From assembly GCA_021323335.1 (NCBI GenBank), contig JAJTCN010000029.1, positions 1-33,817 of the forward strand: a stretch of 33,817 nt of DNA, in the 5' to 3' direction. How positions within the stretch are numbered: position 1 is the first letter of the stretch; each line of letters starts with the position of its first letter. Under the pieces are notes generated by a model. It was not told the origin of the DNA. It did not search any database and was given only the letters and a program-made list of their open reading frames with translations. Below are positions 1-33,817 of the stretch, piece by piece. The stretch is from Ramlibacter sp. (GTDB taxonomy: Bacteria > Pseudomonadota > Gammaproteobacteria > Burkholderiales > Burkholderiaceae_C). Position numbers and translations under genes: made by a program.

Positions 1-84
1 GGTGATTCGATCGAGCTTGGTGGTCACGTAATTGCGGAGAGCGGGGGTTACTTCGAGGTGGTGACCGCTGATCGTCAGGTTCAT
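1..84 (-). CDS. hpf: Ribosome hibernation promoting factor HPF (N-terminal part, cut by window edge)
   Basis: The first 28 codons, starting with ATG at 84, read MNLTISGHHLEVTPALRNYV and continue TTKLDRIT, which is the typical start of HPF/YfiA-family proteins in Burkholderiales. HPF binds the small ribosomal subunit in stationary phase and drives formation of inactive 100S dimers. A strong Shine-Dalgarno AGGAGG lies 6 bases upstream of the ATG, which fixes the start. The rest of the gene lies outside the window, so long and short HPF forms cannot be told apart. In many proteobacteria rpoN precedes hpf. Here the upstream neighbours are small unknown genes instead. Confidence 0.85.
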   Translation of the reverse strand, partial: MNLTISGHHLEVTPALRNYVTTKLDRIT

Positions 85-154
85 GGAGCCTCCTGGTTGC
101 AGTGCGCCGACATGGCGCGGGAAAGGAACACGGGATCTCGAAAAGCTTCGATCC

Positions 155-183
155 ACTATGCGCCCGGGTCCCGCAAAACGCAA
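155..183 (-). promoter_or_regulatory. Candidate sigma-70-type promoter for hpf
   Basis: On the minus strand TTGCGT (178-183) and CATAGT (155-160) are separated by 17 bases and lie about 70 bases upstream of the hpf start. The -10 matches consensus at 4 of 6 positions and the -35 at 3 of 6, so this is a weak prediction made from spacing and position only. Confidence 0.3.
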
Positions 184-249
184 TTGATTTCCCTCAAGGT
201 CGAGGCGCGAATTCGTTGCGGCCGCCCTGCGAAAACCGCAATGAAAACG

Positions 250-283
250 AGAGCACCAAAACGAAGCGGCCCCTCGGGGCCGC
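250..283 (-). terminator. Rho-independent terminator after the small-ORF pair
   Basis: A perfect 8-bp stem (GCGGCCCC/GGGGCCGC, 266-283) with a 2-base loop is followed on the minus strand by TTCGTTTTGG. It sits downstream of the minus-strand frames 343-723 and before the hpf promoter, so it should insulate the two units. A second inverted repeat (about 294-316, CGGGCGG/CCGCCCG type) lies just upstream of it. The rest of 85-342 shows no gene. Confidence 0.65.
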
Positions 284-342
284 AAGCATTCGGGCGGGTC
301 GGTTCGCACCGCCCGCGGGTCACTCGGTGAAGGGCATGCGCT

Positions 343-510
343 TCAGCGCAGGCGCCAGGCGGCAGCCGCGTCGAGGCGGTTCCAGCCGGCGGCCTTGGGA
401 TGCGCCTGCGCGCCCGGGCGCTCCAGGTTGGCGTGTTCCACGCGCTCCGCATGCGGCTTGTCGCGCGGCGTGTCGTTGAAGCGGTTGCTGGACTTCGGTT
501 CCTTGTACAT
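343..510 (-). CDS. Small hydrophilic protein of unknown function, 55 aa
   Basis: This short frame begins MYKEPKSSNRFNDTPRDK and ends AAAAWRLR. A GGAG Shine-Dalgarno lies 6 bases before the ATG. The product is rich in Arg, Asn, Lys and Pro, has no membrane segment and no signal peptide, and resembles no family I can name. It follows another small frame after 21 bases, and the pair ends at the hairpin terminator at 266-283, which supports real transcription. Its function is unknown. A conserved small basic protein is the cautious reading. Confidence 0.5.
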   Translation of the reverse strand: MYKEPKSSNRFNDTPRDKPHAERVEHANLERPGAQAHPKAAGWNRLDAAAAWRLR

Positions 511-531
511 GCTGTGCTCCGGTGCGTGCGG

Positions 532-723
532 TCAGCTACCGCTATCGCTGTTGTGGGTGGGTTTGCTTTCCCGGGGAGCCGAGGGCTGCTCGCCATGCCG
601 GCTGATGAAAGGCCAGGCGTGGGCGCTGCGGGGCCGCCGCTGAACCAGGTTGTCCTGGCTATCCGCGGCTGCGGGACGCCAGGTCGAGCGGCTGGCGTTC
701 GGGTCGGTCGCTAGCTGGATCAT
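532..723 (-). CDS. Small hypothetical protein, 63 aa
   Basis: The frame starts at ATG 723 (MIQLATDPNASRSTW), with AAGGAG about 7 bases upstream, and stops 21 bases before the next small gene. A longer version starting at 759 has no comparable ribosome binding site. The product is hydrophilic, low in hydrophobic residues and rich in Ser, Pro and Arg, so it may be disordered. No family was recognised. The ribosome binding site, the tandem arrangement and the shared terminator are the only support. Confidence 0.35.
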   Translation of the reverse strand: MIQLATDPNASRSTWRPAAADSQDNLVQRRPRSAHAWPFISRHGEQPSAPRESKPTHNSDSGS

Positions 724-860
724 CTCGGCTCCTTGGGGGAAAGACTGCTCCGGACCCAACGGGCCGGGGCGACTGGGTCAATTTAAGGGGGCCTCCTGGG
801 CAATGCTGTCGGACGTTCTGGCCCAGCCGTGTAGGATTTGTCCTGCGGACCGACTCAGCA

Positions 861-2081
861 GTGAGCGCGCGCATACCGATGAGCCTCGAAACCATCATCC
901 ATGGCGGCTTGACCAGCCCCGACCGGCCCGTCCACGGCCTGGTGCTGATGGGCGGGGGCGCGCGCACCGCCTACCAGGTCGGCGTGCTGTCCGGCATCGC
1001 CTCGATGATCCGCCTGCAGCCCTTCGGCACCACCGGTTTCCCCTTCCAGGTGCTGGTGGGAACTTCGGCCGGCGCGCTCAACGCCGCCTTCCTGGCCTCC
1101 CATGCCAGCCGCGGGCTGGCCGCCTTCGACGAACTGCGCCAGTTCTGGGACGTCCTGCACTGCGACCGCGTGTACCGGCTGGAAGCGCCGATGTGGGTGG
1201 GCTTCAGCCGCCTGCTGGCCGCCGTCAAGCTATGGGGCCACGCCCGCAGCCGCGGCGCCGTGCTGGACACCATGCCGCTGGTGGACACGCTGCACCAGCG
1301 CATCTCCCTGTCCGGCATCGACGAGGCGCTGGAGGGCGGCGCCATCGACGCGCTGGCGATCACCGCGTCCAGCTACACCACCGGTGTCCATTGGACCTTT
1401 TGCCACACGGCGCGCGACAGCCGCCACAAGGCGTGGCAACGCCCCGGCCGGCGCGCCGAGTTCCAGCCGCTGACCATCGAGCACCTGATGGCGTCCAGCG
1501 CCATCCCCTTCCTGTTCCCGGCCACGCCGCTGTGGGTGGACGGCCGCCGCGAGTACTTCGGCGACGGCTCGATGCGGCAGGTCTCGCCGCTGTCGCCTGC
1601 CGTGCACCTGGGGTCGCGCAAGGTGCTGGTGATCGGCGTCGGCCAGCCGGAGCGCGCCGGGCTCGGCAGTGCGGTGGCGGGAGCGCCCGGACTCGGCGGC
1701 ATCGCGGGCCACGCGATGGCCAGCGTCTTCCACGACACCTTGCAGGCGGACGTCGAGCAGACGCAGCGCCTCGCGCGCACGCTGCGCGAACTGCCGCGCG
1801 AGATCGCGGCGGTGCTGCCGTACCACGCCATCGACGTGCTGGCGATCCAGCCCACCGAGTCGCTCGACAGCCTGGCGCGCAGCCACGCGAAGCTGCTGCC
1901 GCCGACGGTGCGGCGCGCCCTGGGCGGCTTCGGCGCCATGCGCGACGCCAGTGGCGCGGCGCTGGCCAGCTACCTGCTGTTCGAACCCGAATTCGTGCAG
2001 GCGCTGGTGGCGCTGGGCGAGCGCGATGCGTTCGCGCGCAAGGCCGAACTGCTCGCGTTCCTCGGCCTCGGCGCGGCATAA
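861..2081 (+). CDS. Patatin-like phospholipase family protein
   Basis: This is a patatin-fold serine lipid hydrolase of 406 aa. The oxyanion-hole motif GGGAR lies at residues 31-35, the nucleophile motif GTSAG has Ser69, and the catalytic-dyad Asp is Asp235 in GDGSM. No export signal is visible, so it probably acts in the cytoplasm or on the inner face of the membrane. Members of this family cleave acyl ester bonds of phospholipids or related lipids; the substrate here is unknown. I give the GTG start at 861. ATG 879 (MSLETIIHGG) is equally possible, and neither has a clear Shine-Dalgarno. The corA gene follows after 12 bases, so the two may be co-transcribed. The region 724-860 upstream contains no gene. 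Confidence 0.85.
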   Translation: MSARIPMSLETIIHGGLTSPDRPVHGLVLMGGGARTAYQVGVLSGIASMIRLQPFGTTGFPFQVLVGTSAGALNAAFLASHASRGLAAFDELRQFWDVLHCDRVYRLEAPMWVGFSRLLAAVKLWGHARSRGAVLDTMPLVDTLHQRISLSGIDEALEGGAIDALAITASSYTTGVHWTFCHTARDSRHKAWQRPGRRAEFQPLTIEHLMASSAIPFLFPATPLWVDGRREYFGDGSMRQVSPLSPAVHLGSRKVLVIGVGQPERAGLGSAVAGAPGLGGIAGHAMASVFHDTLQADVEQTQRLARTLRELPREIAAVLPYHAIDVLAIQPTESLDSLARSHAKLLPPTVRRALGGFGAMRDASGAALASYLLFEPEFVQALVALGERDAFARKAELLAFLGLGAA

Positions 2082-2093
2082 TCGGGCCGAGCC

Positions 2094-3077
2094 ATGCTCA
2101 ACATCTTTTCGCTCGCCAACGGCCGGCTCTTCCAGGAAGAGATCGAATCGCTGGAAGAGCTGTCCAAGTTCCAGCCGATCTGGGTGGACCTCGAGTCGCC
2201 CACGCTGGAGGAAAAGCGCTGGGTCAAGCAGTACTACGGCCTGTCCATCCCGGAAGACGCGATGGACGAGGACATCGAGGAGTCCGCGCGCTTCTACGAA
2301 GAGGACAACGGCGACCTCCACATCCGCAGCGACTTCCTGATCGCCGACGACGAGCCCCGCACCGTGCGGGTGGCGTTCATCCTGAACCTGGTGAACGAGT
2401 CGCTCAAGAGCCACGGCGTGCTGTTCTCCATCCACGACGAGGACGTGCCGGTCTTCCGGCTGCTGCGCCTGCGCGCGCGCCGCGCCCCCGGCCTGATCGA
2501 GGACGCCAAGGAGGTGCTGCTCAAGCTGTTCGATGCCGACGCCGAATACTCGGCCGACACGCTGGAGGGCATCTACGACGAGCTGGAGAAATCCAGCAAG
2601 CAGGTGCTGTCCGGCGAAGTGACCGACACGCTGGCCGGCGAGGTACTGGCCGCCATCGCCCGGCAGGAAGACCTGAACGGCCGCATCCGCCGCAACATGA
2701 TGGACACCCGCCGCGCGGTCAGCTTCATGATGCGCAGCCGCATGCTCAACGCCGAGCAGTTCGACGACGCCCGGCAGATCCTGCGCGACATCGAATCGCT
2801 GGACAACCACACGGCGTTCCTGTTCGACAAGATCAACTTCCTGATGGACGCCACGGTCGGCTTCATCAACATCAACCAGAACAAGATCATCAAGATCTTC
2901 TCGGTGGCCAGCGTCGCGCTGCTGCCGCCCACGCTGATAGCCAGCATCTACGGCATGAACTTCCGCTTCATGCCGGAGATCGACTGGCAGGGCGGCTATC
3001 CCTTCGCCCTGGGCCTGATGGTGGCGTCGGCGCTGGGTCCGATGTGGTACTTCCGCAAGCGGGGCTGGCTGCGGTAA
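2094..3077 (+). CDS. corA: Magnesium/cobalt transporter CorA
   Basis: This 327-residue protein has the CorA/MIT architecture: a long acidic cytoplasmic alpha/beta domain, a helical stalk, and two C-terminal membrane helices. The first helix ends in the signature Gly-Met-Asn (residues 287-289, YGMNF), followed by the acidic periplasmic loop MPEIDW. The last helix ends in a basic tail (RKRGWLR). The wording around the signature (PPTLIASIYGMNF, FMPE) follows the enterobacterial CorA type rather than ZntB. CorA is a pentameric channel for Mg2+ that also passes Co2+ and Ni2+. The stop overlaps the start of the next gene by one base (TAATG), suggesting coupling to the metal-uptake module. Confidence 0.93.
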   Translation: MLNIFSLANGRLFQEEIESLEELSKFQPIWVDLESPTLEEKRWVKQYYGLSIPEDAMDEDIEESARFYEEDNGDLHIRSDFLIADDEPRTVRVAFILNLVNESLKSHGVLFSIHDEDVPVFRLLRLRARRAPGLIEDAKEVLLKLFDADAEYSADTLEGIYDELEKSSKQVLSGEVTDTLAGEVLAAIARQEDLNGRIRRNMMDTRRAVSFMMRSRMLNAEQFDDARQILRDIESLDNHTAFLFDKINFLMDATVGFININQNKIIKIFSVASVALLPPTLIASIYGMNFRFMPEIDWQGGYPFALGLMVASALGPMWYFRKRGWLR

Positions 3078-3460
3078 TGTCCGTGCCCATGAAGGCGCGC
3101 CGCGCGGTTCTCGGCTGGGTCCTGTTCGCCATGGTGTGCGCGCAGGCCCTGGGCCTGCTGCACCGCGTCGCGCACCTGCCCGCCGGCCACTCGGCGGCGT
3201 GGGCGCATGCGTCGCCGGGCGCGGAGCAGCGACAACCGGCGGCCCAGGCAGCGAACTGGACGCACGCCCTGTTCGCCCACGCCGACGAAGTCGGTTGCCG
3301 CCTGCTGGACGGCCTGGGCCATTGCGGCACGCCCGTGCACGCGCCGGACCTCGCACCGCCCCTGGTTCCCGCGGCGCAGCCCCTGCTGTTCGCCGATGCC
3401 GGCCCCAGCGAGCGCCGGGCTTCGCCTTTCCTCGCTCGCGGTCCTCCCCTCTCTCGCTGA
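3077..3460 (+). CDS. Small exported His/Cys protein of a metal-uptake cluster (DUF2946-like)
   Basis: This 127-aa protein starts at the ATG overlapping the corA stop. Residues about 9-25 form a hydrophobic segment (AVLGWVLFAMVCAQALG) that could be a signal peptide or anchor. It is followed by spaced His residues (LHRVAHLPAGH), an FAHAD motif and two cysteines (GCRLL, GHCGTP). This pattern resembles the small DUF2946-type proteins beside zinc transport genes in Burkholderiales; the family assignment is from memory. I infer a role in periplasmic metal handling. A hairpin with a T-run lies directly after it, before the porin gene. Confidence 0.65.
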   Translation: MSVPMKARRAVLGWVLFAMVCAQALGLLHRVAHLPAGHSAAWAHASPGAEQRQPAAQAANWTHALFAHADEVGCRLLDGLGHCGTPVHAPDLAPPLVPAAQPLLFADAGPSERRASPFLARGPPLSR

Positions 3461-3470
3461 CCCTGGTCCC

Positions 3471-3512
3471 CGGGCCCGCCGCACGACGCGGCCGGCCCGC
3501 CGTTCCCTTTTT
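3471..3512 (+). terminator. Hairpin plus T-run inside the metal-uptake operon (terminator or attenuator)
   Basis: Two 12-base arms (3471-3482 and 3488-3499) pair with a single mismatch around the loop ACGAC, followed by CGTTCCCTTTTT. The structure lies in the 64-base gap between the small His/Cys gene and the outer-membrane gene. It could end transcripts coming from corA or partially attenuate expression of the downstream genes. Confidence 0.6.
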
Positions 3513-3524
3513 CAGCGAGATTCC

Positions 3525-4643
3525 ATGCGAACTTCCATTGCATTGCTTGGCCTGGCCGCCGCCATGGGCGGCCCGGCGGCGGCGCAGCCGGCCTACCCTG
3601 GCTGGCAGGCCGGCGCCGTCATCGACATCACCGCCGCGTCCCGCGAACTGGGGCTGGGCCAGCGCCCACGGGGGCTGGCCCTCGGTCACAGCGAGTTGGC
3701 CGTGACCGGCCCCGTCGGGGACCTGCTCGAGGCGCAAGGCACCCTCTCGGTCCACAGCGAAGACAAGCGCGTGGAAGCCGAAGTCGAGGAAGCCTGGCTG
3801 CAGACCCGCGCCCTGCCCGCCGGCCTGCAGGTCCGCGCGGGCCGGTTCTCCTCGCAGCTCGGCTACCTCAACGAACAGCATTCCCACTCCGACGATTTCG
3901 TGGAGCGGCCGCTGCTGTACCGCGCCTTCCTCGGCGGCCATTACTTCGACGACGGCGTGCGCGTGAACTGGACGGCGCCCACCGACCTGTACCTGCGGCT
4001 GGGGGCCGAGTGGTTCGCCGGGACGCGGCTGGTGCAGGAGGCGGCGTCGCCGAGTCGCCGCGGTGTCGTCGTGCTGTCGGCCAGGACGGGTGGCGACCTG
4101 GGGTCCAGCCAGAGCTGGCAGGCCGGCCTGTCGTACCTCCACAACCCGCGCGAGGCGGCGGTCGAGGAGCACGAGGAGGAAGAGGAAGGCGAGGAGCACG
4201 ACCACGCGCACGGCGCCGCCTTCTCCGGGCGCCGCATGTGGGTGGGCGAACTGGCGTGGAAGTGGGCCCCGGAGGGCAACAACGCGCGGCAGCAGTTCCG
4301 CGTGGCCTACGAGATCGCGCGGGTCAGCGGCCTGAACCGCTTCGCCACGCGGGCGGACCGCCACCTGGCGCAATACCTCAGCGTGGTGTGGCGCTTCGCG
4401 CCCACCTGGGAGGCGGGCGTGCGGCACGACCTGCTGCGCACGCGCACCCCGCACGAGGACCAGTTCGAGGACGGCCGGCTGCGCGAGACCGCCTTGATGC
4501 TGGCCTGGAAGCCCTCGCACGCGCAGACCCTGCGCGTGCAGTACACCCACCAGCGCAGCCGCGCGGGCTTCGATGAAGCCACCCGGGCCGTGCAACTCCA
4601 ATACATCCTGAGCTTCGGCGCCCATGCTGCCCATTCCTTCTAG
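3525..4643 (+). CDS. Zinc-module outer-membrane protein with acidic His-rich loop
   Basis: The product is 372 aa with a signal peptide (MRTSIALLGLAAAMGGPAAA, cleaved before QPAYPG). The rest shows alternating aromatic/polar strands and ends in an aromatic residue (HAAHSF), typical of an outer-membrane beta-barrel of the phosphate-porin-like class. Residues about 200-230 contain a run of Glu with interspersed His (EEHEEEEEGEEHDHAHG), which would form an exposed metal-binding loop between strands; a second His-rich patch is NEQHSHSDDF. It lies between a small His/Cys protein and a TroA-type binding protein, so I infer zinc or another divalent metal as the ligand. Its end overlaps the next start by 20 bases. 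Confidence 0.7.
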   Translation: MRTSIALLGLAAAMGGPAAAQPAYPGWQAGAVIDITAASRELGLGQRPRGLALGHSELAVTGPVGDLLEAQGTLSVHSEDKRVEAEVEEAWLQTRALPAGLQVRAGRFSSQLGYLNEQHSHSDDFVERPLLYRAFLGGHYFDDGVRVNWTAPTDLYLRLGAEWFAGTRLVQEAASPSRRGVVVLSARTGGDLGSSQSWQAGLSYLHNPREAAVEEHEEEEEGEEHDHAHGAAFSGRRMWVGELAWKWAPEGNNARQQFRVAYEIARVSGLNRFATRADRHLAQYLSVVWRFAPTWEAGVRHDLLRTRTPHEDQFEDGRLRETALMLAWKPSHAQTLRVQYTHQRSRAGFDEATRAVQLQYILSFGAHAAHSF

Positions 4644-5511
4644 AACCCTGCGCGCCGCGCTCGCGTCCGCGACCCTGGCGCTTTGCGCCGGCGGCACCCA
4701 GGCGCTCACCGTGTTCACGTGCGAGCCCGAATGGGCCGCGCTGGCCCGCGAACTCGCCCCCCACGCGCAGGTGCGCTCCGCCACGCACGCGCGCCAGGAC
4801 CCGCACCACATCGAGGCCCGCCCGAGCCTGATCGCGGCGCTGCGGCAGGCGGACGTCGCGGTCTGCACGGGCGCCTCGATGGAGGCCGGCTGGCTGCCGG
4901 TGCTGCAGCAGCGCTCGGGCAACCCGCGCGTCCAGAAAGGCGCACCGGGCATGCTGTTCGCCGCGGAGCACGTCACGCTGATCGACCCGCGCCCCCCGGG
5001 CACGCCATTCGAAGGCGACGTGCACAGCGAGGGCAATCCGCACGCCGAGGTGCTGGCCGCACGCCTGCAGGCGGCGGACCCGTCCCGTGCCGGCGAGATC
5101 CGCCAGCGCTGGACCGCATGGGATGCCGACTGGCGCGCGCGCATCGCGCAATGGGACCGCAAGGCCGCGCCACTGCGGGGGATGCGGGTGGTGGCGCAGC
5201 ACACGACCTTCGGCTACCTGTGGCGGTGGCTTGGCATCGAACAGGTCGCGGACCTGGAACCGCGCCCCGGCATGCCGCCCACGCCGGGCCACCTGCAGCG
5301 CGTGCTGGAGCTCACCCGCGCCCAGCCCCCGCGCGCCGTGGTCGTGGCCGCCTACCAGGACCCGCGCTCCGCGCAGTGGCTGGCGCAGCAGCTCGGGGCG
5401 GGCGCCGCGGTGCTGCAATTGCCTTCCACGGTGACGGAGGAACCGCCCGCCTCCACCCTGGCCGGCTGGTACGACCACCTGCTGGACCGGCTGCTGGCCG
5501 CGGCGCGCTGA
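4624..5511 (+). CDS. Metal ABC transporter substrate-binding protein (ZnuA/TroA-like)
   Basis: This is a 295-aa periplasmic binding protein with a signal peptide of about 27 residues (ending GGTQA). Conserved metal-ligand histidines are visible: DPHH at 59-62, the GNPHAEV motif, and QHTTFGYLWRWLG, matching the three-His pattern of zinc-binding cluster A-I proteins. It lacks the long His-rich charged loop of classical ZnuA; such a loop is present in the neighbouring outer-membrane protein instead. It overlaps the porin gene and is followed one base later by the permease, so the three are surely co-expressed. Zinc is the likely ligand and manganese the alternative. Confidence 0.82.
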   Translation: MLPIPSRTLRAALASATLALCAGGTQALTVFTCEPEWAALARELAPHAQVRSATHARQDPHHIEARPSLIAALRQADVAVCTGASMEAGWLPVLQQRSGNPRVQKGAPGMLFAAEHVTLIDPRPPGTPFEGDVHSEGNPHAEVLAARLQAADPSRAGEIRQRWTAWDADWRARIAQWDRKAAPLRGMRVVAQHTTFGYLWRWLGIEQVADLEPRPGMPPTPGHLQRVLELTRAQPPRAVVVAAYQDPRSAQWLAQQLGAGAAVLQLPSTVTEEPPASTLAGWYDHLLDRLLAAAR

Positions 5512-5512
5512 C

Positions 5513-6295
5513 ATGGCCGCCGACCTCGCCTGGATCGCCGCCCCTGCACTGGCGCTGCTGGCAGCGTGCCTGCTGCTGGTGCCCCTCGGTGCGCAGGTGC
5601 TCGCCCGTGGCGTGGTGTTCATCGACCTGGCCGTGGCCCAGGTGGCCGCGGCCGGCGCGCTGGCCGTCGGCATCGCCTGGGAGCGGGCGCCGCCGGGCGC
5701 GACGGCGGTGCTGTCCGCCGTCGCCGCCCTGCTGGGCGGCGGACTGGTGTGGTGGCTGGCGCGGCGCTGGCCGGCGCAACGCGAGGCGTTGATCGGGTTG
5801 GTCTACGTGGCCGGCGCCAGCGCCTCGGTGGTCGGCGCGGCCTTCGATCCGCACGGACGGGAACAGCTGACCGCCCTGCTCGCGGCCGACGTGCTGTGGG
5901 TCGGCTGGCCGGCCACGGCGCTGCTGGCCGCCGGCGCGATCGTCGTGCTGGCGCTCGCCGGTCGCGACGGCCGCCGACTGGGGCGCGACGCGCTGTTCTA
6001 TCCGGTGTTCGCGCTGGCGCTCAGCGTGGCCGTCCCGGCCCTCGGGCTGTACCTGGTGTTCGCCTTGCTGATCGCGCCGGCGCTGTGGACCCGGCGCGGC
6101 CGTCCGCTGCGCGACGCCATCGCGCTGGCCGCGGGCGCGAGCCTCGCCGGACTCGGCGTTTCCTGGGCGCTGGACTGGCCGAGCGGCGCCAGCGTCGCAC
6201 TGCTCCTGTGCGGGCTGGGACTGGCCGCCGTCATTCCATCCGCAGGAACGCCGCCACGATCGCCGCCGAGTGGCGGCTCGCCACCTGGTCGATGA
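5513..6295 (+). CDS. Metal ABC transporter permease (ZnuB/MntB-like)
   Basis: This is an integral membrane protein of 260 aa with about eight hydrophobic segments. It belongs to the ABC-3 permease family that pairs with TroA-type binding proteins; the cytoplasmic coupling segment is probably around REALIGLVY. The start is one base after the binding-protein stop. The last ~20 residues (GTPPRSPPSGGSPPGR) look non-conserved and are encoded by DNA that overlaps the 3' end of mtnN on the other strand. No ATP-binding subunit gene is present anywhere in this window, so the ATPase must be encoded elsewhere. Confidence 0.78.
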   Translation: MAADLAWIAAPALALLAACLLLVPLGAQVLARGVVFIDLAVAQVAAAGALAVGIAWERAPPGATAVLSAVAALLGGGLVWWLARRWPAQREALIGLVYVAGASASVVGAAFDPHGREQLTALLAADVLWVGWPATALLAAGAIVVLALAGRDGRRLGRDALFYPVFALALSVAVPALGLYLVFALLIAPALWTRRGRPLRDAIALAAGASLAGLGVSWALDWPSGASVALLLCGLGLAAVIPSAGTPPRSPPSGGSPPGR

Positions 6296-6929
6296 AGCTG
6301 AGGAAGTCGCCGTGCGCGGCGTCGTCGGCGCGGTCGGAGATCGTGCGCACCGCGGCGAACGGCACGGCATAGTCGCTGCAGACCTGGGCGAAGGCCGCGC
6401 CTTCCATTTCGACGGCCAGCGCAGCGGGCAGCGCCTGCTGCAAGGCCTGGCTTTCCAGCGCGCTGGAGACGAAGCGGTCGCCGCTGGCCACCAGCCCGCG
6501 ATGCAGCGTCGTGCCGGGCAGCGCCTGGGCCACCGCGGCCAGCAACTTCTGCGTGAGCACCGGGTCCGTGCGGAAGCGGTCGGTGCCGTACAGCGGCACT
6601 TCGTAGCGCGGGAAGATCGGCGATGCGTCCAGGTCGTGCTGGAGGAAGGCGTCGGCGACGACGACGTCGCCGCGCTGCACGCCGGGCGCGATGCCGCCAG
6701 CCACGCCGGTGAAGAGGATGCGGTCGACGGCGAAGCGCTCGATCAGCGCGGTGGCCGTCGTCGCCGCCGCCACCTTGCCGATGCGCGAGAGCACGGCCAC
6801 GACTTCCTGGCCGTGCAGGTGGCCGATCCAGAATTCGCGCCCCGCCACCACCTGCTTGTGCTCATCCGGCAGGAGGGCCAGCACGGCGGACAGCTCCTCG
6901 TGCATGGCGGAGACGATGGCGGTGCGCAT
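6231..6929 (-). CDS. mtnN: 5'-methylthioadenosine/S-adenosylhomocysteine nucleosidase
   Basis: This 232-aa protein has the PNP/UDP phosphorylase-type MTAN fold. It hydrolyses the glycosidic bond of MTA, SAH and 5'-deoxyadenosine, recycling adenine and sulfur. Visible catalytic features are Glu12 (SAMHEE), the ribose-binding VEMEGAA motif, and the catalytic Asp in SDRADD. The nucleoside-binding TGVAGG motif is also present. The length is the usual one. The 3' end overlaps the convergent permease gene by 65 bases. The start ATG at 6929 has no good Shine-Dalgarno, and an interspersed palindromic repeat begins only 8 bases upstream, so its 5' leader is probably very structured. Confidence 0.93.
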   Translation of the reverse strand: MRTAIVSAMHEELSAVLALLPDEHKQVVAGREFWIGHLHGQEVVAVLSRIGKVAAATTATALIERFAVDRILFTGVAGGIAPGVQRGDVVVADAFLQHDLDASPIFPRYEVPLYGTDRFRTDPVLTQKLLAAVAQALPGTTLHRGLVASGDRFVSSALESQALQQALPAALAVEMEGAAFAQVCSDYAVPFAAVRTISDRADDAAHGDFLSFIDQVASRHSAAIVAAFLRME

Positions 6930-6937
6930 GGCTCATT

Positions 6938-7026
6938 GTCATTCCCGCGGAGGCGGGAATCCAGGGCTCCCAAAGAAAAAGCGGCCCGCGGGCCGCTTCC
7001 TGGATCCCCGCCTGCGCGGGGATGAC
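6938..7026. repeat. Compound palindromic repeat (REP/BIME- or MITE-like element)
   Basis: Two related palindromic units face each other: 6938-6965 (GTCATTCCCGCGGAGGCGGG then AATCCAGG) and 6999-7026 (CCTGGATCCCCGCCTGCGCG then GGGATGAC). Each can form a hairpin, and the units are inverted copies of each other, so the whole 89 bases can also fold as one long arm-pairing structure. The motif GTCAT(T/C)CCCGCG..GGCGGG is a common interspersed extragenic repeat in proteobacteria. A terminator hairpin lies in the centre. Confidence 0.75.
6968..6996 (-). terminator. Rho-independent terminator of the pntAB-fadD operon
   Basis: The stem GCGGCCC/GGGCCGC (6981-6996) is followed on the minus strand by TTTTTCTTTGG. 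It lies about 60 bases after the fadD stop, in the centre of the compound repeat. On the plus strand the hairpin is not followed by a T-run, so it acts mainly on minus-strand transcripts. Confidence 0.7.
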
Positions 7027-7060
7027 GATCGTTTCCCGCCGTCGGCGGGGGACGATCGTC
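7024..7060. repeat. Long inverted repeat overlapping the fadD stop
   Basis: The arms GACGATCGT (7024-7032) and ACGATCGTC (7052-7060) pair perfectly, and the inner bases TCCCGCC/GGCGGGG extend the stem around a small loop. The repeat shares its first bases with the end of the REP-like unit and reaches the TGA of fadD. It could protect the 3' end of the fadD mRNA. Confidence 0.55.
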
Positions 7061-8735
7061 ACTTCTTGTCCCGCAGTTCCCGCCGCAGGATCTTGCCCAC
7101 CGGCGTCTTGGGCAGGTCGGTGCGGAACTCGATGACGCGCGGGCGCTTGTAGCCCGTCAGGTTGGCCTGGCAGAACTCGCGCACCTGGTCTTCCGTGAGC
7201 GCCGGGTCCTTCTTGACGATCACCAGCTTCACGGCCTCGCCCGTCTTGTCGTCGGCCACGCCGACCACCGCGCACTCCATCACGCCGGGCATCTGCGCCA
7301 CCACTTCCTCCACCTCGTTCGGGTACACGTTGAAGCCGGAGACCAGCACCATGTCCTTCTTGCGGTCGACGATCTTGAAGTAGCCGCGCTCGTCCATGAT
7401 GCCGATGTCGCCGCTCTTGAAGTAGCCGTCGGCGGTCATGACCTTGGCGGTCTCGTCCGGGCGCTGCCAGTAGCCGGCCATCACCTGCGGGCCCTTGATG
7501 GCGATCTCGCCCGGCTGCCCCACCGCGACTTCACGGCCGTCGTCGTCGATGCACTTCATGAAGGTGGAGGGCAGCGGCACGCCGATGGTGCCGGTGAACT
7601 CGGTGCTGGTCACCGGGTTGCAGCTCGCCGAGGGCGAGGTCTCGGACAGGCCGTAGCCTTCGCAGATCGGGCAGCCCGTCTTCTGCAGCCACAGCTTGGC
7701 CACCGCGCCGGTGACCGCCATGCCGCCGCCCACCGAGATCTTCAGGTGGGACCAGTCCACCTTGTTGAAGTCCGGGTGGTTGGCCAGGCCGTTGAACAGC
7801 GTGTTGACGGCCGGGAAGGTGTGGAACTTCTGCTTGGACAGCTCCTTCAGCACCGCCGGCAGGTCGCGCGGATTCGGGATGAGGATCAGCTTGGCGCCGG
7901 TGCGCATCGACAGCATCATGCCGACCGTGAACGCGAAGATGTGATACAGCGGCAGCGCGCAGACGCCGGTGGGCTGCTCGTTGGGGTCCAGCTTGTCGGT
8001 GGCCGGCTTGTTCCAGGCCTCCGACTGCAGCACGTTGGCGATCACGTTGCGATGCAGCAGCACCGCGCCCTTGGAGACGCCGGTGGTGCCGCCGGTGTAC
8101 TGCAGCACGGCGACGTCGTCGTGGCGGATCTCCGGCTTGCGCAGCGTGCCGCGGGTGCCGCGGTCGATCGCATCCTTGAACTTCACGGCGCCGGGCAGGC
8201 TGAACGCCGGCACCATCTTCTTGACCTTGCGCACGACGTAGTTGACCAGCGTGCCCTTCAGCCCGCCGAGCATGTCGCCCATGCTGGCCAGCACCACGTG
8301 CTTGACCGGCGTGTTGGCGATGCACTGCTGCAGCGTGGCGCCGAAGTTCTCGATGATGACGATGGCCTTCGAGCCAGAATCCTTGAGCTGGTGCTCGAGC
8401 TCGCGCGGGGTGTACAGCGGGTTCACGTTCACCACCACGAAGCCGGCGCGCAGGATGGCCGCCACCGCCACCGGGTACTGCGGGCAGTTCGGCATCATGA
8501 TGGCGACCCGCTCGCCCTTGGCCAGGCCCAGGCCCTGCAGGTAGGCGGCGAAGGCGCGGCTGAGCGAATCGGTCTCGCCGAAGGTGACCTCCTTGCCCAT
8601 GAACACGTACGCCGTGCGCGCGGCGTACTTCTGGAAGCTCTCCTCCATCAGCTGCACCAGCGAGGCGTACTGGGAGGCGTCGATGTCGGCCGGCACCCCT
8701 TGCGGGTAGGCGCCGAGCCAGGGGCGGTTGTCCAT
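7059..8735 (-). CDS. fadD: Long-chain fatty acid-CoA ligase
   Basis: This ANL-superfamily ligase of 558 aa activates long-chain fatty acids to acyl-CoA in two steps through an acyl-AMP. It carries the P-loop YTGGTTGVSKGA (from about residue 213), the YGLSETSP motif, the hinge and FACS region (DGYFKSGDIG, VDRKKDMVLVSGFNVYPNEVE), and the catalytic Lys near the C-terminus (PKTPVGKILRREL). I chose ATG 8735 because AGGAGA lies 8 bases upstream; the in-frame ATG at 8756 overlaps the pntB stop and lacks such a site. It is the last gene of pntA-pntB-fadD. That pairing could supply NADPH and acyl-CoA to lipid metabolism (inference). Confidence 0.93.
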   Translation of the reverse strand: MDNRPWLGAYPQGVPADIDASQYASLVQLMEESFQKYAARTAYVFMGKEVTFGETDSLSRAFAAYLQGLGLAKGERVAIMMPNCPQYPVAVAAILRAGFVVVNVNPLYTPRELEHQLKDSGSKAIVIIENFGATLQQCIANTPVKHVVLASMGDMLGGLKGTLVNYVVRKVKKMVPAFSLPGAVKFKDAIDRGTRGTLRKPEIRHDDVAVLQYTGGTTGVSKGAVLLHRNVIANVLQSEAWNKPATDKLDPNEQPTGVCALPLYHIFAFTVGMMLSMRTGAKLILIPNPRDLPAVLKELSKQKFHTFPAVNTLFNGLANHPDFNKVDWSHLKISVGGGMAVTGAVAKLWLQKTGCPICEGYGLSETSPSASCNPVTSTEFTGTIGVPLPSTFMKCIDDDGREVAVGQPGEIAIKGPQVMAGYWQRPDETAKVMTADGYFKSGDIGIMDERGYFKIVDRKKDMVLVSGFNVYPNEVEEVVAQMPGVMECAVVGVADDKTGEAVKLVIVKKDPALTEDQVREFCQANLTGYKRPRVIEFRTDLPKTPVGKILRRELRDKK

Positions 8736-8752
8736 GCTCGTTGTCTCCTGTT

Positions 8753-10165
8753 TCATGACTTCAGCGCGCCGAGAACCTCGTCCAGCATCTTCTTGGCGTC
8801 ACCGAACAGCATGCGGTTGTTGTCCTTGTAGAAGAGCGGATTGTCCACGCCGGCGTAGCCGGACGCCATGCCGCGTTTCATCACGATGGACGTCTTGGCC
8901 TTCCACACTTCCAGCACCGGCATGCCGGCGATCGGGCTGCCCGGGTCGTCCTGCGCGGACGGGTTCACGATGTCGTTGGCGCCGATCACCATGGCCACGT
9001 CCGTCTGCGGGAAGTCCTCGTTGATCTCGTCCATCTCCAGAACGATGTCGTAGGGCACCTTGGCCTCGGCCAGCAGCACGTTCATGTGGCCCGGCATGCG
9101 GCCGGCGACCGGATGGATGCCGAAGCGCACGGTGACGCCCTTCTCGCGCAGCAGCCGGGTGATCTCGAACACCGTGTGCTGCGCCTGCGCCACCGCCATG
9201 CCGTAGCCCGGCACGATGACCACGGTCCTGGCGTCGCGCAGCAGTTCGGCCGTCTCGGCGGCGGTGATCGGGGATACCTCGCCCTCGGGCTGGGCAGAGT
9301 CGCCCTGGGTCACGGTGCCGCCCCCGGTGCCGAAGCCGCCGGCGATCACGCTCAGGAAGTTGCGGTTCATCGCGCGGCACATGATGTACGACAGGATGGC
9401 GCCCGAGGACCCGACCAGCGCACCCACCACGATCAGCAGGTCGTTGCTCAGCATGAAGCCCGTGGCGGCCGCGGCCCAGCCCGAATAGCTGTTCAGCATC
9501 GAGACCACCACCGGCATGTCCGCGCCGCCGATGGCCATCACCATGTGTACGCCGAACAGCAAGGCGATGACGGTCATGATGACCAGCGGCAGCATGCCCG
9601 CCGATATCGTCTCGGCCTGCAGGAAGGCCCAGCCGAAATAGATGACGATCAGCAGGCCGGCGAGGTTGAGCAAGTGGCGTCCCGGCAGCAGCAGGGGCTT
9701 GCCGCCGATCTTGCCGGACAGCTTGCCGAAGGCGACGATCGATCCCGAGAAGGTGACCGCGCCGATCAGGATGCCGATGTAGATCTCCATCTCGTGGATG
9801 GACTTCTCCGCCACGGTCGGGAAGACGGTGGACGTGTCGACGTAGCTGGCGAAGCCGACCAGGCAGGCCGCGAGGCCGACCAGGCTGTGCATCAGCGCGA
9901 CCAGCTCCGGCATCTGCGTCATCTGCACCTTCTTCGCGGCGACCAGGCCGACGGCGCCGCCGACGACCAGGGCGCCGACGATCCAGGCGTAGCCGGCCGG
10001 CGTCACCCGCGGGCTGAGCACGGTGGCCAGGACGGCCAGCGCCATCCCGATCATGCCGAACAGGTTGCCGCGGCGGGCGGTCTCCGGATTCGACAGGCCG
10101 CCCAGGCTCAGGATGAAGAGGATGGTGGAAGCGATGTACGAGACGGTGGCGAGGCTTGCGTTCAT
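8753..10165 (-). CDS. pntB: NAD(P) transhydrogenase subunit beta
   Basis: This 470-aa protein matches the PntB length and layout: an N-terminal block of about eight or nine membrane helices, then the NADP(H)-binding domain III. Domain III shows [13 protein letters not shown], the [12 protein letters not shown] segment, GANDIVNP, and the [17 protein letters not shown] end region. With PntA it forms the proton-translocating transhydrogenase of the inner membrane that makes NADPH from NADH using the proton motive force. The gap to pntA is only 12 bases and carries an AAGAAGG ribosome binding site. Confidence 0.96.
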
Positions 10166-10177
10166 GTCCGTGCCTTC

Positions 10178-11791
10178 TTATTTGCGGAACATCGCCAGCA
10201 TGCGCCGCGTCACCGCGAAGCCGCCGAACATGTTGACGGCCGTGAGCGCCAGCGCGAACACGGCCAGGCCCAGGATCACCTGGTTCGGCCGGTCCGCCCC
10301 GCCGCTCCCGGTCAACGGCGGCGCCACCTGCACCAGCGCACCGATCGCGATGATCGACGAGATGGCGTTGGTCACGCTCATCAGCGGCGTGTGCAGCGAC
10401 GGCGTCACGTTCCAGACCACCATGTAGCCGACGAAGCAGGCCAGCACGAAGACGGTGAAGTGCGACAGGAAGCTGGCGGGCGCGTACAGGCCGACCAGCA
10501 GGAACAGCAGCGCGCCGACGCCGAACACGATGGCCAGCGACCTGGCCGACATGGGCTCGCTGGCGCCATGGCCGTGGCCTCCTTTGCTCGCGACGACGGG
10601 CGCGGCCGCTGCCTTGGGCTTGGCGGCCGGTATCTTCGGTGGCGGCGGCGGCCAGGTGATGCTGCCTTCCTTGACCACGGTCAGGCCGCGGATCGCATCG
10701 TCGTCCATGTTGACGTCGAGGCGGCCGTCCTTGGCCTTGCACAGCTCCTCGGTGACGCGCAGCAGATTGTTGGAATAGAGCGTGGACGCCTGCTTGGCCA
10801 GGCGGCTCACCAGGTCCGTGTAGCCGACGATGGTGACGCCGTGCTTCACCACGGCCTGGCCGGGCTCGGTCAGCTCGCAGTTGCCGCCCTGCTCCGCGGC
10901 CATGTCGACGATCACGCTGCCGGGCTTCATGCTGCGCACCATCTCGGCGGTGATCAGCTTGGGCGCCGGCTTGCCGGGGATCAGCGCCGTGGTGATGATG
11001 ATGTCGGCGTCCTTGGCCTCGCGCGCATACATGTCGCGCTGGGCCTGCTGGAAGCCTTCGCTCATGACCTTGGCGTAGCCGCCGCCGCCCGAGCCTTCTT
11101 CCTCGTAGTCGACCTTGACGAATTCGCCCCCGAGGGAGACGACCTGGTCGGCCACCTCGGCGCGGGTGTCGTTGGCGCGGACGATGGCGCCCAGGTTGGC
11201 CGCGGTGCCGATGGCGGACAGGCCCGCCACGCCCGCGCCCGCGATGAACACGCGCGCCGGCGGGATCTTGCCCGCCGCCGTGACCTGGCCATTGAAGAAG
11301 CGGCCGAAGGCATTGGCGGCCTCGATCACGGCGCGGTAGCCGCTGATGCCCGCCATGGAGGTCAGCGCGTCCATCTTCTGCGCGCGCGACAGCTGGCGCG
11401 GCAGGGAGTCGATGGCCAGCACGGTGGCGCGGCGCGTCGCCAGCTGCTGCATCAGCTCCGGGTTCTGCGCCGGCCAGATGAAGCCGATGAGCGTCGCGCC
11501 TTCGCGCAACATCTGCGCTTCCTGCGGCGTGGGCGGCCGCACCTTGAGGACGACGTCGGCGCGCGACCAGAGCTGCATCGCGTCGGGCACCACTTCGGCC
11601 CCCGCGGCTCTATAGGTATCGTCGGCAAAATTCGCGGCGTCGCCCGCCCCGCTTTCCACCGCGACGGCGAAGCCGAGCTTGACCAGCTTGGCGACGACCT
11701 CCGGCACCGTGGCGACGCGCTTTTCGCCAGGAGCCGTTTCCCGCGGGACACCGATCAACAGGGGCGGCACGGCAGGTGCAACGGTTTGCAT
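10178..11791 (-). CDS. pntA: NAD(P) transhydrogenase subunit alpha
   Basis: This 537-aa protein contains the NAD(H)-binding domain I (starts [15 protein letters not shown], with the [13 protein letters not shown] nucleotide-binding turn) and a C-terminal membrane part of about four helices. A low-complexity linker joins them ([18 protein letters not shown] followed by GGHGHGA). It is slightly longer than E. coli PntA because of that linker. The start is ATG 11791, with GAGGAGAAG upstream. It heads the pntA-pntB-fadD operon. The separate pntAa/pntAb split seen in some bacteria is not present here. Confidence 0.96.
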
Positions 11792-11917
11792 TTTTGTTTC
11801 TTCTCCTCGGTGGGACCTGTTGTGCGAGCTGAACGCAAGCTTACATGAAACCCTGTCGAGCTCCGCCCCCGAAAACAAGGGGTTCTCCCTTGCGCGCGCG
11901 CCCCGCGGCCCCATCTG

Positions 11918-13039
11918 ATGACCTTGCCTCCCGTCGCCCTCGTCTCCGTCGCGCTGCATCTCTATATCGGCGCCCGCCTGGTCCCGGCATTGCCGTCCCT
12001 GCCCGCTGGCGTGGCGGTGTCCGCGCTGCTCGTCGCCTCCGCGGTCCTGGTGCCCGCCGGACTGATGGCCCGGCGCTACCTGCAGCCGCCGGCGGCGGAC
12101 CGGCTCACCTGGGTCGGCATGCTGTTCATGGGACTGTTCTCGTCCCTGTTCGTCCTGACCTTCCTGCGCGACCTGCTGCTGCTTGGCTTCGCCATCGCCG
12201 GCGACGCGCCAGCGGACCTGCGCGCCGATTCGGCCATCGTGGTGCTGCTGCTGGCCCTGGGGCTCACCGCCCTCGGCTACTTCAATGCCCGGCGGACGGC
12301 CGCCGTGCGCCGCGTGCAGGTGCCGCTGCCCTCGCTGGACCCGGCGCTGGCCGGCTTCCGCATCGTCCAGATCAGCGACATCCACGTCGGACCCACCATC
12401 AAGCAGGACTACCTGCAGGCCATCGTGGAGCGGGTGAATGCGCTGGACCCCGACGTCATCGCCATCACCGGGGACCTGGTCGACGGGTCGGTGCCGGAGC
12501 TTGCGCGGCACGTCGCGCCGCTGGCCGGGCTGCGCGCGCGGCATGGCGTGTACTTCGTCACCGGCAACCACGAGTACTACTCCGGTGTGCATGGCTGGGT
12601 GGCGGAGCTGCAGCGCCTGGGCATCCGGGTGCTGCACAACGAACACGTCGTGCTGTCGCATGACGGCGCCTCGCTGGTGCTGGCGGGCGTGACCGACTAC
12701 ACCGCGCACCTCTTCGATCCCGCGCACCGCAGCGACCCCGCGGCGGCCCTGGCGGGCGCCCCCGAAGGCGTGACGCGCGTGCTGCTGGCGCACCAGCCCC
12801 GCACCGCGCCGGCTGCGGCGCTCGCCGGCTTCGACCTGCAGATCTCCGGCCACACGCACGGCGGCCAGTTCCTGCCCTGGAGCCTGTTCGTCCCGCTCCA
12901 GCAGCCCTACGTGGCCGGCTTGCACCAGCTCGGCCGTATGCGGATCTACGTCAGCCGTGGGACCGGTTATTGGGGTCCGCCGAAGCGCGTCGCTGCACCA
13001 TCTGAAATTTCAGAGCTGCTTCTGGCGGCGTCCGGCTGA
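11918..13039 (+). CDS. Membrane-anchored metallophosphoesterase (YkuE/YaeI-like)
   Basis: This 373-aa protein has four predicted membrane helices in the first ~130 residues, then a calcineurin-like phosphoesterase domain. All dimetal ligands are visible: DIH (Asp154, His156), GDLVDG, GNHEYY, a later HQPRT histidine, and GHTHGGQ. Relatives are phosphodiesterases, some acting on UDP-diacylglucosamine (LpxH/LpxG type) and others on unknown lipid substrates; the substrate here cannot be read from sequence. It is divergent from pntA with a 126-base gap. No strong Shine-Dalgarno is seen at ATG 11918. Confidence 0.87.
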
Positions 13040-13104
13040 GTCCTACAGCCCGGCGGCGTCCCGTCCGACATGGCTGAGCTAGGCCGGGGGCGAACACTGA
13101 CCGC

Positions 13105-13827
13105 ATGGCACGTACGGCTTTCCTCCCCTTCCCCCTTGCAGGCGCTGGTGCAACCAACGTCATCTACCTGGGCGCGGCACATTGCCGGCGCAAATTCGAA
13201 CTGTTCTATCCCGATGGTTTCGAGGACGAAACCTACCTGGTGGCCGAGCGCTCGCACAAGGAGCGCGCCCACCTCGAATGGGAAACCGAGCTGGCCGCCG
13301 CCGACTTCCGCAAGCTGCTCGCCCGCGGCGAGTTCCGCGTCATCGCCGACATCGCGGTGCGCATCGAAGCGCGCGCCAGCCTGCTCTCCACCTTCGAACG
13401 CATGGCCTTGCGCGACGCGGTCAAGTCGACGGCGGGCGCCCGGCTGTTCGCCACCGAGCTGTATGGTTTCCTGCACGGCCCCGGGTCGGCGCAGCGCCGC
13501 TTCAACGACTGGCTGGAGGCGCTGGCCGACCTGCCGCAGCGCCAGAGCCGCGTGCTCACCTGGCCCGTGGCCACGGTGTTCGGCTTCATCGCCCGCCCGG
13601 ACCGGCACCTGCTGTTCAAGCCGCGCGCCACGCGCCGCGCCGCGCATCTCTACGGTTACGCCCTCGGCTACGACGCCAAGCCATCGTGGCCGATGTACCA
13701 GGACCTGATGACCTTCGCGGGCGTGGTGCGGCGCGACCTCGATCGCAAGCCCGGCTTCAAGGCCCGCGACATGATCGACCTGCAGTCCTTCATGTGGGTG
13801 CAGGGCGCGCCGGAGTACGAGGCCTAA
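13105..13827 (+). CDS. Conserved hypothetical protein, 240 aa
   Basis: This is a soluble mixed alpha/beta protein with no signal peptide or membrane helix. Recognisable blocks are the KFELFYPDGFEDETYLVAE start, LLSTFERMALRDAV in the middle, the TWPVATVFGFIARPDRHLLFKP segment (read in two parts), ATRRAAHLYG, and RDMIDLQSFMWV near the end. I recall similar unannotated proteins in beta- and alphaproteobacteria but know of no function. It may be a nucleic-acid-associated or restriction-related protein; that is a guess. Its TAA shares bases with the stop of the convergent membrane-protein gene. Confidence 0.7.
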   Translation: MARTAFLPFPLAGAGATNVIYLGAAHCRRKFELFYPDGFEDETYLVAERSHKERAHLEWETELAAADFRKLLARGEFRVIADIAVRIEARASLLSTFERMALRDAVKSTAGARLFATELYGFLHGPGSAQRRFNDWLEALADLPQRQSRVLTWPVATVFGFIARPDRHLLFKPRATRRAAHLYGYALGYDAKPSWPMYQDLMTFAGVVRRDLDRKPGFKARDMIDLQSFMWVQGAPEYEA

Positions 13828-14372
13828 ACCGCGCCACGCGCCCGGAGGCAGCGGATCGTCTCCTCGACCATCGGCAGCACGTTGAACACCAGCACGGCCA
13901 GGCCGGCCGCCGCCAGGTAGGCCGGCGGCCACGGCTGCGCCTTCTCCTGCAGCCCGAAGTCCGGCGTGCCGGCGTCGAACAGCGCCAGCACCTGGTCCCA
14001 CTGCATGACCGCGAGCAGCGCCAGGATGGCCAGCGGCAGCAGCTCCTGGAAGCTGTGCACCATCTGCTCCACCGGGCGGATCTCGCGCTTGGCCACCGTG
14101 TAGCGCAGCTCCAGGTAGGTGGTGAGTTCGTGGCCCAGGAAACCGGCGAAGGCGAGCAGCAGCACCGCCGCATCCACTTCGAACAGGGCGACGGCCAGCA
14201 GCACCAGCCCGCCCTGGGCCATCAGCAGCCAGTGCAGCAGGTTTTCGGGCAGGCCGCTGGTGCGGGCGATGGCGGTGCCGCGGTGGCAGGCCCAATCCGC
14301 GAGGCCGGCCGCTATCCACAGCGGAATCACCCCGTACATCAGGATGGCCTGGGCGGCTTCGACGCTGTTCAT
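13824..14372 (-). CDS. His-containing integral membrane protein in the exbBDD operon
   Basis: This 182-aa protein has about five hydrophobic segments. Polar residues form a conserved-looking set: ADWACHRGTAIARTSG, ENLLHW, FLGHELTTYLELRY, KREIRPVEQMVHSFQE. This matches a family of small membrane proteins of unknown function in Burkholderiales, sometimes mislabelled as diguanylate cyclase; no GGDEF motif is present. The repeated His/Glu residues at membrane edges suggest a metal or haem site (inference). The ATG overlaps the TGA of exbD by ATGA, so it is translationally coupled to the Ton-type motor genes. Confidence 0.7.
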   Translation of the reverse strand: MNSVEAAQAILMYGVIPLWIAAGLADWACHRGTAIARTSGLPENLLHWLLMAQGGLVLLAVALFEVDAAVLLLAFAGFLGHELTTYLELRYTVAKREIRPVEQMVHSFQELLPLAILALLAVMQWDQVLALFDAGTPDFGLQEKAQPWPPAYLAAAGLAVLVFNVLPMVEETIRCLRARGAV

Positions 14373-14791
14373 CGCGCGAACTGCTCCGATCCCACCAGGC
14401 CGATCTTGGCGAGCCCCAGCCGTTGCGCGCTCGTCAGGGCCGCCGCCACCGGCGCGTACTTCGCGCGCGGGTGGGCGCGCACATGGATTTCCGGCTGGTC
14501 GGGCTGCTGCGCCGCCTCACGCAGCTTCGCCTCCAGCGCTTGCCGGTCGGCCAGCGGCTCGCCGTTCCAGACGAAGCGGCCGGCCGCATCCACCTCCAGC
14601 TGCACGATCGCCGGCGGCACCGTCGGCTGGGGCGCATTGCGCCCCGGCATCTCCAGGGCCACGGCATGCAGCTGGATCGGGATGGTGATGATCAGCATGA
14701 CCAGCAGCACCAGCAGCACGTCCACCAGCGGCGTGGTGTTGATGTCCACGATCGGCTCGGGATCGGGCTCGGTGCCGGTGCGGATCATCAT
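14369..14791 (-). CDS. exbD: Biopolymer transport protein ExbD (second copy)
   Basis: The product is 140 aa: a short cytoplasmic N-terminus, a single membrane helix, and a periplasmic TolR/ExbD domain. The essential membrane Asp is in the TTPLVDVLLVLL segment. It starts with ATGATG whose first ATG overlaps the stop of the first exbD (ATGA). It differs from its neighbour in the N-terminal tail (TEPDPEPIVDI) and in the periplasmic part (QPEIHVRAHPRAKYAPVA). ExbD forms the stator of the proton-driven motor with ExbB. Confidence 0.9.
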   Translation of the reverse strand: MMIRTGTEPDPEPIVDINTTPLVDVLLVLLVMLIITIPIQLHAVALEMPGRNAPQPTVPPAIVQLEVDAAGRFVWNGEPLADRQALEAKLREAAQQPDQPEIHVRAHPRAKYAPVAAALTSAQRLGLAKIGLVGSEQFAR

Positions 14792-15213
14792 CGCGCGGGA
14801 GGCTCCGTCAGGAAGCCGATGCGGGCGATGCCGGCCTGCTGCGCGGCCAGCACGACGCGGCCCACCGGGTCGTAGTCCGCCCGCACGTCGGCGCGGATGT
14901 GCAGCTCGGGCTGCGGCTGCATCGCCGCCACCTTGCCGAGCAGTTCGGCCAGGCCGCTGGCATCCGGCAGCGGCGTGTCGAACCACCACGTGCGCCCCTG
15001 CGCGTCGACGGTCACGATCACGTTCTCCTGCTGGTCGTCGCGCCGCTGGTTCTGCTCCAGCGGCAGCGTCACCGCGATCGAACTGTTCACGACCGGGATG
15101 GTGATGAGGAAGATGATCAGCAGCACCAGCATCACGTCGACCAGCGGCGTGGTGTTGATCTCGGCGATGAGCGCGTCGTCGCCGGCCTGCTGGTCGCGAT
15201 AGCGGATCGCCAA
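14788..15213 (-). CDS. exbD: Biopolymer transport protein ExbD (first copy, TTG start)
   Basis: This 141-aa ExbD/TolR protein has its membrane Asp in the TTPLVDVMLVLLIIF helix and a periplasmic domain ending GRVVLAAQQAGIARIGF. Between the exbB stop and the conserved region there is no ATG. TTG at 15213, two bases after the exbB TGA and with AAGGGGG about 9 bases upstream, is the only sensible start and gives the same length as the second ExbD. It is coupled to exbB upstream and to the second exbD downstream. Confidence 0.88.
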   Translation of the reverse strand: MAIRYRDQQAGDDALIAEINTTPLVDVMLVLLIIFLITIPVVNSSIAVTLPLEQNQRRDDQQENVIVTVDAQGRTWWFDTPLPDASGLAELLGKVAAMQPQPELHIRADVRADYDPVGRVVLAAQQAGIARIGFLTEPPAR

Positions 15214-15215
15214 GC

Positions 15216-15968
15216 TCAGGCCCCCTTGCCGCCGGTGGCGAGCAGCACCGTGTGCAGGTCGGAGCCGAAGGCCCGCACCGTGTCCATCGCCACCTTGTTG
15301 CGCCGCACCAGCCAGTTGTAGCCCAGCACGGCCGGCACGGCGACGGCCAGGCCCAGCGCCGTCATGATGAGCGCCTCGCCCACCGGGCCCGCGACCTTGT
15401 CGATGGACGCCTGGCCGGAGGCGCCGATGCGCACCAGCGCGTTGTAGATGCCCCAGACCGTGCCGAACAAGCCCACGAAGGGCGCGGTCGAGCCGACGGT
15501 GGCCAGCACCGCCAGGCCCTCCTGGGTGCGGCTGTGCACGGTGCCGACGGCGCGCTCGATGCTTTGCGCCATCCAGGTGTTGAGGTCCACCTTGCCGATG
15601 AGGCCGTCGTGCTTCTGCGTCGCCTCCAGCGCCGACTCGGCGATGAAGCGGTAGGGACTGCCAGGCTGCAGCGCGTCCGCGCCCTGCCGCACCGTGTCCG
15701 CCTTCCAGAAACTGGCATTGGCCTGGCGGGCCTGCCCGCCCATGCGGGACTGGGCCAGCAGCTTGGTGACCAGCACGTACCAGCTGGCCAGCGACATGAC
15801 GACCAGGACCGCCAGGGTGGCGCGCGAGACGATGTCGCCCTGCGCCCAGAGCGCCCCCAGCCCGTACGGGTTGGCGGATGCGGGCGGCGCCTGGATGGCG
15901 GGAAGGTTGGACTGGCCAGCGGCGGCAGTCGCGGCGAGGAGAAGGAGGAACGCGGCGGCTCGATGCAT
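15216..15968 (-). CDS. exbB: MotA/TolQ/ExbB proton channel family protein
   Basis: This 250-aa ExbB-type motor protein begins with a cleavable-looking signal (MHRAAAFLLLLAATAAAGQS), as in many betaproteobacterial ExbB proteins. Three membrane helices follow: LAVLVVMSLASWYVLV near residue 55, then the pair around LATVGSTAPFVGLFGTVWGI and ALGLAVAVPAVLGYNWL. The start ATG 15968 is chosen from the signal peptide; the Shine-Dalgarno is poor. It leads the exbB-exbD-exbD-membrane protein operon and is divergent from the Nudix gene across 53 bases. Confidence 0.92.
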   Translation of the reverse strand: MHRAAAFLLLLAATAAAGQSNLPAIQAPPASANPYGLGALWAQGDIVSRATLAVLVVMSLASWYVLVTKLLAQSRMGGQARQANASFWKADTVRQGADALQPGSPYRFIAESALEATQKHDGLIGKVDLNTWMAQSIERAVGTVHSRTQEGLAVLATVGSTAPFVGLFGTVWGIYNALVRIGASGQASIDKVAGPVGEALIMTALGLAVAVPAVLGYNWLVRRNKVAMDTVRAFGSDLHTVLLATGGKGA

Positions 15969-16021
15969 GGAGGTGGGCGGGCTGGGGGCCCTCATTCTGC
16001 TGAAGAACAACATAATGCGCC

Positions 16022-16543
16022 ATGGACACACGCTGGAGACCGAGCGTCACCGTGGCCGCCGTCATCGAGCGTGACGGCCGCTTCCTGATGATCGAGGAGG
16101 AGACCTCCGAAGGACTGCGCATCAACAACCCGGCCGGGCACCTGGATCCGGGCGAGACGCCGGCAGAGGGCTGCGCCCGGGAAGCGCTGGAGGAGACCAC
16201 CTGGTCCTTCACGCCGACCGCGCTGCTGGGTGTCTATATCTCGCGCTTCCAGCGCTCCACCACCGGCGAGGACATCACCTACCTGCGCTTCGCCTTCACC
16301 GGCGATCTGGGCGAGCAGGTGCCGGGCCGCACGCTGGACCACGGCATCGTGCGCACGATGTGGATGTCGGTCGACGAGCTGCGCGCCACCGCCGACCGGC
16401 ACCGCAGCCCGCTGGTGCTGCGCTGCCTGGAGGACTATCTCGCCGGCGTGCGGTATCCGCTGGCGGCGGTGTATTGCGACCCGAGCATCCGAGGGCCGGG
16501 CGAGCAGCGGGACGAACCCAGCGGGGACGGCGAGGGGAAGTAG
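16022..16543 (+). CDS. Nudix hydrolase (NudJ-like)
   Basis: This 173-aa protein has a complete Nudix box, from GHLDPGETPAEGC to AREALEETTW, which binds the divalent metal and the diphosphate of a nucleoside diphosphate derivative. The N-terminal VTVAAVIERDGRFLMIEE and the later ISRFQ, TYLRFAF and DHGIVRTMWMS blocks resemble E. coli NudJ, a phosphatase of thiamine pyrophosphate precursors and nucleotides. nudJ lies just before mnmA in enterobacteria; here the two are also close but separated by the TonB-like gene. The C-terminal tail (RGPGEQRDEPSGDGEGK) is likely disordered. Confidence 0.88.
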   Translation: MDTRWRPSVTVAAVIERDGRFLMIEEETSEGLRINNPAGHLDPGETPAEGCAREALEETTWSFTPTALLGVYISRFQRSTTGEDITYLRFAFTGDLGEQVPGRTLDHGIVRTMWMSVDELRATADRHRSPLVLRCLEDYLAGVRYPLAAVYCDPSIRGPGEQRDEPSGDGEGK

Positions 16544-16569
16544 GCCCCGGCGACCACGCGTCGTCCCCC

Positions 16570-16610
16570 GTAGGGCGGGTTCGCGAAGCGACCCCGCCAT
16601 TCGCCCCTAC
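16570..16610. repeat. Palindromic intergenic element between convergent genes
   Basis: The inverted repeats GGCGGG (16574-16579) and CCCGCC (16593-16598) flank TTCGCGAA, with a second outer pairing GTAGGG../..CCCCTAC. The motif GTAGGGCGGGTTCGCGAAGC resembles repeated intergenic hairpins common in betaproteobacteria. It overlaps the stop of the TonB-like gene and follows the Nudix gene, so it may serve as a bidirectional terminator, although no T-run is present. Confidence 0.45.
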
Positions 16611-17962
16611 CTCGCGCACCCTCCCGACAACGCCCTCCCGATCACCGACGGCGCGGCGAGCAGCCCGCCCGCCTGGCTTGGCCGCTCCGGCGCATGCAGG
16701 CAATCGTCGCGCCCCGCCCCTTCCATGCCTTCGGCCAGCGGATCCTTCGGCTTGCCGCGCCGCAGCTGCTCGTTGGCCATGTCGGCCAGGCTGCGCCGCT
16801 GCGTGTTCCACGGGCCGGGCACGACCTGCCGGGGGGCCGGCGGCAGGATCACGGGCGCGGGCGGCAGCGCCGGCGGGCGCGCCAGCACCGGCGGCGCCAC
16901 GCCGGGCGCGCCCCAGCCCGGCGCCGGGGCGATCGGAGCCGGCGTCGCGATGCCCGGTCGCGCCGGGCCGGAAGCGGCCGGTGCAGGGGCAGGCACGGCG
17001 GCGGCAGGTGCCGGCGGCGCAGGCGGCGCAGGTGGCGCGGGTGGCGCGGGCGTCGGCGCCGGTGCGGCCACGGTTGGCGCCGGCGTCGGTGCGGGCGCCG
17101 GCGATGGCACGGGATCGGCAGCCGGCGCAGGTGCAGGTGCAGGTGCAGGTGCAGGTGCAGGTGCAGGTGCAGGTGCAGGTGTCGGTGGTGGCGCAGGCGC
17201 AGGGCTCGGGGCCGGCGCCGGTGTGGGAACGGGCGCTGGTGCAGGAACCGGCGCAGGCGCGGGTTCCGGGACCGGAGCGGGTGCCGGTGAAGGAACTGGC
17301 TCGGGGACGGGTACAGGCGCTGGCGCAGGAACGGGTGCAGGGACGGGTGCCGGTACCGGCGCAGGGACCGGGACCGGGACCGGGACCGGGACCGGTACCG
17401 GCTCCGGCGGAGGTGCCGGCACAGGCACGGGCACGGGAACCGGCAGCGCCACCGGCGGCGGCAATGGCGCCGGGACAGGCTCCTCCGGTGCGGGCGCGGG
17501 TGCCGGCTCGATCGCAGGAATCGGTTCCGCCCTCGGCAAGGCCTGCTCGGTTTCCGTCCGCTGGCGCGGCGCGGTCGCGGCGTCCGGCAGCGGGGTCTCG
17601 CGCCGCTGCCGCCGCGGCCGCGGCTTGGGCGGCGGCGACAGTTGCGGCAGCGTATCGGTCACTTGCAGCGGCAGGCTGGACTCCGGCCGGGCGCTGAAGA
17701 CGGACAAGGGATCGCCGGGCTGCCCCGGGGCGGCGGGCGGCGTGATCGCGCGGCTGGCGTTGCGGCTGGCCGGGGCGGCGGCCGGCGCGGGCGGCGCGGC
17801 GGGGCGCGTGACTTGCACCACCACATAGCGCACGGCCTGCTGCACCGGCGCGTACTGCAACAGCAGCCACACCAGCGCGACGTGCAGGGCGCCGCTGGCC
17901 AGCATGGCCGGGGGCGACAAGCGCTGGCGCGGCAGCGCCACGGGGGTGGGCCGTTGCAGCAT
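16607..17962 (-). CDS. TonB-like protein with very long Pro-rich domain and Cys-containing C-terminus
   Basis: This 451-aa protein has a TonB-type N-terminal anchor: a membrane helix near residues 19-40 (MLASGALHVALVWLLLQYAP) with Ser and His spaced as the S-x3-H pair of TonB. Residues from about 130 to 370 are almost only Pro with Ala or Val. The C-terminus is short (SLADMANEQLRRGKPKDPLA, then GMEGAGRDDCLHAPE and a final GGCAR) and has two Cys; it is not a TonB C-terminal domain. Similar tails occur in TonB-like proteins of Burkholderiales (from memory). It probably couples ExbB/ExbD to an unknown periplasmic or outer-membrane partner. The Pro-rich region is encoded by short tandem DNA repeats. 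Confidence 0.75.
   Translation of the reverse strand: MLQRPTPVALPRQRLSPPAMLASGALHVALVWLLLQYAPVQQAVRYVVVQVTRPAAPPAPAAAPASRNASRAITPPAAPGQPGDPLSVFSARPESSLPLQVTDTLPQLSPPPKPRPRRQRRETPLPDAATAPRQRTETEQALPRAEPIPAIEPAPAPAPEEPVPAPLPPPVALPVPVPVPVPAPPPEPVPVPVPVPVPVPAPVPAPVPAPVPAPAPVPVPEPVPSPAPAPVPEPAPAPVPAPAPVPTPAPAPSPAPAPPPTPAPAPAPAPAPAPAPAPAPAADPVPSPAPAPTPAPTVAAPAPTPAPPAPPAPPAPPAPAAAVPAPAPAASGPARPGIATPAPIAPAPGWGAPGVAPPVLARPPALPPAPVILPPAPRQVVPGPWNTQRRSLADMANEQLRRGKPKDPLAEGMEGAGRDDCLHAPERPSQAGGLLAAPSVIGRALSGGCAR
17127..17180. repeat. Tandem repeat GCAGGT x9 inside the TonB-like gene
   Basis: Nine perfect copies of the hexamer GCAGGT encode nine Ala-Pro dipeptides on the minus strand. Because the unit is 6 bases, copy-number changes keep the reading frame and only change the length of the Pro-rich spacer. 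Confidence 0.95.
17364..17393. repeat. Tandem repeat GGGACC x5 inside the TonB-like gene
   Basis: Five perfect copies of the hexamer GGGACC encode Pro-Val dipeptides on the minus strand. Degenerate copies continue on both sides. Confidence 0.9.
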
Positions 17963-17994
17963 AGGGACAAGAGGTCACGGGGATAATCGCACAC

Positions 17995-19125
17995 ATGGGT
18001 CGCAAGCCACGGGTCGTCGTCGGGTTGAGCGGGGGCGTGGACTCCGCGGTCACCGCTTACCTGCTCAAGCAGCAGGGCTACGACGTCGTCGGCATCTTCA
18101 TGAAGAACTGGGAAGACGACGACGACAGCGAGTACTGCTCGTCGAACGAGGACTTCGTGGACGCCGCCAGCGTGGCGGACGTCATCGGCATCGAGATCGA
18201 GCACGTCAACTTCGCGGCCGAGTACAAGGATCGCGTCTTCGCCGAATTCCTGCGCGAATACCAGGCCGGCCGCACGCCCAACCCCGACGTGCTGTGCAAC
18301 GCCGAGATCAAGTTCAAGTCCTTCCTCGACCACGCCATGCGCGTCGGCGCGGAGAAGATAGCCACTGGCCATTACGCTCGGGTGCGCGAACGCGCGGGCC
18401 GCTTCGAGCTGCTCAAGGGCCTGGACGAGAGCAAGGACCAGAGCTACTTCCTGCACCGGCTGGACCAGTCGCAGCTGTCGAAGACGCTGTTCCCCGTCGG
18501 CGAGCTGCGCAAGACCGAGGTGCGGCGCATCGCCGAGGAGATCGGCCTGCCCAACGCGAAGAAGAAGGATTCGACCGGCATCTGCTTCATCGGCGAGCGG
18601 CCCTTCCGCGACTTCCTCAATCGCTACATCAGCAAGGAGCCGGGCCCGATCAAGGACGCGCGCGGCCGCGTGATCGGCCAGCACCAGGGCCTGTCCTTCT
18701 ACACGCTGGGGCAGCGCCAGGGCCTGGGCATCGGCGGCGTCAGGGAGAAGGGCGCGCAGCGCGGCGGCGGCGAACACCAGCCGTGGTTCGTGGCGCGCAA
18801 GGACATCGCGAAGAACACGCTGTGGGTGGTGCAGGGTCACGACCATCCGTGGCTGCTGTCGTCGGAACTCGCTGCCGACGACGTGAGCTGGGTCGCCGGC
18901 GAAGCGCCCGCGCCGGGCAGCTACGGCGCGAAGACGCGTTACCGGCAGGCGGATGCGGCGTGCACGCTGTCGAGCGAAGCCGGCGGGTTCCGCCTGGCCT
19001 TCGACGAGCCGCAGTGGGCCGTCACACCCGGCCAGTCGGCCGTGCTGTACGACGGCGAGGTCTGCCTGGGCGGCGGCGTCATCGCTTCCGCGCTCGAGGC
19101 CATCCCGGCGTACCCTTCCCCGTAG
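17995..19125 (+). CDS. mnmA: tRNA 2-thiouridine(34) synthase MnmA
   Basis: This 376-aa enzyme thiolates U34 of the Lys, Glu and Gln tRNAs, using ATP and a persulfide sulfur. It has the PP-loop SGGVDS (residues 12-17), the [10 protein letters not shown] segment, the first catalytic Cys (Cys101 in NPDVLCN), the second (Cys197 in TGICFIGE), and the C-terminal central/beta-barrel domain ([17 protein letters not shown]). The start ATG 17995 agrees with the family. There is no good Shine-Dalgarno; GATAAT at 17982-17987 is so close that the mRNA may be leaderless. It is divergent from the TonB-like gene across only 32 bases. Confidence 0.97.
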
Positions 19126-19150
19126 GCTGGGGTGACGCAGGAACCCCAGC
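19126..19150 (+). terminator. Hairpin directly after mnmA
   Basis: An 8-bp perfect inverted repeat (GCTGGGGT at 19126-19133, ACCCCAGC at 19143-19150) begins on the base after the mnmA stop codon. No T-run follows, so it is an RNA-end stabilising or weak terminator candidate rather than a canonical terminator. The remaining bases to 19236 show only the ribosome binding site of the next gene. Confidence 0.45.
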
Positions 19151-19236
19151 TCGTCCGCACGCTGTGACGAGGAGCGATTGCATCGCCGCCGCAAGAGGCA
19201 CAAACTCTTGGCCCCTTCATCGCAGGAGAACCTGCC

Positions 19237-20082
19237 ATGCACGCCCCCATCCAGACCCACAACGAGCGGCCCGCGGCCGTGTGGAGCTCCGGTGGCCGTG
19301 CCTACGAGCGCATCAGCCGGGGCATCGCCGACGCACTGGAACATTGCATGCTGCGCCTCGATCCGCAGCCGGGGGAACGCGTGCTCGACCTGGCCACGGG
19401 CACCGGCTGGTCCTCGCGGCTGGCGGCGGCGCGCGGCGCGCGGGTCACCGGCGTCGACATCGCGGCGGCGCTGCTGGCGGCGGCGCGCCAGCGGGCCGAG
19501 GAAGAAGACCTCGACATCGACTACCAGGTCGGCGATGCCGAGTCGCTGCCCTTCGAGCACGACACGTTCGACGCGGTCGTCTCCACCTTCGGCATCATGT
19601 TCGCCAGCCGGCCGGAAGCCGCCGCGTCGGAACTCGCCCGCGTCACGCGCCCGGGCGGCCGCATCGGCCTGGCCGTCTGGCAGAGCGACAGCAACCTGTT
19701 CCGCATGTTCCAGGTCATGCGGCCCTACATGCCGCCCCCGGCCTCACCAGCGCCGGCCTCCCCCTTCGCATGGGGCAACCAGGAGCGGCTGCGCGAGCTG
19801 CTCGGCCCAAGCTTCGCGCTGCGCTTCGAGAAGGGCACCTCGTACTACCGCGAGCCCAGCGCCGAAGCGGCCTGGGAGACCTTCTCCACCGGCTACGGAC
19901 CGACGAAGATGCTGGCCGCCACCTTGCAGGCCGAGCGCGTGGCGGACCTGCGGCGCGACTTCGTCGCCTTCCACCAGGAATTCGCCACCGAGCTGGGCAT
20001 CTGCGTTCCGCGTGACTACTGGGTGGTGATCGGCGTGCGCAACCGCAGCCCCGCGCAAGCGTCTCCCGCCCTCGCCTCCTAG
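19237..20082 (+). CDS. Class I SAM-dependent methyltransferase
   Basis: This 281-aa protein has a UbiE/Methyltransf_11-type Rossmann domain: motif I VLDLATGTGWSS (about residues 49-60), motif II VTGVDIA, post-II VGDAESLPF, and motif IV DAVVSTFGIMF, followed by RPGGRIGLAVW. An AGGAG site lies 8 bases upstream of the ATG. The methyl acceptor cannot be read from sequence; ubiquinone-like or small-molecule methylation are possible. A Pro-rich linker (MPPPASPAPASP) separates the core from the C-terminal part. The TAG stop shares CTAG with the stop of the convergent small gene. Confidence 0.85.
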   Translation: MHAPIQTHNERPAAVWSSGGRAYERISRGIADALEHCMLRLDPQPGERVLDLATGTGWSSRLAAARGARVTGVDIAAALLAAARQRAEEEDLDIDYQVGDAESLPFEHDTFDAVVSTFGIMFASRPEAAASELARVTRPGGRIGLAVWQSDSNLFRMFQVMRPYMPPPASPAPASPFAWGNQERLRELLGPSFALRFEKGTSYYREPSAEAAWETFSTGYGPTKMLAATLQAERVADLRRDFVAFHQEFATELGICVPRDYWVVIGVRNRSPAQASPALAS

Positions 20083-20249
20083 CGCGGCGAGCCGTTTTCG
20101 TTCGGATCCGCTTCGAGCTGCTTGCGTCCTTCGCGCGCCAGCCGCGCGGTCTCGTCGAGCACCTTGTCCTCCGAGGCCTCGGGCAGGGCCTCGTCCTCGC
20201 GCATGGGCTTGTCCTGTTGCGTCGTCTCGCCTGGGGTCGCGTCCAGCAT
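20079..20249 (-). CDS. Small acidic hydrophilic protein, 56 aa
   Basis: The frame starts at ATG 20249 (MLDATPGETTQQDKP) with AAGGAGG 6 bases upstream, which rules out the longer frame from 20318. It is rich in Glu, Asp, Lys and Arg (EDEALPEASEDKVLDETARL) and has no hydrophobic core, so it is probably a disordered or helical small protein. No family was recognised. It overlaps the methyltransferase stop by 4 bases and is separated from the LysR gene by about 110 bases of non-coding DNA. Confidence 0.55.
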   Translation of the reverse strand: MLDATPGETTQQDKPMREDEALPEASEDKVLDETARLAREGRKQLEADPNENGSPR

Positions 20250-20357
20250 GGCTGGCCTCCTTGGGTTGGATGGCCCATTGTTGAGGGGCGGAAACGCCGG
20301 GAAGTCGGCGGGTTGCATCGCCCGGCGTCGGCCACGGACTACGACGCAGCACGCGCT

Positions 20358-21296
20358 TCAGGACGGCAGGGTGGCCCCCTGCCACTGCCCGCTGCGCACC
20401 AGCGCGGCGGCCACGTCGCGCAGCGCGCTCGCGACGGCGACGGCCGCGCGCGGCGCATCCTCCTGGCGCGCCGCAGAGAGGTAGTTGCGCCGGCTGATGC
20501 GGACATCGGCGATGCGCACCGCGCGCCAGCCCGGCGCCGTGCGGCCCGCTTGCGACACCGCCGACATCGGCTGGAGGGTCGCGCCGAGGCCGTCGCGCAC
20601 GCAATCCATCAGCAGCGTGAACGAATCGAATTCGGCCACCACGTTGGGGACCAGGCCGCGGCGGTCGAACTCGGCCCCCACCCGCCGCCGCAGCCCGTGG
20701 CTGCCGGTGGGCAGGATCAAGGGCAACCGCGCCACCTCCTCCAGGGTGAGGCTCTCCCGCGCAGGGTCCACCAGGTCGCTGGCCTGCGGCAGCAGCAGGA
20801 ACAGCTCCTCGTCCAGCAGTGCCACCGCGCGACCCTGCGGGAAAGCGTCCAGGTCGAACTGCACCGCCAGGTCGAGCTCGCCCTGGCGCAACATCTGCGC
20901 CAGGCTGCCGGCGGCGCCCTCCACCACGTTCAGCAGCACGCCGGGGTGCAGGCTGCGGACCTGCCGCACCAGGGGCAGGCCCATGGCGTGCAGCGTGGTG
21001 GCGGGCAGGCCGAGCGACACCATGCCACGCAGTTCACCGGCATCCTGCCGCGCGATGGTCAGCGCCTGTTCCTGCTGGCGCAGCATGAAGCGGGCATGGT
21101 GGTACAGCGCCAGCCCGTTGCCGGTGGGCGCCACGCCCCTGGCCGACCGGTGCAGCAGCATGCGCCCCACCTCCGCCTCCAGCTTCGACAGTTGCTGGCT
21201 GAGGGCCGGCTGCGCGATGCAGAGCAGCCGCGAGGCCTTGGTGAGGCTGCCGCTGTCGACGATGCCGACGAAGTAGCGCAGTTGCCGCAGGTCCAT
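20358..21296 (-). CDS. LysR-family transcriptional regulator (distal gene of catabolic operon)
   Basis: This 312-aa LTTR has an N-terminal winged helix-turn-helix (MDLRQLRYFVGIVDSGSLTK, ALSQQLSKLEAEVG) followed by the two-lobed effector-binding domain. The opening resembles the Nac/CynR-like subgroup of LysR proteins. It lies 18 bases after the TPP-lyase gene on the same strand, so it is the last gene of the operon instead of being divergent from it as is usual for LTTRs. It probably regulates this operon, with a ligand from the same pathway (inference). Confidence 0.9.
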   Translation of the reverse strand: MDLRQLRYFVGIVDSGSLTKASRLLCIAQPALSQQLSKLEAEVGRMLLHRSARGVAPTGNGLALYHHARFMLRQQEQALTIARQDAGELRGMVSLGLPATTLHAMGLPLVRQVRSLHPGVLLNVVEGAAGSLAQMLRQGELDLAVQFDLDAFPQGRAVALLDEELFLLLPQASDLVDPARESLTLEEVARLPLILPTGSHGLRRRVGAEFDRRGLVPNVVAEFDSFTLLMDCVRDGLGATLQPMSAVSQAGRTAPGWRAVRIADVRISRRNYLSAARQEDAPRAAVAVASALRDVAAALVRSGQWQGATLPS

Positions 21297-21314
21297 GGCC
21301 TCGGGCCGCCGGGT

Positions 21315-23108
21315 TCAGGCCCCCGGGGTCCAGGGCTTGCCGAACGCGGGTTCCTTGAACGGGATGGGCGGCAACTGCCAGGTGCCGGTGGAAGGCGGGC
21401 GCACCTCGGAGTCGATGTGCACGTCGATCACGCACGGGCGGCGGTTGCGCACCGCCAGCTCCACGGCGCCGCGCAGGTCTTCGCTGCGCGTCACCGTCAT
21501 GCCGTCGGCGCCGCAGGCGCGGGCCCAGGCCGCGAAGTCCGGGTTGTAGCGTTCGCCGCCCGGCCCCTGCTTGCCCTTGTAGAACGCGGTGCCGAGTTCA
21601 CGCCCCTCGAACAGGCCGTACTGCAGGTCGCGGATGGCGCCCCAGGCGAAGTTGTTCCAGACGATCCAGACGCACGGCAGCTCGTACTCCACCGCGGTGG
21701 CCACCACGTACGGCGCCATCATGAAGCCGCCGTCACCGACGACCGCGACGCAGGGCCGATCCGGCGCCGCCATCTGCGCGCCGAGAACGCCGCAGACGCC
21801 GAAGCCCATCGACGAATAGCCCCAGCTGTTCAACATGCTCTGCGCGCGCTTCGGCTGCCAGAACTGCATGAACCAGTTGTGGTGCACGCCGGAGTCCAGC
21901 GCCAGGATCACGTCGTCCGGCAGCACGTCCTGCAGCGCGCCGACCACGTACTCGGGCCGGATCGGCGTGGTGATGGCGCCGAAGTTCGGCCGCACGAAAG
22001 CCTCCCACTCCGCGCGCCAGCCGGCGACCTGCTCGCGCCAGGCGGCGAACTGCCCGCGCCGCGTTTTGCCATCGCGCGTGGCGGCCGCCAGCAACTGGCC
22101 GGTGAACACCTTCGCATCGGCGATGACGCCCAGCGTGGGCGGGTAGTTGCGGCCCAGCTCCTGCGGATCGATGTCGACGTGCACCAGCTTCGTCGCCGGG
22201 AAGTTCCAGGAGTAGCCGGGATGCCAGGTGGAGGAGGAGCGGTCGTCGAAGCGGGTGCCGATGCAGATCACCAGGTCGGCATGGCGACCGGCCTGGTTGG
22301 CCGGGTAGGCGCCATTGCGGCCGATGAAACCCAGCGTCAGCGGGTCGGCCGCGGGCACGCACCCCATGCCGTTGGGCGAGGTGATGACCGGGATGCCCAG
22401 TTGCTGCTGCAGCGCGGTGAGCTCCTCGCCGGCGCCGGCCAGCGTGGCGCCATGGCCGATGAAGAGCACGGGCCGCTGCGCCGCCGCCAGCAAGGCGACG
22501 GCCTGCGCCAGGTCCTGCTCGCTGGCGCCAGGGCGGTGCTCACCATGGCAATGCGCCACCGGAGGGAGCTCCACGTCGGCTTCTTCCTGGAACACGTTGT
22601 AGGGGATGTCCAGGTTCACCGGGCCGGGACGGCCGGTGACCATGGTGTCGAAGGACTGGCGCAGCGCCAGCGGCAGCATGTCCACGCGCGAGGGCTGGAA
22701 GCTGCGCTTGACCACCGGCCGCAGCACCTGCGCGAAGTCCGCCTGGTTGTGCGCGTACAGCTCCTGGAACGGCGCGCGGTTGGCCTGCGAGGTCGGCACG
22801 TTGGCCGTGATGGCGAGGAAGGCCGAGGAGTCCGCCAGCGCCGTGGCGAGCGACATCACCATGTTGGCGCTGCCCGGACCGGTCGACGTGAGCGTCGCTA
22901 CCGGCTGGTGCTTCACGCGGAAGTACGCGTCGGCCATGTGGCCCGCGCACTGCTCGTGGCGCGGCGACACCAGCTTCACCTTGTCCTTGACCTGGTGCAG
23001 CGCATCCAGGATGCCGACGTTGCCGTGGCCGCAGATGCCGAACACGTAAGGCACCTTCTGCTGGACGAGGTACTCGGCGATGAGCTCGCCACCCTTCATG
23101 CGGGTCAT
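21315..23108 (-). CDS. Thiamine-pyrophosphate-dependent enzyme (acetolactate synthase-like)
   Basis: This 597-aa protein has the three-domain layout of the acetolactate synthase/benzoylformate decarboxylase family. The N-terminal PYR domain carries the activating Glu (RHEQCAGHMADAY, near residue 52). A central domain follows (RPVLFIGHGATLAGAGEEL). The C-terminal domain holds the TPP/Mg motif GDGG at about 458 with NN downstream. It is not an anabolic IlvB in context, since no ilvN or ilvC is near. A 2-oxo acid decarboxylase, a carboligase or a C-C lyase are all possible. The adjacent aldehyde dehydrogenase favours an aldehyde product. The alternative start Met4 cannot be excluded. Confidence 0.85.
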   Translation of the reverse strand: MTRMKGGELIAEYLVQQKVPYVFGICGHGNVGILDALHQVKDKVKLVSPRHEQCAGHMADAYFRVKHQPVATLTSTGPGSANMVMSLATALADSSAFLAITANVPTSQANRAPFQELYAHNQADFAQVLRPVVKRSFQPSRVDMLPLALRQSFDTMVTGRPGPVNLDIPYNVFQEEADVELPPVAHCHGEHRPGASEQDLAQAVALLAAAQRPVLFIGHGATLAGAGEELTALQQQLGIPVITSPNGMGCVPAADPLTLGFIGRNGAYPANQAGRHADLVICIGTRFDDRSSSTWHPGYSWNFPATKLVHVDIDPQELGRNYPPTLGVIADAKVFTGQLLAAATRDGKTRRGQFAAWREQVAGWRAEWEAFVRPNFGAITTPIRPEYVVGALQDVLPDDVILALDSGVHHNWFMQFWQPKRAQSMLNSWGYSSMGFGVCGVLGAQMAAPDRPCVAVVGDGGFMMAPYVVATAVEYELPCVWIVWNNFAWGAIRDLQYGLFEGRELGTAFYKGKQGPGGERYNPDFAAWARACGADGMTVTRSEDLRGAVELAVRNRRPCVIDVHIDSEVRPPSTGTWQLPPIPFKEPAFGKPWTPGA

Positions 23109-23127
23109 GGGAAATCCGTTCTCTGGT

Positions 23128-24561
23128 TCAGGGGGCGAGCAGCGTCACCATGCGCTCTTCGCTCATCTCGCGCACCGCGTGGTGTGGGCCTTCGCGGCCG
23201 AAGCCGCTGTCCTTGGAGCCGCCGTAGGGCATCAGGTCGACGCGCGAGCTGGAAGTTTCGTTGATGTGGACGCCGCCCACTTCGAGCCGGCGCGCGGCCG
23301 CCAGGGCGTCGCCCAGCCGGTTGGTGAAGACGCCGGTCGCCAGCCCGTAGGGCGTGGAGTTGACGCGCTCGATGGCTTGGTCCATGGTGTCGAAGGGCAC
23401 CAGGCACATCACCGGCCCGAACACTTCCTGGCAGCCCAGCGGCGTGTCCGCCGCGACGTCGGCCAGCAAGGTGGGCGGCACCACGGAGCCCTGGCGTGCG
23501 CCACCGGCCAGCCGCCGCGCGCCCCGCGCCATCGCCTGCGCGATCCAGCCTTCGATGCGTTCCGCCGCAGCCTGGGTGATGACGGGGCCCACGACCGTGC
23601 CCGGTGCACGCGGGTCGCCGAAAGAAAGCGCCGCGACCATCTGCGCGAGCCGCTGCTCGGCCTCCGGCATCCTGGAGCGGTGCACCAGCAGCACCTGCAC
23701 CGAGGTGCAGACCTGGCCGGCTTTGCGGTACGCGGCGTTGACGATCTTTGGCAGTGCTTGGTCCAGGTCGGCGTCGTCGCAGACGATGCAGTGCGCGATG
23801 GAGCCCAGTTCCATCTGCGTGCGGCGCAAGCCCGCGCGCTGCTGGATCGCGCGGCCCACCTCGGTGCTGCCGGTGAACGCATAGAAGCGCACCAGCGGCT
23901 CGTCCAGCAGCCATTGCGCGACCTGCGCGCCGCCATGCAGCACCGACAGCAGGCCCGCGGGCAGCCCCGCCTCGAGCAAGGCCTCGGCCAGGATGCAGGC
24001 CGTCATCGGCGTGTGCAGCGAGGGCTTGAGCACCACGGCATTGCCGGCGGCCAGCGCGGGGCCAACCTTGTGGACGACCGTGTTCAGCGGCGCGTTGAAG
24101 GGCGTGATCGCGCACACCACGCCCAGCGGCACCCGCAGCGTGAAGCCGATGCGGCCGGCCTGGCCGGGTGCGCCTTCCATGGGCACGAAGTCGCCGCCGC
24201 AGCGCCGCGCCTCCTCGGCCGAGAGGCGCAGCGTGATCACGCCGCGCCGCGCTTCGTTGGCGGCGTCGTGCTGCGTGAAGCCGGCCTCCGCCTGCATCGT
24301 GGCGACCAGTTCGTCGCGGCGCCGCTCCAGGATGGCGGCGGCGCGATCCAGGATGGCACCGCGCTCGTGAGCGTCGAGCCGGCTGGCGCGGAAGGCGGTT
24401 TCGGCCGCCGCCACGCTGGCCGCGACCTGGTCGCGCGAAGGAACCTGCGCCAGCGCCCAGGGCTGCTGGCTGTACTTGTCGAGGACGGCGCTGGTGTCGC
24501 ACCCATCCTGCCATTGCCCGCCCAGCAGCAGCCGGCAGGGTCGCAGCGCGGGCGCCGTCAC
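23128..24561 (-). CDS. NAD(P)-dependent aldehyde dehydrogenase
   Basis: This 477-aa ALDH-superfamily enzyme oxidises an aldehyde to a carboxylate. The general base Glu251 (QMELGS) and the nucleophile Cys285 (GQVCTS) are spaced 34 residues apart, as in the family; FTGSTEVG and the ending PYGGSKDSGFGREG are also typical. The Glu motif reads ELGS rather than ELGG. The start is GTG 24561, overlapping the cupin stop as GTGA; an upstream extension would lie in cupin DNA. The sequence looks closest to the lactaldehyde/phosphonoacetaldehyde/sulfoacetaldehyde-type ALDHs. Its place between the cupin and TPP lyase suggests it uses the aldehyde made by the lyase. Confidence 0.9.
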   Translation of the reverse strand: MTAPALRPCRLLLGGQWQDGCDTSAVLDKYSQQPWALAQVPSRDQVAASVAAAETAFRASRLDAHERGAILDRAAAILERRRDELVATMQAEAGFTQHDAANEARRGVITLRLSAEEARRCGGDFVPMEGAPGQAGRIGFTLRVPLGVVCAITPFNAPLNTVVHKVGPALAAGNAVVLKPSLHTPMTACILAEALLEAGLPAGLLSVLHGGAQVAQWLLDEPLVRFYAFTGSTEVGRAIQQRAGLRRTQMELGSIAHCIVCDDADLDQALPKIVNAAYRKAGQVCTSVQVLLVHRSRMPEAEQRLAQMVAALSFGDPRAPGTVVGPVITQAAAERIEGWIAQAMARGARRLAGGARQGSVVPPTLLADVAADTPLGCQEVFGPVMCLVPFDTMDQAIERVNSTPYGLATGVFTNRLGDALAAARRLEVGGVHINETSSSRVDLMPYGGSKDSGFGREGPHHAVREMSEERMVTLLAP

Positions 24562-24935
24562 AGCGGCACCTCGTCGTCGCTCACCGGCGTGGTGACCACC
24601 AGGAACACCAGCGACTCGGTGCCGGTGTTGGTGAAGCCGTGGCGCACGCCCGGCGGCACGAAGACGTAATCGTGGCGGCGCAGCACGTGGCGCTTGCCGT
24701 CCAGCGTCAGCAAGCCTTCGCCTTCGAGCACGTGGTAGACCTGCTCCTGCACCTGGTGCACGTGCTCCTCCACGTACGCCATCGGCGCGTAGCAGGAGAT
24801 GCGATGGTCGATGCGGCCGGAGCGGCAAGTCTCCGGCGCCACCAGCGGCTTGGAGAGCGCGCCGCCGAAGTGCCCTGGGTACTGCTTCCAGTCGATCTCG
24901 GCGATGTTGGCCAGGAATGCTGCGCGCTCTGCCAT
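24558..24935 (-). CDS. Cupin-domain protein
   Basis: This 125-aa single-domain cupin has motif 1 EEHVHQVQEQVYHVLEGEG, with metal-binding His-x-His-type residues and a Glu, and motif 2 FVPPGVRHGFTNTG. It may be a metal-dependent isomerase or dioxygenase, or a ligand-binding protein; the substrate is unknown. I chose ATG 24935 because GGAG lies 5 bases before it; a GTG at 24941 overlapping the Bug stop is the alternative. It is tightly coupled on both sides to the Bug and ALDH genes. Confidence 0.85.
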   Translation of the reverse strand: MAERAAFLANIAEIDWKQYPGHFGGALSKPLVAPETCRSGRIDHRISCYAPMAYVEEHVHQVQEQVYHVLEGEGLLTLDGKRHVLRRHDYVFVPPGVRHGFTNTGTESLVFLVVTTPVSDDEVPL

Positions 24936-24937
24936 GC

Positions 24938-25924
24938 TCACTCCGCCTTGATGCCCGAAGACTCGGCGACCTTCTGGAAGCGCTCGACCTCCTCGCGCTG
25001 GTACTTGGCGAACTCGGCCGGGCCGAGCGGCAGCAGCTTGGTGCCGGCCTTCTGCGCGTATTCCTTCGCGGCGTCGGACTGCAGGATCTTCATCGTCGCG
25101 TCGGTCAACTTGCGCGAGACGTCATCCGGCGTGTCGGCGCGCACGTGGAACGAGGTCCAGGTGTTGTAGACGTAGTCGGGGTAGCCGCTTTCCTTGACCG
25201 TCGGCACGGCCGGGAAGAAGGGATGGCGCGCGTCGTCCGTCACGGCCAGCGCGCGGATGCGGTTGCCCTGCAGCAGCGGCGTGGCGCCGGCCAGGTCGAC
25301 GATCGCCCAGTCGAGGTTGCCGCCGGCGACGTCGGTCAGCGTCTGGCCCAGGCCCTTGTACGGCACGTGCGTGTACTGGAAGCCGGCGAGGTTGGCGAAC
25401 CAGTCGGCGGCGAGGTGGAAGCCGGCCGAAGCGGTGCCCGCGTTCAGCTTGGCCTTCTTCGACGCGGCGACCAGCGCGGCCAGGTTCTGGTGCGGCGAGT
25501 TGGCCGGCACCACGATGGCCGTCATGTTCTTGGTCAGGCCGGCGATCGGCTTGAAGTCCTTGACCGCGTCGTACGGCAGTTCCTTGACCATCACGACGTT
25601 CGTCACCAGCGGCGCGGTGCTGCCCAGCAGCAGGGTGTAGCCGTCGGCCGGCGCCGCCTTCACCAGCGACGTTCCGATGGTGCCGCTGTTGCCGCCGGGA
25701 CGGTTCTCCACCAGCACCGGCTGGCCGAGCGCGGTCGAGAGCTTTTCGCCGAAGAAGCGCGCCGCGGCATCGGAGCCGCCGCCCGGGGTGAAGGGCACGA
25801 TCACGCGGATCGGCTTGTTGGGAAAGCTGGCGGCGCCCTGCGCGAAAGCGGCGCCGCAGGCGGCCAGGGCGAGGCCCGTCGCCAGGAAGATGCGGCGGGC
25901 GCCGCGGGTGGTCTTGTTCTGCAT
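24938..25924 (-). CDS. Bug-family tripartite tricarboxylate transporter substrate-binding protein (copy A)
   Basis: This 328-aa periplasmic binding protein has an N-terminal signal ending near residue 28 (GAAFA, then QGAAS) that contains a twin-arginine-like RRIFLATG. The mature part begins with the Bug hallmark PIRVIVPFTPGGGSD and contains AAPADGYTLL and VPYKGLGQTLTDV. Bug proteins bind carboxylates or other small ligands and can deliver them to TctAB or act as sensors. No TctA or TctB gene is in this window, which is common for Bug genes. It has a close paralogue at 29513-30478. Confidence 0.92.
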   Translation of the reverse strand: MQNKTTRGARRIFLATGLALAACGAAFAQGAASFPNKPIRVIVPFTPGGGSDAAARFFGEKLSTALGQPVLVENRPGGNSGTIGTSLVKAAPADGYTLLLGSTAPLVTNVVMVKELPYDAVKDFKPIAGLTKNMTAIVVPANSPHQNLAALVAASKKAKLNAGTASAGFHLAADWFANLAGFQYTHVPYKGLGQTLTDVAGGNLDWAIVDLAGATPLLQGNRIRALAVTDDARHPFFPAVPTVKESGYPDYVYNTWTSFHVRADTPDDVSRKLTDATMKILQSDAAKEYAQKAGTKLLPLGPAEFAKYQREEVERFQKVAESSGIKAE

Positions 25925-25958
25925 GTCTTGTCTCCTTCGTGGGTGAATGGGATGCGGA

Positions 25959-26747
25959 TCAGGACGCCGTGGCGCCGCTGTCCACCAGTTCGATGCGCCC
26001 GGTCACGCGGCGCGATTCGTCGGAGGCGAGGAACAGCGCCATGTTGGTCAGGTCCTCGATCTCGATGAGTCCCAGCAGGTGGGACGGGACTTCCGGCCTG
26101 CGGTGCCGGTTCTTCTTGTCGAAGATGCGGTGGTTGGGGAAGTCCTGCTGGAACTTCGTCATGCGCGGGCTGATCACCACGCCCGGCGCCAGGCAGTTCA
26201 CGCGGATCCTGTCCGGCGCATATTCCACGGCCATGGAGCGGGTCAGCGCGATCACGGCGCCCTTGGCGGCGGTATAGCAGTCGCGGCCCGCGGTGCCGAT
26301 AGTGGCGTTGTACGAGGCGGTGTTGATGACCGAGCCGCCGCGGCCGGCCTTCTGCATCGCGCGGATGCCGAAGCGGCTGGACAGGAAGGTCCCGAGCAGC
26401 TCCAGCTTGATGCAGCGCCAGAACTCCTCCAGGTCCACCACCGTGACCATGTCGTCGTGCGGGGTCGAACCGCCGGCGTTGTTGTAGAGGATGTCGAGGT
26501 GGCCGTCGAAGGCGGCGATGCCTTCGGCCACGGCCTGCTCGGTGGACTTCTCGTCGGTGACGTCGCAGTGCACGAACTTGGCCCGGCCGCCGTTGGCGCG
26601 GATGGTTTCCGCGACGTCCTCGCCGCGGGCCTTGTCGATCTCGGCCACGATCACGGCCGCGCCTTCGCGGGCGAAGCGCACGGCGGCGGCGGCGCCGATG
26701 CCGGCGCCGGCGCCGGTGATGAAGGCGACCTTGTCTTTCAATCGCAT
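25959..26747 (-). CDS. SDR-family oxidoreductase (copy A)
   Basis: This 262-aa classical short-chain dehydrogenase has the cofactor motif TGAGAGIG (11-18), NNAG at 89-92, and a catalytic Ser145, Tyr158 and Lys162 (YTAAK). An acidic residue after strand 2 (AEIDK) suggests a preference for NAD. A C-terminal insert KNRHRRPEVPSHLLGLIEIE is shared with the paralogue at 30510-31295 and probably shapes the substrate pocket. ATG 26747 has AGGAG 9 bases upstream. It lies between the leaderless binding protein and the Bug gene. Confidence 0.92.
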   Translation of the reverse strand: MRLKDKVAFITGAGAGIGAAAAVRFAREGAAVIVAEIDKARGEDVAETIRANGGRAKFVHCDVTDEKSTEQAVAEGIAAFDGHLDILYNNAGGSTPHDDMVTVVDLEEFWRCIKLELLGTFLSSRFGIRAMQKAGRGGSVINTASYNATIGTAGRDCYTAAKGAVIALTRSMAVEYAPDRIRVNCLAPGVVISPRMTKFQQDFPNHRIFDKKNRHRRPEVPSHLLGLIEIEDLTNMALFLASDESRRVTGRIELVDSGATAS

Positions 26748-26784
26748 GGAATGGAACTCCTGGAAACGAGGGGGAAAACGGCGC

Positions 26785-27696
26785 TCAGGCGGCGAGCGGC
26801 TGGGCGGCGGCGGCGACGACCTGGTCCCAGTCGGGACACGGTCGCTGCTCGTAGGGGATGTCCCAGGCCGCCGCGTTGCCGGCATCGATGATGTCGGGCG
26901 CCAGGTCGATGCGGCGCGGCACCGGCTGCCCGCGCAAATGGCGCACCGTCATCTCGACGGCGAGGCAGCCGAAGCGGTGGGTGTTGAAGGACGCGGTGGC
27001 CACGAGACGACCGGCGCGCACCTGCGCGATCGCGTCCGGCGTGCCGTTGATGCTGGCCATGGGCATGCTGCGCCCGGTGATCGTGAAGGCCTCCAGCGCG
27101 CCCAAGGCCATCAGGTCGTTGGCGCAGAGGATGGCGTCCAGGCGTTCGTGCCGGGCCAGCAGCGCGAGGGCGGCCTCGCGGCCGGGGTCGTGCTGGTACA
27201 TGCCCGACACGGCTTCGACCAGCCGCATGCCGGGATACTGCGCCAGCGCCTCCTCGAAACCACGCCGCCGCTGCGGGGTGGTGATGGAGCCGGGATGGCC
27301 GTCGATGAAGGCCACCTGCGCATCCGGGCGCAGCTTGCGCAGCACGGCATGGGCCAGCGCCGCGGCCATGCGGGTGTCGTCGGAACCGATGAACCCGACC
27401 CAGTGGCCGGCCGTGGGCTCGCTGACGAACAGCACCAGCGGGATGCCGGCGGCGTTGACCTGCGCGATCGCATCGTTGACCAGCGTCGCATGCGCGGGCA
27501 GCAGCACGATCGCGTCCGGCCGTGCGGCCACCGCCTCGCGCACCAGCGCCGATTGTTCCTCGGGGCTGTCCGGCGTCTGCGGCGCGCGGTGGTCGAGCGT
27601 GCAGCCCATGCGGGCCGCGACGGTCCGTGCCCCCACGAGGGCGCCGCCGTAGGCGGGGTTGGTGTGGTTCTTGGTGATGATGCGCAGGTGTTCCAC
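26785..27696 (-). CDS. Leaderless sugar-type substrate-binding domain protein (copy A)
   Basis: This 303-aa protein has the Peripla_BP_4/RbsB-like fold: it begins directly with strand 1 (EHLRIITKNHTNPAYGG), then PDAIVLLPAH, NAAGIPLVLFVSE, ILCANDLMALGALEA and the terminal segment. No signal peptide, membrane anchor or helix-turn-helix precedes the domain. The start GTG 27696 lies 8 bases after the stop of the EthD-like gene, with GAGA upstream, so a hidden leader can be excluded. It is neither a normal exported ABC binding protein nor a LacI repressor, and no ABC permease or ATPase is near. The likely role is cytoplasmic ligand binding. Confidence 0.8.
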   Translation of the reverse strand: MEHLRIITKNHTNPAYGGALVGARTVAARMGCTLDHRAPQTPDSPEEQSALVREAVAARPDAIVLLPAHATLVNDAIAQVNAAGIPLVLFVSEPTAGHWVGFIGSDDTRMAAALAHAVLRKLRPDAQVAFIDGHPGSITTPQRRRGFEEALAQYPGMRLVEAVSGMYQHDPGREAALALLARHERLDAILCANDLMALGALEAFTITGRSMPMASINGTPDAIAQVRAGRLVATASFNTHRFGCLAVEMTVRHLRGQPVPRRIDLAPDIIDAGNAAAWDIPYEQRPCPDWDQVVAAAAQPLAA

Positions 27697-27704
27697 GGCG
27701 GTTC

Positions 27705-28376
27705 TCAAAGCGGGTTGCGGGCTGCGAAGCACAGGCGGTAGACGGCGAACTGGGCCGCCTGCCGGCAGGCTGTGTGTTCCTGCGCGGCCTGTAGGGCGTC
27801 TTCGGCGAAGGCCGGGCCTTCCGTATCGACCAGCAGCGCCCAGCGCACCTGCGCATCGGGGCCGCCCCGCAGCGCATGCTCGGCGCTGGTGGCCTCGCGC
27901 GCCTGCTGCTCGGCCTCGAGCACCGTGACACGCAGCACGCCGGGCAACCCGGCCAGGGCGGCGCAGGCCGCGGCGGGATCGATGCGCTCGTCGCCGGCCG
28001 AAGCCAGTGCCGCCACGTGGCCGCCCTGCGCCCGGCCTTCCTGCGCGGCGATGTGGCAGACCGTGCGCGACATGCGCCGGAAGTGCTGCATCGCGTCGCG
28101 CGTCCAGGGCGTCGGCGCGTCCACGCGGGCGCGATAGGCCTCGCTGCGCAGCACGTCGGGCGACTCGACACGGTAGGTGCCGAGGAGCTCCGCCCCGGTT
28201 CCGGACACGCGCTCGAAGCGCCGTGCTTCCAGGAAACCGGGGATGGCGAGGCGCTCGAAATGGTGCTCGCGGGCATACCACTCGCGGACGGCGGCACCCT
28301 GGCCGGGCGCGACGTCGTGCCAGATCGCCAGCATGCCGCCGAGCTTGCCGATGGGGTGCCTACCGCTTGCTTTCAT
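27705..28376 (-). CDS. EthD/DUF4286-like dimeric alpha-beta barrel protein
   Basis: This 223-aa protein has two ferredoxin-like halves. The first reads GGMLAIWHDVAPGQGAAVRE, then WYAREHHFERLAIPGFLEARRF and LLGTYRVES, the pattern of EthD-type or small stress-responsive alpha/beta-barrel proteins, with His residues in the HHFER stretch. The second half (GVLRVTVLEAEQ, VRWALLVDTEG) looks like a diverged repeat. Such proteins can be isomerases, lyases or accessory proteins in catabolic operons. It is the first gene of the minus-strand operon, facing the LysR gene across 76 bases. Start Met1 is preferred, though Met15 (MLAIWHD) is possible. Confidence 0.65.
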   Translation of the reverse strand: MKASGRHPIGKLGGMLAIWHDVAPGQGAAVREWYAREHHFERLAIPGFLEARRFERVSGTGAELLGTYRVESPDVLRSEAYRARVDAPTPWTRDAMQHFRRMSRTVCHIAAQEGRAQGGHVAALASAGDERIDPAAACAALAGLPGVLRVTVLEAEQQAREATSAEHALRGGPDAQVRWALLVDTEGPAFAEDALQAAQEHTACRQAAQFAVYRLCFAARNPL

Positions 28377-28452
28377 GGGGCCGGATGGTCCCGCGGCGAC
28401 GTTTAACTGTCCATTCGCTAATATTCAGCAACGTTTCACCTGGGCTTCTGGA
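28377..28452. promoter_or_regulatory. Divergent promoter/operator region of the two catabolic gene groups
   Basis: This 76-base gap between divergent genes is unusually AT-rich for the window in its middle. It contains the imperfect dyad GCTAATATTCAGC (28417-28429) flanked by TT and AA, and the direct repeats ACGTTT at 28400-28405 and 28431-28436. A dyad in the gap next to a divergent LysR gene fits an LTTR binding site. Exact -35/-10 boxes could not be assigned. Confidence 0.45.
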
Positions 28453-29370
28453 ATGGACCTGAACCTGCGCGACCTGCGCTACTTCGAAATCGCCGCCGAG
28501 GCGGAGAGCCTGGGCCGCGCGGCCGAGACGATCGCGCGCAGCCAGCCGGCGTTGACCAAGGCGATCCGCCGGCTGGAGGCGACCGTCGGCGGGCCGCTGT
28601 TCGAGAAGGCGGGTCGCGGCGTCAAGCTCACCCCGGTCGGCCTGGTGCTGCTCGACGAAGCGCGGCAGTTGCGCGTGTCGGCCGACGAGGCGCTGCGCCA
28701 CGTGGCCGACTTCTCCCAGGGCCTGGCAGGCCGGGTGCGCATCGGCAGCGGCACCGTCAGCGTGGGCGCGCTGCTGCCCAGGCTCTGCCGGCTGCTGCTG
28801 CAACAGGCGCCGCAGGCGCAGGTGAACATCGAGGTCGGCGCCAGCTTCCAGCTGCTGGAGCAGTTGCGTGGCAAACAGCTGGACCTGGTGGTCGGGCTGC
28901 TGCCGCCCGAGAAGGATCCCGACTTCGTGCGCCACACCATCGCCATCGACGACGTCGTCGTCGCCGCGCGCAGCAGCCACCCCGTCTTCAAGTCGCGTCG
29001 CATCAGCCTGGAAACGCTGCTGGAATATCCGTGGGTGCTGCCGACGCCGGAGGCGGCCAGCCGCCAATGGCTGGATGCGGCGTTCACCTCGCGCGGGCTG
29101 CCGCCGCCGAACGTGCAGGTGGAGGCGAACTCCATTCCATTGCTGCCGCAGCTGATCGCCGGCACCAACCTCCTGAGCTTCGTCTCGCGCCACACCATCG
29201 CCACCGAGCGCTCGGCGCGGCTGCGCGAAGTGAAGCCCTCGCTGCTGATGCTGCGGCGCGAGCTGGGCGTCAGCGCGCGCAGCGGCGGCTACCTGTCGCC
29301 GGTGGCGCGCCGGCTGCTGGCGCTGCTGCAGCAGGAGGTGCCGGGGCTGATGACGGGGGCGCTGGACTGA
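28453..29370 (+). CDS. LysR-family transcriptional regulator (divergent, central)
   Basis: This 305-aa LTTR has the winged helix-turn-helix in residues 4-62 (NLRDLRYFEIAAEAESLGRA, SQPALTKAIRRLE) and an effector domain with GRVRIGSGTVSVGALLPRL at its start. ATG 28453 is chosen because the family starts there and the upstream frame runs into the opposite gene. It sits at the centre of the two paralogous catabolic groups and is divergent from the EthD-headed operon, the usual LTTR position, so it is the best candidate for their common regulator. Confidence 0.92.
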   Translation: MDLNLRDLRYFEIAAEAESLGRAAETIARSQPALTKAIRRLEATVGGPLFEKAGRGVKLTPVGLVLLDEARQLRVSADEALRHVADFSQGLAGRVRIGSGTVSVGALLPRLCRLLLQQAPQAQVNIEVGASFQLLEQLRGKQLDLVVGLLPPEKDPDFVRHTIAIDDVVVAARSSHPVFKSRRISLETLLEYPWVLPTPEAASRQWLDAAFTSRGLPPPNVQVEANSIPLLPQLIAGTNLLSFVSRHTIATERSARLREVKPSLLMLRRELGVSARSGGYLSPVARRLLALLQQEVPGLMTGALD

Positions 29371-29416
29371 AGGCCCGACCCTGATCCTCGGCGGGGGGCA
29401 TTCGGTCGAAACCAAA

Positions 29417-29445
29417 CTTCTGGTGATCGATCAGGCAACCAGAAG
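29417..29445. promoter_or_regulatory. Perfect inverted repeat upstream of the second Bug gene
   Basis: CTTCTGGT (29417-29424) and ACCAGAAG (29438-29445) are perfect inverted 8-mers separated by 13 bases. They lie in the 142-base gap after the LysR gene and about 70 bases before the Bug start. The spacing fits a two-turn operator for a dimeric regulator; RNA hairpin formation is the alternative. No T-run follows, so it is not a terminator. Confidence 0.5.
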
Positions 29446-29512
29446 CAAATGGACGCGGGTGGAGGACCCACCCAAGATCGCGACCGCTTCCACCCCCACG
29501 AGGAGACAACGT

Positions 29513-30478
29513 TTGAACCATCCCATCCGCCGGCGCGCCTTCGTCGCAGGCCTCGCCGCCGCACCCCTCACGTTTTCGTTCGCCCAGGACGCGAGCCGCC
29601 CGATCCGCATCATCGTTCCCTTCGGCCCCGGCGGCGGCTCGGACCCGCCGGCGCGCTTCTTCGGCGCCCGCCTGGGCGAAGCGCTGCGCCAGACCGTCGT
29701 GGTCGAGAACAAGCCCGGCGGCATCAGCGGCTCCATCGGCACGTTGGCCGTCAAGGCGGCGCCCGCCGACGGCCTGTCGATCCTGGTGGCCAGCATGTCT
29801 CCCCTGGTGGTGAACCCGATCATCGTGAAGGACCTGGCGTACGACCCGCTGAAGGACTTCAAGCCCATCACCGGCCTGACCAAGACCACCAACGCCATCG
29901 TCGTGCCCGCCAACTCGCCGCACAACGACCTGGCCAGCCTGGTGAAGGCCTCGCGCGCCAACCCCAACCTGAACGCCGGCGGCTCGTCCGCCCTGTTCCA
30001 GCTCGGCGCCACCTGGTTCGCCAGCCTGGCCGGCTTCAAGTTCACCTACGCGCCGTACAAGAGCGTCGGCCAGGTCCTCACCGACGTCGGCGGCGGCAAC
30101 CTCGACTGGGCGTTCGTCGATCTCGGCGGCGCCCTGCCGCTGGCCAAGGCCGGCCGCGTGAAGGTGCTCGGCACCACCAGCGACCAGCGCCACCGCTCGC
30201 TGCCCGACGTGCCGACGGTGCTGGAAAGCGGCTGGAAGGACTTCGTGTTCCACAGCTGGATCACCTTCCACGTGCGGGCCGAGACGCCGGATGACATCAC
30301 GAAGCGCCTGGTCGACGCGATGCGGCCGATCGTCAACAGCGACGCCGCCCGCGACTTCGCACGCAGTGTCGACGCGGACCTCTTTCCGCTCGGTCCGGAT
30401 GCACTGATGCGCCATCACCGCGAGGAGTTGGTGCGCTTCCAGCAGGTTGCGCAGGCTGCGGGCATCAAGCCGCAATGA
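29513..30478 (+). CDS. Bug-family tripartite tricarboxylate transporter substrate-binding protein (copy B, TTG start)
   Basis: This 321-aa Bug protein has the signal (LNHPIRRRAFVAGLAAAP, cleaved near FSFAQ) with a twin-arginine-like RRRAFVAG. The mature part starts PIRIIVPFGPGGGSD. I chose TTG 29513 because GAGGAG lies 7 bases upstream and the signal peptide begins there; the longer frame from ATG 29423 adds a non-conserved stretch. It is a close paralogue of 24938-25924, sharing DFKPI.GLTK and IVVPANSPH blocks, and heads the plus-strand trio with SDR and leaderless binding protein. Confidence 0.9.
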   Translation: MNHPIRRRAFVAGLAAAPLTFSFAQDASRPIRIIVPFGPGGGSDPPARFFGARLGEALRQTVVVENKPGGISGSIGTLAVKAAPADGLSILVASMSPLVVNPIIVKDLAYDPLKDFKPITGLTKTTNAIVVPANSPHNDLASLVKASRANPNLNAGGSSALFQLGATWFASLAGFKFTYAPYKSVGQVLTDVGGGNLDWAFVDLGGALPLAKAGRVKVLGTTSDQRHRSLPDVPTVLESGWKDFVFHSWITFHVRAETPDDITKRLVDAMRPIVNSDAARDFARSVDADLFPLGPDALMRHHREELVRFQQVAQAAGIKPQ

Positions 30479-30509
30479 CCGCCATTTCACGACAGTACGA
30501 AAGACAGAC

Positions 30510-31295
30510 ATGCGTTTGAAGGACAAGGTTGCGCTGATCACGGGCGCCGGACAAGGCATCGGCGCGGCCGGTGCGCGGGTGTTCGCCCGCGAGGGCGCGC
30601 GCGTGGTGGTCGCCGACCTGAACGCCGAGATCGGCGAACGCTGCGTGGCGGACATCCGCGCGGCCGGCGGCGAGGCGCTGTTCGCGCAGTGCGACTTCAC
30701 CGACGAAGCCGCGGTGGAGCGCACCGTGGCCCGGACCGTCGAAGCCTACGGCGGACTGGACATCCTGTACAACAACGTCGGTGGCTCCACCCCCCAGGAC
30801 AACGCGGTGACCGACCTGCCGATGGAGGAGTTCTGGAGCGCGATCAAGCGCGACCTGCTCACCACCTTCCTGGCTTGCCGGTTCGGCATCCGCGCGATGC
30901 AGAAGGCGGGGCGCGGCGGCTCGGTGATCAACACCAGCTCCTTCGTCGCCGTCATCGGCACGCTGGGTTGCGATGCCTACACCGCGGCCAAGGGCGGCGT
31001 GAATGCCATCACGCGCTCGATGGCGCTGGAATACGCGCCGGACAAGATCCGCGTGAACGCCATCGCACCCGGCGCGGTGCAGACCGACCGCATGGCGCGC
31101 TTCCTCGCCAGCAACCCCAACCACCTGAAGTTCTCCGAGCGCAACCGCCACCGCCGGCCCGAAGTGCGATCGCACCTCGTGGGGCTGGTGGAGGTGGAAG
31201 ACATCGCCGCGATGGCGCTGTTCCTCGCCTCGGACGATTCGCGCCGCGTCACCGGCACGATCCAGGTGATCGACAGCGGCGCTTCGGCGACCTGA
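30510..31295 (+). CDS. SDR-family oxidoreductase (copy B)
   Basis: This 261-aa classical SDR has TGAGQGIG (11-18), catalytic Ser144, Tyr157 and Lys161, and an Asp after strand 2 (VADLN) indicating NAD preference. The stretch RFGIRAMQKAGRGGSVINT is identical to copy A, and the ERNRHRRPEVRSHLVGLVEV insert is nearly the same. The two genes clearly arose from one ancestor. It follows the Bug gene by 31 bases and precedes the binding-protein gene by 16. The substrate is probably a hydroxy acid or polyol derivative (inference). Confidence 0.92.
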   Translation: MRLKDKVALITGAGQGIGAAGARVFAREGARVVVADLNAEIGERCVADIRAAGGEALFAQCDFTDEAAVERTVARTVEAYGGLDILYNNVGGSTPQDNAVTDLPMEEFWSAIKRDLLTTFLACRFGIRAMQKAGRGGSVINTSSFVAVIGTLGCDAYTAAKGGVNAITRSMALEYAPDKIRVNAIAPGAVQTDRMARFLASNPNHLKFSERNRHRRPEVRSHLVGLVEVEDIAAMALFLASDDSRRVTGTIQVIDSGASAT

Positions 31296-31311
31296 GCGGA
31301 GCGGCCACACC

Positions 31312-32214
31312 ATGAAGCGCCACCGCATCGTCACCATCAGCAAGAACGGCAGCAACCCGGCCTACCAGGGCGCCCGCATCGGCATGGACCGGCTGGCGAA
31401 ACTGCGCGGCGTCGACGTCCAGCACCTCGTGCCCGTCGTCGACGACAGCATCCCCGAGCAGGCCGAGATGCTCGAACGGCTGCTGCGCGAGCCGCCGGAC
31501 GCGCTGCTGATCTCGTGCTCGCACGAAAGCCAGCTCGACGCCGGGCTGGAGAAGCTGCGGGACGCCGGCGTCGTGATCGTCATGTTCGTCGGCCGCACCA
31601 CCCGGAAGGAGCTGGCCCGCTGCTACGTCGGTTCGCGCGACCGCGCCATGACCCGCGCCGTGGCCGAGGCCGTGGCGCGGCACCTGGGCGGGCGCGGCAC
31701 GATGCTGGTGCTGGACGGCAACCCGCTGGGCATCCTGTACGAGCCGCGCAAGAACGGCTTCCGCGATGGCCTGGCGGCCTGGCCGGGGGTACGGGTGCTC
31801 GGCGCCGCCGACGGCCATTTCCTGCGCGAGCCGGCGCGGGCTGCCATGCAGTCCCTGCTGGCGCAACACGGCGTGCCCGATGCCGTGCTGGTCGCCAACG
31901 ACTTCATGGGCCTGGGCGCCCTGGACGCATTGCGCGAGCACGGCGCGCGACCCGCCATGGGCAGCGTCAACGCCACGCCGGACGGCGTCGCCCGTGTCGG
32001 AACGGGCGAGATGCTGGTGACCGCCGCCTTCAACGCCATGGGCATGGGCTGCCTGGCAATGGAAGCGGCGCTGCGCATCCTGCGCGGAGAAACCGTTCCG
32101 GCGGAGGTCCTGCTGCCGGCGGAACTGGTCACGCGCGAGAACATGGCGGCGTGGAGCCTGCCGTACGAGGAGCGCCCGCTGCTGGATTGGGACCTGACGC
32201 TGGCGAACTCCTAG
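31312..32214 (+). CDS. Leaderless sugar-type substrate-binding domain protein (copy B)
   Basis: This 300-aa RbsB-like/Peripla_BP_4 domain starts at once with strand 1 (MKRHRIVTISKNGSNPAYQG), so there is no signal peptide and no DNA-binding domain. Later blocks match copy A: VLVANDFMGLGALDA, GSVNATPDGVARV, and the shared ending region with PYEERPLLDWD (PYEQRPCPDWD in copy A). No ABC transporter genes are near. Its TAG shares the tetranucleotide CTAG with the stop of the convergent esterase gene. Same unusual leaderless type as copy A. Confidence 0.8.
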   Translation: MKRHRIVTISKNGSNPAYQGARIGMDRLAKLRGVDVQHLVPVVDDSIPEQAEMLERLLREPPDALLISCSHESQLDAGLEKLRDAGVVIVMFVGRTTRKELARCYVGSRDRAMTRAVAEAVARHLGGRGTMLVLDGNPLGILYEPRKNGFRDGLAAWPGVRVLGAADGHFLREPARAAMQSLLAQHGVPDAVLVANDFMGLGALDALREHGARPAMGSVNATPDGVARVGTGEMLVTAAFNAMGMGCLAMEAALRILRGETVPAEVLLPAELVTRENMAAWSLPYEERPLLDWDLTLANS

Positions 32215-33161
32215 CGCACGAAACTCCGGATCGCGTCCGTCAACGCCGTATCCGGCGTGTTGATCGCATACACCTCGGACATGTGGCTGTGGCCGCGCAA
32301 CTGCAGGAAAGTCGGGCAGCGCCCGGCCTCGCACAGCGCCGCGCGCGCCTGCTCGGACTGGCGATGGAAGTCGGAGGGGTCGAGCTCGGCGTACGCCACC
32401 AGCATCGGCAGCCGCGCCGCCGCCATGCCCGGCAACGCCGAGCGCGCCGCGTAGACCGAAGGATCGCGGCCGAAGTAGGCCTGCAACGGCGGATTGGGGT
32501 CGGCCGAGACCGGATCGAACAGGCCGGACACCAGGATCGCGCCGGCGATGCCGCCGCCTGGTGCGACGTGGAACTGCCGATGGGCGACGTATTGCGCAAC
32601 GTGCGCGGCGCCGGCCGAATGGCCCATCACGTAGATGCGCGCCGGATCGCCGCCGCGCGCGGCGATGTTCTGCCGCACCCACGACAGCGCCGCGGCCAGG
32701 TCCTGCTGCGCGGCCGGCCAGGGGTTCTGCGGCGCGAGCCGGTACGTGATGTTGATGCCGACCATGCCGTTCTTCACGGCCCACAGCGCGATGTTGTCGT
32801 AGAAGGGGCTGGTGCCGGTGCGCTTGTCGCCGGCGACAAAGGCGCCGCCGTGCACGAACACCAGCACGGGGCGCGCTGCGCCCGTTGCGGTCGGCGTGAA
32901 GACATCCAGGCGGTGCCGCGCATCGGCGCCGTAGCGCTCGTCGCGCGCCACGCGCACATCGGCATACGGCTCGCGCTGCTGCATCGGTGCGTACAGCGCC
33001 GCGGTGGGCGGCGGTGCGACGACGCGTCCCATCTGCACCAGCTGCGCGGAGATGTGCGGCGGCACCTGCGAGGCCACGGGACCGGACGCGATCGGCGCGG
33101 GCGCGGGGGCGGTGGCGCAGCCGGCGAGCAGCAAGGCGGCGGCGAGGAAGGCGGCGTGCAT
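32211..33161 (-). CDS. Alpha/beta-hydrolase esterase lipoprotein
   Basis: This 316-aa protein has a lipoprotein signal with lipobox LLAGC (Cys15), so it should be anchored in the cell envelope. After a Pro-rich linker comes a carboxylesterase fold of the BD-FAE/hormone-sensitive lipase type: HGGAF (104-108, oxyanion hole), GHSAG with nucleophile Ser182, then Asp in AELDPSD and His in RGHSHMSE. ATG 33161 has AGGAGA 8 bases upstream. Placed against the end of the second catabolic trio, it may release the acid that the Bug proteins bind (inference). Confidence 0.87.
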   Translation of the reverse strand: MHAAFLAAALLLAGCATAPAPAPIASGPVASQVPPHISAQLVQMGRVVAPPPTAALYAPMQQREPYADVRVARDERYGADARHRLDVFTPTATGAARPVLVFVHGGAFVAGDKRTGTSPFYDNIALWAVKNGMVGINITYRLAPQNPWPAAQQDLAAALSWVRQNIAARGGDPARIYVMGHSAGAAHVAQYVAHRQFHVAPGGGIAGAILVSGLFDPVSADPNPPLQAYFGRDPSVYAARSALPGMAAARLPMLVAYAELDPSDFHRQSEQARAALCEAGRCPTFLQLRGHSHMSEVYAINTPDTALTDAIRSFVR

Positions 33162-33189
33162 GGAGGGTCTCCTGTTGTAGGTGCGGAAG

Positions 33190-33206
33190 ATTATGCGCAA
33201 GCGCAT
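33190..33206 (-). promoter_or_regulatory. Candidate promoter -10 with overlapping palindrome upstream of the esterase
   Basis: On the minus strand CATAAT (33190-33195, 5 of 6 matches to the -10 consensus) lies about 30 bases before the ATG. It is overlapped by the perfect palindrome arms ATGCGC/GCGCAT (33193-33206), a possible repressor site. The -35 region (GGGACT) is poor. A second 6-bp inverted repeat CCGTGC/GCACGG lies at 33260-33277 nearer the next gene. Confidence 0.4.
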
Positions 33207-33310
33207 CGGAACAGTCCCGCGTGACCTGGAAGCGACATCCGTCGCGCGGCCCGCACCAACCGTGCTGTAGTGCACGGCGCCGGCGAGGGAGCGCCCCTAA
33301 ACTGGGCGGC

Positions 33311-33793
33311 ATGCATGCGCAGCTCCTGGATCACCCGGACGAACTCCAACGTGCCTATGCCGTCGCCACGCCGGCAGCCCGGCTGCGCGCGATCAAGCAG
33401 CGCCTGGCGAGCGTCCACGCCGAGATGGCGTCCACGCGGCTCGTCACCATGGTGGCGGCGGTGGAGGCGCTGGCCCGCTCATTGGTCGTGCATTCCTTCG
33501 GCCGCCCCTCCAGCACGGCGGAGATGCGGCATCGCCAATTCCGCGAAAGCAGCCCCCAGGCGCTGGTCGAGGAGGTGTTGCGCCTGCGCGGTGCTGCCAG
33601 CCCGGCCGCTCACTTCGAGGGCGATACCTGGGAGACGTTCGACAACGCCGTGCGTTATCGCGACCTGATCGTCCACGAGTGCACCTATGTCGGACAGGAC
33701 CGGCTGGATATCTTGATCTCGGCGGCGGACGAGGTGTTGCGCGGGCTGATCGAACTGGCGGGACTGGAAGCCGGACCTCGCACGGTCGGCTGA
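33311..33793 (+). CDS. HEPN-like helical protein, 160 aa
   Basis: This is an all-helical small protein with no signal or membrane segment. The segment RYRDLIVHECTYVG contains Arg117-Asp-x3-His122, the Rx4H pattern of HEPN-superfamily RNases and nucleotidyltransferase partners. Helices before it (LARSLVVHSFG, PQALVEEVLRL) fit the four-helix HEPN bundle. No toxin or antitoxin partner is visible; the window ends 24 bases later. It is divergent from the esterase. HEPN membership is inferred from the motif and helical pattern only. Confidence 0.55.
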   Translation: MHAQLLDHPDELQRAYAVATPAARLRAIKQRLASVHAEMASTRLVTMVAAVEALARSLVVHSFGRPSSTAEMRHRQFRESSPQALVEEVLRLRGAASPAAHFEGDTWETFDNAVRYRDLIVHECTYVGQDRLDILISAADEVLRGLIELAGLEAGPRTVG

Positions 33794-33817
33794 CCTCCAC
33801 GCCGGGGTGCGGCTGCG

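Follow-up and report, generated by a model that had tools for sequence, protein, structure and literature searches.

Two oppositely ordered Bug, SDR and leaderless binding-protein gene sets beside a TPP-dependent operon in Ramlibacter sp.

The window, meaning the whole 33,817-nucleotide stretch analysed (Ramlibacter sp. contig JAJTCN010000029.1), carries two sets of genes for a Bug receptor, an SDR and an RbsB-like binding protein (PBP). Core 1 is part of a minus-strand operon in the order 27705 gene, PBP1, SDR1, Bug1, cupin, aldehyde dehydrogenase (ALDH) and TPP enzyme. The opening gene (27705..28376) encodes a 223-aa product that matched no Pfam or NCBIfam model and is 'EthD-like' by eye only; relatives occur in two Variovorax loci (65-66% identity) and in one more distant TPP cluster (34%). 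It is followed by the leaderless PBP1 (26785..27696; Pfam Peripla_BP_4, E 1.8e-39), SDR1 (25959..26747; adh_short_C2), the TctC-type receptor Bug1 (24938..25924; TctC, E 5.9e-53), a small cupin protein (24558..24941; Cupin_2), the ALDH (23128..24558; Aldedh, E 1.6e-138) and the TPP enzyme (21315..23108). A LysR regulator gene lies downstream on the same strand (20358..21296; HTH_1 and LysR_substrate), and another is divergent from the operon (28453..29370, plus strand). Core 2, on the plus strand, consists of Bug2 (29513..30478; TctC-type, E 4.3e-47), SDR2 (30510..31295; adh_short/adh_short_C2) and the leaderless PBP2 (31312..32214; Peripla_BP_4). Transcription runs PBP-SDR-Bug in core 1 and Bug-SDR-PBP in core 2. 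The coordinates, the Pfam domains present in both cores (TctC, adh_short/adh_short_C2 and Peripla_BP_4) and the identities given below confirm the two oppositely ordered sets of the original prediction. SDR2 and Bug2 are located ~1.8 kb from core 1, and core 2 shows no departure in GC content.

Bug1 and Bug2 are unremarkable members of the Bug (TctC) receptors, with the TctC domain and a signal peptide read by eye. Both SDRs are of the classical type (TGxxxGIG, YxxxK), with TGAGAGIG or TGAGQGIG, YTAAK and an adh_short domain. Pfam scans of 26 window proteins found no TctA/TctB and no CUT2 permease or ATPase. The TPP enzyme, a member of the acetolactate synthase / cyclohexane-1,2-dione hydrolase superfamily, has all three domains (Pfam TPP_enzyme_N/M/C), and its nearest solved relatives in the PDB are BbmA, acetolactate synthases, glyoxylate carboligase and cyclohexane-1,2-dione hydrolase. 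The best 25 of 52 NCBIfam models all scored below their cut-offs, and therefore no known reaction can be assigned to it.

A three-sequence alignment of the divergent promoter region between the core 1 operon and its LysR gene (28377..28452) revealed a block that both Variovorax genomes share, CTGAATATTAGCGAAT.GAC.GTTAA. The ATT-N4-AAT dyad inside it is presumably LysR-box-like. Upstream of Bug2 there is an inverted repeat (29417..29445; CTTCTGGT-N13-ACCAGAAG) unlike the core 1 footprint. The window contains no second copy of its exact arms, against 0.04 occurrences expected for a pattern written after seeing the site. A promoter and terminator scan of 28200-32400 gave no match.

The relations within the three pairs differ. 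SDR1 and SDR2 are identical at 168/262 positions (64.1%), Bug1 and Bug2 at 184/320 (57.5%) and PBP1 and PBP2 at 112/297 (37.7%). Genome-wide, the SDR search returned 40 matches including the query, with SDR1 at 65% and the runner-up at 39%. The Bug search returned 80 including the query, with Bug1 at 58% and the best full-length match among the other 78 at 38%; higher identities, 52% and 41%, came from fragments of 57 and 132 aa, respectively. The margin is smaller for the PBPs: PBP1 matched at 38% (E 1.6e-61) and a third copy on another contig (C47) at 36% over 211 residues (E 2.6e-33). As predicted, SDR1 and SDR2 share the NRHRRPEV insert, which reads NRHHRPEV in two Variovorax orthologues and was not present in own_SDR3 or in 19 other SDRs compared; the PYE.RP..DWD tail was likewise found in PBP1 and PBP2. 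In the trees, SDR1 clusters with SDR2 and Bug1 with Bug2, and SDR2 and Bug2 branch outside a group of SDR1 or Bug1 and the Variovorax orthologues. A clade of PBP1, PBP2 and the Variovorax PBPs, the one predicted by the finding, was rejected by the AU test (p-AU 0.0075) on a tree of 21 rows with 19/59 full loci, hand-picked after a 63-row tree. PBP2 has the longest branch, and this weakens both its placement and the test. The SDRs and Bugs are thus true paralogue pairs and old duplicates, as the searches and trees attest; the clustering expected of all three pairs fails for the PBPs, one pair of the three.

The core 1 operon is found in Variovorax J22P240 and YR216, where the order LysR/27705 gene/PBP1/SDR1/Bug1/cupin/ALDH/TPP is kept at 65-91% identity, with the divergent LysR at 79-81% and in the same orientation. 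Core 2 is absent from both whole genomes, in which SDR2, Bug2 and PBP2 were searched: their best matches are core 1 genes (64, 54-55 and 35%, respectively), and the second-best reach 36-42, 34-35 and 26-27%. With core 1 in both genomes and core 2 nowhere in them, the cores must have split before the lineages parted. A recent local duplication was rejected, Variovorax branching inside core 1 in the SDR and Bug trees. More widely, two SDR2 searches, of 399 genomes each, were run with six candidates scored per genome. Within the family (E<=1e-60) they retrieved only SDR1 of the present genome and one gene at 47-53% in each of four others; within the order, a threshold of E<=1e-80, too strict alone, retrieved the present genome only. 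The ~50% SDR relatives (L166-L169) do not carry NRHRRPEV and have no PBP match in the 15-19 kb around them; in one of the four (L169) a Bug adjoins the SDR relative. For PBP2, 36 genomes of the same genus yielded nothing better than an exported relative at 29%. Plasmid searches gave matches at 27-31% for PBP2 (best 25 of 861 records) and at no more than 53% for SDR2 (best 15 of at least 5000 records). Of the plasmid PBP hits, the first three (H1-H3) carry annotations as substrate-binding proteins of sugar ABC transporters.

Such a name fits the PBPs of the window poorly. The presence of a leader was judged from start codons, stop codons and a hydropathy window, and by the nearest-start rule 57 of the 61 full sequences of the family are leaderless. 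For this count and for the PBP alignment, seven of the 66 loci were dropped (L096 and L098 run off a contig end, L100 and L105 are short, L104 lacks the motif, L068 has an internal stop and the frame of L102 is overlong); all 66 were kept in the partner, glutathione S-transferase and LysR counts. An in-frame stop lies no more than 17 residues ahead of the TKN motif in 15 loci. Between the in-frame stop and the ATG of PBP2 there are 14 codons, none of them a start codon, so a leader is impossible for PBP2. PBP1 starts 8 nt past the end of the upstream gene; its frame is open farther upstream, where start codons lie 4, 12 and 195 codons ahead of the GTG, and in its two Variovorax orthologues (80-81%) a stop lies 8 residues ahead of the TKN motif. 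Wrongly placed start codons are ruled out by these upstream stops and by the missing start codons of PBP2. Exported relatives exist, namely four Bradyrhizobium sequences. Literature searches on leaderless or cytosolic binding proteins returned no title on an RbsB-like leaderless family among the matches listed, and those on a gene cluster like the core 1 operon and on dihydroxyphthalate decarboxylase as a binding-protein fold returned no match; the family is conserved but little-described.

The fold was predicted for PBP2 only. The model (pLDDT 97) superposes on closed E. coli RbsB (2DRI) with a TM of 0.95 by target length and an rmsd of 1.5, which, together with Peripla_BP_4, identifies a type I binding-protein fold. 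RbsB N13, R141, N190 and D191 are retained in the pocket of the family. In contrast, four positions at or near the pocket are changed in 57/57 leaderless and 4/4 Bradyrhizobium proteins (S9K, T10N, F16Y and D215N, RbsB positions), and two more in 56/57 and 4/4 (F15A and Q235F). According to the available text of PMC6858440, the residues crucial for ribose in RbsB are D89, R141, N190 and D215. R141 and N190 are kept, D215 is Asn in 57/57, and the D89 column aligns to Val/Ile/Leu, where a one-residue shift is possible. Lys11, Asn12, Arg146, Asp197 and Asn220 (PBP2 numbers) are invariant in 57/57, at RbsB pocket positions or their neighbours, and PBP1 and PBP2 are unlike at several variable pocket positions. 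Every polar residue that is invariant among the leaderless proteins also stands in the four exported Bradyrhizobium ones, and the exported protein G033 lacks Tyr18 only; the residue that comes closest to being specific to the leaderless proteins is Arg27 (52/57). Because this non-ribose pocket is nearly constant across members, its sequence argues for kept ligand binding.

Partner genes were counted at 66 PBP loci, 46 with full flanks, as tblastn hits to chosen queries, which may miss other SDRs and enzymes. The three families do occur together elsewhere, as a test proposed with the original prediction had anticipated: 16 of the 66 loci have Bug, SDR, TPP enzyme, ALDH and cupin matches, all within 7 kb. 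Bug and SDR hits are accompanied by the three enzyme-set genes at every one of the 16, and at no other locus do Bug, SDR and PBP hits lie within 7 kb without them, which speaks against the trio as a working unit. So does a second cluster in the same genome, whose cupin (69%), ALDH (63%) and TPP enzyme (79-80%; the contig C47 copy is 80% identical) match those of the core 1 operon, whereas its SDR (27%) and Bugs (32-35%) are from other subfamilies. The constant partners are the TPP enzyme, the aldehyde dehydrogenase and the cupin, not the Bug-SDR-PBP trio. No hit to Bug, SDR, TPP enzyme, ALDH or cupin fell within 7 kb in 18/66 loci, some of them on short contigs and several from Bradyrhizobium with TPP and cupin genes just beyond 7 kb. 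Relatives of the downstream LysR at 50% identity or more are present in 19/66 loci. A glutathione S-transferase is the adjacent partner in 6/66, so the members are unlikely to share a single fixed pathway. A CUT2-type permease (one query sequence) was matched within 7 kb of a single locus; a classical ABC receptor was rejected on the other 65.

That last count, with the near upstream stops in 15 loci and the start of PBP2, makes it extremely improbable that the PBPs are ordinary transport receptors, misannotated at the start or exported otherwise, as the exported Bradyrhizobium relatives might suggest; unlike CUT2 receptors, the window PBPs have no signal peptide. A cytosolic enzyme, the binding-protein fold having turned catalyst for one pathway step, has precedents such as cyclohexadienyl dehydratase (in the text available of PMC7683729). 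The recurrent partners are more often enzymes than matching transport parts, and the five invariant residues named above sit at or beside pocket positions; the polar residues invariant in the leaderless proteins are, however, also present in the four exported ones, and we regard catalysis as unlikely. Leaderless cytosolic solute-binding proteins acting as sensors are known in NasS and AmiC, which the consulted part of PMC3795266 describes as acting via an ANTAR partner. Like them, the window PBPs are leaderless homologues encoded in a pathway cluster with a kept ligand site (for NasS and AmiC, from the same part of PMC3795266); unlike them, they are RbsB-like, from a different solute-binding-protein family, and their sensing would be by analogy. 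The sole ANTAR match of the present genome (~90% complete) is on contig C99, with none on the window's contig or C47, and a copy of AmiC-AmiR or NasS-NasT was rejected.

As to how core 2 arose, a single co-duplication of the whole trio, retained since the three proteins act as a unit, would account for the clustering SDR and Bug pairs and for three families found twice at one locus. Block duplication, tandem or inverted, does not yield the reversed order, an inversion preserving the order of transcription; PBP identity is far lower than that of Bug and SDR, and the expectation that all three pairs be sisters failed because SDR and Bug are and the PBP clade was rejected. This origin, including the single inversion-type event first proposed, is largely refuted and quite improbable. 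Lateral transfer of core 2 as a ready-made operon unrelated to the adjoining pathway is rather doubtful, though somewhat less so: the scarcity of SDR2 relatives in the family search, the 36 congeners without a PBP2 relative above the exported one, the absence from Variovorax and the separate palindrome favour it, but the relatives that came out nearest to SDR2 and Bug2 are the neighbouring core 1 genes and their Variovorax orthologues, and GC content is not deviant. Overall, the original interpretation is partly supported.

We tentatively favour, at slightly less than even confidence, the reading that the core 1 operon is catabolic and TPP-dependent and includes a ligand sensor in the cytosol, and that core 2 is an accessory set serving a second substrate. 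In the periplasm, Bug1 would capture a small organic acid; SDR1 would oxidize a hydroxyl to a carbonyl in the cytosol, the TPP enzyme would cleave the C-C bond beside that carbonyl and ALDH would then oxidize the released aldehyde. PBP1, a solute-binding protein that may have lost its export signal, would have either the substrate or an intermediate as its intracellular ligand and would most likely act as a sensor or effector. Core 2 could be an accessory operon, Bug2-SDR2-PBP2, lacking its own carbon-cleaving enzyme and probably under another regulator; it would take up and oxidize a related second substrate and feed it into the same TPP/ALDH/cupin steps, and may combine the products of an older Bug/SDR duplication with a PBP of separate origin.

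Seen across the family, an even call in our judgement is that a widespread RbsB-like family of alpha- and betaproteobacteria moved to the cytosol, where it largely retained its pocket and came to serve TPP-dependent catabolic operons as a routine ligand binder, be it sensor, carrier or enzyme, that operates without an ANTAR partner. On this view, Bug/SDR/PBP sets specific to a substrate are swapped around an enzyme core that stays constant. With most members leaderless and the pocket near-invariant, the name of sugar receptor would mislead, and the ligands of these PBPs would help to identify what substrate a recurrent catabolic operon acts on. The locus illustrates the exchange of substrate-facing genes (Bug, SDR and PBP) around a constant TPP/ALDH/cupin core.

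The LysR gene (28453-29370, plus strand) is flanked by both gene sets, confirming the observation that two Bug/SDR/PBP sets surround one LysR. It lies on contig C159 of a genome of 4.49 Mb in 165 contigs (89.7% complete). The core 1 operon begins on the minus strand with a gene for a 223-aa protein (28376-27705), 76 bp from the LysR start, followed by PBP1 (a leaderless RbsB-like binding protein), SDR1 (short-chain dehydrogenase family) and Bug1 (a TctC-type receptor), and then by genes for a cupin, an aldehyde dehydrogenase (ALDH) and a TPP enzyme; a second LysR closes the series at 20358. The first gaps are tight (8 bp before PBP1, 37 bp between PBP1 and SDR1, and 34 bp between SDR1 and Bug1), as are those of core 2 on the plus strand, which runs Bug2, SDR2 and PBP2 with 31 and 16 bp between genes and is abutted at the PBP2 end by a convergent hydrolase gene. 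No Pfam or NCBIfam match was found for the 223-aa protein; a relative with 34% identity is encoded in a distant TPP cluster (L176:14444-15094). Other parts of the window carry pntAB-type transhydrogenase genes (8753-12925) and genes of the patatin, CorA, ZnuA-like, AMP-binding enzyme and tRNA methyl transferase types, all apparently ordinary.

The original prediction envisaged three paralogue pairs, of which those of Bug and SDR are true. Bug2 is 58% identical to Bug1, with the next full-length match at 38% (among 80 Bug matches genome-wide, counting the query), and SDR2 is 65% identical to SDR1, with the next match at 39% (40 SDR matches), a resemblance that exceeds chance. DNA-level alignment of the three gene pairs gave 72, 73 and 63%. 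PBP1 and PBP2, however, share only 37.7% identity, and in a partial-length alignment a competing copy on another contig of this genome (C47) reaches 36%. The PBP trees place PBP1 with the Variovorax proteins and L042, a protein from Rhodospirillales; PBP2 forms a long branch elsewhere within the same larger group. Constraining PBP1, PBP2 and Variovorax as one group costs 29 log units and is rejected (p-AU 0.0075), although the long branch weakens both this placement and the test.

Trees of the SDRs (24 rows) and of the Bugs (41 rows) both join the core 1 gene to two Variovorax genes and leave the core 2 gene outside, an arrangement with starred support. The cores therefore parted before this lineage diverged from Variovorax. 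The entire core 1 operon and the divergent LysR are present at both Variovorax loci, at 65-91% identity, and whole-genome searches with SDR2, Bug2 and PBP2 found no core 2 in these two genomes (J22P240 and YR216): each query had a single near relative, the core 1 gene, followed by a gap to the general background. Block duplication of the trio does not fit the gene order. A tandem copy would keep the strand and an inverted one would flip the order together with the strand, yet both cores read Bug, SDR, PBP from left to right on opposite strands, which excludes either. Gene-by-gene assembly is the simplest account, and our verdict is that the original interpretation is partly supported: Bug and SDR are true paralogue pairs, the PBPs are not one, and all were brought together around a catabolic operon made of familiar parts.

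A genome scan with four PBPs as queries retrieved 66 loci, 46 of them with full flanks. Within 7 kb of the PBP, matches to Bug were found in 33, SDR in 21, TPP enzyme in 33, ALDH in 25 and cupin in 20; the chance expectation for stretches of this kind is 22% for Bug and 12% for SDR, calculated from how densely such genes lie in this single genome, others possibly being denser. All 16 loci with both Bug and SDR hold all five partners, and 18/66 have none. A relative of the LysR at 20358 (at least 50% identity) occurs in 19/66. The C47 cluster (L031:1-7173) reads cupin-ALDH-TPP-SDR-PBP-Bug-Bug; its TPP enzyme (79-80%), ALDH (63%) and cupin (69%) resemble those of the window, the SDR being only 27% identical, and in its leaderless PBP about 50 second-lobe residues are missing. 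In six loci (L043, L046, L047, L048, L053 and L062) a glutathione S-transferase gene adjoins the PBP, the leaderless PBP lying directly beside it with about 30-310 nt between matches. These six loci, and the 18 with none of the five partners, speak against the reading proposed here. The Hydrogenophaga intermedia S1 cluster also has a putative branched-chain-type ABC transporter (read by eye) that includes an 844-aa permease-ATPase fusion, and in L061 and L049, which contain ALDH, putative TAXI-type TRAP transporter genes (by eye) follow the leaderless PBP. More distant TPP clusters contain FAD dehydrogenases, one with TcuA and TcuB above NCBIfam cut-offs. The L173 TPP cluster carries a leaderless RbsB-like gene and a second binding-protein-fold gene without evident leader (L173:8156-9055), encoding an NMT1-like protein of 299 aa that is reminiscent of dihydroxyphthalate decarboxylase.

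Receptors of the Bug family catch small carboxylates. In the pathway we propose, Bug would catch such a compound, the SDR would oxidise an alcohol, the TPP enzyme would cleave a C-C bond adjoining a carbonyl and the ALDH would oxidise the aldehyde, a step order that resembles mandelate or cyclohexane-1,2-diol breakdown. Core 2 itself holds exactly Bug, SDR and PBP, and may be a functional trio. Separate control of core 2 is suggested by the upstream DNA: a block that is also conserved in Variovorax (alignment of three sequences) lies between the 223-aa gene and the LysR, while Bug2 is preceded by a palindrome of its own.

Full PBP sequences were available for 59 of the 66 loci, making 61 with PBP1 and PBP2. 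A leader was absent from 57 and present in four, all from Bradyrhizobium (L072, L077, L079 and L081), as judged by eye and hydropathy, the leaderless call depending for many loci on the choice of the nearest start codon. At 15 loci, however, an in-frame stop lies so close to the conserved TKN motif that at most 17 residues fit between them, which leaves no room for a leader, and PBP2 has no start codon between the in-frame stop and its ATG. In L072, a gene read by eye as a permease-ATPase fusion of the branched-chain ABC type precedes the RbsB-like gene, and TPP, cupin and SDR genes lie 6-9 kb away.

The PBP2 model is confident (mean pLDDT 97.1) and matches RbsB 2DRI, described as the closed, ribose-bound form in PMC6858440, which names D89, N190, D215 and R141 as crucial for ribose. 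In the alignment to E. coli RbsB, N13, R141, N190 and D191 are invariant, whereas S9 is replaced by K, T10 by N, F16 by Y and D215 by N in 57/57 leaderless and 4/4 exported Bradyrhizobium PBPs, and F15 by A and Q235 by F in 56/57 and 4/4, so the pocket is under strong constraint, with ribose an unlikely ligand. This constraint, and the sharing of these residues by the Bradyrhizobium and leaderless proteins, argue for a retained binding function. Another genome of the same genus (G033) encodes a more distant exported relative (29-31% identical) that matches this pattern in part (K at S9 and N at both T10 and D215, but Phe at 15 and 16). Its gene lies within a putative CUT2 ABC operon (read by eye; L033:7040-13795) beside an intradiol-dioxygenase-like gene (below NCBIfam cut-offs) and an iron alcohol dehydrogenase-like gene, a context that is at most a hint of ligands of aromatic or carboxylate type.

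For the leaderless PBP, NasS and AmiC offer the nearest working precedents; PMC3795266 presents them as homologues of binding proteins that sequester an antiterminator for as long as no ligand is bound; AmiC work is also cited for cytosolic members of the superfamily in PMC9602780. Unlike these systems, the window locus lacks an ANTAR partner, the only ANTAR match of the genome being on contig C99, so the PBP may instead act directly on a LysR or an enzyme. The conserved, apparently cytosolic RbsB-like family is the more interesting outcome of the analysis.
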